From a bacterium (GTDB lineage: Bacteria > AUK180), in assembly GCA_023144005.1 (NCBI GenBank), contig JAGLGN010000034.1:1-64000 (forward strand): DNA of 64,000 nucleotides, written 5' to 3'. A model generated the notes under the pieces. The model had not been told where the DNA came from, did not search any database, and saw only the letters and a program-made list of their open reading frames with translations. This document shows positions 1-64,000 of this stretch, one piece after another (the stretch's first letter is position 1; each line of letters begins with the position of its first letter). The position numbers and the translations under genes were made by a program.

Positions 1-63
1 CATTCGTTCCTGCCTCTAAAAGCTCTAACGATCGCTCACTCCTTCCGGAACTCTCGGTTGGAC

Positions 64-80
64 GCACGGCTGCGCCGTGC
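64..80. repeat. hairpin in repeat copy 1
   Basis: GCACGGC-TGC-GCCGTGC forms a 7-bp perfect stem with a 3-base loop. The equivalent site in copy 2 (21272-21288) has an A:T pair replaced by C:G while the stem is kept. No T-run follows, so it is not a classical terminator. Confidence 0.7.
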
Positions 81-163
81 TCGAGTGTGGGGGAGAAGCA
101 GAGAAAGGAGAGTAGAAAATAACGATTTTCTGGTTACGGATGCGTTTCTTCTATCCTTCCACA

Positions 164-238
164 ATTGTTCATTGTTCATTTCTTAATTGTTCATTGCCCT
201 TACCAACTTTACACCTCACACCTCACACTTCAGACTGC
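164..238. repeat. degenerate heptamer tandem repeats
   Basis: ATTGTTC occurs in tandem at 164-177 and again near 186. A second array of period 7 runs ACACCTC, ACACCTC, ACACTTC, AGACTGC at 211-238. Arrays with the same period occur in the other two long intergenic regions. Confidence 0.65.
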
Positions 239-285
239 ATTTATCGTTGGAGTTGACTCAAATCCAAATATCCCATTGTCACCTT

Positions 286-323
286 ATTTATGAAACAGTG
301 CACTAGTATACTGATTCATAGAG
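286..323. repeat. 38-bp CTAG-centred palindrome, copy P1
   Basis: An imperfect inverted repeat centred on CTAG at 303-306, with left arm ATTTATGAAACAG and right arm CTGATTCATAGAG. It aligns base for base without gaps to the near-perfect palindrome at 21666-21703, 28 of 38 identical by hand count. It lies just 3' of the alcohol dehydrogenase gene and looks like two terminal inverted repeats back to back. Confidence 0.7.
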
Positions 324-324
324 A

Positions 325-1518
325 TTATAATGAGTTGCACAGGATCTCGGAAATGCCGATGGCATCAAGCTTTTCATTGACATAAAGGGTCTTGCCCTTG
401 CCGCCTTTCAATCGCAGCACATCTTCCGCATATGCGGGGATCATCTCTCTTTTCGCCCCATAGGCCGATAATCCGCCGGAAATTCCTATATCTCCGATCC
501 ATTTTTCAAAGAGGCGTATCCCCTCTTCTATGCTCTTCTCCCTCGGAGTGTCTACATCAACGCCCATTACATTCTCGAAGAAACGAATCAGCTTATCCTC
601 ATTGAAAGGAGAGATATACCTCAGATATGAAGGCATAATAAGCGCTAGTCCCAGGCCATGGGCAATATCCAAATGAGCGCTAAGGGAATGCTCAATGGCA
701 TGCATCACAAAATTACGGTTCCTTCCGGCATTGATAAAACCCGAAAGCGCGAGGGAAGAGGCATAGGACAATATGGATCTCGCTTGCTCATCCTCGGGAT
801 CCTTAATACAGGCGGGAACAGCGGCCATGATATTTTTCACCAATATTTCTGTAAATCCGTCCTGAATGGGATTGTGCTCCTGCGTAAGAAAATAGCTCTC
901 TGTGATATGCGTGATGATATCAACGCCGCCGCAGGCCGTTAGCTCGCCCCCTGCGCTGTATGTCAAGGTGGGGTCAACGACTGAAACATTCGGGAACATA
1001 AGTTCGGAAAACATCGCGGCTTTTAAATGCTCCTCCCAATTCGTAATGACCGAGATCGGGTCGAATTCAGAGCCGGTTGCCGCCAGTGTCGGGATCAGAA
1101 GTGTCGGGATCTTCTTTTCAGGCCGCCTCATAATGGATGGGTCACCCAGGTATACATAGTCCCAAATGGAATGCGAAATATCATCCAGAGATATGCTGAC
1201 CGCTTTTGCAGCATCCATAACGGAACCGCCGCCCAGGCCGATTATAAGATCCGGCGGGTCTTCAGCCATCGCTTCCCTTATTCTGTCGATCGTTGTGGTT
1301 CGGGGATTGGGTTCAATGCCTTTGCATACCGTGTATCGGCGGTCAAGGCTTTCAAGCTGGTCCGTCAATGTCTCCAAGTAGCCGTTCTTTACCACCGAAT
1401 CACCACCTATGAGGATGGCGGCATATTTTCCCATCGGCTTCAAAACGCTTTTCATTTGGGAGAAAGTTCCGACTCCGAATACATATTTTACGGGGTTGTA
1501 GAGAGTGAACTTCTGCAT
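325..1518 (-). CDS. iron-containing alcohol dehydrogenase (butanol dehydrogenase type)
   Basis: A group III metal-dependent alcohol dehydrogenase of 397 residues, the normal family length. The NAD(P)-binding motif GGGSVMDAAK is at about 96-105. The metal ligands expected for the family are all present: Asp and His in GGVDIITHITE, His in MHAIEHSLSAH and His in DIAHGLGLA. The HAIEHSLSA block is typical of the BdhA/YqhD branch, which reduces aldehydes with NAD(P)H. The start is set by AAGGAGTAAT directly before ATG. It is the last gene of the alaS-to-ADH operon and its stop falls just beside palindrome P1. Exact substrate cannot be told. Confidence 0.9.
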   Translation of the reverse strand: MQKFTLYNPVKYVFGVGTFSQMKSVLKPMGKYAAILIGGDSVVKNGYLETLTDQLESLDRRYTVCKGIEPNPRTTTIDRIREAMAEDPPDLIIGLGGGSVMDAAKAVSISLDDISHSIWDYVYLGDPSIMRRPEKKIPTLLIPTLAATGSEFDPISVITNWEEHLKAAMFSELMFPNVSVVDPTLTYSAGGELTACGGVDIITHITESYFLTQEHNPIQDGFTEILVKNIMAAVPACIKDPEDEQARSILSYASSLALSGFINAGRNRNFVMHAIEHSLSAHLDIAHGLGLALIMPSYLRYISPFNEDKLIRFFENVMGVDVDTPREKSIEEGIRLFEKWIGDIGISGGLSAYGAKREMIPAYAEDVLRLKGGKGKTLYVNEKLDAIGISEILCNSL

Positions 1519-1519
1519 A

Positions 1520-2128
1520 TTACTCCTTCGTGCTTTCGAGTATCCTCAGGTAAGTGATGGCCCTGTTCACATTTCCTATGTGAGCCGGCTGGCCGCGGGC
1601 ATGGTCAATATATAGCTTCCAGGCCTCAGTTGCACCGGCATCATGGGATTTATGAAGTACCAAAGCCCTATTGTAGAGGGCTCTCAGATTTTCAGGTTCC
1701 TGTGACAGCACCCAGTCGATATGCTTTAATCCTTTTTCGAAATCCTGTGTCTTCGCTAATACCAGCCCGAGATTCATATGGGCCTTTATATAGCCCTCTT
1801 TTTGATTTATAGCGATGGAATACTCCCGTATCGCTAGAGTAAATCTGTATGTCTGATCATATATCAGTCCGAGATTGAAGTGCACTTGAGGAAGTTCGTA
1901 TTCCTTCTCCAGCGCCTTTTTATAATGCTCCTCAGCGATATCCAGGCGATGGGCCTTGAAATACCGGTTTCCGGTGGATACCAGCTCGTCTATTGAAGAT
2001 GAGCTCTCCATTAATCTGATCGCCTGATACTCATCCTCCGCTTTCTGCTTATCCTCTTTGGGGACACAGGCTGTTAGAGTAATGAGAAACAGGATGAGCA
2101 GTAAGGAATAACTATTTGAATTTCTCAT
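1520..2128 (-). CDS. TPR-repeat lipoprotein
   Basis: About 202 residues. The start used here gives a short positively charged N-terminus, a hydrophobic stretch and lipobox LTAC, so export and lipidation are expected. The rest is a run of TPR-type helical hairpins (for example HFNLGLIYDQTYRFTLAIREY and HMNLGLVLAKTQDFEKGLKHI in part), a protein-protein interaction scaffold. A longer in-frame GTG start at 2173 would add 15 residues ahead of the signal peptide and overlap coaD by 62 bases; I prefer the shorter form, though neither has a strong ribosome binding site. It overlaps the end of coaD by 17 bases. Partner unknown. Confidence 0.75.
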   Translation of the reverse strand: MRNSNSYSLLLILFLITLTACVPKEDKQKAEDEYQAIRLMESSSSIDELVSTGNRYFKAHRLDIAEEHYKKALEKEYELPQVHFNLGLIYDQTYRFTLAIREYSIAINQKEGYIKAHMNLGLVLAKTQDFEKGLKHIDWVLSQEPENLRALYNRALVLHKSHDAGATEAWKLYIDHARGQPAHIGNVNRAITYLRILESTKE

Positions 2129-2597
2129 ATAAGATCGCCGCGGTTTCCTTATTGACCAGTCCCTTGAGTTCACCCTTGAATTTGGCGATCTCTCTTACTA
2201 TTGAAGAGGAAATAAAGGAAAGTTCCATCGCGGGAACAAGATATATCGCCTCAAAATCACAATATAGGTTTCGATTGGTCAGAGACATCTGAAATTCATA
2301 TTCAAAATCCGAGAGCATTCTCATGCCGCGCATGATGAGGTTGACCTCTTTTTCTTTGAGGTAATCCACAAGTAATCCTTCGAAAGTATCAATCGTTACG
2401 GCCTCACTATCCTGAAAATAGCTCTTGATGACCTTGATCCTTTCTTCCGGATCCAAGAGGAGGTCCTTCTGCGGATTTTTCAGAACAGCTATGATAACAT
2501 GGTCGAACATCTTCAATGCCCTGTCCACAAGGTCCTTATGTCCTAAAGTGAAAGGATCGAAACTGCCCGGATAAACAATAACCTTTTTATTTTTCAT
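2112..2597 (-). CDS. coaD: phosphopantetheine adenylyltransferase
   Basis: CoaD transfers AMP from ATP to 4'-phosphopantetheine to give dephospho-CoA, the penultimate step of CoA synthesis. The 161-residue length is typical. The nucleotidyltransferase signature is intact: YPGSFDPFTLGH at 9-20, carrying the T/HxGH site, and the C-terminal ISSSIVRE that binds ATP phosphates. It overlaps rsmD by 11 bases; the recG-rsmD-coaD order is a widely conserved arrangement. Confidence 0.96.
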   Translation of the reverse strand: MKNKKVIVYPGSFDPFTLGHKDLVDRALKMFDHVIIAVLKNPQKDLLLDPEERIKVIKSYFQDSEAVTIDTFEGLLVDYLKEKEVNLIMRGMRMLSDFEYEFQMSLTNRNLYCDFEAIYLVPAMELSFISSSIVREIAKFKGELKGLVNKETAAILYEKFK

Positions 2598-3111
2598 CTT
2601 TCCTCGCTACAATAATGGATACCTTCCCATACCTTTTGTTACTAATACTATATTGAAATCGGGAGCCGTTGTCAACCGGGAGTTCCCAGATCAAGGTGCC
2701 CCTGAAATTCTCTTCCATGCCGGAAATGAGCTCATCCATTCTTTTGAAGCCGAAGGGAGGGTCGAGGTAAATAATATCGTTCTCTTTTGTAAATTCACCC
2801 ATCATGTCAAGGGCGGATCGCTTTGTGATCTGATATTTCTCCGAAGGTATCTGCATCTGCGTCACATCGGCCTTGATCTGCTCCAGATTTCTGCGGTCGA
2901 TATCAATAAATACCGCAGTATCAATATTTCTGGAAATGGCTTCAATGCCCATTATTCCCGAGCCGGCGAACATATCGACCCAACGGAAACCGGAAAGGTC
3001 ATTCCCGATCATATTGAAAACCGCCTGTCGTATCTTTGACTGTGTCGGCCGTACATTATTCTTTGGAGAAGGGATTATCCTCCCTTTTAAGGAACCACCG
3101 GTCACCCTCAT
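2587..3111 (-). CDS. rsmD: 16S rRNA (guanine-966-N2)-methyltransferase RsmD
   Basis: A Rossmann-fold SAM-dependent methyltransferase of 174 residues. It starts MRVTGGSLKGRII, the usual RsmD N-terminus, followed by the SAM-binding block VDMFAGSGIMGIEA at about 46-59 and the catalytic YLDPPFG motif of N6/N2 methyltransferases. It acts on the 30S subunit during assembly. The start overlaps the recG stop by 4 bases (ATGA-type coupling), and the gene sits between recG and coaD as in many bacteria. Confidence 0.95.
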   Translation of the reverse strand: MRVTGGSLKGRIIPSPKNNVRPTQSKIRQAVFNMIGNDLSGFRWVDMFAGSGIMGIEAISRNIDTAVFIDIDRRNLEQIKADVTQMQIPSEKYQITKRSALDMMGEFTKENDIIYLDPPFGFKRMDELISGMEENFRGTLIWELPVDNGSRFQYSISNKRYGKVSIIVARKDEK

Positions 3112-5183
3112 AATATCTCCGAGTATTTCATCTTCTGCTCGTAATATTCCTTTACCAGACGGTTCAGGTCTTTCAATTCCTCAGCATCCTCATCATAGAT
3201 CTTCCGGATGGAGGAGATCATTTTTCGGGCTGTTTCGACCAGCTGGCGGTCTCGAAAGACATTGAATAGCTTGAAGGGAGGAACGCCGGATTGAGCGGTG
3301 CCCATGATCTCTCCGGGGCCGCGTAACTTGAAGTCCTTTTGAGAGATGTCAAAACCGTCTGAATATTTTACCATCACATTCAACCGTTCATTGATGGGAA
3401 CTTCCGTATAAAGAACACATTTGGATGCCGCGGCGCCTCTGCCGACCCGGCCGCGAAGCTGGTGAAGCTGGGAAAGGCCGAATCGCTCAGCGTTCATCAC
3501 CACCATCAAGGATGCCTCAGGGACATCTATTCCAACCTCAATGACTGTCGTAGAGACCAGAACAGAAAGATCTCCATAGGCAAAACTATCCATTATATCT
3601 ATCTTTTCGGATGATTTCATCCTGCCGTGTAATAGTCCCACACATTTTTCGCCGAAAAGTTCGACCAGCGCGTCATATCCGTTCTGAGCGCTCAGCAGAT
3701 CGACTTTTTCTGTTTCTTCAATAAGCGGAAATACAACAAAAACCTTTTCCCCCCTTCCTATATGCTCCTTTATGAGAGAAAGCAAGGCATCCTGATCCCG
3801 GAAAATGGTCAGAGTTTTTATTTTCTTTCTTCCGCCGGGAAGTTTATCAATAATAGAGAAATCCATATCTCCGTAGAGTGTAAGGGCGAGTGATCTCGGG
3901 ATCGGCGTGGCGCTCATTACCAGCACATCGGGACGCACCCCTTTGCCGATCATCTCCATTCTCTGCTCAACTCCGAAACGGTGCTGCTCATCAATGACCA
4001 CGAATCCCAACTTCTTGAATTCGATATTTGATTGAAAGAGCGCATGCGTACCGACAATGATATCAAACTCCCCTTCAGCTATCTTTCTCGTGGTCTCGTT
4101 ATATTCTTTCTTCTTCATTTTCGAGTAGATCAGTCCAAGATTAATGCCTAATCCTCTTATAAAGTTCAGTATTTTTACATAGTGTTGTTGGGCTAATACT
4201 TCAGTAGGCACCATCATCGCACATTGATAACCGTTTGCGACAGCATTTATCATTGCGATTAGGGAAACGACCGTTTTTCCACTTCCGACATCACCCTGCA
4301 GAAGACGGTTCATCGGTTCTTTCTTTTCCATATCCGCAAGTATTTCTTTAAGTGCATTTGCCTGAGCATCGGTCAATTCCCAGGGTAGGTTCGCATAGAT
4401 CTTATCCAATGCAGAAGCGTCAATCTTGAAGGCAATACCCTTTTTCCTTTTCACCGCCAGCTTCTTTCTTCCCCAAAAATACTGCAGGAGAAAGACCTCA
4501 TCCAGGATCAAGCGTCTCTGATAAGCAGTGGAAAAGGCCGATACCATGGAGAATTCCTCATCGTGCTTCGGGAAATGCATTCTTATCAGCGCATAATTGA
4601 TCCGCGGAAGCCCGAACTCCTCTCTGATCTTCTCCGGAATGGGGTCCATCAGCTTATCCTTGGCAAATGTGAGGCAATTATAGACGATGTTCCTCATCCG
4701 ATTCTGCGACATCCCCTCGGTAAGCGGGTACACGGGGACGATCCTGCCGTGATTTATGGATGATTCCGAACCGACCTTCTCCCAATCGGGATTATTAAAG
4801 AACAGCCGGCCGTAATTGAATTCGACCTTACCGGATATCAAGAGCTCATCATCATTTTTTAAGACCTTCGTAATGTATTTTTGATTGAAAAAAACCAGCG
4901 GCATCCTTCCCGTATCATCACCAACGATGACATCGATCCTTAAAGGCCCCCTGGTCCTATGCGCTATGATCTCTATGATCCTTGCCTTGATCGTGTATTC
5001 GCCTGTATTCAGCTGCCCGATATGGACCACTTCCCTTCTATCTTCATAATCTCGGGGGAAAAATGTCAGAAGTTCCTTGACGCTCTCAATATTTTTTCGT
5101 CTCAGGAGTTTTTTATTATGGGGGCCTATTCCCTTGACATACTGCAGATCAAAGTCTTTCAGTTGCGGGTCTAGAAGGAACAT
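3108..5183 (-). CDS. recG: ATP-dependent DNA helicase RecG
   Basis: Superfamily 2 helicase that regresses stalled forks and processes Holliday junctions. At 691 residues it is normal length. The N-terminal wedge/OB region spans about 20-170 and includes LLTFFPRDYEDRR. Walker A GDVGSGKT lies near 300, the DEQH box in VVIDEQHRFG near 400, and the C-terminal helicase lobe includes STTVIEVGIDVPEA and QLRGRVGRG. All helicase motifs appear intact. One base separates its start from the stop of the upstream unknown gene. Confidence 0.97.
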   Translation of the reverse strand: MFLLDPQLKDFDLQYVKGIGPHNKKLLRRKNIESVKELLTFFPRDYEDRREVVHIGQLNTGEYTIKARIIEIIAHRTRGPLRIDVIVGDDTGRMPLVFFNQKYITKVLKNDDELLISGKVEFNYGRLFFNNPDWEKVGSESSINHGRIVPVYPLTEGMSQNRMRNIVYNCLTFAKDKLMDPIPEKIREEFGLPRINYALIRMHFPKHDEEFSMVSAFSTAYQRRLILDEVFLLQYFWGRKKLAVKRKKGIAFKIDASALDKIYANLPWELTDAQANALKEILADMEKKEPMNRLLQGDVGSGKTVVSLIAMINAVANGYQCAMMVPTEVLAQQHYVKILNFIRGLGINLGLIYSKMKKKEYNETTRKIAEGEFDIIVGTHALFQSNIEFKKLGFVVIDEQHRFGVEQRMEMIGKGVRPDVLVMSATPIPRSLALTLYGDMDFSIIDKLPGGRKKIKTLTIFRDQDALLSLIKEHIGRGEKVFVVFPLIEETEKVDLLSAQNGYDALVELFGEKCVGLLHGRMKSSEKIDIMDSFAYGDLSVLVSTTVIEVGIDVPEASLMVVMNAERFGLSQLHQLRGRVGRGAAASKCVLYTEVPINERLNVMVKYSDGFDISQKDFKLRGPGEIMGTAQSGVPPFKLFNVFRDRQLVETARKMISSIRKIYDEDAEELKDLNRLVKEYYEQKMKYSEIL

Positions 5184-5184
5184 G

Positions 5185-5619
5185 CTACATTATATAACCT
5201 TCGCTGCCAAGGTCATAATCATCGAAATAATCATCAAAATATTCATAAATTCCACCGAGAAGAAGATGGTCTTCTCCGACAAAGATCGGCAAGCCATGGT
5301 CCAGAGAGATTATTATCCCGTCAACAAGGTCGATCTTCTCCTTCCTTCCGGAAGAGAACAATAAATATACATCACTGTCTGATATGTTCAATTGTCTCAG
5401 CGGCTCCAGATATCTATTTTTCTTCAATAGATGGAAAATATCATTCCGCCTGGAAGATTTTCCGATTATCGAACGAATTACTTTGACCTGATCGATCGAA
5501 AGCTCGATGGGTTTTAGGATCTTACTCCCGCTTTCCGCCTTCATAACAAGATAATTCTCTCCATTATCGGTGGTTAAGATCTCGGAATACCTTATCCTTT
5601 TAAATTTTGTCCTATCCAT
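5185..5619 (-). CDS. protein of unknown function
   Basis: 144 residues that I do not recognise. No signal peptide or membrane segment is visible. The first two-thirds are mixed alpha/beta with the charged segment IGKSSRRNDIFHLLKKNRY, and the C-terminus is strongly acidic (EYFDDYFDDYDLGSEG). It overlaps the end of the upstream TPR lipoprotein by 28 bases and is followed one base later by recG, so it is translated within the alaS operon and is very likely real. A small cytoplasmic adaptor is possible, but the sequence does not show what it does. Confidence 0.65.
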   Translation of the reverse strand: MDRTKFKRIRYSEILTTDNGENYLVMKAESGSKILKPIELSIDQVKVIRSIIGKSSRRNDIFHLLKKNRYLEPLRQLNISDSDVYLLFSSGRKEKIDLVDGIIISLDHGLPIFVGEDHLLLGGIYEYFDDYFDDYDLGSEGYIM

Positions 5620-6971
5620 TTCTTTATCTCTTTATCCCGACTATGCTTCAAGAGCATATCTATGATCGCGTCCCCATCTTTGATGTCACCCTTGCGAATT
5701 CCAGTAAGTATCCCTTGAAAGAAGCCGAGCGTCATTATGGAATGATCCTTTTTCTCCGCCTCTAAGAAGCGTTCCAAGGCACCTTTAATATTGTTCTGAT
5801 TCAGCCGTGAAAGCCCTCTGTAGAAGCATGAACGGCTTAAAACGATATTATCCTCGCTCGCCACCGCCGCCTTTGAAAGATATTGCTCGGCTTTTTCAAA
5901 ATTTCCGGCTTTTACCAGCAGGATACCAAGATTCAGATCGGCGTGAACACCTGGGTTCTCAATTGACCTGTACATCTTTTCAGCACTCTCGCCGTCACCT
6001 TTTACATAATGATAGACATTGGCCTTTTCAAGATCGGACTTACTGATACTCAATAGGCGGTCACCCCATTGATAAAGCAGTTTCTCAACATTCAGATCCT
6101 TTTCAAGGCCCTTTTGTATCCAGTATCTGAACATCTCAAATCGCCCGGCGTCAAACATATCCACAGCCATTTTAAAGGTGTTATAGCCATCTGCGGAAAA
6201 CTTCAATAACTCAAGATTATCTCCGATCTCCTCAAGTGACATATACTTAAAATATTTCCACTTTGCCTCTTCCATATCGCCAAGGACAAATGCCTGGAAA
6301 TACTGTACTTTCGCATCCTCTATCCTATTGGTTTTCTCATATACTATGCCGAGATTGTACCGTATCAAAAAATCATCCTTCAGTGGAAGCGCCTTCTTCA
6401 GATATTCTTCGGCCTGCGCCCATTTCTCTGCTTCCATAAGCATTGTCCCGTAAAGGTTATAGAGATTCAGCATACCTTTCTCTTCAATATTGCCGGGGAA
6501 TAACTCTATTGCCATTCGGGCTTTTTCCATGGCTTTTTCTACTCCATGCACTGTTTTTGTTGCCCTTATGAAGTAGAAGAAGGCATTGCCCTCCTTAAAG
6601 GTAGGGTTTGTCTGAACTATTATTTCCAGAAAGGGCAGCGCCTTATCGTGAAAACCGCCATTGAATTCCCAAAGGGCCTTCATATACAGTTTTACAAGAT
6701 TATCTGTCTGCTGGGGAACAATGATGCGTTTAAAGGCCTCTTTTGCCTTGGTATATTCCTCCAATTTAAAATAGCACTCACCGATCATATAATCGGCGGA
6801 ATTCTCTCTTGAGGGCGTATCTTCTCTCACCTTCGTAAAATATTTTATTGCGCTCTTATATTTTCCCGCTTCATAATAGCGCGTGGCCTTTTCCCAGTCA
6901 CTCGTTTTACTGCATCCTGCGATCAAGATGAGAACGGTAAGCAATAACAAAATTCGTGTCTTCAACATCAT
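5592..6971 (-). CDS. TPR-repeat lipoprotein (large)
   Basis: 459 residues. The N-terminus MLKTRILLLLTVLILIAGC is a lipoprotein signal peptide with lipobox IAGC. It is followed by TPR-like units over most of the length, beginning with ATRYYEAGKYKSAIKYF; later units include RYNLGIVYEKTNRIEDAKV and ADLNLGILLVKAGNFEKAE. It probably faces the periplasm as a scaffold. ATGATG at the start overlaps the alaS stop, so translation is coupled. It resembles the smaller TPR lipoprotein in the same operon in layout but is more than twice as long. Confidence 0.8.
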   Translation of the reverse strand: MMLKTRILLLLTVLILIAGCSKTSDWEKATRYYEAGKYKSAIKYFTKVREDTPSRENSADYMIGECYFKLEEYTKAKEAFKRIIVPQQTDNLVKLYMKALWEFNGGFHDKALPFLEIIVQTNPTFKEGNAFFYFIRATKTVHGVEKAMEKARMAIELFPGNIEEKGMLNLYNLYGTMLMEAEKWAQAEEYLKKALPLKDDFLIRYNLGIVYEKTNRIEDAKVQYFQAFVLGDMEEAKWKYFKYMSLEEIGDNLELLKFSADGYNTFKMAVDMFDAGRFEMFRYWIQKGLEKDLNVEKLLYQWGDRLLSISKSDLEKANVYHYVKGDGESAEKMYRSIENPGVHADLNLGILLVKAGNFEKAEQYLSKAAVASEDNIVLSRSCFYRGLSRLNQNNIKGALERFLEAEKKDHSIMTLGFFQGILTGIRKGDIKDGDAIIDMLLKHSRDKEIKKWIGQNLKG

Positions 6972-9562
6972 TTTACAATATCCTTAAGCCCCTCGATCAC
7001 CGCTTGTATTCCCTGCGGATCGCTGCCTCCGCATTGAATAAATTCCGGCCGCCCGCCGCCACCGCCGCCGATCGCCTTGAAATACTGCTTCATGAACGCG
7101 ACCAGATCCAGTTCGAACCCGCTGCCACGCCCCAAAGCAAGCGTCAGTTTTTCATTCTTCACCTGATAAAAGAGAAATACCTTTTCCGGGAAACGATTTC
7201 TAAGATCATCTATGACCTCCCGTGCGGGAGCAAAATGCAATTTCGGATCGATCTTAATGATCTGAAGTTTTTCTTCCGACAATGAATATTCCACCGCCTT
7301 CTGAAGCAGGGCTTTCTCCAGAGATAAAGCGCGCTTCTCGGTCTCAGACAGTGATTCCTGCAATCTCCTCACCTCTTCCAGAGGGTTTGCGCTCTTTGTC
7401 TGCTGCTTTATCACATCCAGCGATACCCATGCCGTATTCACCATATCAATATAATTCTCACCACCGACGGCCTCTATTCTTCGTATCCCCGCGGCAACCG
7501 AATTTTCGGAAATGATCTTGAATCCCCTGGCCTGAAGCGTATTTTCCACATGCAGGCCGCCGCAGAGTTCAAGAGAGACACCTTCGACATGTACCAATCT
7601 TACCTTATCCTTATATTTTGACTCAAAAAGTGCCATCGCGCCCATTTCAAGAGCCTGCTCATGAGTAGTTTCTGTGATCTGTACCTCATTTGCCTTTCCA
7701 ATGGCTTGATTTACCTTTTTTTCAATAAGTGTCAATTCCTCATCCGTCACCTTCTTGAAATGTGTGAAATCAAAGCGGAGTCCGGATTCTTCCACGAAGG
7801 AGCCCGCCTGATGACAATGTTCGCCCAATACATCCCGCAGAGCCGAGTGCAGAAGGTGTGTCAGCGTATGATGAATACGGATCTGCTCCCTCTTTCTCCC
7901 GTCCACACTAAGTTGGACGAGGGTTGCGGCACTTAAATTACCTTCGTCAACCTTGATCATGTGAAGATGCCGATCATTGAATATCTGGGTATCATAAATC
8001 CTGCCTTTAACTGGTTGAGACGAAGAAACTCCTTTGATGTTCAGTAATTGAAAGGTTCCTGAATCGCCAGCCTGGCCGCCGGATTCACCGTAAAATGGCG
8101 TACTGTCGAGTATAAGAATACCCTTTTCACCTTCTTTAATAACATCTACCGGATTGTATTTGAGATCCAATATTGCCAGGATATTGCCCTTGCCGGTCAA
8201 GGCATCATACCCCGTGAACACGCTTTCAGGAATGTTTCTTAATGCGGAAAGGTCCTGCTTCTTATGAGATGACCTTGCCATTTCACGCTGTACGGACATT
8301 TTCTCATTAAAGCCCTTCACGTCAAGCTTTAATCCATCATCACGCGCCATTTCCTTGACGAGGTCTATCGGAAATCCGTATGTGTCATAAAGCTCGAAGA
8401 GCTCTTCGCCGGCAAGTGTATCATTGTTAGCGGAGGCCTTCTCCTTCAACTGAACATATTTGGTAAATCCCGTTTTCACAAGACGGATGAACCTCTCTTC
8501 CTCTTCCAGGATTATATTCTCGATCAATTGTGTCTTCTCGGAGATCTCGGGATAGAAATCCCCCATGCTCGCCTCGACGGTTCTCACCAATTTATACAAG
8601 AACGGCTCTTCTATGGATAATTTCCTAAGATTCGAAGCTGCACGCCGCAGGAGTTTTCTAACCACATATCCCCTGCCGGCATTGGAGGGCAGGACACCGT
8701 CACCTATAAGGAAGGTGAGTGCTCTGATATGGTCGGCTGCAACCCTGAAGAAAGGTTTCTTCCCTTCTTCCTGGGCATATCTTAATCCGGATGTCATTTC
8801 GATCTCCCGGATCAACGGAAGGAAAAGATCGGACTCAAAGTTGTTATCAGCGCCCTGAACCACCCTTACGATCCTTTCAAAACCAAGGCCCGTATCAACG
8901 TTCTTCTTAGGCAGAGGCTCGAGATTACCGGCATTATCCTTGTAATATTGGGTAAATACTATATTTCCCAATTCAAGATATTTGATAGAATCTTCAAGAT
9001 CCTCAGCGGTCGGCGTGCTCTTGCCTTGCAGATCGTATATTATCTCGGTGGAGGGCCCGCAGGGGCCGGTTTCGCCCATTTCCCAGAAATTGGTCTTATT
9101 CAGCTTGAAAAGTCTGTCATCCCCTATGCCTATCGTATCCTTCCATATCTGCATGGACTCGTCATCGTCCTTGTAAACGGTGATAAAAAGACGGTCAGCC
9201 GGAATCCCCAGTATCTCGGTATAGTATTTCCAACCTAAATTGATCGCATGTTCCTTAAAATAATCCCCAAAGGAGAAATATCCCAACATTTCAAAGAATG
9301 TGTGATGATGAGGAGAAAATCCAACGGCCTCGAAATCATTATGTTTACCGGAGACACGGATACATTTCTGTACGCTTCCCAGACGGGTATCCGGAGGAAG
9401 TTCTTCACCCGAAAAATACTTGGAGAACTGGTTCATACCTGCGTTCGTGAAGAGCAGGCCCAATTCCTTTGGGGGTATTAACGGAGCCGAAGGGATGACG
9501 TTATGGCCGTCCTTTTTTAACATGTTGACGAAATCATTTCTTATCTGAGAACTGGTCTTCAT
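6968..9562 (-). CDS. alaS: alanine--tRNA ligase
   Basis: Class II synthetase that charges tRNA-Ala and edits mischarged Ser/Gly; 864 residues from the start chosen here. It has the aminoacylation core starting QIRNDFVNML and GHNVIPSAPLIP, the editing-domain zinc site HTLTHLLHSALR plus CGGLHV, and a C-Ala tail with the glycine run near GGGGGGRPEF. An in-frame start at 9616 would lie inside the promoter, whose -35 is 9611-9616 and -10 is 9588-9593. ATG at 9562 has GGGAGATGAA just upstream, so it is preferred. First gene of the minus-strand operon that runs to 325. Confidence 0.97.
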   Translation of the reverse strand: MKTSSQIRNDFVNMLKKDGHNVIPSAPLIPPKELGLLFTNAGMNQFSKYFSGEELPPDTRLGSVQKCIRVSGKHNDFEAVGFSPHHHTFFEMLGYFSFGDYFKEHAINLGWKYYTEILGIPADRLFITVYKDDDESMQIWKDTIGIGDDRLFKLNKTNFWEMGETGPCGPSTEIIYDLQGKSTPTAEDLEDSIKYLELGNIVFTQYYKDNAGNLEPLPKKNVDTGLGFERIVRVVQGADNNFESDLFLPLIREIEMTSGLRYAQEEGKKPFFRVAADHIRALTFLIGDGVLPSNAGRGYVVRKLLRRAASNLRKLSIEEPFLYKLVRTVEASMGDFYPEISEKTQLIENIILEEEERFIRLVKTGFTKYVQLKEKASANNDTLAGEELFELYDTYGFPIDLVKEMARDDGLKLDVKGFNEKMSVQREMARSSHKKQDLSALRNIPESVFTGYDALTGKGNILAILDLKYNPVDVIKEGEKGILILDSTPFYGESGGQAGDSGTFQLLNIKGVSSSQPVKGRIYDTQIFNDRHLHMIKVDEGNLSAATLVQLSVDGRKREQIRIHHTLTHLLHSALRDVLGEHCHQAGSFVEESGLRFDFTHFKKVTDEELTLIEKKVNQAIGKANEVQITETTHEQALEMGAMALFESKYKDKVRLVHVEGVSLELCGGLHVENTLQARGFKIISENSVAAGIRRIEAVGGENYIDMVNTAWVSLDVIKQQTKSANPLEEVRRLQESLSETEKRALSLEKALLQKAVEYSLSEEKLQIIKIDPKLHFAPAREVIDDLRNRFPEKVFLFYQVKNEKLTLALGRGSGFELDLVAFMKQYFKAIGGGGGGRPEFIQCGGSDPQGIQAVIEGLKDIVK

Positions 9563-9587
9563 TTCATCTCCCTTTTCGCTATCCGAC

Positions 9588-9616
9588 ATTATATCAAAAG
9601 GGAGCTTCTTTATCAA
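9588..9616 (-). promoter_or_regulatory. sigma-70-type promoter of the alaS operon
   Basis: Read on the minus strand: TTGATA (9611-9616), 17-base spacer, TATAAT (9588-9593), which predicts a leader of about 20 bases before the alaS ATG. This appears to be the only promoter for the eight genes down to 325. Confidence 0.75.
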
Positions 9617-9649
9617 GGTTTTCGAATATGGGGACGGCGGTTGGCATAC

Positions 9650-9677
9650 TTGACTTTACATAATATTGTGGTAGAAT
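9650..9677 (+). promoter_or_regulatory. sigma-70-type promoter of the queD operon
   Basis: TTGACT (9650-9655), 16-base spacer, TAGAAT (9672-9677), followed by AAGGAG and ATG at 9694. The predicted leader is about 10 bases. It is divergent from the alaS promoter, with 33 bases between the two -35 boxes. Confidence 0.65.
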
Positions 9678-9693
9678 GGAGGAAGGAGCAAAT

Positions 9694-10065
9694 ATGTACA
9701 AAATAAAGGTATACGAAAATATTTCAAGTGCGCATCAATTGCGCGAATACAAGGGCAAATGCGAAAATCTCCACGGCCACAACTGGAAGATCGAAGTGGT
9801 CTTTCAGGGGGGCGAACTCGATTCCACCGGGATGCTGATCGATTTTAAAGTAGCGAAGGAATTGCTCAAGGAATTAGCACAGAAACTGGATCATAAGGTT
9901 CTGAACGACATCTCACCTTTTGACATAGTAAATCCCACTGCGGAAAATATGGCGGGGTATATTCATAAAGAGCTTGGCGACGCATTGAATGTTCCCGGAT
10001 GCCGCGTATATTCGGTCGCCGTTTGGGAAACAGACACTAACTGCGCAATATATCTGGAAGATTGA
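9694..10065 (+). CDS. queD: 6-carboxytetrahydropterin synthase (QueD/PTPS family)
   Basis: A T-fold enzyme of 123 residues. In queuosine synthesis QueD converts dihydroneopterin triphosphate to 6-carboxytetrahydropterin. The zinc ligands His14, His27 and His29 and the catalytic Cys23 are in SAHQLREYKGKCENLHGH. PTAENMAGYIHKEL and VWETDTN match the family's other conserved blocks. The start is set by AAGGAG five bases before ATG 9694; an upstream in-frame ATG at 9676 would overlap the ribosome binding site. No other queuosine genes are in the window, so a different pterin role cannot be excluded. TGATG overlap links it to the next gene. Confidence 0.9.
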   Translation: MYKIKVYENISSAHQLREYKGKCENLHGHNWKIEVVFQGGELDSTGMLIDFKVAKELLKELAQKLDHKVLNDISPFDIVNPTAENMAGYIHKELGDALNVPGCRVYSVAVWETDTNCAIYLED

Positions 10066-10703
10066 TGGATATTACTGACTTTACCGGTGAAATAAGAGCG
10101 GGCATTGACGAATCCGGCAAAGGTGATGTCTTCGGCCCTATTATCATCGCCGGAGCGATCGTTCTACCCGAGCAGGAAGAAATGCTCAAAGAAAATAAGA
10201 TCCGCGACTCAAAGATGATTTCACCGAATGTCATCAAAAAACTGGCTCTTATTCTAAAAAAAGAATTAATTACATCTGTTGTTATGATCGGCCCTGAAAA
10301 GTATAATCAGCTCTATTCAAAAATGGGAAATATGAATCTCATTCTGGGTTGGGGCCACAAAACGGTAATCTCTAATCTTCTTGAGCAAAGACGGTTCCCA
10401 TACGCTATATCAGACCGTTTTTCAAAAAAGGAAAGAATCGATGTAAGCGCATTGGATGTACAGCTATACCAATTCGAAAAAGGAGAGCGAGAGGTCTCAG
10501 TCGCAGCGGCAAGTATCCTGGCAAGGGCGGCTTTTCTGGATTCCATGGACAGAATGTCGGCAAAATTCGATATGGAATTTCCCAAGGGAGCTGGACCTCA
10601 GGTCAATGATGCCCTTTTAAACTTCACCTCCAAACATAGCCTTGAGCAATTGCATCAGGTAGCTAAGATCAATTTCAAGAATGTAAAGAATATATGGAGT
10701 TAG
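10065..10703 (+). CDS. rnhC: ribonuclease HIII-type nuclease, core domain only
   Basis: Type 2 RNase H that cuts RNA in RNA-DNA hybrids. The signature GIDESGKGDVFGP (13-25) is of the HIII kind (DESGKGDxFGP), whereas HII enzymes have DEaGRGpLaGP. Catalytic Asp15 and Glu16 are present, and SDRFSKKE carries a further acidic residue. At 212 residues it lacks the roughly 90-residue N-terminal TBP-like substrate-binding domain of typical RNase HIII. Either an RNase HIII that lost that domain or a short HIII-like subgroup. The start is the ATG overlapping the queD stop. It is followed by an Xer recombinase whose start overlaps its stop. Confidence 0.85.
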   Translation: MDITDFTGEIRAGIDESGKGDVFGPIIIAGAIVLPEQEEMLKENKIRDSKMISPNVIKKLALILKKELITSVVMIGPEKYNQLYSKMGNMNLILGWGHKTVISNLLEQRRFPYAISDRFSKKERIDVSALDVQLYQFEKGEREVSVAAASILARAAFLDSMDRMSAKFDMEFPKGAGPQVNDALLNFTSKHSLEQLHQVAKINFKNVKNIWS

Positions 10704-11566
10704 AAGGATACTTCGAAAGCTTTATTTCCTTCCTGGCACTGGAAAAAGCCCTGAGCCCCAATTCTGTTGATGCCTATACCCGCGATGTACGGATGTTCTT
10801 TGAATATCTGGATTCACCCGATCCGCTGAAGATCAAAAAGACGCACATAATTCAATATCTCAGTAATTTGAAAACGATCGGACTGGCATCTACCAGTATG
10901 GCAAGGAAATTCTCATCCATCAAGGGATTTTTCAATTTCCTTATATATGACGGCTTTCTTAAGGATAATCCCATGGAAACGATGGACCCGCCCAAGATAT
11001 GGAAGAAACTGCCAACCGTTCTCACCTATGGGGAAATTAAAAGCATTATGGATCAATGTGATATTTCTGATCATTGGCAGTTAAGGGACCTTTGTGCGAT
11101 AAAACTCCTTTACTCTTCGGGATTGAGAGTATCTGAGCTCATCAATCTCAAGATCGGAGGGATTCTTTTTGACATTGAATTCCTGCGTATCTTCGGAAAG
11201 GGTGAGAAAGAAAGGTTGGTTCCTGTCAATACCGACACGCTGGATACCGCAAAGGCATTGATCTCTATGAACGCAAAACTTTATGATTCGGAATATCTGC
11301 TGCTTAACAGGCGGGGAAGTAATCTTTCAAGGCAATATATCTGGATGATGATCAAGAAGTACGCTTTAAAGGCAGGGATCCAGAAGAAGCTATATCCTCA
11401 TATTCTGCGGCATTCCTTTGCGACTCACATGATAGAGAACGGCGCGGATATAAGGTCTGTTCAGGAAATGCTTGGCCATTCAGATATTTCCACCACACAG
11501 ATCTACACACATGTTTCCAGAGAGTATATAAAAGAGGTTTTTAAAAAATGTCACCCAAGAAGCTGA
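10694..11566 (+). CDS. xerD: tyrosine recombinase XerC/XerD
   Basis: 290 residues, the normal Xer size. The N-terminal SAM-like core-binding domain covers about 1-90 (LEKALSPNSVDAYTRDV). The catalytic residues Arg in SSGLRVSEL (about 144), His-x-x-Arg in HILRHSFATHM (about 235-238), His in GHSDISTTQ and Tyr in QIYTHVS (about 270) are all present. It is placed in a housekeeping operon, not beside a phage or integron, which favours chromosome dimer resolution at dif. Whether it is XerC, XerD or a single XerH-like enzyme cannot be judged. It overlaps rlmN by 19 bases. Confidence 0.9.
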   Translation: MELEGYFESFISFLALEKALSPNSVDAYTRDVRMFFEYLDSPDPLKIKKTHIIQYLSNLKTIGLASTSMARKFSSIKGFFNFLIYDGFLKDNPMETMDPPKIWKKLPTVLTYGEIKSIMDQCDISDHWQLRDLCAIKLLYSSGLRVSELINLKIGGILFDIEFLRIFGKGEKERLVPVNTDTLDTAKALISMNAKLYDSEYLLLNRRGSNLSRQYIWMMIKKYALKAGIQKKLYPHILRHSFATHMIENGADIRSVQEMLGHSDISTTQIYTHVSREYIKEVFKKCHPRS

Positions 11567-12576
11567 TCTATGACCTGACCCAGGAGCAGATCCGGGATAT
11601 TCTGAAGGCACACGATGTCCCCAAATTTACCGCTAAGCAGATATTCTCGTGGCTCTATGCGAAATCGGTGTTCTCACCCATGGATTTCTCTAACATTTCC
11701 AAGAGTAATCGTGAGCTGATCGCGAATATATTTGATTTTACTCTACCGGAAATTGTCAAGAAAGAGACCGATCCCAACGATAAAACAGTAAAATATTTAT
11801 TGAGAACATCACAAGGAAGAGCCATTGAGACGGTGGTTATGGATTCTCTTGATCACAAGACACAATGCATCTCTACACAGGACGGATGCGCTTTGGGATG
11901 TGATTTCTGTCTGACCGGAAATTACGGTTTCAAAGGAGACCTTTCACCCGGAGAGATCGTTTCACAAGTCCTTATCAGCATCAAAAACGATAATATCAAA
12001 CCGAAAAACCTCGTTTTCATGGGTATGGGAGAACCCTTGATGAATGTCGATAATGTGATTAGATCAGTGGAGATACTCTCCCATGAAGAGGGATTGGACT
12101 ATGGAATGAGAAGGATTATCATTTCAACCGTCGGCATTTTGAAACCGCTGAAGAAGCTTTTGAACAGATTTCCGAAGATCGGGATCGCCATATCATTGAA
12201 TGGGGTTCCCGGTGAGCGCGGAAAATTGATGCCGGTTGAGAAAACTCATCCCATTGTCGCCATTACAAATTTCTATACCGCTCACAGGGAGTACAGAAGA
12301 CCAACATTCGAATATGTGCTCATCAAGGGAGTGAACTCATCCACCGAAGATGCGGAAAAGCTGCTGAACTTCGTTGAACCTGTCAGGTGCAAGATAAATC
12401 TGATACCCTACAATGAAAATCCAAATCTGAAATACAGGCCGCCGTCAGAGGTAGAACTCAACGCCTTCATCCGTATTCTCAACAAGGGAAGGAATGCCGT
12501 GACGGTCAGAAGAAGCAAAGGGAAAGACATCTCCGGCGCATGCGGGCAACTTTCAGGAGAATCCCTTGCTGAATAA
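11548..12576 (+). CDS. rlmN: dual-specificity 23S rRNA/tRNA adenine-C2 methyltransferase RlmN
   Basis: Radical-SAM methyltransferase acting on A2503 of 23S rRNA and A37 of tRNAs; 342 residues. The [4Fe-4S] motif CALGCDFC (CxxxCxxC) is at about 114-121, followed by GEIVSQVL and MGMGEPLMN. The C-terminal methyl-carrying Cys is in DISGACGQLSGE near 331. The N-terminal helical domain (TAKQIFSWLY) is intact. It overlaps xer upstream and nagZ downstream, so translation is coupled. Confidence 0.96.
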   Translation: MSPKKLIYDLTQEQIRDILKAHDVPKFTAKQIFSWLYAKSVFSPMDFSNISKSNRELIANIFDFTLPEIVKKETDPNDKTVKYLLRTSQGRAIETVVMDSLDHKTQCISTQDGCALGCDFCLTGNYGFKGDLSPGEIVSQVLISIKNDNIKPKNLVFMGMGEPLMNVDNVIRSVEILSHEEGLDYGMRRIIISTVGILKPLKKLLNRFPKIGIAISLNGVPGERGKLMPVEKTHPIVAITNFYTAHREYRRPTFEYVLIKGVNSSTEDAEKLLNFVEPVRCKINLIPYNENPNLKYRPPSEVELNAFIRILNKGRNAVTVRRSKGKDISGACGQLSGESLAE

Positions 12577-13405
12577 ATGCATCCTATCCTGGGAATCCGG
12601 AGAGAAAGAGCTGCTTTTTTCGACCTTAGCATCAGAATTCATCGGCGGAATAATAATATTTCAAAAACACATCGGCCCGGATATATCAGAGCTTCTGCGA
12701 GATATCAAAGAAATATCCAAGAACCCGGGGCTCGTGATCTGTGTTGATCAGGAGGGTGGAGCTGTCAGAAGATTCACCGATGAAGATATATCTGTCATGG
12801 GTGCCCGGGAAGCATCTACCCGCCAGGATACAGCCCAATATGGAAAAAGTATTCAAGCAATGGCGCATAAATTGGCCGACTATGGCATAAATATGATCCT
12901 TGCCCCGGTGGTGGACATTGTTCTTTCTGAAAAGAATATTCTTTATGACAGGAGTTATGGCTCTCTTAATAAGATCGAAATCTACGCTGATACTTTTATA
13001 AAAGCTCTGGTAAAGCATGATATAACGCCCTGCATCAAACATTTTTTCGGCTACGGCCTATCTGAACCCGATCCGCATCATCATGTTCATCACCTCCCTG
13101 AAGACCTTGATCTGAATACTGTCTTGGCCCCCTTCCAGAAGTTCGCCGCAACTGGATACAAAGGTGCTGTAATGACCGCGCACACCCGCTATTTTGATGA
13201 AATCATCACTTATTCCAGGAAATGGGTCTATGAGGTCTTAAGAGATGAATTGGGATTTACCGGACACTTGATCACTGACGACCTTATGATGAAGAGCGCA
13301 GGCGAAGAGCCCCTGAAAGACAAGATCAACGCCGCAGTAGATGCAGGACATGACCTTTGTATCGTTTCAGGTAGTCTTGAATCTGCTCTGAACAGGATTC
13401 TATAA
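12566..13405 (+). CDS. nagZ: beta-N-acetylhexosaminidase, GH3 (NagZ-like)
   Basis: 279 residues; the family removes GlcNAc from muropeptides in peptidoglycan recycling. VCVDQEGGAVRRF matches the substrate pocket, and the nucleophile Asp lies in FTGHLITDDLMM at about 236. The mobile loop reads KHFFGYGLSEPDPHHHVH where KHFPGHGD....DSH is usual: the Asp/His dyad (DPH) is kept but Pro and His of PGHG are Phe and Tyr. The start is TTG at 12566 with AGGAGA five bases upstream, overlapping the rlmN stop. No signal peptide, so cytoplasmic. Last gene of the queD operon. Confidence 0.85.
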   Translation: MLNKCILSWESGEKELLFSTLASEFIGGIIIFQKHIGPDISELLRDIKEISKNPGLVICVDQEGGAVRRFTDEDISVMGAREASTRQDTAQYGKSIQAMAHKLADYGINMILAPVVDIVLSEKNILYDRSYGSLNKIEIYADTFIKALVKHDITPCIKHFFGYGLSEPDPHHHVHHLPEDLDLNTVLAPFQKFAATGYKGAVMTAHTRYFDEIITYSRKWVYEVLRDELGFTGHLITDDLMMKSAGEEPLKDKINAAVDAGHDLCIVSGSLESALNRIL

Positions 13406-13496
13406 ACCTGACCGCTCCATCCAATATTATAAATTCTCATACGAGAGGCATTTCGTTGCTCTTTCGCTGTTTTATGCCGTGTCAATATATTTTATT

Positions 13497-13518
13497 CTAG
13501 TGTTCTGATTTACGAAAT
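13497..13518. repeat. half copy of the CTAG palindrome (P2)
   Basis: CTAGTGTTCTGAT at 13497-13509 is identical to the right half of the palindrome at 21683-21695, and the following TTACGAAAT is a diverged form of CCATAAAT. There is no left arm. The stop codon of the gene that ends here lies in this CTAG. Confidence 0.6.
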
Positions 13519-13994
13519 CCGGCAAAAAGACGGAATCTATTCACTACTTTGACAGAGGAGATCTCTCTTGATCTCGTCCCCTTTTCAGTTATCAGAATAA
13601 ATTCATTGAATCTTGAAGAGAAGTAGAGTTCTTTTATCGGACTGCTCTTTTTTAAATGGTAAAGGCCCTTCGTATCGCGAAGCCGTATCTCATACAGATT
13701 CATATCCGTAACATTGTATTCGATCTTGCCGCAAAGGGAAATCAAAGCGGCATCGCCGTTTGCCTTGCACCATTCCTTCAGGAACTCTTCCCTTCTTGGA
13801 GCTGCATTATACTCATTGATATAGGGTGTAATTATCTCTTCTTTATACCTGGAGATGGTTTGATATGCCATGATGAGATCCCAATTCGGCACATAAAAAG
13901 ATTCGATGGAAGATGTGGTCAATATGAGGATACCCAGAACTAAAAGCAACGCTGGGGCCCCGTAAATAAGGACTTTTTTACCACCTATTTTCAT
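13497..13994 (-). CDS. single-pass membrane protein of unknown function
   Basis: 165 residues. One hydrophobic segment at about 9-26 (VLIYGAPALLLVLGILILTT) acts as anchor or uncleaved signal. The rest is a soluble domain with two Cys (near 75 and 88) and a basic C-terminus. I do not recognise the family. The last residues, RKSEH, are encoded by palindrome copy P2, and the 102-residue gene ending at 21683 also ends in SEH for the same reason. The start has no Shine-Dalgarno sequence and lies 8 bases after a -10 box, suggesting a leaderless mRNA. Transcribed convergently with nagZ and divergently from the pilin-head-like gene. Confidence 0.65.
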   Translation of the reverse strand: MKIGGKKVLIYGAPALLLVLGILILTTSSIESFYVPNWDLIMAYQTISRYKEEIITPYINEYNAAPRREEFLKEWCKANGDAALISLCGKIEYNVTDMNLYEIRLRDTKGLYHLKKSSPIKELYFSSRFNEFILITEKGTRSREISSVKVVNRFRLFAGFRKSEH

Positions 13995-14002
13995 CGCGGC
14001 AC

Positions 14003-14031
14003 ATTATAACATGAATGAATTGGGATTGCAA
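14003..14031 (-). promoter_or_regulatory. promoter of the 165-residue membrane protein, probably leaderless
   Basis: Minus strand: TTGCAA (14026-14031), 17-base spacer, TATAAT (14003-14008), then only GTGCCGCG before the ATG at 13994. A start site 7-8 bases after the -10 would put +1 at or next to the initiation codon. No Shine-Dalgarno sequence is present. Confidence 0.6.
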
Positions 14032-14250
14032 AGCAGATGAAGTACGAGGTAGATAGAGAAATTGACAAAGCACAATTGACAATGGACAATTATTAAGTAG
14101 GACACAAAGCGATTCTTATCTCAAACGATTTCTCTTATTCCTCTCCCATTGTTCCACGGGGTCCACTGCGAAGCATAACTTGCGAACCTTAAAACTTGTG
14201 AACGATATTTCTCACTTCGTACATCGCACCTCATACTTCGTACCATATTT

Positions 14251-14279
14251 TTGACATTTACTGTTTTTGTTAATATACT
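14251..14279 (+). promoter_or_regulatory. near-consensus sigma-70 promoter
   Basis: TTGACA (14251-14256), 17-base spacer, TATACT (14274-14279), ahead of GGGAGGG and the ATG at 14305. Confidence 0.8.
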
Positions 14280-14304
14280 ATAGCAAAGAAAGGGAGGGTT
14301 CAAG

Positions 14305-14961
14305 ATGATAGAGCCGCAAATAAAAAAATATGCCAAGATCTATTTAATTGCCAACGCACCGATGTATTTGGCACTTATAAGTGTAGTGCTTATGCTGTTA
14401 TTAAATCCTGTAAATAATTCCGGCATTGAATTTCTCTATACCGTTATTATTCTACTCCTGAGCGTATCGGGTATGTTCTTTCTGGTTTCACTGCCGATAT
14501 GTACTGTGCTGAATATCATCTTTCTCATCAAATACTGGAAAGAGGAAGGGTTTAAAAGGTCCAGAATCATAACATCATTCTTCATATATATATTCATAGC
14601 GCTCATAATGGCTGCGGTAGTTATTCCCAGTAACAGGACTGTATACGACAATGTGCTGTTCAGCCGCTGCAGAACTAATCTGGAGAATACAGGAAATGCT
14701 TTGGATAATTATCGTATTAAATTCGGGATTTATCCTGAAGGCCTTGAGGATCTGGTAAAAGAAGCATATTTCTCTGAAATCCCGAAATGCACCCTTAACG
14801 ATAGTGATTATATTTATGAAACCGATGGGAATTCATATTTTAAACTCTCATGCCCTGAGCCCGAAGCACACACACAACATAGGGGGTTTAAAAGATTCAA
14901 ATTCACAGCCATATTCTACGATTCCGAACAGGGGTTCGTCGCGGAAGAAAAACAGAAGTAA
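14305..14961 (+). CDS. polytopic membrane protein with a type II/IV pilin-head-like C-terminal domain
   Basis: 218 residues. Three hydrophobic segments at about 12-35, 42-75 and 87-108 are followed by a soluble domain beginning CRTNLENTGNALDNYR. This continues GIYPEGLEDLVKEAYFSEIP and ends around YFKLSCP. Spacing and residues (C..NL.N...AL..Y....G.YP..L..L....Y...IP.C) are those of the globular head of pilin-like proteins of type II secretion/type IV pili. The usual prepilin leader and GFTLxE helix are absent, replaced by a multi-pass anchor. Ribosome binding site GGGAGGG and a strong promoter support the start. Monocistronic. Function unknown. Confidence 0.7.
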   Translation: MIEPQIKKYAKIYLIANAPMYLALISVVLMLLLNPVNNSGIEFLYTVIILLLSVSGMFFLVSLPICTVLNIIFLIKYWKEEGFKRSRIITSFFIYIFIALIMAAVVIPSNRTVYDNVLFSRCRTNLENTGNALDNYRIKFGIYPEGLEDLVKEAYFSEIPKCTLNDSDYIYETDGNSYFKLSCPEPEAHTQHRGFKRFKFTAIFYDSEQGFVAEEKQK

Positions 14962-15018
14962 GAACAACCTGCTGACCTCTTAATTCAACACTTTCAACCA
15001 CCGTCCACATTTCCATTT

Positions 15019-15046
15019 TTGACTCTTTCTTTATATAGTGTATAAT
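15019..15046 (+). promoter_or_regulatory. sigma-70 promoter of the DUF3857-uvrC operon
   Basis: TTGACT (15019-15024), 16-base spacer, TATAAT (15041-15046). The leader to the ATG at 15112 is about 58 bases and contains AGGAGGT next to the start. Confidence 0.75.
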
Positions 15047-15111
15047 ACCTTTTATTATGAGAATGAAATATCCGCCGTATGATGGCGTATAGTAAAATAA
15101 TAGGAGGTACT

Positions 15112-17247
15112 ATGAAGAAAATGTTGTTCATTTTTCTCACAGTTCTACTTTTTTGCAATATCACAGCAGACCGCCTCGAACTTCGAAGCGGAGAGCGTGT
15201 AAACGGTGTTAGTATCACTGACATCAAAGAAGGCAAACTCATCACCGATAATGAAGAATATTCCGTCGAGGATGTCGCGGTAATCGGATTCAGCGAAACG
15301 AAGCAAAAGGGCGCCAAAGCACATACAGCCAGTGAAAAACTCTCAAAACGGAATATGAAGAAATATCTGGATTATTTTGCCATCGGTGAAAAACTGGCTA
15401 AGAAATACTCGGGTATTGAATTTGTGCATATAATCGATATTGGAGTGAATCAGCTGAATAACGACGGCACAAGGTCCTTTGTATATAAGTTCCTGGGATA
15501 TGTTGTTAATCCCAAAGCAAAAGAAGACCTGTCCAAGATCGGCTTCTATCTGGATGAAGAAAGGGTCAAAACCTCCATTCAAGTTGCTCGTGTCATCACC
15601 AAAGACGGGAATGTTTACAATTATGATCCGAATGATTATAAGATAGTGAAACCGCAAACCGAAAGCTGGAGTTACGGCGGAGGCCAGAACAAAATATACA
15701 CGATACCCAATGTCGAAGTAGGCACTCTGGTCGAATATGAATACACATATGAAAGCATTAATCCCGTTAACAGGAAGCTTTTCGAACCCGGATTCTCCTT
15801 TCAGGGCGATGTGCCTGTTTATCTTTCACGATTCACTGTAAGGCTGCCTTATTACCTTCAATTCAAGGACGGCGAAGGCAAGAACGTTTATATTGAGAAC
15901 CCGAAACTGAAGTATAAAACCTGGGCGATGGACAAAAAAAGCGCAAGGCCCCGAGTTCGAAACAGGAAGTCCTATAAAGAATATACTTGGGAAATGAAGA
16001 ATATGCCTCCATATATTGAAGAGCCGATGCAGAAGAATATTGAGGATTTCCTTCCCCGAATGGAGGGATCGATCCTCAAGAACAGAAAAGAACTGAATGA
16101 CTGGATCGGGCGGATGGAAGAGGAGAGGATGGAAGTTACTCCGGAGATCCTGGAAGCCCTCGAAAAGATCATCGATGAAAAGGACAGCGCCGAAGTAAAG
16201 CTGGGCAAGATCTATCATTGGATACAGAAAAATATTATTTATCTTTCCGTTAAAGGATCCATCTCATCAGGACTTACAGGACATCCCGCAGTCGAGACCC
16301 TTGAAAACAAAAAAGGCGACTGCATTGATAAGGCGATACTCTTCTCCACGATGATAAAGGCATTGGAAATACCAGAGCTTAAGGTATATCCGGTGACTGT
16401 CAAAGCCAGTCATGCCAATGACATGACCGTGGACATCCCTGTTATTGACGGCAATCACGCCATCAGTGAAGTTCATTTCAATGACAAGATCTTCTACCTG
16501 GATTCCACGGCCTCTTCTTATAGATATCCTTATTTCAGAGGAGATGACAAGGGCATTACAGCTGTAAATGAGATCCTTGGAACCATTAAGATGATCCCGG
16601 TCCCTGATCCCAAAGACGAGATGAATTATTATGATGTCAAGATGAAATTCGATAAGAAAGGAAATATAATCGGCAACAGCGTCGGCACATACAGCGGCGA
16701 TTATGAGGCACGCTTAAGAGCCCTTTATCTCTATCGTTCGGGTGAAAAGGAAAGAGAGGCCATCTTCAAGAGCATGGTGAATTCAATGTCCCCAAAGGGC
16801 GATCTGACAGGATTTGAGCTTACCGATGTGGATGATTTTTTTGAACCGTTCGTTCTGAAATACTCTTATGTTCTGACCGATTTCCCCACGATCGCTGGTA
16901 ATTACATGATATTCAAGATCCCCGGATGGGACTATTATTTCCCGTCTATCTCACTTCAGGACAGAAAGTACCCCATTGAATATTCTACGAGCCGCTATAC
17001 CGGGCATAAGATCGAGATCGAGATACCCAAGGGATATTCGATCAAGTATTTGCCGAAGCCACTGGAAATATCAAATGAGGATTTCCACTACAAGGCGGAA
17101 TTCAAGGAAGAGAACGGCAAGATAATCTTTATTGACAGTTATAAGCGTTTCAAAAGGATCATCGAACCCGAGAATTACAAACGCTATAGAGAAGGACATT
17201 TCAAGATACTTGAATATACTGCAAAGTCGGTAATCATCAAGAAATAG
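15112..17247 (+). CDS. exported DUF3857/transglutaminase-like protein
   Basis: 711 residues from the chosen ATG, which has AGGAGGT upstream and begins a signal peptide (MKKMLFIFLTVLLFCNITA). A longer in-frame start at 15079 would bury it. The DUF3857 beta-rich region covers about 100-300 (YTIPNVEVGTLVEYEY). A transglutaminase-like papain-fold domain follows: LENKKGDCIDKAILF with Cys404, then GNHAISEVHFNDKIFYLDST supplying His and Asp. A C-terminal beta domain (DUF3858-like) closes it. It is probably a periplasmic or surface enzyme or scaffold. A paralogue follows after 9 bases. Substrate unknown. Confidence 0.8.
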   Translation: MKKMLFIFLTVLLFCNITADRLELRSGERVNGVSITDIKEGKLITDNEEYSVEDVAVIGFSETKQKGAKAHTASEKLSKRNMKKYLDYFAIGEKLAKKYSGIEFVHIIDIGVNQLNNDGTRSFVYKFLGYVVNPKAKEDLSKIGFYLDEERVKTSIQVARVITKDGNVYNYDPNDYKIVKPQTESWSYGGGQNKIYTIPNVEVGTLVEYEYTYESINPVNRKLFEPGFSFQGDVPVYLSRFTVRLPYYLQFKDGEGKNVYIENPKLKYKTWAMDKKSARPRVRNRKSYKEYTWEMKNMPPYIEEPMQKNIEDFLPRMEGSILKNRKELNDWIGRMEEERMEVTPEILEALEKIIDEKDSAEVKLGKIYHWIQKNIIYLSVKGSISSGLTGHPAVETLENKKGDCIDKAILFSTMIKALEIPELKVYPVTVKASHANDMTVDIPVIDGNHAISEVHFNDKIFYLDSTASSYRYPYFRGDDKGITAVNEILGTIKMIPVPDPKDEMNYYDVKMKFDKKGNIIGNSVGTYSGDYEARLRALYLYRSGEKEREAIFKSMVNSMSPKGDLTGFELTDVDDFFEPFVLKYSYVLTDFPTIAGNYMIFKIPGWDYYFPSISLQDRKYPIEYSTSRYTGHKIEIEIPKGYSIKYLPKPLEISNEDFHYKAEFKEENGKIIFIDSYKRFKRIIEPENYKRYREGHFKILEYTAKSVIIKK

Positions 17248-17256
17248 GAGCGGTAG

Positions 17257-19302
17257 ATGAAAAAGTTATATATAGTTTTGATCGCATTGATCCTTGGAGC
17301 CGGAAGCTTTGCGGACACCATTTACCTGAAGAACGGTAAGGAGTTCAAATGCGACTTGATTTCCGTTAGTAAAGATACCGTCAAGGTCGTTTTGAAGCTG
17401 GATGGAACCGAACAGGTCTATAAAAAGAGCGAATTGAATAAGATCAAACTTGATCGGACGAGAAGATTTGATGATGTAAAAAATATCAATGAGATCGATG
17501 ACAAAGACATTAAATTCGCCTTTAACGCAATGCTGAACCGTGAGAATTTCCCGAATTCAAATTTTATTGAGATCATCAAAAGGAAAGAGATCGATCTTTC
17601 CGGGGAATTTCCTGTAATAGTTGAGAAATATGTTTACAAAGTACTGAACAAAGACGGTATTGGAGGCGCCTCCAGCCATACCGAGGCGTATTTCAAGGAT
17701 TCACAGGACTTCTCTCTGGATTTTGCGCTGTCCGTATCCCCTACCGGTAAGGTTGAGACCATCTATGAGAACCTCATTGAGGATGAGACGCGCTATGCGA
17801 GAATGCCCGATTATATCAATTCTCACAATGTAAAATTCTCTATTCCCAATGTTGAGCCCGGCTATATCGTCGCTTATCAGGTTACCAGAAAGTATAAGAA
17901 GGGAAGCGAGGATCTGCCGTTCGTCAAAGATGTGGTATTTGAGGGAACCGTCCCTTCACTGAATCAATTTGTGACGATCTGGGGAAATGACAGCTGGAAT
18001 TACAGGATCATTAATAAAGGTAAATTCAAGAAAACCGTTAAAGACGGCAAGACCACATTCTTCTATACCTTCCCCAAGGAATATACCGACACAAGGCTTG
18101 TTTCACCCTACGGAAGGTTTGCACCGCGGATACTCTTCTACGCCGGAAACGATCCGAAAGTATTCTCCGATCAATTCAATAAGGTGATAAACGACCGTAA
18201 TGAAGCGGATTTCGAGGCCTTCGTGAAGAAGATCGATTTTGAGAATAACGACCCCGAATATATGATAAAAAGGGTTTTCAGATTTCTTCAGAACAGCTAC
18301 ACTTATATTCCGGTTGGACCTGGTCAGTACAAATACGCCCCGCGGCCAATGGAAACACTTCTGAAAAAGGGAGAGTTTTCCGCATATGAAAAAACAATTT
18401 TGGCACAGGCGATCCTCTCATACCTTAAAGTTCCGACATCAGTGATATTGGCGTCTCATGTATACGCCAAGGTAGATGAGAAGGAGAAATTCAATTTCAG
18501 AAGATACACCACTCCCATTCTTAAGACGGCTTCGAGCAAGACACCTTACATTTATTTCGGAAATATACTTCAGCCCTTCGGCATTATTCCCGAACTGTCT
18601 TACGGCCATCGCTATTTTGATATCACAAATAACAGCTTCGGGACACTTCCTCCGCTTGAGCAGGCCGAGTACGAATTTTCGAACACTATCGAATTAACGG
18701 GGAATATCGGAGAGAACGGAGAATTGGAAGGGACATTGAAATTTTCCTCTTCAATGCTTCAGGACCAGGACCTACGGGCGATACGCTACAGGAAGGATGA
18801 GGAGATCGCCATTATTTTCCAGAACATCATAAACTCTCATATTTCCGGAGCATCCCTGAAGGGCCTGGACATTCAGAATTATGAGGGCGACGACGAAAAG
18901 GTCACCGTCAAAATAGATTTTACCGCTCCCGGTTTTGCCAATATCGCGGGAGAGAACATCCTCTTTAATATTCCGCTTATCAGCTTCAATGGCTATGATG
19001 TGGGAAATGACAAAAGGGATCTTCCCGTGTACCTGGGCGCTAAGGATTATACGAAGTACATGATCAATATCACGCTTCCTGAAGGCTATGTTGTCACTTA
19101 CACACCGAAAGATATTAAATTCTGTAATAAGAATCTCTCAATAATTTCCAATACCGAGGTAAATGGCTCAGATATCTCTATCGTGGTGCAGGAAGAAACA
19201 AAGAAGTCCATGGCAAAGAAGAAATTCTATTTCAAATATAAAAAGGCAATGACAAAGCTGGTGAAATTTTCCAAATCGGTCATTATAGGTGAAGAGAAGT
19301 AA
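17257..19302 (+). CDS. exported DUF3857 protein, degenerate transglutaminase domain
   Basis: 681 residues, paralogous to the preceding gene. Signal peptide MKKLYIVLIALILGAGSFA, then TIYLKNGKEFKCDLISVS, a short beta domain often found at the N-terminus of such proteins. DUF3857 follows with FSIPNVEPGYIVAYQV. Where its neighbour has KKGDCIDKAILF, this protein has KKGEFSAYEKTIL, so the nucleophile Cys is replaced by Phe374, and the Asn-His block before YFDITN is not recognisable. It is therefore likely a non-catalytic partner. Ribosome binding site AGGAGCGG. Its end overlaps the uvrC start by 14 bases. Confidence 0.78.
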   Translation: MKKLYIVLIALILGAGSFADTIYLKNGKEFKCDLISVSKDTVKVVLKLDGTEQVYKKSELNKIKLDRTRRFDDVKNINEIDDKDIKFAFNAMLNRENFPNSNFIEIIKRKEIDLSGEFPVIVEKYVYKVLNKDGIGGASSHTEAYFKDSQDFSLDFALSVSPTGKVETIYENLIEDETRYARMPDYINSHNVKFSIPNVEPGYIVAYQVTRKYKKGSEDLPFVKDVVFEGTVPSLNQFVTIWGNDSWNYRIINKGKFKKTVKDGKTTFFYTFPKEYTDTRLVSPYGRFAPRILFYAGNDPKVFSDQFNKVINDRNEADFEAFVKKIDFENNDPEYMIKRVFRFLQNSYTYIPVGPGQYKYAPRPMETLLKKGEFSAYEKTILAQAILSYLKVPTSVILASHVYAKVDEKEKFNFRRYTTPILKTASSKTPYIYFGNILQPFGIIPELSYGHRYFDITNNSFGTLPPLEQAEYEFSNTIELTGNIGENGELEGTLKFSSSMLQDQDLRAIRYRKDEEIAIIFQNIINSHISGASLKGLDIQNYEGDDEKVTVKIDFTAPGFANIAGENILFNIPLISFNGYDVGNDKRDLPVYLGAKDYTKYMINITLPEGYVVTYTPKDIKFCNKNLSIISNTEVNGSDISIVVQEETKKSMAKKKFYFKYKKAMTKLVKFSKSVIIGEEK

Positions 19303-21058
19303 ACAAGACCGCAGCGGAATACCTGAGGAGCCCGGAGTATATTATTTATACGATCCGGGCTCTACCATCATCTATATCGGCAAAGCAAAGAATTTAAGAT
19401 CACGACTTTCGACCTATTTCGGCTCATATTCGGATACTTATAAAACATCACTTCTGAAAAGAACCTTCACACAATTTGATTATATTGTGACCGGGACAGA
19501 ACTCGAGGCTCTTCTATTGGAGAGTGTTCAGATTAAAAAGCATCAGCCACGATTCAATATCATGCTTAAGGATGATAAGACATATCCCTACCTGGCTTAT
19601 GTTAAAACCATTAAATTCCCCTACCTCTTTTTTACCCGAGTAAAGAAGAAGAGAAAAAATACGGTTTACTACGGCCCGTTCGTCAATTCAGCCGGCATGA
19701 AGACCTTCCTGGACTTTCTCCTGACGCGCTATAAGCTCAGATGGTGTAGGGGCAAATTGCCGTCAAAACAGTGTATTTATCACTCTCTGGACAAGTGCAT
19801 GGCACCTTGTATCGCTCCCGAGCTGGCTGGAGAATATGAGGATAATTTCTCGAAGGCATTGAAAGACCTGGACAGAAAACCGAAGGCCTTGATCACGGAA
19901 TTCACAGAGCTTATGAAGGAAAAGGCATCACAAGAGCACTTCGAGGAAGCCGCGATGTACAGGGATATGGCGGAGTTCCTCACGAATGCGAGAAACAAAC
20001 AGTATGTGGTGAATGTTCGCGACAATTTCGATGTCATATCCTATGAGTTCTCCGGCAATCTTCTTGTTTTCGGCATCTTCCATTATCTTGGCGGAGCCTT
20101 CAATGGCGTATTTACCAATACTTACGATATCTTCGAAGAGGAACGCCTTCAGGAGATCCTCCTGGACTTTATCGAACTTTACTATCTTGACAATTATATC
20201 CCGGCAAAGATCATTCTCGATCAGACAATTGAAGTCCCAGGAATAAAGCATCTCTTTGACACCGTCCTCAATAGGAAAGTGGAATTACAGGCACCTGGCT
20301 CCAAGGGAAAGAAGCGGTCTTATATGGAACTTGCCCAAAGAAATCTCAAGAACGCTCTTAAGACCTTTCAGGAAAAAAAGAAAAAGATCAATTTGAACAA
20401 TCTCTTTCCAACCTCACCCAATATTGACATTGTGGATGCTTTTGACATCTCCCACACGATGGGAGTAATGACCATCGGCGGCGTTGTCAGATTCAAGAAT
20501 TTCAAGCCGGACAAGCGTATGTACCGGGCATATCTGCTTCCTTCGGTCCTTGGCAAGCCTGATGATTACGGCTCGATCAGGATCACCTTGGAGAAACACC
20601 TCGAGCATCTTAAAAAGCATTCCTTCCCAATGCCGCATATGATACTTATTGACGGGGGAAAAGGGCAGTTATCTTCGGCGGTAATGACAATAAAGAAGTT
20701 CGATATGGAGATACCTGTGCTCTCCATCGCGAAGGGAAAGCAGGAACGGATATTCAAACCGGGCAATAAGGATCCGCTCCTCCTTTCCAGGACCAATCCC
20801 CTTTTGAAGTACATTGTGGAGATACGGGACGAGGTTCACCGATGGTCTATTTCCAATCACACCAAACGAAGAGACGGATTTCAGTACTCCATCCTGTTGA
20901 AGGTCCCGGGAATAGGAATGACGAGGGCAAAAAAGCTCTTAAAGGAGTTCAAGACGCTTCATGGAGTAATGAAAGGAGATAAGGAAGCTCTGCTCAAGAT
21001 ATTACCCGAAAAAGTATATTTGGAATTACGGCGTTTATTCAATTCCGAGATCATTTGA
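19289..21058 (+). CDS. uvrC: excinuclease ABC subunit C
   Basis: UvrC makes both incisions in nucleotide excision repair. 589 residues, normal length. The GIY-YIG domain begins at GVYYLYDP with IIYIGKAKNLRSRL. The UVR motif that binds UvrB is at about 205-240 (TELMKEKASQEHFEEAAMYR). The RNase H-like endonuclease half includes DAFDISHTMGVMTIGG, and helix-hairpin-helix motifs near the end include LLKVPGIGMTRAKKLL. The start is GTG at 19289, inside the upstream gene, and no better start is available before GVYYLYDP. The upstream DUF3857 genes have no known link to repair. Confidence 0.96.
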   Translation: MKRSKQDRSGIPEEPGVYYLYDPGSTIIYIGKAKNLRSRLSTYFGSYSDTYKTSLLKRTFTQFDYIVTGTELEALLLESVQIKKHQPRFNIMLKDDKTYPYLAYVKTIKFPYLFFTRVKKKRKNTVYYGPFVNSAGMKTFLDFLLTRYKLRWCRGKLPSKQCIYHSLDKCMAPCIAPELAGEYEDNFSKALKDLDRKPKALITEFTELMKEKASQEHFEEAAMYRDMAEFLTNARNKQYVVNVRDNFDVISYEFSGNLLVFGIFHYLGGAFNGVFTNTYDIFEEERLQEILLDFIELYYLDNYIPAKIILDQTIEVPGIKHLFDTVLNRKVELQAPGSKGKKRSYMELAQRNLKNALKTFQEKKKKINLNNLFPTSPNIDIVDAFDISHTMGVMTIGGVVRFKNFKPDKRMYRAYLLPSVLGKPDDYGSIRITLEKHLEHLKKHSFPMPHMILIDGGKGQLSSAVMTIKKFDMEIPVLSIAKGKQERIFKPGNKDPLLLSRTNPLLKYIVEIRDEVHRWSISNHTKRRDGFQYSILLKVPGIGMTRAKKLLKEFKTLHGVMKGDKEALLKILPEKVYLELRRLFNSEII

Positions 21059-21271
21059 AGGAGTTTTGATCCGTCTTTGCTAGAGTGCTCTGATCCATAA
21101 ATACAATGACAATGGAATGTTTAGATTTGAGTCAATTCCAACGATAAATGCAGTATGAATTGTTAGGTGTAAAGTGGGAACCAGGATGAAATGAAACTGG
21201 ATCCCACGGTCGCAAGCTCCCTCTGGATGACATTCTCCTCTTCATTTCCTTCCCGCATCCGCTCAACGGGA

Positions 21272-21288
21272 GCCCGGCAGCGCCGGGC
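21272..21288. repeat. hairpin in repeat copy 2
   Basis: GCCCGGC-AGC-GCCGGGC is a 7-bp perfect stem and the counterpart of the hairpin at 64-80. One stem pair differs by compensatory change between the copies. Confidence 0.7.
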
Positions 21289-21560
21289 GACCAACCCAAA
21301 AGAGTTTTGAACCATTTAAGCGACATTGACATTTTTAACGGCAGGAATGAATGGTGGCGAAGCCGAAAAGAACCAATTGTCTGAGTGAGCTAAAGCTAAC
21401 GAGTTTTGGGATTTTAATGAGTGATAGCCGTGGTGAGTATCGTCGCAAAAAATGACATGAGAGCAAAGATGGATCAAAACTCCATTAAATAATATATTAT
21501 TTTCTTTTTGAACATCATGAAATGATGTGAGAAAAACATATGTTAATAATGAAAAGATGG

Positions 21561-21581
21561 ATTCCCAATCTAGTTGGGAAT
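21561..21581. repeat. hairpin of the GGATTCCCAA...TTGGGAATGAC type
   Basis: ATTCCCAA-TCTAG-TTGGGAAT, an 8-bp perfect stem with a 5-base loop, flanked by GG and GACG. The overall layout resembles small dispersed palindromic repeats known in many bacteria. A decayed relative (ACTGGATCCCACGGTCGCAA, ending CTGGATGAC) starts near 21195. Confidence 0.6.
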
Positions 21582-21637
21582 GACGAAAAATAGTGAACAA
21601 TGAATATTTGGAGAGGGTATTTACTCCTCTCTGCACT

Positions 21638-21665
21638 AACCTCGAGCCTCGAGCCTCTAACCTCT
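21638..21665. repeat. heptamer tandem array
   Basis: Four units of period 7: AACCTCG, AGCCTCG, AGCCTCT, AACCTCT, next to palindrome P4. Confidence 0.7.
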
Positions 21666-21703
21666 ATTTATGGATCACAACACTAGTGTTCTGATCCATA
21701 AAT
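21666..21703. repeat. 38-bp CTAG-centred near-perfect palindrome (P4)
   Basis: Left arm ATTTATGGATCA, centre AACACTAGTGTT (itself a perfect palindrome), right arm TGATCCATAAAT. Only the bases at 21678 and 21691 (C opposite C) fail to pair. The right half is the 3' end of the small membrane protein gene, whose TAG stop is in the central CTAG. No T-run follows, so rho-independent termination is doubtful, though a strong cruciform or hairpin is expected. Confidence 0.85.
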
Positions 21704-21991
21704 CCCTTCCATTGACATCCAGCCATCTGAGAGAACGGCGAAGGTATCGCCTACCTTGAGTTTCTTCCCGTTTATCAAAGCATGGGTGAACATGATCTTC
21801 TCGATCTCAATTCCCCTGCTCTTCTGGCCGATATTCATTAGAAAGAGCTCATCCCTCTGCTTTATAAGCACTTCCGTAGAGGTTATGCCGACGACCTCAT
21901 AAACCCTCACCGCGGCAAGGGCATTTATGATCAGAAGAAGTACCAGCAAGAGTAAAAATAATAACGGTAATCCGAGATCTCTATCCTTCAT
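21683..21991 (-). CDS. small single-pass membrane protein, unknown
   Basis: 102 residues. A strongly hydrophobic segment at about 8-27 (LPLLFLLLLVLLLIINALAA) is followed by a small beta-rich soluble domain (VYEVVGITSTEVLIKQ, and KLKVGDTFAVLSDG). Not recognised. It overlaps the end of the AAA ATPase gene by 11 bases, so the two are probably co-translated, and it is the last gene of the purine operon. Its final six residues, IYGSEH, are encoded by palindrome P4, so the original C-terminus may have been replaced when the repeat inserted. Confidence 0.65.
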   Translation of the reverse strand: MKDRDLGLPLLFLLLLVLLLIINALAAVRVYEVVGITSTEVLIKQRDELFLMNIGQKSRGIEIEKIMFTHALINGKKLKVGDTFAVLSDGWMSMEGIYGSEH

Positions 21992-23201
21992 AGTCCAATT
22001 GAAAGTATTTTATGGTTTCATAGAATTCCGATTTCAGCAGGCCCTTCTCCTTTAATCTTTCAAGACGCATCAGGAGAGGAACATTATCGATCTTGAGTTT
22101 ACCAAGAAGAAGACGGTCATTAGAAAAGGTTCTGCCCGTTTCCGTGATGTACTCAAGGATGCTGATATCACGGTCATCGTATTTATCGGAATCCCGCAGT
22201 ATATCAAGGACATCATCTATTCCTATCCGTTTCTTTTTCCTGACCTTTATAGAGTAGAGGGCTGTCTTTACAATGTGATTTATCATCTTTGGATTACCCC
22301 TCGACAGCAAATAGACCAGTTTAAAACTGTCCTCGTCCATGATCTGATTCATATACATATCAATTTGCGACAAACGGTCAACCAGATATTTCCTCGTCTC
22401 TTTCACGGATAAATTCAGGAAGATGTACACTTGCCCGAGAACACCCAGGAAATTCAATTCGTCATCATAGGGAACCGCGACATTAAATCTCTGATAATAG
22501 GATTGCGGCAGAGCGAACACCCATGTGGTCTTGGAAAATTCGGTTACATCCTTAAGCGAGGTCAAGAACATTCCCAGCCGATTCTCACCGCCTTCTCTGG
22601 ATAACGGGTCCACGGTAAATTTATCATAATCATCGACAAGAATGAATATTCTGCGGGGCGATCGTCTGAAGATCTCCGCGACAATATTCTTTAAGGTATA
22701 ACTGTTAAAAATGAAATCGAGTTCCTCCTCAGAGGACGATGTTTCCTTCAGATATTCCTTATAAAGCGTTATTACCCTGGCATGATCAAGTTGTTTCCGC
22801 GGCTCATAATAGATCAGAGAACGGAGGAAATCCTCCAAAGATTGTGTAGAGCGGATCATTTTTTTGAAATCTTCAATGTCCCTGGAGTATATTTTCTTCG
22901 TGATATTCTTCTCTAAGAGCTTGAAAAGCAGTTGGCGCAGAAAAACATCCTCATTACAGAGCGTATTATTTATTCTGATCACCACTCCCATTTTCTTTTT
23001 CTCAATGAGCTGCTGCAAATAATTAAGAGTGCTGGTCTTGCCTGTACCGAAATTCCCGGCAAGTCCGAAATTCTCTCCGGTAATGAGATGATACTCCATG
23101 GAGCTCAGGCGTTCCTTTTTATATACAAGACGCTCAAAGTCCGCTTCCATTGGTGATATTCTGAATATCTCAAGGAGTTTTAAAAACTGATCTTTCTTCA
23201 T
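21981..23201 (-). CDS. AAA/STAND-type ATPase with C-terminal winged-helix-like region
   Basis: 406 residues from ATG 23201, just after the upstream stop (TGATAATG). Walker A GNFGTGKT is at 49-56; Walker B is ILVDDYDKF at about 187-195. The region after the lid (LSRGNPKMINHIVKTAL) resembles the sensor-2 helix of ORC/Cdc6- and ExeA-like ATPases. A C-terminal block (ISILEYITETGRTFSNDRLL) looks like a winged helix with a DNA- or protein-binding role. No membrane segments. Function not known; its position after 8-oxoguanine deaminase and before a small membrane protein gives no clear lead. Confidence 0.7.
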   Translation of the reverse strand: MKKDQFLKLLEIFRISPMEADFERLVYKKERLSSMEYHLITGENFGLAGNFGTGKTSTLNYLQQLIEKKKMGVVIRINNTLCNEDVFLRQLLFKLLEKNITKKIYSRDIEDFKKMIRSTQSLEDFLRSLIYYEPRKQLDHARVITLYKEYLKETSSSEEELDFIFNSYTLKNIVAEIFRRSPRRIFILVDDYDKFTVDPLSREGGENRLGMFLTSLKDVTEFSKTTWVFALPQSYYQRFNVAVPYDDELNFLGVLGQVYIFLNLSVKETRKYLVDRLSQIDMYMNQIMDEDSFKLVYLLSRGNPKMINHIVKTALYSIKVRKKKRIGIDDVLDILRDSDKYDDRDISILEYITETGRTFSNDRLLLGKLKIDNVPLLMRLERLKEKGLLKSEFYETIKYFQLDYEG

Positions 23202-23203
23202 TA

Positions 23204-24571
23204 TCAAACCACTCCCGCTCTTTTCCAAAGGGCGCTGCTTCTTTCAAAGGCCTCTTCTCTTAATTCATCCTGATCCACTTTCGTGAGACGGCCATTTTCC
23301 ACGGTTATTTCTCCATTGACCATCACATAACGGGCTTCGTGATTACGCCCTGAGAAAATCAATGCGGCGACCGGATCGGATTGGGCACCGGCATAGGAGA
23401 TATCATCCAAAGACCATAGATTGAGATCAGCCGCCTTGCCTACTTCCAATGACCCGATATCATCCGCCCAATGGAGCACCTGTGCGCCGCCCATGGTAGC
23501 TGTTCGGATAACATCCATCGTCTTCATCGAAGAGGCACCGAAGCCGACGCGCGAAAGCAGAAGCATTTGTCTCATCTCCCCCAGGAAATCTGAAGCGTCA
23601 TTGGAGGCTGAGCCGTCAACAGCAAGGGAAACCTTGACACCCAATTCCAGCATCTTGGAGATCCGGGCAATACCTGAACCCAAGCGCATATTGGAAGAGG
23701 GGCAATGAGCGACTCCCACGCCGTTCAATGCCATATCCTTTAATTCTTCGTCATTCAGATGAACACAATGGGCATACCAGGCATTACTTTCCGCCCAACC
23801 CATGTCTTTGAGATAATAATAAGGCCTATTGCCGAATTTTTCGATGCAGAACTGCTCTTCATCGGCAGTTTCAGCAACATGTGTATGTATCAGAAGATTA
23901 TTCTTCTTCGCGTATTCCGCTGTCATCTTCATCAATTTTCCGGTTACAGAAAAGGGTGAGCATGGCGCAAGAGATATACGCAGCATCGAGTAGCGCTCTA
24001 CATTATGGAATTTTGCGACCACCTCTTCTATGTGCTGCATGATCTTTTCTTCAGTTTGAACCACCGAATCGGGAGGCAGGCCTCCATCCTTGACCGAAAG
24101 CGACATAGAGCCTCTTGTGGGATAGAATCTCACTCCGAGTTCCTGAGCCGCCTGTATTTCTTCTTCTATCCATCCGCCCGCTGCTGCACTGTTGTAAAGG
24201 TAAAGATGGTCCGTCGTCGTGGTTACGCCGGTAAGCATCATCTCAGCAAGAGCAACCTTGGCGGACACGTAAATATCCTCTCTGTCAAATTTCTCCCAAA
24301 CCGGGTAGTGGAATTTAAGCCAGTCAAAGAGCTCAACATTCTGAGCGGGCGGCAGATTCCTTGTAAATGTCTGGTAGAAATGATGATGCGTGTTCACAAA
24401 TCCGGGAAGGCAGACCAGGCCGGAAGCGTCGATCTCCCTGTCCACATCCAGTGAAGGGATATTCTTTTCGATTTTCTCGATCACATTATCGTTGATCAGG
24501 ATGTCAATATTGTTGTGTCTCCCTTGTGTAACGGTTTCGAGAACATCGATATTCTTGATGAGAATTTTCAT
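23204..24571 (-). CDS. 8-oxoguanine deaminase
   Basis: Amidohydrolase of 455 residues. The zinc site HTHH is in VNTHHHFYQ, the HxE block in HTHVAET, with later His in YAHCVHLND and Asp in AVDGSASND. The loop GSMSLSVKDGGLPPDSVVQ is characteristic of the 8-oxoguanine deaminase/hydroxydechloroatrazine hydrolase branch. The reaction would be 8-oxoguanine to urate plus ammonia. The position directly downstream of the xanthine dehydrogenase subunits, whose usual product is also urate, fits purine catabolism. It overlaps the Mo subunit gene by 4 bases. Substrate assignment is from family motifs. Confidence 0.88.
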   Translation of the reverse strand: MKILIKNIDVLETVTQGRHNNIDILINDNVIEKIEKNIPSLDVDREIDASGLVCLPGFVNTHHHFYQTFTRNLPPAQNVELFDWLKFHYPVWEKFDREDIYVSAKVALAEMMLTGVTTTTDHLYLYNSAAAGGWIEEEIQAAQELGVRFYPTRGSMSLSVKDGGLPPDSVVQTEEKIMQHIEEVVAKFHNVERYSMLRISLAPCSPFSVTGKLMKMTAEYAKKNNLLIHTHVAETADEEQFCIEKFGNRPYYYLKDMGWAESNAWYAHCVHLNDEELKDMALNGVGVAHCPSSNMRLGSGIARISKMLELGVKVSLAVDGSASNDASDFLGEMRQMLLLSRVGFGASSMKTMDVIRTATMGGAQVLHWADDIGSLEVGKAADLNLWSLDDISYAGAQSDPVAALIFSGRNHEARYVMVNGEITVENGRLTKVDQDELREEAFERSSALWKRAGVV

Positions 24572-26859
24572 TTTTCCATAAGCTCCAGAATATATTCGGG
24601 TTTCATGGGGAAACGCACCGCTCGGACACCGACAGCATTGTAAAGCGCGTTCGCGATCGCCGGGATGGGGCCGTTTATGCCTATCTCGGAAACCGATTTC
24701 GCGCCGAATGGCCCCGATGGCTCAAATGTGCTGAATAATTTGATCTCCAGGCCTTGAACATCTTCAATATTGTAGATCTTGTAATCCTGAAAGCTCCCAT
24801 TCATCATCTTTCCCTTTTTATTGAAGAGATAGCCCTCGGTCAAGGCATAGGAAAGGCCGTTGACAACCGCGCCTTCAACCTGCCCTTCAGCGAGTTTGGG
24901 ATTGATCGCCGTGCCGCAATCCACACCGCACATATATTTTATTATCTCGATCTTGCCAGTCCATGTGTCAACCTCTATCTCGGTAAAGACACCCATGAAA
25001 GGCGGTGGAGATACAGGAGAGATATGCGAGCCGATATAACCGATCTGGAATTGATTATTGATATAGAGAGCATATTTCGCGATATCGCCGTATGTCTTGG
25101 TCTTTCCGTCCTTCTTACTTGTGGCAATACTGTTCTTGAGCTCAATTTCTTCTTGGGAACATTTGAGCATATCAGCCGCGACCATGCGGATCTGTTTCAG
25201 TACTTCTTCGCCTGTCACTTTCACCGCGCCGCCTGAAATATAAGTGGTTGAGGATGCATAAGCACCTACATCAAAAGGCGTCATATCGGTATCGGAGGAA
25301 TATATAATAATGTTATCGGTCGTTGTCTCCAATGCCTCAGCGGCGATCTGTGACAATACTGTATCCGAACCCGTACCAAGATCCGTTGCGCCAACATTCA
25401 GATTGAAGGAACCGTCATCGTTTATCTTTATTGACGCGGATGCCATATCAACAAGAGGTATACCCGAACCCTGCATGAATATCGCCATTCCCTTTCCTCT
25501 TCTGAACCTTCCCGTCTTCTCAGTATGGGGTTTGGTATCTGACCAATTCAGCCCCTCTTCTCCCCATTCAATGATCTCTGAAAGGGCGGTGGACTTGATA
25601 AATTGAGGCACACCCTCTTTTCCTTCGCCAAGTGCCGCGAATATGGGAGAGGTCTCATCCTTTTTGATGTGGTTTATCTTTCTTAATTGTACGGGGCACA
25701 TCTTGAGCTTCTCCGCCAGAATGTCCATTGCCTGTTCGAGGCATGCATATCCCTGTGTCGCTCCATAACCTCTATATGCTCCGGCAACCGGAAGATTCGT
25801 ATAAACCGTACTGCCGTTGAAGCGCACATTCTCTGCTCCGTAAAGCGGCAGGCATTTACTGCCGGCATTGAACATGACAGTGAGGGCATGTGATCCGTAC
25901 GCGCCTGTATTTGAGATAACATCCATCTCTACTGCATTCAGCATTCCGTCGACATTCGCTCCGAGCTTGACCTTCACCGCCATCGGATGCCGTGTCCTTG
26001 AGATGAATTCCTCTTCTCTGGTCAATTCGATCTTCGCTGGACGGCCGGTAAGCTTTGTTATCATTCCCGCATAATACTCTAGATAGACCTCCTGCTTGGT
26101 CCCGAATCCTCCGCCGATCCTCGGCTTGACGACCCGGATATTCTTTTCCGGCATCTCAAGGACCTTTGCGCATATCCTTCTGACATGGAAAGGAACCTGT
26201 GTCGAAGTCCTTAGGACCAATCTGCCCTTTTCCTCAAGATAAGAGATGCAGATATGGGGCTCAATAGGAGTGTGTTGACTGTAATGTGTCTCGATCTCAT
26301 ACTCAACTGTAAATTCCGAATCAGCCAGGGCTTTTTCAACATCTCCGACCTTCACATCAACATGGCCGGCGAGGTTTTTCTCCCTATCGTATATTCCAAA
26401 GGAATCCTCTTCGTCATGGATAACGGGAACACCGGGTTTAGAGGCATCCGCAATGCTGAGCACTGCTTCCAATTCCTTGTATTCCACCTTTATCAGTTTT
26501 ATCGCCTCCAGAGCGATCTCAGCGGTATCGGCGGCAACAGCGGCGACCGGGTCTCCGACATATCGTACTTTCTTATCGAACATATATGTATCATATGGTG
26601 ATGGCTCGGGATGTCCCTGACCGGCGGTAGTATGGGGTATCCTGGGGGTATTTCCATGATGAATGACCGCATGCACCCCGGAAAAAGCTTCCGCAGCGGA
26701 GGTATCTATGCTCAGTATTTCCGCATGGGCATGAGGGCTCTTCATGAATTTCACTATCAGAAGCTCCCTGAAATCCATATCATCCACAAAAAGGGCTTTT
26801 CCGGCGGCAAGTGATAATCCGTCAACCTTCAATCTGCTTTGATTTACTTCTTTAAACAT
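24568..26859 (-). CDS. xdhA: xanthine dehydrogenase-type molybdenum-binding subunit
   Basis: 763 residues, normal for the catalytic subunit of a three-part molybdenum hydroxylase. Its order is the small alpha/beta hammerhead domain (GKALFVDDM...VHAVIHHGNTP), then the cofactor domain with PRIGGGFGTKQEVYLEYYAG, VAGAYRGYGATQG and the C-terminal catalytic Glu in FGAKSVSEIGINGP. It oxidises purines such as hypoxanthine and xanthine by water-derived hydroxylation. GAYRGYGATQG is the form seen in clostridial-type purine hydroxylases; whether the enzyme carries a selenium ligand cannot be read from sequence. Start overlaps the FeS gene stop (TAATG). Confidence 0.92.
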   Translation of the reverse strand: MFKEVNQSRLKVDGLSLAAGKALFVDDMDFRELLIVKFMKSPHAHAEILSIDTSAAEAFSGVHAVIHHGNTPRIPHTTAGQGHPEPSPYDTYMFDKKVRYVGDPVAAVAADTAEIALEAIKLIKVEYKELEAVLSIADASKPGVPVIHDEEDSFGIYDREKNLAGHVDVKVGDVEKALADSEFTVEYEIETHYSQHTPIEPHICISYLEEKGRLVLRTSTQVPFHVRRICAKVLEMPEKNIRVVKPRIGGGFGTKQEVYLEYYAGMITKLTGRPAKIELTREEEFISRTRHPMAVKVKLGANVDGMLNAVEMDVISNTGAYGSHALTVMFNAGSKCLPLYGAENVRFNGSTVYTNLPVAGAYRGYGATQGYACLEQAMDILAEKLKMCPVQLRKINHIKKDETSPIFAALGEGKEGVPQFIKSTALSEIIEWGEEGLNWSDTKPHTEKTGRFRRGKGMAIFMQGSGIPLVDMASASIKINDDGSFNLNVGATDLGTGSDTVLSQIAAEALETTTDNIIIYSSDTDMTPFDVGAYASSTTYISGGAVKVTGEEVLKQIRMVAADMLKCSQEEIELKNSIATSKKDGKTKTYGDIAKYALYINNQFQIGYIGSHISPVSPPPFMGVFTEIEVDTWTGKIEIIKYMCGVDCGTAINPKLAEGQVEGAVVNGLSYALTEGYLFNKKGKMMNGSFQDYKIYNIEDVQGLEIKLFSTFEPSGPFGAKSVSEIGINGPIPAIANALYNAVGVRAVRFPMKPEYILELMEK

Positions 26860-27323
26860 TATTCACTCCTCATTTTATCGGCGGAACGAATAACCGCATT
26901 TTCTATTTTCACATAACCGGTACATCTGCAGAGATTTCCCGACAACGCTTCTCTGATCTGTGTTAATGTGGGATCTTTCTCTTTATCAAGAAGTACCTTC
27001 GTCGCCAATATCATCCCCGGGGTACAGAATCCGCATTGCACAGCGCCTTCTTCTACAAAGGTCCGCTGAATAATATGCGGCTCGTTGACCGTCCCGATCG
27101 CCTCTATCGTAGTGAGGGTATGTCCATCCGCCTGACCGGCGAATATGAGACATGAATTTACCAACTTCCCGTTTATAATGACCGCGCAGGAACCGCAATC
27201 ACCGGTTGAGCATCCGCGCTTCGCGCCTTTATATCCTTCCCTTCGGAGGAGATCCAATAATTTTTCACCCGGATCGGCATTGAATACCTTTTTCACTCCG
27301 TTTATTGTTACCTTGATATCCAT
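26859..27323 (-). CDS. xdhC: xanthine dehydrogenase-type [2Fe-2S] subunit
   Basis: 154 residues with two [2Fe-2S] sites. The plant-ferredoxin-like site is CSTGDCGSCAV with a further Cys in VNSCLIF. The helical site is CGFCTPGM and LCRCTGY. It passes electrons from the molybdenum centre to the FAD subunit. One base separates it from the FAD subunit gene. All eight cysteines are present. Confidence 0.94.
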   Translation of the reverse strand: MDIKVTINGVKKVFNADPGEKLLDLLRREGYKGAKRGCSTGDCGSCAVIINGKLVNSCLIFAGQADGHTLTTIEAIGTVNEPHIIQRTFVEEGAVQCGFCTPGMILATKVLLDKEKDPTLTQIREALSGNLCRCTGYVKIENAVIRSADKMRSE

Positions 27324-27324
27324 C

Positions 27325-28098
27325 TTACTTCTCCTTCCATTCTCTGTATTGGCTTATCACGATCTTCTCCTTGAATTCGGGCTTGCCCCTGAGATCATCC
27401 ATGAACTTCACTTCATTAAGCCGAGGCAAAAGTGTATTTATGAGAAATTCGTCATCTGCGGAATACATTATCCTGACAGGTTTTACGGTTGCAGACCCTA
27501 CTGTGATATGATCTCCTTCCTCACTATTGAGAACAATGAATATTGAGGTGGGGATATCCGATCTAGTACGGGCAAATCTTTTATAAAAGGGTTTGGTATC
27601 CTTGTATTTTGAGGGTAGAATAATGCTTGTCAGCAGCAGGCCTGTGTATGTTGAACGATTCGCTATAAAGGAGGATACCGGAACCGCTTTTACTCCGGAA
27701 TCGGAAGTAAACATCAGTGTTGCCTCCAAAGCCAATAGCAACGGAGTTGTATCGTTCCAATGATATCCTGCCATCACATTCCCACCGATAGTCGCTATAT
27801 TTCTAATTGTGATGGGGCCGCAATGAGAGGATACTTGTCCGACAAGGCCGCCGCAATATGAGAGTTCTGCTTCTATCAAATCAGTGAAAGTCACATTTGC
27901 GCCAATGTGAATATCGCCGTTCTCTTCTTTGATCCCCTTTAGTCCAAGATCCTGGATATCGATGATCGTATCCACCTTGGGAAATTTCATTTTCGCGACA
28001 TAAGTACCCCCCGCAAGTATTTTGTGATCAGGGTTTTCAGCTGACAGACGATGAAATTCATTCAGATCCCGAGGCCTGAAATACTTCTTAACTTTCAT
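27325..28098 (-). CDS. xdhB: xanthine dehydrogenase-type FAD-binding subunit
   Basis: 257 residues, somewhat shorter than the 280-300 common for this subunit. FAD-binding blocks are KILAGGTYVAKM near 25-36 and ITIRNIATIGGNVMAGY near 96-112. The C-terminal CO-dehydrogenase flavoprotein domain is present but compact (ITVGSATVKPVRIM). It would hand electrons to NAD or another acceptor. It overlaps hutI by 11 bases. Order FAD-FeS-Mo is the standard operon order. Confidence 0.9.
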   Translation of the reverse strand: MKVKKYFRPRDLNEFHRLSAENPDHKILAGGTYVAKMKFPKVDTIIDIQDLGLKGIKEENGDIHIGANVTFTDLIEAELSYCGGLVGQVSSHCGPITIRNIATIGGNVMAGYHWNDTTPLLLALEATLMFTSDSGVKAVPVSSFIANRSTYTGLLLTSIILPSKYKDTKPFYKRFARTRSDIPTSIFIVLNSEEGDHITVGSATVKPVRIMYSADDEFLINTLLPRLNEVKFMDDLRGKPEFKEKIVISQYREWKEK

Positions 28099-29323
28099 AT
28101 GTTCTCCTGTATATTATTTTTCCGTTCTTTACCGTATATCTGATATTGTTCATTCCCACCGCATAGAACATGGATTCAAGATCGGGAATATCCATTATTA
28201 CCAGATCTCCATGCTTGCCGACCTCTATCGTACCCGTCATCTCAGCCATTTGCAGAGAAGCGGCAGGGTTTATGGTCAGGGCATTGAGGATCTCGTAAAC
28301 ATCCATTCCGCATTTCATAAATGCTATTTGTGCCAGAAATTGAATGTTTGAAGAATAGCATGTACCGGGATTAAAATCGGTCGCAAGCGATACCGGGATG
28401 CCCTTTTTGATCAAAAGTGAGGCATCTGGATAATCCTCGGTGCCTAGAGAGAATTGTGTCATGGGCAGTAAAGTGATATTAATCTTCTTGCGCGCAATGA
28501 CCTCCAATTCCTCATCGGTGAAGAAATCGAAGTGATCGATAGAGGTCAAGGGATATTTTTCCGCAAGCATACCGCCGCCGAATGAGGAAATCTCATTTGC
28601 ATGTATTCTGACCCCGAGTCCGGCATTATCAGCTTCAGCGATCATTTCACCTGCCTGCTTCAGATCAAATGCGATATCCTCCACCCAAACATCAAAATAA
28701 TCGGCAAGGCCATCATCAGCTACTTCTTTAATGGTGCTTTTCACCTGGGCGATGAATTCCTCGGATGATATACCCTTCGGCAGTAGATGCCCGCCGAGGT
28801 ATGTGATCTTAATGTCGAGCTCCGATCCTTCCCTGTATCTGTTCAATACCTTCAAAAGTTTCAATTCACCTTTCCGATCGAGGGCATATCCGCTTTTGGC
28901 TTCAAAGGAAGTGATCCCCTGCGAAATAAATTGCCGGACATTTCTCTCAAGCACTTGAAATAGTTCTTCAGCGGAAGCGGCTCTTGCTTTTTCAATACTA
29001 GCGTGAATGCCGCCGCCTCTTTCGGTGATCTCTTCGTAAGAGAGGCCTTTAAGGCGATCTATGAACTCATCCTGTCTCGTAGCGGCGAACACCGGATGTG
29101 TGTGAGAGTCGATGAAACCCGGAAGACAGATCCCGCCGAGGCAATCGACCACATCGTCAGCGCTGCCGTGAGAGATCCCTGTATCAATATCGGTTATTAT
29201 GCCATTGCTGACCGCGATATCGCAATTACTGTATATCTTGACCGCACCCTGCAGAGCGCCCGCCTGGAAAGTGTTCCCATTCGAAGTGTATATTTTTGAG
29301 ATATTCTTGAAAACAGTTTTCAT
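28088..29323 (-). CDS. hutI: imidazolonepropionase-like amidohydrolase (HutI family)
   Basis: 411 residues, normal length. Metal and substrate motifs are HTHPVFAATRQDEF, GGHLLPKG, HANEISSFGGGMLAEKYPL, SIDHFDFF and DFNPGTCYSSN, all close to HutI. HutI opens the imidazolone ring of 4-imidazolone-5-propionate in histidine breakdown. No hutH, hutU or hutG is in the window; instead the gene leads a xanthine dehydrogenase/8-oxoguanine deaminase operon, so a purine-derived imidazolone is a reasonable alternative substrate (inference). The ATG lies 7 bases after the -10 box with no Shine-Dalgarno sequence. Confidence 0.85.
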   Translation of the reverse strand: MKTVFKNISKIYTSNGNTFQAGALQGAVKIYSNCDIAVSNGIITDIDTGISHGSADDVVDCLGGICLPGFIDSHTHPVFAATRQDEFIDRLKGLSYEEITERGGGIHASIEKARAASAEELFQVLERNVRQFISQGITSFEAKSGYALDRKGELKLLKVLNRYREGSELDIKITYLGGHLLPKGISSEEFIAQVKSTIKEVADDGLADYFDVWVEDIAFDLKQAGEMIAEADNAGLGVRIHANEISSFGGGMLAEKYPLTSIDHFDFFTDEELEVIARKKINITLLPMTQFSLGTEDYPDASLLIKKGIPVSLATDFNPGTCYSSNIQFLAQIAFMKCGMDVYEILNALTINPAASLQMAEMTGTIEVGKHGDLVIMDIPDLESMFYAVGMNNIRYTVKNGKIIYRRTYES

Positions 29324-29330
29324 ACCGTTT

Positions 29331-29359
29331 ATTATACAATAAGATACGATTTATTTCAA
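29331..29359 (-). promoter_or_regulatory. promoter of the purine operon, predicted leaderless
   Basis: Minus strand: TTGAAA (29354-29359), 17-base spacer, TATAAT (29331-29336), then AAACGGT and the hutI ATG. A start site 7-8 bases after the -10 falls on the A of the ATG. Confidence 0.7.
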
Positions 29360-29368
29360 AAATTATGA

Positions 29369-30235
29369 TTAGATGATTCTGGGAAGGCCGTCGCCGGAGA
29401 ATGAGAGGAACATATCCTGATATACGGCGAAAACCTTGATCGCTTTTCCCGATTTTTTTATCAATTCTCTGGCTTCCTCGACCATAAGGTCCACGGCATC
29501 GTCGATACGGTCCTGATTATGATGAAGAAATCCAATGCCCTTGACATCGGCCTTGATCGCGAGCTCTATGCTCTGAGATATGGTGGAATGCCCCCAGCCT
29601 TTGACCTTTGAATACTCATCATCCTTGTATTCTGTGTCATGCAGAAGAAGGTCCACCCCTTTTATCCTTTCTGCGCATTGATCAAGAGTCAGACCGCCTG
29701 GATGCGTCATTCCCAGCTCATTATCGGTTAAAAAAGCAATTCTATAATCCTTATAGGTGATCAGAAAACCCGCACCGCCGTTAGGATGACTCAACGGAAT
29801 GGGTTCCAGTGACACGCCGTCGATCTCGATACCACTCTTTTCAATGGTCTTATATGTGATCTGGCCGGCCGCTTCATCTAATGTTATGGGGAAATTGGGA
29901 TTGACCATGATACTTTGCAGCGACTCCTCAACAGAGGTCTGCATAAAATGTGTTTTATAGATGTTCACCGCACACTTATCGCAGTAAATAGGGCGGAAAA
30001 AGGGAAAACCCAGGATATGGTCCCAATGCAGATGTGTGAAAAAGAGGTCGAACTCATGTATTCCCGACTCCAACAGTTCTGCCCCCAGCCTTCTGATGCC
30101 ATTCCCCGCGTCGATAATAATAGCTTTATCATTGGGAGTTCTGATCTCTATACAAGTGGTGTCGCCACCGTACTTATTGTAATCTTTTCCCGAAACGGGA
30201 ACAGATCCTCTACAACCCCAGACCTTAATAAACAT
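29369..30235 (-). CDS. MBL-fold metallohydrolase
   Basis: 288 residues. The metallo-beta-lactamase motif THLHWDH (HxHxDH) is near 67-73, preceded by AIIIDAGNGIRRLG, with further ligands in LSHPNGGAG, DTEYKDDEY and a late GFLHHNQD. The start MFIKVWGCRGSVPVSG and the GGDTTCIEI block place it with RNase Z/PhnP-like small-molecule or cyclic-phosphate phosphodiesterases rather than beta-lactamases. No signal peptide, so cytoplasmic. Start supported by GAGGTAAGA before ATG. It has its own promoter and a CRP-like site. Substrate unknown; a cyclic-nucleotide link is only a guess. Confidence 0.8.
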   Translation of the reverse strand: MFIKVWGCRGSVPVSGKDYNKYGGDTTCIEIRTPNDKAIIIDAGNGIRRLGAELLESGIHEFDLFFTHLHWDHILGFPFFRPIYCDKCAVNIYKTHFMQTSVEESLQSIMVNPNFPITLDEAAGQITYKTIEKSGIEIDGVSLEPIPLSHPNGGAGFLITYKDYRIAFLTDNELGMTHPGGLTLDQCAERIKGVDLLLHDTEYKDDEYSKVKGWGHSTISQSIELAIKADVKGIGFLHHNQDRIDDAVDLMVEEARELIKKSGKAIKVFAVYQDMFLSFSGDGLPRII

Positions 30236-30250
30236 TCTTACCTCGTACTG

Positions 30251-30278
30251 ATTTTATCATAAATATTTCCAATGTCAA
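30251..30278 (-). promoter_or_regulatory. promoter of the MBL hydrolase gene
   Basis: Minus strand: TTGACA (30273-30278), 16-base spacer, TAAAAT (30251-30256). The start site would be near 30244. Confidence 0.7.
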
Positions 30279-30306
30279 TAGCATTACTAACAAAATTGCT
30301 TAATAA

Positions 30307-30322
30307 TGTGATATATTTCACA
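30307..30322 (-). promoter_or_regulatory. CRP/FNR-family operator
   Basis: TGTGATATATTTCACA matches the CRP consensus TGTGA-N6-TCACA at all ten conserved positions. The centre lies about 70 bases upstream of the predicted start of the MBL hydrolase transcript, a usual distance for class I activation. Confidence 0.65.
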
Positions 30323-30359
30323 TATTGTTGTGGGTTTTACCTGTCGGGAGGGTATTTTC

Positions 30360-31715
30360 CTAAGAATCATTTGGTTCACGAATGCTTAATTTCATTAGAG
30401 AGATCTTTTTATCACACTCACCACTCTGAAGACTATTGAATAATACCAGATACTCATCTTCGGATATTTTTTGAATCTTTTTCAACCTCATATCATCTTG
30501 GTAAATAGTTTGAATTCCTTTTAATTTCTCTACCCAGTCGATATGCAGAATAACTGTTTCAGAATTTTGAATTTTCTTACCAAATACTAAACATCCGTCT
30601 TCGTAATTAATGAAGTGACCTGTAGATGTAATACCAGGAAATTTCCTACTCCATTCTTTCATACCTGCTTCATTAATCTTTATTACATAGAGTGGACTAG
30701 GACTTTCCAAATTGTCATGATGGCTTCCAATAATCATGTATCCTTCTGTCGATTCAATAATATGAAATGCATTGAAATATCCAGATTTCCGAAATAGTCT
30801 ATTTGATTTCTCATATAAATTTTCCCATTGAACTGCACCCTTATGATCAAGTTTCGCTGAATAAATGTAGGGAAAAGCGTCTCCAATTATTATATATCCT
30901 CCGTCGGTAGTTTTTTGAACTTCTTGAATTCGAACATCTTCAGAAGTCATAAAACCACTTTGCCATTTCAATTCGGCCGTGAAATCAAAATTTCTGATTA
31001 TATATTTCCTCGGTTCCTGCCACTTTCCTGTAATAACAGAAATCCCATCACTTGACTTGATGACTTGATTTATATACTCATTTTTCCCGCTTATAGGACG
31101 TTTTGAAACGATATTTAACTTTGCGTTCACTTCAAAAAGATATACCTGACTTAGACTTCTATTCCCGGGGGGAAATTTCTCGCAAAAAACAAGAAAATAA
31201 TCGGTTGAAGATGATAACACTTCATTCAACATATAGGATGACTCATCCTTTATTATCTCTCTGTTTATGACTTTCCCTGTTTTAGTCACTTCAGTAATAG
31301 CAATACTTTGGGGCAAAGAAATAGCTTCGCTTTGGGATTGAACACTAAATATAAGAATAGCTCCGCTTGAAAGCTTCATTATAGAAAAGGGATGTTCATT
31401 TGCACCACTAACAATCTCAGTTTTATACATCCTCTTACCATTATCATCAACATACAGGATATTGATATTTGAAAATAAGCGAGGTGAGCCGGTAATTATA
31501 TTCACTCCGTTGGGAACGCTAAATAGATCATCTGCAATAAAAGGCCCGAGATCGTTGTATTCTTTCCTAAAAATAATAGTAACTGGCGTAATGCCCTCTG
31601 ACTGTATAGAAAGATCAAGTTCTGATTTTGTTATATCAGCCTTATTACAACCGGGAAGCAGAATTATCGCAAGTAAAATTAATAGCGCTTTCAAACAGTT
31701 CTGCAATTTTTTCAT
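30360..31715 (-). CDS. lipoprotein with beta-propeller-like repeats; candidate immunity to the orphan Rhs tip
   Basis: 451 residues. Signal peptide MKKLQNCLKALLILLAIILL with lipobox LPGC. Several repeats of the pattern DGGYIIIGD...L...G...W are visible in the second half (TTDGGYIIIGD, STEGYMIIGS, NYEDGCLVFGK), suggesting a beta-propeller. Start has AGGAGG four bases upstream. It begins 8 bases after the stop of the orphan Rhs module, the position where immunity genes of Rhs/CDI-type toxins sit, but it does not look like any immunity family I know. AT-rich like the neighbouring toxin tips. Confidence 0.65.
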   Translation of the reverse strand: MKKLQNCLKALLILLAIILLPGCNKADITKSELDLSIQSEGITPVTIIFRKEYNDLGPFIADDLFSVPNGVNIITGSPRLFSNINILYVDDNGKRMYKTEIVSGANEHPFSIMKLSSGAILIFSVQSQSEAISLPQSIAITEVTKTGKVINREIIKDESSYMLNEVLSSSTDYFLVFCEKFPPGNRSLSQVYLFEVNAKLNIVSKRPISGKNEYINQVIKSSDGISVITGKWQEPRKYIIRNFDFTAELKWQSGFMTSEDVRIQEVQKTTDGGYIIIGDAFPYIYSAKLDHKGAVQWENLYEKSNRLFRKSGYFNAFHIIESTEGYMIIGSHHDNLESPSPLYVIKINEAGMKEWSRKFPGITSTGHFINYEDGCLVFGKKIQNSETVILHIDWVEKLKGIQTIYQDDMRLKKIQKISEDEYLVLFNSLQSGECDKKISLMKLSIREPNDS

Positions 31716-31723
31716 TATTCCTC

Positions 31724-32290
31724 CTATCTGTACAGATTTCTAGCATAAGTGTAGCAATGTTCTTTGCAGTTTCTCCCTCCAAAAGCAGCAGTTATCCCAT
31801 TTAGCGCTGCGCGATTGTCCGCCGGGGCTCCCTCCTTGTCTTTTGATACAAATACCTCCCAAGCCAATTGTCCTGCATAAGCTTGAGGACCACCAAATAG
31901 ATATGTCAGCATACATCCGCCGTAACAATGTTTAAATTTGTCAAAACCTCCAGCTTCGTTGAGCATAAATTTAATGAGCTTTTTATCAGTTTCACGATTC
32001 CTTACCTCATTCTTATACCACTCACCCGCAGATTCTATGCCTTTTGTAATAAGGCCTTGAAAAAGAAACATCTGCAATAGCCTACCACTTGGTAACAAAA
32101 ACCTCATTGCATCGAGAATAACACCAATTGATTGTGGAATCATTCCTGAAGGGTCTCTAAAATGAAGAGGACGGCTATCAACATAAACATAAGAATTTCC
32201 ACATTTCAAGGGGTCCTTCCCTGAAAACATACCAACCGAACTATCCATCATCCTTGCTCTGTAATAATAATCTCCGGTCTCAATATTCAT
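31724..32290 (-). CDS. orphan Rhs C-terminal (toxin tip) module
   Basis: 188 residues that start inside the conserved end of the Rhs core: NIETGDYYYRARMMDSSVG followed by MFSGKDP, closely matching NVETSDYYYRMRMMDSSVG followed by RFSGKDP in the full-length Rhs protein. There is no signal peptide and no YD repeats, so it is a displaced 3' fragment. Similarity to the full gene continues some ten bases upstream of the ATG, where an in-frame TAG stops it. The tip carries FKHCYGGCMLTYLFGG and GGRNCKEHC, a divergent match to the active Rhs tip. A hydrophobic stretch lies near 50-70. It could be silent, expressed alone, or a reservoir for recombination. Confidence 0.75.
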   Translation of the reverse strand: MNIETGDYYYRARMMDSSVGMFSGKDPLKCGNSYVYVDSRPLHFRDPSGMIPQSIGVILDAMRFLLPSGRLLQMFLFQGLITKGIESAGEWYKNEVRNRETDKKLIKFMLNEAGGFDKFKHCYGGCMLTYLFGGPQAYAGQLAWEVFVSKDKEGAPADNRAALNGITAAFGGRNCKEHCYTYARNLYR

Positions 32291-32335
32291 TTCCTATCTG
32301 GGATTTGACAATACAAAACATAGATATTTTTATTA

Positions 32336-33163
32336 TTAGTTGGAATCATTCTTTTCCCAGATCTTCTGTTTTACAATATCTTTTATTCGGATTTTGCCGT
32401 ATATTGATGCAAATGTACCGTTACCACGGTCTTCTTTCGCTTCTATTTTCCCTTGTTTATTAACAAGAAAAGCATAATAAAATGAATTAATATCAAAATT
32501 GGCAGGTAACTTACCTCTACAGGCCAACATAGATTGACGATTCAATATCTTACTTGCCTCATTCCAAGATATTGGTCCATAAAATAATATTTCCCCAAAG
32601 TTTACTACCTTTTCTACTCCCTGTGGATCTCCAAAGTAGTCTACAATTTGTTCTTCTTTACTATTGATAAAATCAATTGAGGTAAAAGCCGAATTGCGTA
32701 ATACTTCATAGTAAACTTTCGGAGAGCTCCCTTTGATATTCCCATGATCGCTTTGGACAGATAATGATTCTCCTTGAAGGGCAAATGCTTCTAATTGATT
32801 TTCATCATTGAAAGAAAAAAAGTAGAAGGCATAATAAGCCTCCAAATCACGTAGGGCTATCTCTGAATTATGCATCCTTTTCAATTCTTCTATATCGACT
32901 GAAGTACTTGTGATGGTTGGATAGTATAGCAATTTGCGATTGCCTTGAAAATGAATGTTGAGAACATAACCTTCATTACCTAATTTTTCTATAACTTTAT
33001 CCATTGTGTCTCCGATTTTTATTCCCTCAATGTGCTTATTCAGAGAAGTTGTTCGTTTCAATTTTTTTACAAAAATAAATCCCTCTTTTCCTAAAGTATA
33101 CAGGCCAACTAAACATACAATCAGAAGAAAGGATATAATAATTTTTATAAATGTCGCTTTCAT
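32336..33163 (-). CDS. membrane-anchored protein with two BamE/SmpA-like repeats; candidate Rhs immunity protein
   Basis: 275 residues. One membrane segment at about 7-25 (IIISFLLIVCLVGLYTLG) places the rest outside the cytoplasm. Two segments have the BamE/SmpA pattern of a helix with G/SxxxxV...LG then paired strands: IKIGDTMDKVIEKLGNEG at about 48-65, and SKEEQIVDYFGDPQG later. The gene starts 7 bases after the Rhs stop, on the same strand, with only weak GGTGA ahead, so translation is probably coupled to Rhs. Position and anchoring fit an immunity protein against a toxin acting in the envelope, but this is inference. Confidence 0.65.
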   Translation of the reverse strand: MKATFIKIIISFLLIVCLVGLYTLGKEGFIFVKKLKRTTSLNKHIEGIKIGDTMDKVIEKLGNEGYVLNIHFQGNRKLLYYPTITSTSVDIEELKRMHNSEIALRDLEAYYAFYFFSFNDENQLEAFALQGESLSVQSDHGNIKGSSPKVYYEVLRNSAFTSIDFINSKEEQIVDYFGDPQGVEKVVNFGEILFYGPISWNEASKILNRQSMLACRGKLPANFDINSFYYAFLVNKQGKIEAKEDRGNGTFASIYGKIRIKDIVKQKIWEKNDSN

Positions 33164-33170
33164 ATTGATT

Positions 33171-36100
33171 TCACCAATCCCCGGATGCCCCGGGGGTTAA
33201 ATGAGGGTAGTTTTTTTTATTAGAGTATTCTGCACATTTATCCGAACAATTTTCTCCTCTTACTGAATATAGGATGCCTTCATAAACGGCATCCCAGTCT
33301 TCACTAGTATCTTTTTTATTAGTATTTTTAGAAATAGTTTCGTGATACCACTGACCGAAAAGCCCAAGAGCGGGTCCTCCCCAATCAGCAAGCTTACATC
33401 CTGCGAAACAATGCGTAAAATCATCATTACTATCTTCAGCCTTCATTAAGCTTCCATCTGACAAAGCTCCTTCCTTAGCATCTTGAATCCAGTCGCAACC
33501 TGATGAATCAGTATGTGTGATTGGCATGTTTGACACATAGAAGAAATTATTGATACCTAATACCGGATCTTTCCCCGAAAACCGTCCCACACTCGAATCC
33601 ATCATCCTCATCCTGTAATAATAATCAGAGGTCTCCACATTGTACTCCCGTCCAGTGTAAAGATACCTTATCGCAGGCACATTTTCAAGTTTTTTCTTGT
33701 ATGGATTGAGATTGAGATTCGCATAGAATGTTCTCCGAGCCGGGTCTGTTATTTCACTCCCTCCGGTTGTATCCATATTTCCATATGGATTTATCGGATC
33801 TCCCACCTGCCAATTCTGTGCCGCAAACCATGTCTCATAGTCAAATATATCAGGCTCATTCGGGATATTGGCGAGCCTTTCCACAGGTATCGCATAGACA
33901 TCGCTTTTCGCATTGAAGTGCTTGGAATAAATGATATGGTCAGAACCGTTATATCCAGCAAAACTCGGTCTTGACTTTGTTACGGTTCCGTAACTTCCCA
34001 TAGAATTGACAGCTTCGAGTGATGTTGAATAAGCAAATATCTCGATATTTCTTTTTCTGACCCTGTGAGAAACAGGATAAATCTGATACGGACAGCTTGT
34101 CCCAGGCACATATCCTGTAGTGATGTCATACGCAAACAATGTATTGCCCGCATTCCAGCCGATCGCTTCGTATTTGCTTGCGTTGATATTCTCCGTTATT
34201 ACCGTCTCTTCTCCGGTATCAACCTTGAATAGGACGATATCTGTTTCTGTCCCATCATACTTCAATACAGCAAAGGTCGCTTCATCAGCCTTCGGGTTGA
34301 TCTTTGTATAATCCGCAGTGTCATCCGTAAATCTGTCGTATGTGAGATCATCATTTATCCGGTATATGTTCGTATAAATGTCACCAGTAAGTTTAGCGGT
34401 GAAAAATATTCCCGTCTCGTTCGACTTGATTGTATCAAAGGATTGAACCGCCGTTGATGCAATGATATTCACATCCGAAGAAATAGCTCCCATAGTATCA
34501 GAGACGATTTTCTGAACACCGCTTGAGTCACTATAAAGATAAACGGTATTCACATCGCCGTTCTTCACAATGAATTTATCCTCTTCTACATCTGAATACA
34601 TGAGAAAACCGGTGGGAGACATGGGAGCATGATTTATCCGATATAGGTCTCCGTCTCTCCTATAGTACGGAGTCCTGAATGTGTCAGTATATGTCATCGG
34701 AGTTCCAAACGGATTAGGGACAGGCGTCACGGCTTCGACGAGCGTATAACTGTTACCGGTACCGAGATCGTAACGCTCGATCGATTTGTTCGGACTGACC
34801 ATATCCTCATTCCTGAGCATGATAACGGGATCATCGCAGGTAACGAGGCCGCTCTTGAGAAAGTATAAAGAACCTCCATAAAGCTGCGGATCGTCCTTGA
34901 AGTAGGTATTCTCCAGGATCGGAAGCTCCACGCCCGCAGTGTAACTGTATTCAACTCCGTCCTCGCAGTAATCGGTGATCTCTCCCCATGCGCCGTAACC
35001 GTAGCTTGAGCGGAGCCAGTCGAAACCGGCCTCTGTGATCTCCACGACCTGTCTCGTCGATCCAAGGGCATCCTTGAATATGTAGAACTCCTTATCTTCC
35101 TTGTTATCTTCAAAAGCAAGTATATTATCAATTCCGGGGCCGTTGAAGTATGTCTTCTTTATCTGCTCGCTTCCGTCAAGATCATAGACACAGTTGGCAC
35201 CGTCATAGATATAGTATTCGACTATCGTTTCATTAGTTTGCGGATCCTTGTAAGTCCTCTTCAACCGCTCTCCGGTCGGTGAGAATGTGTATTCACCTAA
35301 TACATTGCCATCTTTTGTTACAGCTCCAAGCCGTCCTTCGGGGCCGTAAAAATATCCACCTAAATTCGATGAATTCTCATCTTCCTGAACCGTAAGTTCG
35401 CCCTTGACATTATATTCCCAATCCTTGCTACCGTTTAAAAGAAGCAATGGAGATACATTGATCTTTATCTTGACATCCTGCCCGATCAGGCGGTTCTCGC
35501 CGTCATAATCATACTCCTCGGTACGATAATTACCCGGATTCAGTGTAATATCTCCGTATATCTGCGTACCGAGAATGAAAGAGGTTGCCTTGACACGGTT
35601 TCCTACACTATCATAGGAATATGAAGTTCCCGCGCCATTGTAATATGAAGCGGCGGTCAGCTGATTCTGATTGTCATAATTGAAATAATTCCTGAGTGTC
35701 TTTCCACGAAGCTCTTCGGGGATAACATCATTGTCCTTGAAGGTCTCAAAGAGGCCTATCCTGTTTCCCCTGTCATCCAGAAGATATTCGTATGAAGCGT
35801 AAGGATTGTCGATCTTTTTAAGGTTCTTCAGCTCATCGTAATCATATGTAACCGTCTTGCCGTCGGGATATGTTATGCTGTCAAGAAGTCCGCAGCAGGA
35901 AGAATACGAGTAAAGGAAAGTGCCCAGATCGGGAAAGGCCTGAGATATGGGCCTGTTCATATTGTCGTATGTCATGCCGACTTGCAACGGTGTTCCACCT
36001 GTCTCAAACGGCATTGTCCTTGAAATAACATTTCCATTATCATCATATGAATATGCCACATTGAATTCCTTGCCGGCAATGAGGGTCTTGACAAGTTCGG

Positions 36101-38807
36101 GCCTGTTCAGAAGGTCGTATTCGTATTCCTTTATTATCTGCGTACCGTCTTTATAATGATCTGTAACTTTAGTGATATTGAGTTCCTTGTCATGATCAAA
36201 TTCCCTTCTCTGTTTATCATACTTTGCATCGAATATGATATGTTTTGTGACGAATCTCTGTATTTCATGATCGTAGTCCTGATAATACTTGGTTGTCTCG
36301 GATTGCGCGGGATCGCTGTTCAGAGAAAGAGTTTTCTCAACCAATGCACCGTCCGGAGAATAACGGTAAGTTTCCGTTGTCAGCGGATATTCGGTCTTTG
36401 TAACTTTTCCCGACAGATCATGGGTATATGATGTGATATTGCCCTCGCCGTCGGTAAGGCGGATAAGATCGCCCCTTAAATTATACTCATAGACAACAGT
36501 TTCATCTACCGTATCCTTATACCTCGTATGAGCCAGTACTCTGTTGAAATTATCGTAAGTATACGAATCGGTCAAATCGCCGTTGATACTCTTTTCAGAC
36601 ACCCTTCCAAGGGCATCATATAAATATGAGGCAACTTCCGTGATTTCTGACTCATTGGTATTCCCCGTAGCCGGATCAACGCTCAAAATGTTTCCCGTGC
36701 GCTGCTTGGCAAGTATCCTTCCTCTTGTATCGTATGAATAAACAACCTGCGCCGACGGTTGATTCAGGGGATCGAACTCCTGCTGTGACAAAAGGTCGCC
36801 ATTGTCATTATAGCCGAATCTTTTTTCCGAACCGTCAGGATGTTCGATTCTCCGAAGTTTCCATGCCGCCTTATCCCATGAAAGTATTGTGACATTCTCA
36901 TTCTTATCCCTTACTTCATCAGGATAGGGGAAATCTTCATAAAGGTCATACTTCGCCTGGACGGAGTTTCCGTATTCATCCTGAACTCTGGTTACATCAC
37001 CATCATTGTCATAGGTGATTTCAGTGCCTGTTGTGACATCATTCAGATCAGGGATAAGGACAATTAGATTATCATCCGTAATTGTAGTGGCTCCCGAAGG
37101 GTCGTACGGAGGGAGATTATCAGGATCAAATTCGTCCTCTATCCAGCCGCCTGACGAACCGGTAACTTCGCTGTTATCACCGGATGTATTACTGAAATTC
37201 TCCGATAGCATCTCTGATGCAGCTGACGAGCTCTCATTATAATTCTTAAACGATGTTTTTCCAGATTGCTGGTCACTTTGTCTTGTAGATACTCCGAATT
37301 TATTAAAAAGCAGACAGATTTGTTTTCCATCAAGGATCTCATTGAAAAAATCAACCGTTATGATGTTTGAAGCAACAAATCTCGCGATACCTTCGGTAGA
37401 ATCCATCGGTCCGAACACGACTCCCGAATACTCAGGAATTCCCTGTGAATCATCCCGCCAATATGTATATGTCGTTTCTTTTTCAAATTGAACCCTTGGA
37501 AACGGTTCGGCATCCTCGTATATCTTTGAAATATAATGCGAAGAAAGGACTTCTCCGGTATCAAATCCATATTGAGTATATTCAAATGACCAGGACCTTC
37601 CTCTGAGATCGTTCAACTTCGTCAGATCACCCTGCGTATTATATTCAAAGGTCCATTCCCGCGAATACGAGTCCTTTATCCTTTCAACCCGTTTTTGTGC
37701 GTCGTAGAATACTTCAAAGATTATTCCGCTATTCAGATCATACTGACCGGTCTTGATCTGTGTCAATTTCAATTCGCTGTCATATTCAAATGTGATCTCA
37801 TGTTTGTCTGTAACCCGGTCTTCTATCGAAACAAGCAGAATTTCGTTAACGGATTCCACAAGATCATCTTCGCTATCCAGTTTAATTCCTTCCGGCTTGT
37901 ATCTGATCTCGCCCTGAAGACTCTGGTATTTCTCGATCAAACCGTTTTTGTAAAATACGCTGTAATAGCCGCTTCCTTTGATGTACATTATCCCTACTGA
38001 TTTGTCCAGAGGTTCATACCGCTCGGTGCCCGGATTATATTGAAATAGAATTCCCCTTCCCGAGGAATCGGATAAAACCAGGAAATTTTCTCCGGCTGAA
38101 TTATTAATAAAAATAATCTCCTTCTCAAAATTGAATATCCAATTATAACCGGCGACACCGTCTCTCTCAAGCAATGAATTATAAGAAAGGGAAACCGTAT
38201 AGGGAAGGCGGGCATCGAAGTCGGAAAGCATTTTGCCGTAGTTTATCGATGCGTCAAATGTATTTCTGGAAGCTGTGACCGGAGCCGAATTGGCCGGAAG
38301 CGGAAAATAGGGAATACTTCGCAGAAGATAGGTCTTGCCTCCTGTGCTGGCAAGCGTTGAGGAGAGCTTCTGGATCTTGCTGTAATGATCGTAAATATCC
38401 GATGCGAACTGATCCGAATAATACGGTGTCTCCGAGACCGTATATTCATGCTTTGAATAATTCCCGTAATAATCGTCAGGACTCGAAGAAAGGACTCTTT
38501 CAAGCCGCTCCGAATACCTGCTCAATTGAGTCTTAAGGGTTGATATGACGGGGTTCGGCAATGGGACTGGAAGTGTCGTTTCAGGATTATAGATAAGGAG
38601 TTTATGGCCGCATTTAAGGTCCCCGAGGTTTGTATCAGTATCGGCAACGGTTGCCACGGCAATCTTGATCCTGTCATCGACCTTCTGATACGCGATCGAT
38701 TTTTCAAGGTCGTCATTGTCAGGAGGTATGAGGCTGCGGAATTCGATGGCATTGACACCGGAGATCACAAGAAGAATACCCAATAAAGAAAATATTATCT
38801 TTCTCAT
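33171..38807 (-). CDS. Rhs/YD-repeat surface protein with beta-propeller-like insert and C-terminal toxin tip
   Basis: 1878 residues. Signal peptide 1-20 (MRKIIFSLLGILLVISGVNA), so Sec export rather than type VI secretion. YD repeats run to about 1270 (YDTRGRILAKQ, YDDNGNVISR, YDYDELKNLKKI), interrupted near 520-565 by a Ser/Asn-rich linker. At YGAWGEI (about 1267) the usual core would go straight to YTGREYN; here that block is at about 1720, with some 440 residues of TolB-like beta-propeller sequence between. Core end SSVGRFSGKDP is near 1740. The tip of about 125 residues has FTHCFAGCKLADWGGP and RGENCSDKC. Ribosome binding site AGGAGT. Confidence 0.9.
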   Translation of the reverse strand: MRKIIFSLLGILLVISGVNAIEFRSLIPPDNDDLEKSIAYQKVDDRIKIAVATVADTDTNLGDLKCGHKLLIYNPETTLPVPLPNPVISTLKTQLSRYSERLERVLSSSPDDYYGNYSKHEYTVSETPYYSDQFASDIYDHYSKIQKLSSTLASTGGKTYLLRSIPYFPLPANSAPVTASRNTFDASINYGKMLSDFDARLPYTVSLSYNSLLERDGVAGYNWIFNFEKEIIFINNSAGENFLVLSDSSGRGILFQYNPGTERYEPLDKSVGIMYIKGSGYYSVFYKNGLIEKYQSLQGEIRYKPEGIKLDSEDDLVESVNEILLVSIEDRVTDKHEITFEYDSELKLTQIKTGQYDLNSGIIFEVFYDAQKRVERIKDSYSREWTFEYNTQGDLTKLNDLRGRSWSFEYTQYGFDTGEVLSSHYISKIYEDAEPFPRVQFEKETTYTYWRDDSQGIPEYSGVVFGPMDSTEGIARFVASNIITVDFFNEILDGKQICLLFNKFGVSTRQSDQQSGKTSFKNYNESSSAASEMLSENFSNTSGDNSEVTGSSGGWIEDEFDPDNLPPYDPSGATTITDDNLIVLIPDLNDVTTGTEITYDNDGDVTRVQDEYGNSVQAKYDLYEDFPYPDEVRDKNENVTILSWDKAAWKLRRIEHPDGSEKRFGYNDNGDLLSQQEFDPLNQPSAQVVYSYDTRGRILAKQRTGNILSVDPATGNTNESEITEVASYLYDALGRVSEKSINGDLTDSYTYDNFNRVLAHTRYKDTVDETVVYEYNLRGDLIRLTDGEGNITSYTHDLSGKVTKTEYPLTTETYRYSPDGALVEKTLSLNSDPAQSETTKYYQDYDHEIQRFVTKHIIFDAKYDKQRREFDHDKELNITKVTDHYKDGTQIIKEYEYDLLNRPELVKTLIAGKEFNVAYSYDDNGNVISRTMPFETGGTPLQVGMTYDNMNRPISQAFPDLGTFLYSYSSCCGLLDSITYPDGKTVTYDYDELKNLKKIDNPYASYEYLLDDRGNRIGLFETFKDNDVIPEELRGKTLRNYFNYDNQNQLTAASYYNGAGTSYSYDSVGNRVKATSFILGTQIYGDITLNPGNYRTEEYDYDGENRLIGQDVKIKINVSPLLLLNGSKDWEYNVKGELTVQEDENSSNLGGYFYGPEGRLGAVTKDGNVLGEYTFSPTGERLKRTYKDPQTNETIVEYYIYDGANCVYDLDGSEQIKKTYFNGPGIDNILAFEDNKEDKEFYIFKDALGSTRQVVEITEAGFDWLRSSYGYGAWGEITDYCEDGVEYSYTAGVELPILENTYFKDDPQLYGGSLYFLKSGLVTCDDPVIMLRNEDMVSPNKSIERYDLGTGNSYTLVEAVTPVPNPFGTPMTYTDTFRTPYYRRDGDLYRINHAPMSPTGFLMYSDVEEDKFIVKNGDVNTVYLYSDSSGVQKIVSDTMGAISSDVNIIASTAVQSFDTIKSNETGIFFTAKLTGDIYTNIYRINDDLTYDRFTDDTADYTKINPKADEATFAVLKYDGTETDIVLFKVDTGEETVITENINASKYEAIGWNAGNTLFAYDITTGYVPGTSCPYQIYPVSHRVRKRNIEIFAYSTSLEAVNSMGSYGTVTKSRPSFAGYNGSDHIIYSKHFNAKSDVYAIPVERLANIPNEPDIFDYETWFAAQNWQVGDPINPYGNMDTTGGSEITDPARRTFYANLNLNPYKKKLENVPAIRYLYTGREYNVETSDYYYRMRMMDSSVGRFSGKDPVLGINNFFYVSNMPITHTDSSGCDWIQDAKEGALSDGSLMKAEDSNDDFTHCFAGCKLADWGGPALGLFGQWYHETISKNTNKKDTSEDWDAVYEGILYSVRGENCSDKCAEYSNKKNYPHLTPGASGDW

Positions 38808-38808
38808 A

Positions 38809-41800
38809 TTACACTCCTGCCTTTATTCCGTAATACTTGATGAGAATATCCATTTTTAAACGGATTTCTGAAATATCATATGATCCGATTGACCGCAGCG
38901 CTTTTATCTGGGTCAAAAGATTATTCATGGCTGAATCAAAATTGCCGATATTCTCTCTCATACTTTCTATCTCCGCATAAATTTCATTCACAGCCGACAG
39001 TTCATTTCCCGAAAGAACCTGTGACATCTCTTCCAGATCAAGAAGTATCGCAGCATAAAGCTCATCAATAGTAAAAGAAATGTCGTAACGGTCAACTGTC
39101 GAATCTATCAGGGAATAAATGCCGCCGCATTTCAGCGACAAGGCCCTCTCTATGGTATAATCCCCTTTCAATTCAGGAAGCTGGATCATAATAGATATTG
39201 ATTTCTCCGAATAGGGTGAAAGATCAAAGTATTGAACCGTCGAGTTGTTGATTATATCTCCTTCCGATATATCAAGAAAAGTAATATCGACAGATGAGAT
39301 GTCAAGTTTAACCGATACGGTTTCCGAAGAATCGTTTGAAACGATATATTTTACCGGAATGATGCGGCTTGGGAAATTGTCGCTCATGTAGTACTCTGGG
39401 AAATTATATGTTTCCAACATAGAAACTATCATATCGCTTAAATCCGATGGCAAGGATATTATCGGGTGATTGAAGAATAATGATCGGCCACGGCCGTGTA
39501 TATTCTGAATTACCGCGGGAGAAGAACCCGGTTCCAAGGTGCCTGATACGGAGCTCTCAGAGGAAAAAGATAAAAGCTCAAGCGGCTTTCCATCAAAGAG
39601 ATAATCAAATCCAGGAGATATTGCAGAGGGGATCACATTGATCGAATAAATTGATTCTTCCAGCTTCCCGAATTCTTTTACTCCGGTAAGTTCCTGAAAG
39701 AAATCGCCTAAACCGGTAAATCCGAAATTAACGACTGGATTTCCCCAGTAGACATACTCGCTGACTTTCCCTGAAACCGTGCCCTTCATGTTCTTTCCGT
39801 TTAAAAGGATTATTCCGTTAAATAATCCTGAGCGCAATTTCTCATCAAATGTACTCGCCGTATCGGCAATATCGACCTTCCATATTTCCTGTGAGCCTAT
39901 CAGCACTTGTTCAAGCTCGCTGTAGTCTGCTTCTGAATAAATAAGAACATTTAGAGGTTCACCGTTCTCAGTAGTCATATCAACATTCGGAACGATAAAT
40001 AAAATCGCGTCAACGATTTGTGAAACATTGCCGATATTGTCGTATCCGCGGGCCTTGACATAGTATTCTCCGTAATCGTATTCCGAAAGAACGACCGGGT
40101 CGGTATAGTTAAGGAAATCTGCCTCATTGATATCCTGGGAGATAGAATACTGGGCATAGGAATATCCCGACAACAAGTCCTGCCCTGATATCTCAAGAAC
40201 CGAATTCTTATAGCAGACCAATTGTCCGGCGATAAGATTTGAAGGCGTAGCGGTGATAGAGATCGCCGGCGGGGTCAGATCCATCATAAAAGAGTAAATA
40301 TTTTCATCCTCAATATTCACCACATTATCTTCGGAGTAATAACTAACCGTATGATTTCCTTCCGAAAGGCCGGCAAGATCCAGAGAATCCTGATATTCCG
40401 AGTATGCATTTTGGTCTATTTTTAAATATTCCGCATACACACCGCTGAGCGCGTCATATGATGACATTGAAATTGAAGAAAACTCTCCGGCGAATTGTGT
40501 TGTTCCATTATTATATGCGTTATGAAATTCAATCCCGCTTTCGGGTGGGGAATAATCATTATAGAAAATATATGACTTCGTGGTGCTTCTATTACCCGCA
40601 AGGTCGGTTCCGTAATAGTAAATCCTCCGTTCACCCTCAGGAAGGCCGTTGATAAAATCCTGAGTGTAACTGATCCAGTTGGCATTATCAAATGAATATA
40701 AAGCCGTTCCTTCCGATACCTCAAATCCCATCAGCGTCAATGCGGAGATATACAGATCCAGAGAGAAATAGAAAGGATCGCCTACCTTCAAGAGAACAGA
40801 GGGCGGAGAAAGGTCAATTGTAAAATTCAATGTCTGTGAAGCTTCATTCCCAGCGGGATCGGATGCCGTCGCATTGAGAGTATGCGCGCCGGGAGCACCG
40901 ATGGAATAATCGGGAAAGATCTCAGTGCCGTTATCAGTAACACAAACGATCGAGCCGTTTTCATCCTTATGGCTGATTGCCGGGAACACATAATTATTAT
41001 ATAATCCGTTGTCTTCCACTCCGGAGATATACAATTCAGGCGAGCCGGTATCAATTATCGCTTTGAAGATATTCGCTGAAGTCGTTTCAGGGCCATTTGA
41101 AGCATATACCTTAAGTAAATATTCTCCGTCCGCAAGTAATTGGTTATTGGCATCTTTTCCGTTCCAGAAAAACGAGAGTGGGGCCTCGTCATTGTATGAA
41201 GCCTGGCCTGATGCTATAATATTGCTCATTGAAAGATCGTAAACGCTGTAGAAGACCGTTGCTGGAAAGTTCAATTCCACATCTACCTGAAGAGAATCTT
41301 TGATTAAGTCGCTATTTGGACTGAAGTATTTATTCTCAACTGATATCCAGGTAAAATGTAATGCTTGAGAGTCTATTGGGTACAGCCCTATAACATACAG
41401 ACTGAAATGCTCAGATATTAAAACTATCTGATTATTTTCAACATCTTTTATCACATCCGCAAAGCCGCTGCTGGCATCTTCCCATGCAAGGTCATCCGCA
41501 TTCCAGATAAGCGGGACGAGAGCAAATTCCTCTTCAAGTGTCAGCTCACTGTCGTCGTACAAAATAGTGACGGAAGCATCGCCTGTAAGAGCGCTTTGCG
41601 CGAGAGTAATGTCATATACGGCGGAAGCCGGAGATATTTCCTCAAGGCTCAATTCCGAAATGATCGTGTCGCTGTCTATCAGATCAATGGTCAGCAGATC
41701 CGGCTGCTCCAATGAATTTTCCGGAACCATAACGATGACTTGCTTATCGTCGCTAATCACGGTGCCGGGAACATTTCCTGCCGTATTTTCAATAAAATTC

Positions 41801-42672
41801 TCTGAAGTCAGAATTTGAAAAGGGCGTAATTCCGATTGAACTGTCCTTCCTGTTTTTGATGTTAATGAAAGCTGAACATCATAATGTCCCGGAACAAATA
41901 CATTATTTTCATTCCCCTCTTCAAAGGAAAATTCTATTGAATAAATATCTGAATATGTATTTACCGTCTGAATGGTAAAAGCAATACTTTCAGAATAGAT
42001 CATATTTTCATCATCATCCTTAATCTCCAAAAGGATAGATTCAATTCCATCATTTGAGGAGGCGGTAAATGGAAATGAACCGATGCAGTCTAAGGAATGA
42101 AATAACTTATAGAGCTCGGTATAGTAAACCTTCGAGGAACCGTCACATGTGAAGTATTTTCCAGTTAATTGTGAGTAATATACTTTCTCCCCTTGAATGT
42201 CCATAAAATACGTAGTAGGTAGATTAAAGGGCCAGGAATCGTTACACATAGCATAATCAAATCCTTTTTCAAAGTAACTGTTGTAATAGTAAGAGTATGT
42301 ATCTCCCAGAGAGACCTCCAACTCATTGATGAACTTCACGGTAAATTTTCTGGGATGAGGTTCGCCATTCAAGTTCCTGATCTCAAAGTCCGCATACTCT
42401 ACGAAATTGCTATCGGGTACTCCTTGAAGTGATATCATTTTTTCAACCGGCCCGGAAGATGTGGCAAGAATTGTAGTGTCAGACATGCTTATTGAAAAAC
42501 TAGTCGGTGCTTGTACAATTTCTATTTCTGCGTTTGAAGCACCGTAAGAGGAGATATCAATAAAGATAGTACTGTCTCCAGATGGTATTCTATAGACAGG
42601 TGTAAGGTGGGTTGCGGAGAAAAGGATCGCATTACAAAAAAGGAAAACAAACAGTATGACCTTTGCTTTCAT
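38809..42672 (-). CDS. giant surface protein with FlgD-Ig and OmpL47-like repeats, operon partner of Rhs
   Basis: 1287 residues. Signal peptide about 1-20. A FlgD-type Ig domain lies at about 443-545: YFSPNSDLIKDSLQVD with FFWNGKDANNQLLADGEYLLK. From about 545 to 890 come repeats ending AGN followed by strand and Pro-Pro (SDPAGNEASQTL, TDLAGNRSTTKS) typical of OmpL47-like beta domains. About 905-1065 reads like a ThuA/Rossmann-like segment (EPLNVLIYSEADYSELEQV). A helical tail closes it after about 1200. One base separates its stop from the Rhs start. Role in presenting or anchoring the Rhs protein is inferred from position. Confidence 0.78.
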   Translation of the reverse strand: MKAKVILFVFLFCNAILFSATHLTPVYRIPSGDSTIFIDISSYGASNAEIEIVQAPTSFSISMSDTTILATSSGPVEKMISLQGVPDSNFVEYADFEIRNLNGEPHPRKFTVKFINELEVSLGDTYSYYYNSYFEKGFDYAMCNDSWPFNLPTTYFMDIQGEKVYYSQLTGKYFTCDGSSKVYYTELYKLFHSLDCIGSFPFTASSNDGIESILLEIKDDDENMIYSESIAFTIQTVNTYSDIYSIEFSFEEGNENNVFVPGHYDVQLSLTSKTGRTVQSELRPFQILTSENFIENTAGNVPGTVISDDKQVIVMVPENSLEQPDLLTIDLIDSDTIISELSLEEISPASAVYDITLAQSALTGDASVTILYDDSELTLEEEFALVPLIWNADDLAWEDASSGFADVIKDVENNQIVLISEHFSLYVIGLYPIDSQALHFTWISVENKYFSPNSDLIKDSLQVDVELNFPATVFYSVYDLSMSNIIASGQASYNDEAPLSFFWNGKDANNQLLADGEYLLKVYASNGPETTSANIFKAIIDTGSPELYISGVEDNGLYNNYVFPAISHKDENGSIVCVTDNGTEIFPDYSIGAPGAHTLNATASDPAGNEASQTLNFTIDLSPPSVLLKVGDPFYFSLDLYISALTLMGFEVSEGTALYSFDNANWISYTQDFINGLPEGERRIYYYGTDLAGNRSTTKSYIFYNDYSPPESGIEFHNAYNNGTTQFAGEFSSISMSSYDALSGVYAEYLKIDQNAYSEYQDSLDLAGLSEGNHTVSYYSEDNVVNIEDENIYSFMMDLTPPAISITATPSNLIAGQLVCYKNSVLEISGQDLLSGYSYAQYSISQDINEADFLNYTDPVVLSEYDYGEYYVKARGYDNIGNVSQIVDAILFIVPNVDMTTENGEPLNVLIYSEADYSELEQVLIGSQEIWKVDIADTASTFDEKLRSGLFNGIILLNGKNMKGTVSGKVSEYVYWGNPVVNFGFTGLGDFFQELTGVKEFGKLEESIYSINVIPSAISPGFDYLFDGKPLELLSFSSESSVSGTLEPGSSPAVIQNIHGRGRSLFFNHPIISLPSDLSDMIVSMLETYNFPEYYMSDNFPSRIIPVKYIVSNDSSETVSVKLDISSVDITFLDISEGDIINNSTVQYFDLSPYSEKSISIMIQLPELKGDYTIERALSLKCGGIYSLIDSTVDRYDISFTIDELYAAILLDLEEMSQVLSGNELSAVNEIYAEIESMRENIGNFDSAMNNLLTQIKALRSIGSYDISEIRLKMDILIKYYGIKAGV

Positions 42673-42696
42673 ATCGCCCTCGTGTTATCTTGTTTC

Positions 42697-42725
42697 ATTG
42701 TACTGTATTATCGAATAATTATCAA
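42697..42725 (-). promoter_or_regulatory. promoter of the surface protein-Rhs operon
   Basis: Minus strand: TTGATA (42720-42725), 17-base spacer, TACAAT (42697-42702), with GAGGG ahead of the ATG at 42672. Probably serves 42672 down through the Rhs genes. Confidence 0.7.
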
Positions 42726-42798
42726 GTAAAATGCAGAGCATTTGAAAATGAAGGCGGTAGTAAATTGTCAATTGGAATGAGGGCCCAATCACCCATAT

Positions 42799-45700
42799 TT
42801 AATTTACAGATAGCTCTTTCATTTCGGAGAGATCAAGAATGATTCCCCGGATATTTTTATATTTTTTCCTTAATAATGCGCAATAGATACGGACCTGTTG
42901 CTTGTCGCGCTGCATCATCGCTGGTGAAATAGATGTTTTATAGTCGATCACGACCGGTGTAGGAGCCATGATCAGCCGATCAATTCTTCCGTAAAGAAGG
43001 ACTTTCCCGGAATTTCCCTCATAATAACCCTGAATATCTACCTCACGGAATCCCGTCTCATCTTCTTCATACTTCGAGAACAAGGGCGACTCCTGATATT
43101 TGCTGAAGATCTTTTTTGCTTTGTCAAATAATACCGCCTCTTCATCACTTACATAAATATCCCAATATCGCTTATATTGCAGCATTCTATGTACGAGATT
43201 GCCGAGATTCCTGTCCCCTTCTCCACTATCTTCTCTAATGACAGTGTCTGAAGTCACGATCGGTATATTTTTCTCCAGATACTGGGAGATAGTCATCACT
43301 TCTGGATACTTCGGATAAGAAATGTACTTAGGAGAGACAACGGACATATCTCCCGTTTTAGAAGGCTTCCTAATTGAAGGATCTTCCAATGGGGCTTCTT
43401 CTACCCACTCCTGAAAGATAGAAAGCTCAGTATCCTTCAATTTCTCCGAAATAACATACAATCTATCCTCGGCTCTGGTGAATGCCACATATAAAAGCCG
43501 GTAGAACTCATATTCCTCCTTGCTTTTCACCTTATTCATATAGGTATTAAAGAAGTCATTTGATGAGAGTTTCAATTTGCTGCCTCTGAACGCATATGAA
43601 TCACGGTCAAGGTAGATCGAGCTTGTTACACCACGGTGCTTTTTGAATTGAGGGTATATGACAATTGGATATTCTAAGCCTTTAGAACTGTGTACTGTTA
43701 TAATGTTAATTCTTTCTACATTCTCTATATCTTTCCTATATATATGTATATTGTTGAGGTTATCCTCAATATACTTAACATAATCATAAATGGTTAATAC
43801 ATTTTTTAATTCTAACTGTAAAGCGATCTCTCGAAGCCGTTCTATACCGAATGTCAATTCCTTGGGCGACTCGCTCGCATCTATCAATTCGCCGATATTA
43901 TTCTCGGTTATGATATTGTTTATCACGGATTCGATGGAATCTTCCGAGATGGAAATATTCAGTTTGGCAAAGATCCGGAAACGAAGCTTTTGGTCACCTT
44001 CCGCCAAGGATTTTGAAAAGAAATTGCGGGCTTTATCATAGAGTGTGTCCCCTTCCTCTTCAGAAATATCCAGAAGTGTCGGATCATCCGCATAAAACAG
44101 CCCGGATTTCAAGAATGCAAGAAAAGCCATATCATCATACGGATTCGTGAGCGCTTTCAGATACTTTATGATGCTTCTGAGAAGATCATACGATCCGAGG
44201 GTCTTGTCTTTATCTACCGTATACGGAATAGAATACTCTTCCAAAGCCAATATAAAGGGTTCGAGTTTGCCCGATACCGCCCGCAATAAGATGGCGATAT
44301 CAGAATAGCCATATCCGCTCTTGATCAATTTCTGAATGCGCAAAGCCGTTTCCCTATGTACATCCTCTACCTTTGTAAAGAATACCCCGCTATCCTTAAC
44401 TTCTTTCTTCTTCGCCTCAAGGGGCTTGCCGAAGTCCACAGAATACGGTATTTCCTCATCATGCACCAAGGCTTGCGAGAAAACCGGATTGTAGTATTTT
44501 ATGAGAGATGGCGCGGAGCGGTAATTATCCGCGAATTCACTAACCTCATAGCCCTTAGCCTTAAAATGGTCCGCAGTCCAATTGAAAACGCTTACATCGG
44601 CATTGCGAAAATAGTATATTGACTGCTTCGGATCCCCTACGATGAAGAGTTTTGTTTCATCAAAGCGTGTTTCTTCGATTTGATGCTCCCCTGAATTGCC
44701 CGATAGCAGATAGATGATATCCCTTTGTTGAGAATTTGCGTCCTGATACTCATCCACAAGGATATTTGAGTACTTCTTTCTCAGTATCTCGGTAAAATCC
44801 TTATCGCTTTTCAGCCTACCCTCCAGGAGTTCCAGCATACGAGAAAAGGTCAGGATATTGTTTCGCTCCCTGCTTTCCATTACCTCTGTATTTATCCTAT
44901 CAGCGAGATGCGCCATCGCCAGAGCTCTTTCAATGTCCACAAGATTACCCAGATCAGCAAGATACTCCTCCATTTGCCTGAAGTACTTCTTCTCTTCCTT
45001 TGCGCCCTTTGCTTCCCTGCTTATTTTGAGATCAATTCTCCCCAGAGACATTGAAAGAAAGATGTCGACCGCTCCTTCAGAAGAGTCGTATTCCTTCGCG
45101 ATCCTGCTCATTCGGGAAAATATCTCGATGTTTTCCGTATCGGTCAGGCGGGCGGCATCGAAATTCGCTATTGCGCTTATCAATTCCGCCTCTTTTGCCT
45201 TTACATCCCTGACCTCGATCATCTCCAGATAATCCTGAATAAGCTGCTTGCAATGGTCGTACAGACCTGTAGTTCTACCGATATTATGCCAGCAGTTCAG
45301 AATCCTTGTAGCCGAGGCAACGATATCATTTAATGTCATATCCGTACTGAGAAGGAGGATACCCATATCCAGATCGTTCTTCTGTTTCAAGATGCGCTGC
45401 ATAACCCTTTCCGAGGATTGCTGCAGTATCACCGCGTCCATTGCCTCATCGGTAAGTATCGCATCCGGACTGACCTTGAATTCAATGGGCATGGCATTTA
45501 TCAGAGAATTTGCGAATCCGTGAAATGTCCCCATATACGCAGTATCCGCTCCGATCAGGTCCGCAAATGCCTTTTTCTTGAACCCGTCATCTCCCAAATG
45601 CTCTTTCAGCAATTCCCGAATGGGTTCGGCGGCTTCATCCGTGTAATATATCTTATAAAGAATGTCCCTGATGCGCTCCCGCATCTCAGCGGCCGCTTTA

Positions 45701-45900
45701 TTCGTATAGGTAAGCGCAAGTATCGAATCCGTTTCATTGAATTCTGCGATCAGCAGATAAATATACCGTGATACCAGCGATCTTGTTTTACCGGAGCCGG
45801 CGCCGGCGATTACCATCATACTTTGATCGCTGAGACATTTGGATTGTTCGCTTGATAACCCTAAATAGGAGATGAGCGCTTGTTTAATACGATTTTTCAA
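42799..45900 (-). CDS. addA: AddA-like helicase-nuclease
   Basis: 1033 residues from a TTG start at 45900 that has AAGGAGGG six bases upstream and overlaps the addB end by 17 bases; longer in-frame starts reach deep into addB. UvrD-type superfamily 1 helicase: Walker A AGAGSGKT, LVDEYQDANSQQ, GDPKQSIYYFRNAD, VHSSKGLEYPIV and LYVAFTRAEDRLY. The C-terminal PD-(D/E)XK nuclease is marked by LLYGRIDRL and VVIDYKTS. With AddB it would resect double-strand breaks for RecA. Shorter than the Bacillus protein (about 1230). Confidence 0.9.
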   Translation of the reverse strand: MKNRIKQALISYLGLSSEQSKCLSDQSMMVIAGAGSGKTRSLVSRYIYLLIAEFNETDSILALTYTNKAAAEMRERIRDILYKIYYTDEAAEPIRELLKEHLGDDGFKKKAFADLIGADTAYMGTFHGFANSLINAMPIEFKVSPDAILTDEAMDAVILQQSSERVMQRILKQKNDLDMGILLLSTDMTLNDIVASATRILNCWHNIGRTTGLYDHCKQLIQDYLEMIEVRDVKAKEAELISAIANFDAARLTDTENIEIFSRMSRIAKEYDSSEGAVDIFLSMSLGRIDLKISREAKGAKEEKKYFRQMEEYLADLGNLVDIERALAMAHLADRINTEVMESRERNNILTFSRMLELLEGRLKSDKDFTEILRKKYSNILVDEYQDANSQQRDIIYLLSGNSGEHQIEETRFDETKLFIVGDPKQSIYYFRNADVSVFNWTADHFKAKGYEVSEFADNYRSAPSLIKYYNPVFSQALVHDEEIPYSVDFGKPLEAKKKEVKDSGVFFTKVEDVHRETALRIQKLIKSGYGYSDIAILLRAVSGKLEPFILALEEYSIPYTVDKDKTLGSYDLLRSIIKYLKALTNPYDDMAFLAFLKSGLFYADDPTLLDISEEEGDTLYDKARNFFSKSLAEGDQKLRFRIFAKLNISISEDSIESVINNIITENNIGELIDASESPKELTFGIERLREIALQLELKNVLTIYDYVKYIEDNLNNIHIYRKDIENVERINIITVHSSKGLEYPIVIYPQFKKHRGVTSSIYLDRDSYAFRGSKLKLSSNDFFNTYMNKVKSKEEYEFYRLLYVAFTRAEDRLYVISEKLKDTELSIFQEWVEEAPLEDPSIRKPSKTGDMSVVSPKYISYPKYPEVMTISQYLEKNIPIVTSDTVIREDSGEGDRNLGNLVHRMLQYKRYWDIYVSDEEAVLFDKAKKIFSKYQESPLFSKYEEDETGFREVDIQGYYEGNSGKVLLYGRIDRLIMAPTPVVIDYKTSISPAMMQRDKQQVRIYCALLRKKYKNIRGIILDLSEMKELSVN

Positions 45901-48523
45901 GCTTATCCCTCCTTGTGCAAAGGTCACGATAATTGCACCAGCCGCACTTTGATTCATTCTCCGAGATCCCCTTATCGTTGCTGGTGTATTCACGCATTTT
46001 CTCGGGATAATCAAAGGGAAATTCGCCTGCCTCCCACATGGAGATCAATAATTCCATAAATTCCAGGACTTCATCCCTTCTGGCAGGGTCGGGAATTACA
46101 TCTACACCGTCCTCAATACCTGAATACATAAACGACGCGGCATTTCCAAGGCCTGCGGAAATAAATAATTTCTCATAAAGTATCCACTGAAAAAGAACAT
46201 TCATATCAAGTGCTCTCTTTCTGCTATTGGCTTTCTTCTTATAATCTATAAGCAGGTGCTTACCCTGGACCTTATCGACCCTGTCTATGCGCCCGCCTAT
46301 TTTAATTGCCCTATCTATAAGCGTGATGGGAGATACCTCTTCTATGGAATTAGCATCGCACATCTCCGGATCACGGGGTTTGAAGCCAAGGTTCAATTCG
46401 TAGAACTCACCGCTTCTTTTCTCTTCTTTCTTCAGGAGATCGATATGCGACCTTAAATAATTGCCCAATATGGAAGCGGATCGCTTCTCCAGCATTACTC
46501 CCTCCAGTGGAGAAAGGTCGCCCGCAAGAACGATTTTATCTATCTCTTTTGATAAATTATCAAGAAATTCGGGCTTTTCGAATACCTTTTTTTGTATCAT
46601 TTCCCTGCAGGCAAAGAGAGTATTATGATAAATACTGCCGATGGTCATATTCAATTTATCTTCCTTCTCAAAAAAGCTCTTCTCGGGCTTTATCACATAT
46701 TGGAGGAAGTATTTATAAGGACATTGGGCAAAGGTCTCCATAGCAGAAGGGCTGGACAGCTTCTTTTTCGATGGAGCGCGCCCGCAATACCCGAGAAAAC
46801 TCTTCAGCTCAATACTGATCTCATCCGCCGCGAGCATTTTAGAGAGCCGCAATATCCTTTTGGTATTTAATGCCCCGGATCTCTTCTCACGCTTCACCCT
46901 GAACTCGGGCAAAAAGCTGAAATCCTTTTTGACCCACGGATCCAATCGTGAAAGCGCGCCGGAAGGCGTTGTATTTATATTATCCTGATCGTACTTCGTA
47001 GAGAAGAGATAGGCCTCTTTGGATCTTCCCATTACATATTTGAGCTTGAAAACATCGGTCATATAATGCGCGAAAAGATCGTCCCCCGAAAAGGCCTTTG
47101 ACGATTCATCGCCGAAGAAGAACGGCAGCCGTGACGGCAATGAAGGGAAAATACCGCTGTTCAAGCCCGGAATAACAAGGACATCGTGTATCAGAGGCAT
47201 CGCGTCATGAAGATTGAGCAATCTCACCGGAGCGAGAGCATTTACGATCGCCTGTCCCGAGGGCAGCATACCCGCTAATTCTCCGATCAGTATGACCAAT
47301 TCCTTCGGAGTGGGGGTATATCCGATCTTCTCCATGAATTCTTTCAGCTTCGAGATCTCCTCGAACAGTCTCCAGAGGGCTTCTCCCTCATTGATCTCAC
47401 CTGTGTAAAGCGCTGAGAACGCCATTTTCATTTCATCGGGGATTTTTGCTTCGTTCAGATCTAATATCTGTAAGCAAAAGAGCTTGATCCTATCTATTAC
47501 GGGCTGTATCTCCCTTTCGTATCTTTCGGCAGAGGACTTCAGCAGTCCCATCACATGCTCTGTTCCCGGAAAATCAAAGCGCCCGCTTGAGATCAGGGAT
47601 ATCATTTTATGAAGGTCGAAGCCTTCTGTCACGGTGGAAAGCAATGCATTGAACATTCTGACGGACGGTTCATTTGATATCGGCGGGACGCTGCCGCAGT
47701 AGTGTTCTATAGCTTCCTGATCCATAGAGCGGCTGTAAAGGTCCCTTATCTGCTCGTTCAGGCATACGACGGTAATGCTTTTACCGGAAGAAATGCTGCT
47801 CAGGGTCAGATCTCTTATTTTCTCCCATTCTTCCCATGGGTTAAGCAAATGTGCATGAGAATACGAGCCGGCAAAGTGATCCGTCCCGGTGATCTTAGCA
47901 TTAGCGGTGAAGGAAGAGCGCCCTTTTCTGCCTTTGTACTCCTCGATCAATTCCCTTGGAATGTCCAGGCGCAATTCCAGATCAAGGATTTCCGCGAGAT
48001 TACTCAGAAGATAATCCTCATCCTCCTCCATCACGGCAAAGTCCCTGAGGATCAGCTTATCCCATTTTTTCAATCCGGCACTGTCAAGGGATGCGGTGAG
48101 GTCCTGGAGAAGGTCGCCGGTATCTTTCATGTCCATATTATCAAGAAAGTCCTCATATTCCCTGTACAGATCGTATATCTCCCGCCACTTTTTGCCTTCT
48201 ATGAGGTTTTCGTGAAGTGTAATTCCTCTCAGATGTATGCGCTTTTTCAGCACGGATATCAATCGATAAAGCTCACCTTCAAGGCCTTCTACTGAAGATA
48301 GCAGCGGAAAACGCGGGCTATTATCAGCGATCAGCATCTTGATGATCATCCGCGCTCTCAATGGCGTCAGTATCACACCGCTGTAATTGATCTTTGAAAC
48401 CAATAGATTCATAAATGAATTGTGATCAAGGATATATTCCCCGAGGTAAACACCTTCAGCAGCGATCACCTGAGCCCTTGCCGCTTCGGATGCCAGTCTG
48501 GACGGGTAAATATTCAAGTCCAT
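45884..48523 (-). CDS. addB: AddB-like nuclease subunit
   Basis: 879 residues. The C-terminal PD-(D/E)XK nuclease is of the iron-sulfur type: first Cys in FAQCPYKYFLQYV, active-site GGRIDRVD and LLIDYKKK, then CGWCNYRDLC supplying three more Cys, the AddB/Cas4 layout. The first 600 residues resemble an inactivated helicase; no Walker A is visible at the N-terminus, where Bacillus AddB has one. Start ATG 48523 overlaps the thpR stop (TGATG). Partner of the downstream addA. Length is below the 1100-1170 of Bacillus-type AddB. Confidence 0.85.
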   Translation of the reverse strand: MDLNIYPSRLASEAARAQVIAAEGVYLGEYILDHNSFMNLLVSKINYSGVILTPLRARMIIKMLIADNSPRFPLLSSVEGLEGELYRLISVLKKRIHLRGITLHENLIEGKKWREIYDLYREYEDFLDNMDMKDTGDLLQDLTASLDSAGLKKWDKLILRDFAVMEEDEDYLLSNLAEILDLELRLDIPRELIEEYKGRKGRSSFTANAKITGTDHFAGSYSHAHLLNPWEEWEKIRDLTLSSISSGKSITVVCLNEQIRDLYSRSMDQEAIEHYCGSVPPISNEPSVRMFNALLSTVTEGFDLHKMISLISSGRFDFPGTEHVMGLLKSSAERYEREIQPVIDRIKLFCLQILDLNEAKIPDEMKMAFSALYTGEINEGEALWRLFEEISKLKEFMEKIGYTPTPKELVILIGELAGMLPSGQAIVNALAPVRLLNLHDAMPLIHDVLVIPGLNSGIFPSLPSRLPFFFGDESSKAFSGDDLFAHYMTDVFKLKYVMGRSKEAYLFSTKYDQDNINTTPSGALSRLDPWVKKDFSFLPEFRVKREKRSGALNTKRILRLSKMLAADEISIELKSFLGYCGRAPSKKKLSSPSAMETFAQCPYKYFLQYVIKPEKSFFEKEDKLNMTIGSIYHNTLFACREMIQKKVFEKPEFLDNLSKEIDKIVLAGDLSPLEGVMLEKRSASILGNYLRSHIDLLKKEEKRSGEFYELNLGFKPRDPEMCDANSIEEVSPITLIDRAIKIGGRIDRVDKVQGKHLLIDYKKKANSRKRALDMNVLFQWILYEKLFISAGLGNAASFMYSGIEDGVDVIPDPARRDEVLEFMELLISMWEAGEFPFDYPEKMREYTSNDKGISENESKCGWCNYRDLCTRRDKLEKSY

Positions 48524-49068
48524 CAATACCTCTTCACTATAGAATACTCCGCGCCCGAGGGCTTGAGTGAAGAACTGAAAAGGGTCAGGCGAGAAATGGT
48601 AAATGCGGTTCTTGGAAAGGGAGGAAAATTCTTGATGTCAATCGTCCCCCGCTTGCTTCTTCCCACGGTAATATGCGGAGTGAAGATCTTTGTTTTCGTT
48701 TTCGGGATATGTTTTTCTTCGATCATAACCTCTTTTACACCGGCATGCAGACTCTGCAGAGTCCCGGATGGGTCAGATACACCGATCCAGAATGTCCGCT
48801 GTTTGCCGCCGCGGTGTACAAAAGCGCCGAATTCTTCCAGATAAATTTCAAGGGGCGCTTTGATGATCTCCGCAGCGAGCATCTTGATCTTATCTATTTG
48901 CAATATCTTTTCGGGGTCCTGCTCACCCAGGAACATAATAGTAATATGCAGATTATCTCCTTTTACGAATGAAATATTCTCCGATCTGTAAAAACCACAG
49001 CGATCCAGGTATCCATGAATGGCGTTCCTTGCTTTATTGGGGATCTCAATGGCGTAGAATAGTCTCAA
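48523..49068 (-). CDS. thpR: RNA 2',3'-cyclic phosphodiesterase
   Basis: 181 residues of the 2H phosphoesterase superfamily. The two catalytic motifs are LHITIMFLG at about 46-54 and PHITVGRSK at about 130-138. The family opens 2',3'-cyclic phosphates on RNA to 2'-phosphates. It starts MRLFYAIEIP, the usual N-terminus. Overlaps cinA by 4 bases; the thpR-cinA pairing is common in bacteria. Confidence 0.92.
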   Translation of the reverse strand: MRLFYAIEIPNKARNAIHGYLDRCGFYRSENISFVKGDNLHITIMFLGEQDPEKILQIDKIKMLAAEIIKAPLEIYLEEFGAFVHRGGKQRTFWIGVSDPSGTLQSLHAGVKEVMIEEKHIPKTKTKIFTPHITVGRSKRGTIDIKNFPPFPRTAFTISRLTLFSSSLKPSGAEYSIVKRY

Positions 49069-50297
49069 TTTCCCCTTATCTCCTTTAAGATACGGAATAA
49101 GAGATGTCTCGCTGACTGTTCTCTTATTACTTCCCTGTTGCCGAGAAAGTCATATCGTTCCCGGATGATCTCTCTCTTGAAACTGAATCCGGCGTAAACG
49201 GTACCCACCGGAATGCCTTTGGTACCGCCGGAAGGCCCGGCGATGCCGGTGATCGCGAAGCAGATATCCGATCCGATATTATTCTGCGCGCCTTTGATCA
49301 TTTCAAGCAGGGTTTCTTCGGAGACGGCGCCGTATTTCTGCAGCACTTCGTGGTCAACTCCGAGAAGAGAGGATTTCATTTCATTTGTATATACGATCGA
49401 GCTCCCCTGAAAAAAGAAGGTAGAGCCCGGTGTATCGGTAAGCATCTTGCTGACAAGCCCGCCCGTACAGGATTCTGTCCCGCCTATTGTAAGGCCTCTT
49501 TCCTTAAGGAGCTCTCCCAATACCTTCTCAAGCGTCTGATCGTCGTACCCCCAGACACAGTCGCCGATCCTCTCTAAGATACGATCCTGCATCTTCCCGA
49601 TCAGATCATCGGCTTTTTCAGGTGAATCCTTTGAAGTGAGCCGTATCATGACCTCGCCCGGGCTGGCAAGCAGGGCAATGGTGGGATTGGTACTTTCCTT
49701 AAAAAGGTCATTTATCCTGTTATTGATCTCCATTTCCCGCATTCCCAAAGTATGGATAATACGGGAGCGTATCGTAGGAGCGTCCCCTATCATCGAAGAA
49801 AGTATCTGCATAACTTCAGGGAACATCGCTCTCATTTCATGCGGGACACCGGGCAGAAGGATTATGGAGCGCTCTTTATGCAGCAGATAATATCCCGGGG
49901 CGGAACCAAGCGGGTTCGATAGTGTTCGGGATCCCTTTATGACCTGTGATTCCTTTGTTGGATAATACTCCCTGCCGTGCGCGATGTATTTCTGCTTTAT
50001 CATTTCCTCTATCGCAGGATCTTTCTCCAATGGTATTCCGAGTGCGCCGGAGACGGCTTCTTTCGTGATATCATCAACGGTACCGCCAAGGCCTCCCGTG
50101 AATATTATTATCTGATTGCGGGAGTATTCTTCAAGAAAACAGTCCTTGACGCGTTCCAGATTATCCCCTACGGCAATGATCTTAAAGACATCCACTCCCA
50201 TTCCTGCCAATGCGGCAGCGATAAATGAGGCATTTGAGTTAACGGTATTGCCGAGGAGTAATTCAGTGCCGGTATTTATAATTACAGCTTTTGTCAT
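49065..50297 (-). CDS. cinA: CinA: nicotinamide-nucleotide amidase / ADP-ribose pyrophosphatase
   Basis: 410 residues. The N-terminal MoaB/MogA-like domain (AVIINTGTELLLGNTVNSN, FTGGLGGTVDDITKEA) is linked to the ADP-ribose pyrophosphatase activity known for the family. The C-terminal PncC domain carries TESCTGGLVSKMLTDTPG and ITGIAGPSGGTKGIPVGTV and deamidates nicotinamide mononucleotide in NAD recycling. Both domains appear intact. One of a run of tightly packed genes with thpR and addBA. Confidence 0.93.
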   Translation of the reverse strand: MTKAVIINTGTELLLGNTVNSNASFIAAALAGMGVDVFKIIAVGDNLERVKDCFLEEYSRNQIIIFTGGLGGTVDDITKEAVSGALGIPLEKDPAIEEMIKQKYIAHGREYYPTKESQVIKGSRTLSNPLGSAPGYYLLHKERSIILLPGVPHEMRAMFPEVMQILSSMIGDAPTIRSRIIHTLGMREMEINNRINDLFKESTNPTIALLASPGEVMIRLTSKDSPEKADDLIGKMQDRILERIGDCVWGYDDQTLEKVLGELLKERGLTIGGTESCTGGLVSKMLTDTPGSTFFFQGSSIVYTNEMKSSLLGVDHEVLQKYGAVSEETLLEMIKGAQNNIGSDICFAITGIAGPSGGTKGIPVGTVYAGFSFKREIIRERYDFLGNREVIREQSARHLLFRILKEIRGN

Positions 50298-51395
50298 CTA
50301 CCTAAGATAGATCCGGAAAGGATTGCCGGGAGAATACGAAATAATTTCACCTTTATCGGTAAGAAAATTTATATAAAGCTTCTTACTTTCCTCTCCTACG
50401 GGGATCAGACAGTGAAATTTTCCATCTGTCATCTCCATTCTGATCTCCTGATCCATTTCTGAACGGCCATCCAGTTCATATTGCGCAGACAATCCCGCGG
50501 GAAAAGTTTCAGCGGCAGGAGAGTATTCAATATAATAGGATCGATCCTTGCCGTCAGATTGTCTGAAATATTTTATCGGTTTGCCGGATTTTTCGGGAAA
50601 ACGCCTGAGCTTCCATGTCAGCCCTTTTTCGGTCATTGTAAAGCGGATGTAATGATAGAACCCTCCGAATATCGCCGGAGTGCGCAGCGGTGCGCCGGCG
50701 CCGCCGGTAATTAGCTGGACCAGCTTACCATGCCGTGTTTCCGAAAAGAGATGTTCATGCCCGCAGAGATATATATCCACATCATGCTTGTCAAAGAGGC
50801 CGACGAGTTTTTCCTGTGTGGAAGGGCAGGCATCCAGTGATGAGCCTACATGATCGCTGACGGGAAAGAGGGGTTCATGTCCGAAAACAATGACCGTCTC
50901 GATCTTATTTTCCTGAAGATCGGTTTTCAGCCATTGGAATTGCTCATCGGACATGCAGTGTTTATTGTATATTTCCGCGGTATCAATACATACAAAGTGT
51001 ATATCGCCTCTGTCAAATGAGTAATAGGTTCTGACTTGAGAGGTGGTCTTTAAAAAGCATTCCAATGCTTTCTGATCATTGCAGATATCGTGATTTCCCG
51101 GAGAAATAAAGATGGGTTTCGTGCAGAATTTCTTGATCGCCGCCTCATAGTCGGCATATTGCCTTTCAATGGGACGGCCCGCTTTATTTCTTCTTACGCC
51201 TATAACTATATCACCTGTGGAGACGATAAAAGAGGCGGCCGTATCGGCTTCGATCTCTTTGAGCATCTTCAGAAATATTTCCGGTGGCGGATCGGTATCC
51301 CTGGAGGGCCGATTATCTCCCATCGCGACAAAAGATACGGCATACATGTTTATCAGAGAACAAATTAAGACTAGAAATATCGCGATATTCTTCAT
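50298..51395 (-). CDS. exported calcineurin-like metallophosphoesterase
   Basis: 365 residues. N-terminal signal peptide about 1-19 (MKNIAIFLVLICSLINMYA). Metal-binding motifs in order: MGDNRPSR, STGDIVIG, SPGNHDICN, FGHEPLF and CGHEHLF, which together form the dinuclear site. Related exported enzymes dephosphorylate nucleotides or phosphoesters in the periplasm. C-terminal beta-rich tail without known match. One base lies between its start and the cinA stop region; it follows the M42 peptidase gene directly. Substrate unknown. Confidence 0.82.
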   Translation of the reverse strand: MKNIAIFLVLICSLINMYAVSFVAMGDNRPSRDTDPPPEIFLKMLKEIEADTAASFIVSTGDIVIGVRRNKAGRPIERQYADYEAAIKKFCTKPIFISPGNHDICNDQKALECFLKTTSQVRTYYSFDRGDIHFVCIDTAEIYNKHCMSDEQFQWLKTDLQENKIETVIVFGHEPLFPVSDHVGSSLDACPSTQEKLVGLFDKHDVDIYLCGHEHLFSETRHGKLVQLITGGAGAPLRTPAIFGGFYHYIRFTMTEKGLTWKLRRFPEKSGKPIKYFRQSDGKDRSYYIEYSPAAETFPAGLSAQYELDGRSEMDQEIRMEMTDGKFHCLIPVGEESKKLYINFLTDKGEIISYSPGNPFRIYLR

Positions 51396-52457
51396 CTACA
51401 GTATAAAGTCCTCGTCAGTTTTGATGGCGGTGATGGTCTTTGCCAGAAGCAGAGACGCATTCTCAACATCCTTAAGATCGACCATTTCCACGGGAGTATG
51501 CATATATCTGTTGGGAATACTGACCAAAGCAGTCGCCACGCCGCCTCTTGAAAGTTGAAGTGCATTGGCATCTGTTCCGGTTCCTCTTGGAGCTGCCACG
51601 ACCTGATAAGGTATCTTCTCTTTTTTCGCAGTTTTTACCAGAAGTTCGAACAATTTCGGATTAATATTGGCGCCTCTTGCCAGAACAGGGCCTTTTCCCA
51701 ATTGAACATCGCCGAAAAGGTCTTTCGCGATACCCGGAGTGTCTGAGGAGAAGGTGACATCAACTGCAAAGCCGATCTTCGGCGCCACATTATAAGAGCT
51801 TGTGATAGCGCCGCGAAGTCCGATCTCTTCCTGTACAGTAGCGACGGCGGAAACCCTGTGTTTCGTCTTTTTCTCCTGCGCAAGCAGGCGTAATGCCTCT
51901 ATCACGGTAAAAGAGCCGATCCTGTCGTCGAAGCCGCGTGACACATAAATGCTGCCTCTGACCTTCTTGAACTCAACCGCCACAACGGCGACATCTCCGA
52001 TCTCTACTATTTTTTCAGCGGCCTTTTTATCCTTCGCGCCTATGTCGATCCACATATCTTTCAATTGTGTGACCTTTCCCCTTTCTTCAGTAGTAAGCAG
52101 GTGTATCGCCTTTCTGCCTATTACACCGTACACCGTGCCGTTCTTTGTGCTTACATTAACCCTCTGGCCGGCTACAACATGCGAGTCGATCCCACCGACA
52201 GGGGCGATCTTGAGGAAACCTTTTTCCGTAATGGCCTTTATCATGAATCCGATCTCATCAATATGGCCGGACATATAAACAGGTATTTCTCCCTTGGGAT
52301 TGAGTGTGGCATAAGAATTCCCGTGATAGTCACCCATGATCTCATCTACCCAATTCTTTGCATAATCTCTCCAGACTTCAGCCGCCGATTGCTCATAACC
52401 CGAGGGGCTGGGTTGCTTCAGTAATTCTTTCAGAAAACTCATTGACTTTTTTTCCAT
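51396..52457 (-). CDS. M42-family aminopeptidase
   Basis: 353 residues, the usual size. Metal site residues occur in SGHIDEIGFM, RGFDDRIGSF, QEEIGLRGA (catalytic Glu pair), AVDVTFSSDTPG and MHTPVE. This matches the tetrahedral aminopeptidase/glutamyl aminopeptidase family, cytoplasmic dodecamers that trim peptides from proteasome-like or other proteases. Ribosome binding site AAGGAGTAAT directly precedes ATG 52457. Confidence 0.92.
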   Translation of the reverse strand: MEKKSMSFLKELLKQPSPSGYEQSAAEVWRDYAKNWVDEIMGDYHGNSYATLNPKGEIPVYMSGHIDEIGFMIKAITEKGFLKIAPVGGIDSHVVAGQRVNVSTKNGTVYGVIGRKAIHLLTTEERGKVTQLKDMWIDIGAKDKKAAEKIVEIGDVAVVAVEFKKVRGSIYVSRGFDDRIGSFTVIEALRLLAQEKKTKHRVSAVATVQEEIGLRGAITSSYNVAPKIGFAVDVTFSSDTPGIAKDLFGDVQLGKGPVLARGANINPKLFELLVKTAKKEKIPYQVVAAPRGTGTDANALQLSRGGVATALVSIPNRYMHTPVEMVDLKDVENASLLLAKTITAIKTDEDFIL

Positions 52458-52460
52458 ATA

Positions 52461-54170
52461 TTACTCCTTAACCTTATATCTTTGTATCTTTTTCGTGGAA
52501 GTCATCTCCATCGGCTGATCGATCAGATGATACTTCTTGATCCGCATGTATATCGGCATTTTCTCATTGATCTCTTTAACGATCTCACCGATCCTCTCGT
52601 GAATACGGCCGTCATCATGCCCGGTAAGGTCGGAATGATCCTTTTCAAAGAACTCAATTGAAGGAAAGATCACCGCCTCTACATGTTCTGTCTTTAACTT
52701 CTTGTCAGCTATGAAACCCTTGATCAATGACTGCTCGACTTCATCATAGAGGGTAAAGAAATATTCGATCTCTTCGGGAAATACGTTCTTTCCGCCGGAT
52801 GTCACGATAATATTGTTTTTCCTCCCTGATAAATAGAGATAATCCTCATTATCGAGGTAACCCATATCTCCGGTATGCAGAAAACCGTCCTCGTCCAATA
52901 CCTTCTCGGTCGCTTCTTGATTATTGTAATATCCACGCATCACGACAGGCCCGCGGACCCATATTTCGCCAACGCCTTTTTCATCAGGATCGTGTATGAT
53001 CATCTCAATGCCGGGTATAAGTTTTCCCACAGATTTCTCTTTATAATGCGCCACAGGGTTAAGATTGAGAATGGGTGAGCTTTCGGTAAGGCCGTATCCC
53101 TGAACAAAATCAACACCCAGCTGATTGAATTTTCTGAATGTTTCCGGTGGAAGCGGGCCGCCTCCGGATATACATATTCTGATATTTTCAAGAGACACTT
53201 TCTTCAGTATGGAATTGAAGAGTTTCTTGCCGGGATTTACCTTGAAGATCTTCTTGATCATACCGCTGATGCCCATAAGAAATCTGATTATCCCATAGAC
53301 CAGTATCCCTTTCTCCCTTACACCTCTCATGATCCCCTTTATCAATTTATTGAAAAGAAGGGGGACTCCGAGGAACATCGTCACCTTTCCCTTCTTCAGA
53401 TCCGGCAGAATGACCTGTATCGCGATAGTCTGCCCGAAAAGGATCTCGGCGCCGGCGGATAAAGCTACAAGGAAAACCGCCGTCATGGTATATATATGAT
53501 GGATAGGAAGGAGCGCATAAAAGACATCTGAAGGAAGTATCGTCATATGCTCCTGAGTCAGGAAGGTGTCCGAAACAAGGTTCTCATGCGTAAGCATAAC
53601 GCCCTTGGGATTTCCTGTTGTTCCCGAGGTAAAGAGGATGGCGGCCAGTTCCTCGGAGCGGACAGCTCCGTATTCAAAGGCCTCTTCCAGCTCAATGTTC
53701 ATTATATAATTATCATTCCCTTTATAAAGAGCGATCTTTGTCTTTATTCCCATTGCCTTCATATCAAAATCATCGAATTTCTCTTCATCGACAAAAAGAG
53801 CTGTAATTCCGGCAAATTTAAAAAGTTCCAGCGACTTCTCAGTGCTCATGGAATTATCAAGCGGAACGATCACCGCACCGATATTAACGGTCGCGAGATA
53901 CGCCAGCGCCCATTGAGGTGAATTCTTCCCTGTCAGGCCGACCTTATCGCCCGGATTGACACCCTTTGATATAAGGTGAGAAGAAATTTTATCCACATGC
54001 TCGGAAACCTCCGACCAGGTAAACTTTATCTCTTCAGGATCATAAAGCGTAAACCCGCGTTTGTCAGGGAAACGGGCGGTTGTGATCCGCAACAATTCTG
54101 CAATAGTAGGCCACTCGTCCTTAAAATACTCGCCTTTGAACTCTTTCAAAAAATCCCATGGATGACTCAT
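52461..54170 (-). CDS. long-chain acyl-CoA synthetase (AMP-forming)
   Basis: 569 residues of the ANL superfamily. The P-loop is FTSGTTGNPKGVMLTHENL near 180-198, followed by QGYGLTESSPI, the hinge HTGDMGYLDNEDYLYLSGRKN, and the C-terminal catalytic Lys in TSTKKIQRYKVKE. It activates fatty acids to acyl-CoA via acyl-AMP. A basic hydrophobic region near 270-310 may aid membrane association. Sits between asnS and the M42 peptidase with short gaps. Confidence 0.88.
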   Translation of the reverse strand: MSHPWDFLKEFKGEYFKDEWPTIAELLRITTARFPDKRGFTLYDPEEIKFTWSEVSEHVDKISSHLISKGVNPGDKVGLTGKNSPQWALAYLATVNIGAVIVPLDNSMSTEKSLELFKFAGITALFVDEEKFDDFDMKAMGIKTKIALYKGNDNYIMNIELEEAFEYGAVRSEELAAILFTSGTTGNPKGVMLTHENLVSDTFLTQEHMTILPSDVFYALLPIHHIYTMTAVFLVALSAGAEILFGQTIAIQVILPDLKKGKVTMFLGVPLLFNKLIKGIMRGVREKGILVYGIIRFLMGISGMIKKIFKVNPGKKLFNSILKKVSLENIRICISGGGPLPPETFRKFNQLGVDFVQGYGLTESSPILNLNPVAHYKEKSVGKLIPGIEMIIHDPDEKGVGEIWVRGPVVMRGYYNNQEATEKVLDEDGFLHTGDMGYLDNEDYLYLSGRKNNIIVTSGGKNVFPEEIEYFFTLYDEVEQSLIKGFIADKKLKTEHVEAVIFPSIEFFEKDHSDLTGHDDGRIHERIGEIVKEINEKMPIYMRIKKYHLIDQPMEMTSTKKIQRYKVKE

Positions 54171-54179
54171 ATAACTCCT

Positions 54180-55478
54180 TTAAGGGTATAAACGGTTTAT
54201 CGTTCTGGGAAATGGAATCGTTGTCCTGATATGCTCAACGCCGGTTATCCAGGATATCGTCCGCTCAACGCCCAGGCCGAAACCCGCATGCGGACAGCTC
54301 CCCCATTTTCTCAATTCAATGTACCAGCGGTACGCCTCTTCATCAAGATTGGATTTTTTCGCTTCCTTGACCAGATTGTCAAGGTCGAACATCCTCTGGG
54401 AACCGCCGACCAATTCCCCGTAGCCTTCCGGAGCGTACATATCCACGCCAAGGACCAGTTCGGGATTCTCCGGATCGATCTCCATATAAAAAGGCTTGAC
54501 CTTCTTCGGAAAACGGTGTATAAAAACCGGTTTATCAAAATGATTGGATAGGACGGAATCCTGCTCAGCGCCGAAATCCTCACCCCATTCCATCTTCACA
54601 CCGGATTCATTAATGAGTTTTACCGCCTCATCATAGGTCATTCGGTGAAACGGAGATGTTATTTTCTCAAGTTTGGAAATGTCCCTTTCCAGTATCTTAA
54701 GCTCTTCACCTCTTCTTTCCAATACCCTCTTCACTATATAGCAGACCAGCTTCTCCGACATATCCATTACATCGTCCAGATCGGCGAATGCCATTTCCGG
54801 CTCCACCATCCAGAATTCCGTCAGATGCCTCTTTGTTTTCGATTTCTCGGCACGGAATGTCGGCCCGAAACAATATGCTCTCCTGAAGGCCAGCGCGCCG
54901 GCTTCCTGGTATAATTGTCCTGATTGAGACAGGTATGCATCGCTTCCGAAGTAATCAGTGGCAAAGAGCGTTGTGGTCCCTTCGGGAGCGGTGGGAGTGA
55001 ATATGGGCGAGTCCAGAAGAAGGAATTCATTGTCATACATAAAATCCCGTATCGACTTGATGATCTCATCACGGATCCTCATGATGGCGAATTGTTTGGA
55101 GCTCCTCAACCATAGGTGGCGGTGATTCAGAAGAAAATCAACACCGTGCTCCTTTTTCTGTATGGGATATTCCTCTCCTTTATAGGAATATATCACCTTG
55201 ATGGATGAGAGTAGTATCTCATAGCCGCCGGGGGCTTTGGGAGAGCTCTTCACAACACCTGAGACCTCTACGGTATCTTCGTATAAGAGGTCTTTTACGA
55301 GGGAATAATTCTCCTCTGACATCTCGTTTTTTACTGCAACACATTGCAGGAATCCGGTACCGTCACGGAGGATTATGAAAGCGATCTTGCCCGAACTGCG
55401 GACATTCTTGATCCATCCCTTTAGGGAGACCTCCTTTTCATGAAATTCCTTTATATTTTCGATCGTTGGATATTGCAT
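54180..55478 (-). CDS. asnS: asparagine--tRNA ligase
   Basis: Class IIb synthetase, 432 residues. The N-terminal OB anticodon-binding domain is at 15-110 (VSLKGWIKNVRSSGKIAFI). Motif 2 is GPTFRAEKSKTKRHLTEFW, and motif 3 is GLGVERTISWITGVEH ending TIPFPRT. The Asn-type residues in these motifs separate it from AspRS. Its presence indicates direct charging of tRNA-Asn. It overlaps the ABC permease gene by 1 base. Confidence 0.95.
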   Translation of the reverse strand: MQYPTIENIKEFHEKEVSLKGWIKNVRSSGKIAFIILRDGTGFLQCVAVKNEMSEENYSLVKDLLYEDTVEVSGVVKSSPKAPGGYEILLSSIKVIYSYKGEEYPIQKKEHGVDFLLNHRHLWLRSSKQFAIMRIRDEIIKSIRDFMYDNEFLLLDSPIFTPTAPEGTTTLFATDYFGSDAYLSQSGQLYQEAGALAFRRAYCFGPTFRAEKSKTKRHLTEFWMVEPEMAFADLDDVMDMSEKLVCYIVKRVLERRGEELKILERDISKLEKITSPFHRMTYDEAVKLINESGVKMEWGEDFGAEQDSVLSNHFDKPVFIHRFPKKVKPFYMEIDPENPELVLGVDMYAPEGYGELVGGSQRMFDLDNLVKEAKKSNLDEEAYRWYIELRKWGSCPHAGFGLGVERTISWITGVEHIRTTIPFPRTINRLYP

Positions 55479-56989
55479 TATTTCCTCCAGCGCTTTTTTG
55501 AAAGCAACAGTGTATTTATTTTATAAAAAATATGCCAAAAAATCAAGGTAAGGAGGAGATAAAGAAGTTTGGCTGTCAGGTATTTCGCGAATAAATAGGT
55601 GAGCAGAACAAAGGGCAATATGATGAAAATATTTAGAAGCAGTCGGCTTTGAGTCCTTCGCATCGTCATAGGCAGCGAGAAGGGAAGCAAAGGCCTCAGC
55701 ACAAGAAAAAGGGAGCTTCCCGCGGAAAGCATCATGAAAAGATACGCGCCGTACGCCAAGCCGGGCAGAATTCCCGATTTAACCATGAGATATGCAGCGG
55801 CGGCAAACGATAGCGGAAGGATGAATCGCAGTGTCAGCCAATTATGAAATCTGACGAGCTGCTCTCCCCTTGCGGTCGGGCAGTAACGCAATATATCCGA
55901 ACTTTCATGATGTGACGAAAATGAGAAGGAATTGATAATAAGAAATAGAAAATATATGAAAACACCTGCGACATAAGTGATCAAAGGGCCGTCAGCAGAC
56001 GAGGCCCGTGTTGGATCGAGTTCTCGGACCGCGATAATAACCGCCAGCATCAGCAGAAAGGTCAATACCCTGCCCTTTAATTCCCTTGAACGCTGCAAAT
56101 AGATATCCAGAAGCATATAAATAGGGTCCTTGCCCGAAATCCCGCTCTTTCGCGGCGAAATAACTTCTTCCGAGCTGTCTCCGGATTCAAATGTCAAAGC
56201 GAGATGATGCCGGTATATACCGCTGAAGATCAGATATGTCAGCCCTACGGACAAAATACAGGCCAGTATCAATAAGGCAATTATCATCAGATCAAATGCG
56301 GCCTCTCCGATCATCATTGAAACTACCGGCACAGCGAGAATACTTGAAATGTAATGTCCGAAGCCGGAAGAGAGGAGTTCGCCCATGCGCGGCCTGATCA
56401 AAATGAAAACCAGATATATCAAGGCGGTAAAGATTATATTAAGGTACATCGAGAATTTTCCGGCTCGTATATGCCCCATAAGAACGATTATTATCAGATA
56501 GGATGATATGGCGATGAACACGGCAAAAAAGCCCGCGATCAGAACCGGAATGAGCAAAGCGATCAGCATAAGCCAGCTGCCCGTGAAGTACACTCCTATG
56601 ATCGCGCCGCCCAGCCAGATCAGCAAGCCGTTCATAATTGAGTACAGATAGATAAAAAGTATCCGAGAAAGAAAGAGCGTTTTCCGATCTATCGGGGAAG
56701 AGATCAGCAACATCGTATCCCGCGGGGAGAACAAAAGGCGCTTCAGCTCCATGGATGTGATAAGCAATTGGAAAACAAAAAATAAAAGCAGGAATCCCGC
56801 GGCATACGCCGTTCCGTCACGCGGAGCGGTGGAATAAGCCATTACGCCGAAGTTGAATCCGAGAAAAAGTGTAATGAGATAGGTTATGGGAATGCTCAGG
56901 CGGCCCGATCTGCCGAATTTTTTGCGTCCCCTGAGCTCATTAAGAAAATATGTCTTCAACAGTATCGGAATAATACTGAGATCAGCCAT
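55478..56989 (-). CDS. ABC-type exporter membrane subunit
   Basis: 503 residues with about ten to twelve hydrophobic segments spread over the length and a charged loop near 270-300 (TFESGDSSEEVISPRKSG). No periplasmic domain is evident. It pairs with the ATPase gene just upstream (8-base overlap), which indicates an ABC-2-like export system. Cargo unknown. Confidence 0.78.
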   Translation of the reverse strand: MADLSIIPILLKTYFLNELRGRKKFGRSGRLSIPITYLITLFLGFNFGVMAYSTAPRDGTAYAAGFLLLFFVFQLLITSMELKRLLFSPRDTMLLISSPIDRKTLFLSRILFIYLYSIMNGLLIWLGGAIIGVYFTGSWLMLIALLIPVLIAGFFAVFIAISSYLIIIVLMGHIRAGKFSMYLNIIFTALIYLVFILIRPRMGELLSSGFGHYISSILAVPVVSMMIGEAAFDLMIIALLILACILSVGLTYLIFSGIYRHHLALTFESGDSSEEVISPRKSGISGKDPIYMLLDIYLQRSRELKGRVLTFLLMLAVIIAVRELDPTRASSADGPLITYVAGVFIYFLFLIINSFSFSSHHESSDILRYCPTARGEQLVRFHNWLTLRFILPLSFAAAAYLMVKSGILPGLAYGAYLFMMLSAGSSLFLVLRPLLPFSLPMTMRRTQSRLLLNIFIILPFVLLTYLFAKYLTAKLLYLLLTLIFWHIFYKINTLLLSKKRWRK

Positions 56990-57707
56990 TTAATGTCCGA
57001 AGAAGAGCTTCTTCAAGGTCAGTGACGGAATTCTTCTTTAAGAATCCATCCACTGTACCGGCGTATTTTATCGATCCTTCATCTATTACGATGAGATGCT
57101 CCACCAGTTTCTGAACGACCTCAATAATATGAGAGGAGTATATCAGTGTTCCTCCGCCCTCTATATGAGAATTGATCATCTTCTTCAAAGACCGCTGCAT
57201 ATGAATATCCAGACCGCTCATCGGCTCATCCAGGAATAATATCTCCGGAGAATGAAGCATGGCACAGGCTATCAGCGCCTTCTGCCTGTTCCCTTTGGAA
57301 AGCTGAGAGATCAGCGAATGAGAGTATTGCCCCAGATCGAATTCCTCCATCAGCGACAGCATTCTTTTTTTGATATCGTCTTTGGACATTTTGTATAATC
57401 TTCCGTGTAAGACCATTTGTTCATGCACCGTCAGATTCGGGTATAATATCTGATTCTCGGGAACATATCCGATCTTCTTTTTGATGTGGTTCTGATTTGG
57501 GTCGAACGGCATATCCCAATAGCGGATATCCCCTTTGTCCGAGTACAAGAGCCCTGTGAGAATATTCAATGTGGTGGTCTTGCCCGCTCCATTGGGGCCG
57601 ATATATCCGGTTACCTTACCTTCAGGGATATTCAGATCGATCGAATTAAGGACCTCTTTCTTTCCGTAGCTTTTGCAAAGGCTCTTAACGCTGATGATAT
57701 TTCCCAA
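56982..57707 (-). CDS. ABC transporter ATP-binding protein
   Basis: 241 residues, a single nucleotide-binding domain. Walker A GPNGAGKTT at about 38-46, signature QLSKGNRQK (Lys in place of the second Gly of LSGGQ), Walker B ILFLDEPMSGLD and the H-loop in YSSHIIE. Belongs with ABC-2 exporters such as the CcmA/drug-exporter group. Translated with the 503-residue membrane subunit downstream. Confidence 0.92.
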   Translation of the reverse strand: MGNIISVKSLCKSYGKKEVLNSIDLNIPEGKVTGYIGPNGAGKTTTLNILTGLLYSDKGDIRYWDMPFDPNQNHIKKKIGYVPENQILYPNLTVHEQMVLHGRLYKMSKDDIKKRMLSLMEEFDLGQYSHSLISQLSKGNRQKALIACAMLHSPEILFLDEPMSGLDIHMQRSLKKMINSHIEGGGTLIYSSHIIEVVQKLVEHLIVIDEGSIKYAGTVDGFLKKNSVTDLEEALLRTLNG

Positions 57708-58361
57708 TCAGACCTCGGTCTTCATCGGGTCGTAATATTCCCTGCCGCCCTTAAAACTCTCGATCCTGTCCAATATCAGACTAAGGTGTTCGTCCTGTTC
57801 GACAAAATCGATGTCGTCCGTCTTGATGACTATGAGGTCCGTATCGGAGAAATGAAAGAAAAAGTAATTATATGCCTGATTGAGGTCTTCGATATAATGC
57901 CTGTCCATATTGGCCTCAAAACTTCTACCGCGCTTTCGTATCCTTTCCATTAAAGTATCCGTATGCGCCTGAAGATATATGATCATATCAGGAGTTGAGA
58001 TCTGGCTTGAGAGAAGCCGCCAAAGGGTTTCGTACAAAGCGATCTCCTTTTCGCTGAGATTGAGATATGCGAATATCCTGTCCTTTTCAAAGAAATAATC
58101 GGATACGACAAAATTTGAAAAAAGATCCATCTGAAGCAGGTCCTGCTGTTGTTTGAATCTCGACAAAAGGAAAAATAATTGTGTCTGGAAGGCGTATTTG
58201 TCCGGATCGGCATAGAATTCCTCCAGAAAGAGGTTTTTCTCAACGATCTCCTTGACCAATTTGCCATTGTACCTTTCAGAGATTATCTGGCTCAATGTGG
58301 TCTTACCCACTCCGATAACTCCCTCGACAGCAATATATTTTCCGTTTTTCAGAAAATTCAT
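57708..58361 (-). CDS. deoxynucleoside kinase family protein
   Basis: 217 residues from ATG 58361, which overlaps the upstream stop as ATGA; a longer frame exists but has no plausible start. P-loop EGVIGVGKTTLSQ at about 12-24, substrate block QTQLFFLLSRFKQQ, the DYFFEKDRIFA motif carrying the catalytic acid and Arg, and the LID RIRKRGRSFE. The family phosphorylates deoxyadenosine/deoxyguanosine or related nucleosides for salvage. Specificity cannot be read from sequence. Confidence 0.88.
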   Translation of the reverse strand: MNFLKNGKYIAVEGVIGVGKTTLSQIISERYNGKLVKEIVEKNLFLEEFYADPDKYAFQTQLFFLLSRFKQQQDLLQMDLFSNFVVSDYFFEKDRIFAYLNLSEKEIALYETLWRLLSSQISTPDMIIYLQAHTDTLMERIRKRGRSFEANMDRHYIEDLNQAYNYFFFHFSDTDLIVIKTDDIDFVEQDEHLSLILDRIESFKGGREYYDPMKTEV

Positions 58362-59621
58362 ATGGCTCTCTTCAGGAAATGACCCGCTAAATGCTTCAGA
58401 TCTCCGTCCTGCCAGGCGATCTCCCCGTTTACTATGGTATTTATCACACGCCATCTTGAATTTACATGAGAATAGGGATTTGCTCCGCTCAGCGACAGAG
58501 AAGGAAGCTCTATCGGACGGGATGAAATCTCCTTTATTATTGCGATATCCGCATGAAATCCTCTTTTCAATGCTCCGCGCTTCTTAATGCCGAAGAGTTT
58601 TGCCGGATTAAGCGAAAGCAATGCCGCCGCTTTATTGAAATTCTTCGTATTGTCAAAGAGTTCCAGGATGAGACGGAATGAAAAACCGATAGAAGGCAGT
58701 CCCATCGGGATCCTGCTGATATCCTTTGAGGATAGCTTCTGGTCCTTGGTAAATGCGCAATGGTCAGTGGTTATGATATTGACCTTTCCCTTGAGAACAA
58801 GCGCACGCATCGCTGTCATCGCGTCCTTGTCCCTGAGCGGAGGCGCAAAAGTGTAAAGATAATTATCATTCCTTTCCAGCAGCATATCATGGAGAAAGAG
58901 ATATTGCGGGCATGTCTCCCATGTGATACTGGCGCCCTTCTTACGATAATTATTTATTATAGTCCAGCTTGCCGGTAATGTGGTATGGACAATATGAAGA
59001 TGCACACCTGTATTCATAGCAAGAAAGCACATTCTGTTAACGGCTTCAAGTTCACAAAGGGGTTCTCTGATCTTGGAAAGATTTTCAATGACCGGAGGCA
59101 TATGCCGCAAATTCTCTTTGACCATGCCGTCATTTTCACAATGGACCTCCAATATCGCTCCCGCTTTTCTGACATGGAGCATGAGATCCCTTATCTGTCC
59201 GTCATTCAGCATCCACCCGTTCTTGGAATAGGTGGTGAATATCTTGAATGAAGTTATCCCCTTCGCCACATACCCCTTGATGTATTTATAATTCACCGGT
59301 GTGGTGATCACTTTATGGAATGAGTAATTCACAAAGGCGCCGTTGACGGGAATTTCCTCAGTATCCTGCGGAAGATAGTCGATAACAGAGGTAATTCCCT
59401 GAGAAACCGCCATTGCCGCGCTTTTCTGGAAATCACCCGCGGTATGATGCTCGCCCTGCTGAAGGGATAGATGTGTATGAGCGTCGATCAGGCCGGGGAA
59501 CACGAATGAATTGGTCGCGTCGATCAGGCGGTCGAATTTCTTGTCTTTTGTACTTATCTCGGAGATAAACCCGTCCTTCACATAGAGATTGGCCCGTTTT
59601 ACCCCGTTGGGGAGAATAAGA

Positions 59622-59647
<26 letters not shown>
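58358..59647 (-). CDS. dihydropyrimidinase/hydantoinase-like amidohydrolase
   Basis: About 429 residues from ATG 59647; a TTG at 59659 would add four. Metal ligands: DAHTHLS, carboxylated Lys in TSFKIFTTY, EVHCEN, HIVHTT and Asp in ITTDHCAFT. This is the cyclic-amidohydrolase set shared by dihydropyrimidinase, hydantoinase and allantoinase. Slightly shorter than the typical 450-480. It overlaps the ftsB-like gene by 26 bases and the kinase gene by 4. A role in pyrimidine or purine ring opening is likely, the exact substrate open. Confidence 0.85.
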
Positions 59648-62522
<2,875 letters not shown>

Positions 62523-62536
62523 TTAGAGCTCCTTTA

Positions 62537-64000
62537 TTACTTGGCGACTTCGGTAACTCTTGTTTCTCGAATAACAATTACCTTGATCGTACCGGGATAT
62601 TTCCCTTCGTCTTCTATCTTTTTTGTAATATTTCTTGCAACTATCGCTGCTTCGTCATCGTTGATATCAACATTATTTACTATTACCCTCAATTCACGCC
62701 CCGCCTGAATAGCGAATGATTTTTCCACGCCGGTAAAGGAATTGGCGATCGACTCGAGCATTTTTACACGCTTGATATAGAATTGATAGGTTTCACGCCT
62801 TGCTCCGGGCCGAGAGGCCGAGATGGCATCCGCTACCTGAACGATAGACGCTTCCGTTGATTCATAAGGCACATCGCCGTGATGGGCCCTTATGGCATTC
62901 ACGATAAGAGCGCTTTCACCGTATTTCTTGGCGATATCAGCGCCGAGCTGCTGATGATTTCCTTCCTGCTCACGGTCAATGGCTTTTCCGATATCGTGAA
63001 GGAGACCGCCGCGTATCGCATTTGCGGGGTCAAGGCCAAGCTCTGTGGCGATATAACCCGCGATATAGGCCGTTTCCTTTGTATGTTGCAGGGCATTCTG
63101 GCCATATGAACTACGGAATTTAAGCTGGCCAAGGAGTTTGATCAACTCAGGATGAATATTCGTGAAACCGAATTCGTAAACACATTCCTCCCCTGTTTTT
63201 ATGATCTCCTTATTTACTTCCTTCTGCACTTTTTCGTGGATCTCCTCGATCCTCTTGGGATGTATTCTGCCGTCGGAGATCAATTTGGTAAGAACGCGCG
63301 CCGCGACCTCCCTTCTTACCGGCTGGAATGAGGATATCGTAACGACCTCGGGAGTATCGTCAATTATCATATCAACGCCCAGTAAGGCCTCAAATGTCCT
63401 GATATTCCGTCCCTCTCTTCCTATAAGGCGGCCCTTCATTTCATCATTGGGCAGCACTACATTCGAGATCGTGGATTCATTGACATAATCCACGGCAAGT
63501 TTTTCTATGGATGAAGAAAGAATGTCAATGGCCTTCAAACCGGCCTTGGTCTTGTATTCTTCTTCGAATTTCTGCAATTTGGAAGCAAATTCGTACTGCG
63601 CTTCCTTTTCCATGAGTTCGATCAATTGATTTCGGGCCTCTTCTGCGGAAAGATTTGCTATGTTCTCAAGGTATTTGATCTGAACATCCTCCGCCTCTCT
63701 GAGCTCCCTGTATTTATCCTTGATGGTCTCATCCCGCGATCTCAGCCGGCGCTCTTTATCTTTGATATCCAGAATACGCTTTTCAATAATATCGTTCTTT
63801 CTGGTGATATTTTCTTCTTTCTGATTTATCCGGTTTTCCATGCTGGCGATCTCACTTCTTTTCTGAGAGGTCTCTTTTTCAAATCGTTCCCTCTCCTCGA
63901 CCATTCTCGCCTTTATTTCCAGATCTGATTTTGATTTGAGTTCGGTCATCGCACGGTCGGCATCTCTTTTCGCGGTATTGACCATTTCATCCGCCTTTGA
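62537..64000 (-). CDS. rny: ribonuclease Y (5' end beyond window)
   Basis: At least 487 codons remain open to the window end; only the N-terminal membrane anchor and first residues are missing. A long coiled coil (about the first 180 residues; EKEAQYEFASKLQKFEEEYK) precedes the KH domain with GRLIGREGRNIRTFEA and the HD domain with LLHDIGKAIDRE. RNase Y starts decay of many mRNAs by endonucleolytic cuts at the membrane. Ends 14 bases before the deoC-fusion gene. Confidence 0.96.
   Translation of the reverse strand, partial: SKADEMVNTAKRDADRAMTELKSKSDLEIKARMVEERERFEKETSQKRSEIASMENRINQKEENITRKNDIIEKRILDIKDKERRLRSRDETIKDKYRELREAEDVQIKYLENIANLSAEEARNQLIELMEKEAQYEFASKLQKFEEEYKTKAGLKAIDILSSSIEKLAVDYVNESTISNVVLPNDEMKGRLIGREGRNIRTFEALLGVDMIIDDTPEVVTISSFQPVRREVAARVLTKLISDGRIHPKRIEEIHEKVQKEVNKEIIKTGEECVYEFGFTNIHPELIKLLGQLKFRSSYGQNALQHTKETAYIAGYIATELGLDPANAIRGGLLHDIGKAIDREQEGNHQQLGADIAKKYGESALIVNAIRAHHGDVPYESTEASIVQVADAISASRPGARRETYQFYIKRVKMLESIANSFTGVEKSFAIQAGRELRVIVNNVDINDDEAAIVARNITKKIEDEGKYPGTIKVIVIRETRVTEVAK

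Follow-up and report, generated by a model that had tools for sequence, protein, structure and literature searches.

The tip locus lies in an uncultured bacterium (assembly GCA_023144005.1, contig JAGLGN010000034.1), and the window referred to below is the whole stretch of DNA that was analysed, positions 1-64,000 of this contig. It encodes an Rhs protein ending in a predicted toxin domain (tip A) and, further downstream, an orphan ORF ending in a second such domain (tip B):

38809..42672, minus strand: secreted Ig-like/FlgD-like protein of 1287 aa, directly upstream of the Rhs gene
33171..38807, minus strand: Rhs/YD-repeat protein of 1878 aa that carries tip A, with RHS_repeat and DUF6531 and with Rhs_assc_core at residues 1711-1770
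33171..33506, minus strand: tip A, predicted toxin domain, the last 111 residues of the Rhs protein
32336..33163, minus strand: putative immunity gene A, 275 aa, 7 bp after the Rhs stop
31724..32290, minus strand: orphan tip B ORF, 188 aa, composed of an Rhs-core remnant (32150-32290) and tip B
31724..32149, minus strand: tip B, predicted toxin domain, residues 48-188 of the ORF
30360..31715, minus strand: putative immunity gene B, 451 aa, predicted lipoprotein, 8 bp after the tip B stop

The genes form a minus-strand operon in which the gaps between the Ig-like/FlgD-like gene, the Rhs gene, the 275 aa gene, the tip B ORF and the 451 aa gene measure 1, 7, 45 and 8 bp, respectively. The Rhs protein begins with a hydrophobic signal-like segment, MRKIIFSLLGILLVISGVNA, read by eye as a signal peptide. 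The orphan ORF starts with about 50 residues of Rhs core that are 59% identical to the intact Rhs (approximately 73% DNA identity over 80 bp), and tip B is indeed the orphan cassette that the original prediction had seen in it, with a truncated core remnant ahead of the tip. The Ig-like/FlgD-like protein (38809..42672) is conserved in the sister genome G001 and is a possible delivery or anchoring partner of Rhs. Elsewhere in the window, positions 23204-29323 hold what appears by eye to be a purine-degradation-like cluster including amidohydrolases, xanthine dehydrogenase-like subunits and an imidazolonepropionase-like protein.

Both ORFs and all of the motifs quoted in the original prediction are present in the sequence, and its proposal that the two tips belong to one family holds, as they align over nearly their whole length once the Rhs core is removed. 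The Smith-Waterman score of this core-free comparison is 88, against a mean of 26.6 and a maximum of 61 in 5,000 shuffles, none of which reaches 88, and tip B alone as a query recovers tip A at E = 4.7e-6 in a whole-genome search. Residues identical in the two tips, in tip A numbering from SSG, include D28, F30, H32, C33, G36, C37, L39, G44, G51, Q52, E56, K64, D70, A73, G77, I78, G84, N86, C87, C91 and Y94. The motif set of tip A therein comprises D28/H32, E56, D70 and G77 with the cysteines C33, C37, C87 and C91, and that of tip B (numbering from SGM) comprises D70/H74, E98, D111 and G118 with C75, C79, C128 and C132.

The genes that follow the tips are putative cognate immunity genes. The product of immunity gene A has one N-terminal transmembrane segment (residues 3-21), with the rest predicted by hydropathy to lie outside the cytoplasm. 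It matched no family; by eye it looked BamE-like (IKIGDTMDKVIEKLG; SKEEQIVDYFGDP), an identity that follow-up searches did not confirm. The product of immunity gene B carries a signal ending in ILLPGC, a lipobox by eye that the strict pattern did not match. The gene after the related Rhs tip in G403 encodes a transmembrane protein and the one after the related tip in G015 a protein with both a transmembrane segment and a lipobox, so that all four readable genes after Rhs-linked tips (A, B, G403 and G015) encode membrane-anchored proteins or lipoproteins.

Exchange of tips in relatives, proposed as a test in the original prediction, is borne out by G001, which belongs to the same genus. At the same locus in this genome the C-terminal 267 residues of the upstream gene product are 92-97% identical, and the syntenic Rhs shares 76-97% identity over residues 1-1300 but only 19% over the last 78. 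The G001 Rhs tip differs from tip A and is followed by seven further tips on truncated cores, each with a downstream gene, mostly encoding membrane or lipoproteins; a second G001 Rhs bears yet another tip. Since G001 has retained most of this Rhs yet carries another tip and seven further cassettes, the tips swap, and the features of an Rhs polymorphic toxin (conserved core, variable tip, tip-specific downstream gene and tip exchange) are all found. The G001 array itself (L082, contig G001:C86, 808-17236) consists of a full Rhs with an LRAT-like NCQHW tip and seven orphan tips, a dense tip-immunity array. G001 also encodes another cysteine-containing tip family, GQSF[IV][DE]C..NC … C[YF].[QE]C (L083 3293-7999 and L082 14630-15442), which belongs to no Pfam family and is shared by one full-length Rhs and one orphan, each followed by a multi-transmembrane gene.

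A profile search with the tips retrieved relatives as Rhs tips in G015, G403 and G322 and as a stand-alone protein in G404. These four domains and tips A and B come from distant lineages, and all six share D-x3-H-C-x3-C … E … D-x6-G … C-x3-C, with Asp at His-4 and a fixed spacing of 24 between His and Glu in every member. The shared pattern described in the original prediction therefore stands in its motifs but changes in two respects: its 'Gln/Trp/Glu patch' is an invariant Glu at H+24, and its 'acidic stretch with Asp and Gly' is a D-x6-G helix. The GGP that it also listed is present in tips A and B but is not common to the more distant members. The four-cysteine tip family is rare. Close relatives of the tips were absent from the genome, viral, plasmid and phage collections searched, and 24 matches to the degenerate DNA pattern D-x-F-x-H-C-x-[GA]-G-C-x-L in 85,000 genomes were all judged to be due to chance. 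The G404 relative (L109 4753-5310) is a stand-alone HCYAGC-domain protein that is not linked to Rhs, lacks an obvious partner gene and has its own signal peptide as read by eye. The G403 locus (L087, G403:C14, 7684-10717) carries two more orphan cassettes after the HC tip, the first pairing an orphan tip containing a HELTH metallopeptidase-like motif with a possible lipoprotein and the second an NCIHW tip with a multi-transmembrane gene.

Searches of Pfam, NCBIfam, PHROGs and PADLOC with tips A and B recognised only the Rhs core and no toxin family, and no nuclease or zinc-finger family matched the tips at E up to 10. Phospholipase A2, to which the Cys/His layout had pointed, was rejected, as no profile matched and the residues come in a different order. 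A resemblance to DUF6973 (PF22322) had been suggested in the original prediction; tips A and B have no match to it at E up to 10, nor does their own genome, but the resemblance is a real lead because the homologous G015 Rhs tip scores 32.2 bits with DUF6973, above the cut-off of 27. The other five tips align to the G015 tip with an hhalign score of 41.3 (shuffle maximum 18.3). The five-sequence alignment that includes G015 is misaligned at helix 4 and was therefore left out of the profile statistics.

The geometry D-x3-H-x(22-25)-E-x(9-24)-D-x6-G is found in 6/6 tips, in 5/8 DUF6973 proteins and in 4/4 YfiM/DUF2279-like proteins, and in one other among 492 proteins, where 2.4 are expected by shuffling. 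What the tips have in common with DUF6973 and the YfiM-like proteins is the Asp, His, Glu, Asp and Gly positions, not the cysteines. The YfiM/DUF2279-like proteins, retrieved by the tip profile, have the same spacing and a weak similarity to DUF2279 (E 1.5e-4). They reach an hhalign score of 33.7 against the tips (shuffle maximum 13.5), a high score that is partly selected because they were found by the tip profile in the first place. The less biased check uses DUF2279 and DUF6973 sets selected by Pfam, and here the profile-profile scores against the tips are 16.0 and 16.5 for DUF2279 and 21.5 and 16.7 for DUF6973, narrowly above every column shuffle (maxima 13.9-14.6) at an hhalign probability of 1-6%. 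The best weak matches of the G403 tip are serum amyloid A (SAA) in Pfam (E 0.006), SAA-3 in the PDB and YfiM in NCBIfam, and the one conspicuous hit in an SAA search of 386 bacterial genomes is the G403 tip, at 26.9 bits and thus below the cut-off of 30.8.

AlphaFold2 models of the tips, computed from two-sequence alignments of the window sequences only and with a mean pLDDT of 63, are all-helical with no beta-hairpin. The tip A model has five helices, with the motif residues on helices 28-43, 45-61, 65-82 and 87-99, and in the tip B model they fall on helices 68-85, 87-100, 108-123 and 128-140. In both tips the His, Glu and Asp are placed on three successive helices and the Gly follows seven residues after the Asp. 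In the fold search the top-ranked match of tip B is mouse SAA3, and for tip A the SAA entries at ranks 2, 3, 8, 9, 15 and 20 have the highest probabilities among the matches listed; none of the Foldseek matches reaches significance (best E 0.8-1.2), and against SAA the TM-scores are about 0.4. A viral structure search with the tips found nothing.

SAA, YfiM, DUF2279, Wnt and TelC are united in the Lipocone superfamily, whose active site is formed by a His on helix 2, a Glu on helix 3 and an Asp on helix 4, with a Gly capping helix 4 (Burroughs, Nicastro, Aravind; PMC12419801). Several Lipocone families are toxin tips with known or predicted immunity proteins that are transmembrane or lipoproteins, and TelC cleaves lipid II (PMC12419801). 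The predicted helices of the tips place His, Glu and Asp as expected (H32/E56/D70 in tip A and H74/E98/D111 in tip B), all six members keep these residues together with a Gly near the end of helix 4 (D-x6-G), and the putative immunity proteins are transmembrane-anchored or lipoproteins. Two features that are frequent, though not universal, in Lipocones are lacking in tips A and B, namely a polar residue at Asp+4 (Val in A, Ala in B) and an acidic residue at the end of helix 3; the G403 tip has both (N+4 and TDE). The sNxxGR in helix 4 of the SAW (SAA-Wnt) clade is absent from tips A and B, although the last helix is predicted. As regards the ClaspCone/CapCone signature (DK or xD at His-4, Ser at Asp-3, Asn at Asp+4), Asp is at His-4 in all six members, but Ser-3 and Asn+4 occur together only in G403 and neither is found in tip A or B. 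Tips A and B thus fall outside DUF6973 by its cut-off; judged by their motifs, they are not SAW and not clearly ClaspCone or CapCone. DUF6973 is not mentioned in the main text of PMC12419801 and may itself be a Lipocone, its NNxxGR resembling the SAA-Wnt sNxxGR.

Taken with these differences, membership of the tips in the Lipocone superfamily is considered likely, and that they are active lipid-headgroup enzymes is slightly better than an even bet. The suggestion of a possibly undescribed toxin family is not supported as it stood: the tips are probably not of a wholly undescribed kind, because they fall with a published superfamily (DUF2279/YfiM, SAA, Wnt and TelC). They would form a four-cysteine branch that is named by no Pfam, NCBIfam, PHROGs or PADLOC model.

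Like the Lipocone toxin tips Min-Wnt, prok-SAA, CapCone, ClaspCone-2 and prok-TelC (PMC12419801), tips A and B are predicted to be small helical polymorphic-toxin ends with His, Glu and Asp on three successive helices, a Gly capping the fourth helix and transmembrane or lipoprotein partners. Unlike them, they have two conserved cysteine pairs, the first on the His helix and the second on the last one, they lack sNxxGR, Ser-3/Asn+4 and other clade signatures, and they are missed by Pfam models. DUF6973 (PF22322) shares the DAFRHA..NA / HE / D-x6-G geometry and also occurs at Rhs tips, but has Ala-x3-Ala where the tips have Cys-x3-Cys, and its NN..GR is absent in A and B. The YfiM/DUF2279 lipoproteins resemble the tips in DKFQH … G..KE..D … D-x6-G, with the same spacing in the YfiM-like relatives, but are outer-membrane or periplasmic proteins without such cysteines and are not toxin tips. 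Serum amyloid A (PF00277) is the best weak match in both fold and sequence (…DKYFHARGNYDAAR…), below significance, and differs in being an animal acute-phase protein with no C-x3-C pair in the aligned part. The gene arrangement in turn is that of Rhs orphan cassettes such as those of Salmonella, with a truncated core, a tip and an immunity gene downstream of a full rhs (PMC3967940). In contrast to the Salmonella type, the Rhs described here has a predicted Sec-type signal, comes from an uncultured lineage and shows no PAAR part, and the sister genome G001 has seven orphan cassettes.

It is proposed that tips A and B represent a divergent, probably disulfide-clasped Lipocone toxin subfamily that is carried by an exported Rhs, acts on lipid headgroups outside the cytoplasm and is countered by adjacent immunity proteins, a reading considered probable as a whole. 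The tips would be interchangeable toxin domains folded as a small cone of four or five helices, with His of helix 2, Glu of helix 3 and Asp of helix 4 lining the active pocket. The Rhs protein would leave the cell by its Sec-type signal and the tip would be delivered to a neighbour. Since the tips look like a distant Lipocone branch, they probably attack rival membrane or cell-wall lipids from outside, and by analogy with TelC they would most likely cleave or swap a phosphate-linked head group in the periplasm or outer leaflet, either on a phospholipid or on a wall precursor linked to undecaprenyl. The membrane-anchored protein would neutralise tip A and the lipoprotein tip B, with the orphan being a tip-immunity cassette that is kept in reserve or has been retired.

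Nucleases are common among Rhs tips, and this together with the spacing of the His and Cys pairs, to which the original prediction had already drawn attention, would favour a zinc treble-clef or HNH-like site made of HC-x3-C and C-x3-C, the tips then being cytoplasmic nucleases or zinc-dependent hydrolases. This seems quite unlikely in view of the missing nuclease and zinc-finger matches at E up to 10, the all-helical prediction without a beta-hairpin, the membrane anchors or lipoprotein signals of all four readable partners and the export signals on Rhs and the G404 relative, and also because DUF6973 and the YfiM-like proteins share the Asp, His, Glu, Asp and Gly of the tips but not the cysteines. 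Of the two roles originally offered for the cysteine pairs, metal binding is the less likely one and helix-clasping disulfides the more likely, because Rhs, the stand-alone relative and the partners carry export signals or anchors; outside the cytoplasm the C-x3-C pairs would oxidise and clip the His helix to the last helix.

The tips might instead have an independent helical fold that has come to resemble the Lipocone pattern by chance or convergence, and affect the target membrane by forming pores or by binding to it. Their small, helix-rich nature, the weak profile-profile scores and the lack of a statistically significant fold match are compatible with this, yet it is held to be rather improbable, since G015 exceeds the DUF6973 cut-off, the geometry of all six members is nearly absent elsewhere and three separate weak searches point to families that PMC12419801 unites. 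A further possibility, independent of the role of tip A, is that tip B and its neighbour are decaying, functionless remnants. The tip B ORF lacks an export signal, its start falls within the Rhs core and has a poor ribosome site, and its remnant has diverged to 59% identity; against this, the reading frame is unbroken and retains all of the motif residues, an intact lipoprotein gene follows it at 8 bp, and in G001 seven orphan cassettes of this kind are preserved, each followed by a gene. Decay is regarded as quite unlikely.

Returning to the proposed disulfide-clasped Lipocone toxins, a broader reading, put at somewhat below even, is that they make up an extra Lipocone family. Its hallmark would be the two C-x3-C pairs that clasp the helix of the catalytic His to the last helix, and its members would serve mostly as exchangeable Rhs tips directed at lipids of the membrane or of wall precursors. 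Such a family, missed by recent profile libraries, may link the SAA/Wnt-like and YfiM-like branches. If this is true, the superfamily to which animal Wnt and serum amyloid A belong would gain a compact, disulfide-clasped soluble branch, and the locus would present a pair of natural variants of one toxin, close together and each with its own partner. Small secreted domains of some 100 residues would then allow the lipid chemistry predicted for soluble Lipocones to be tested directly.
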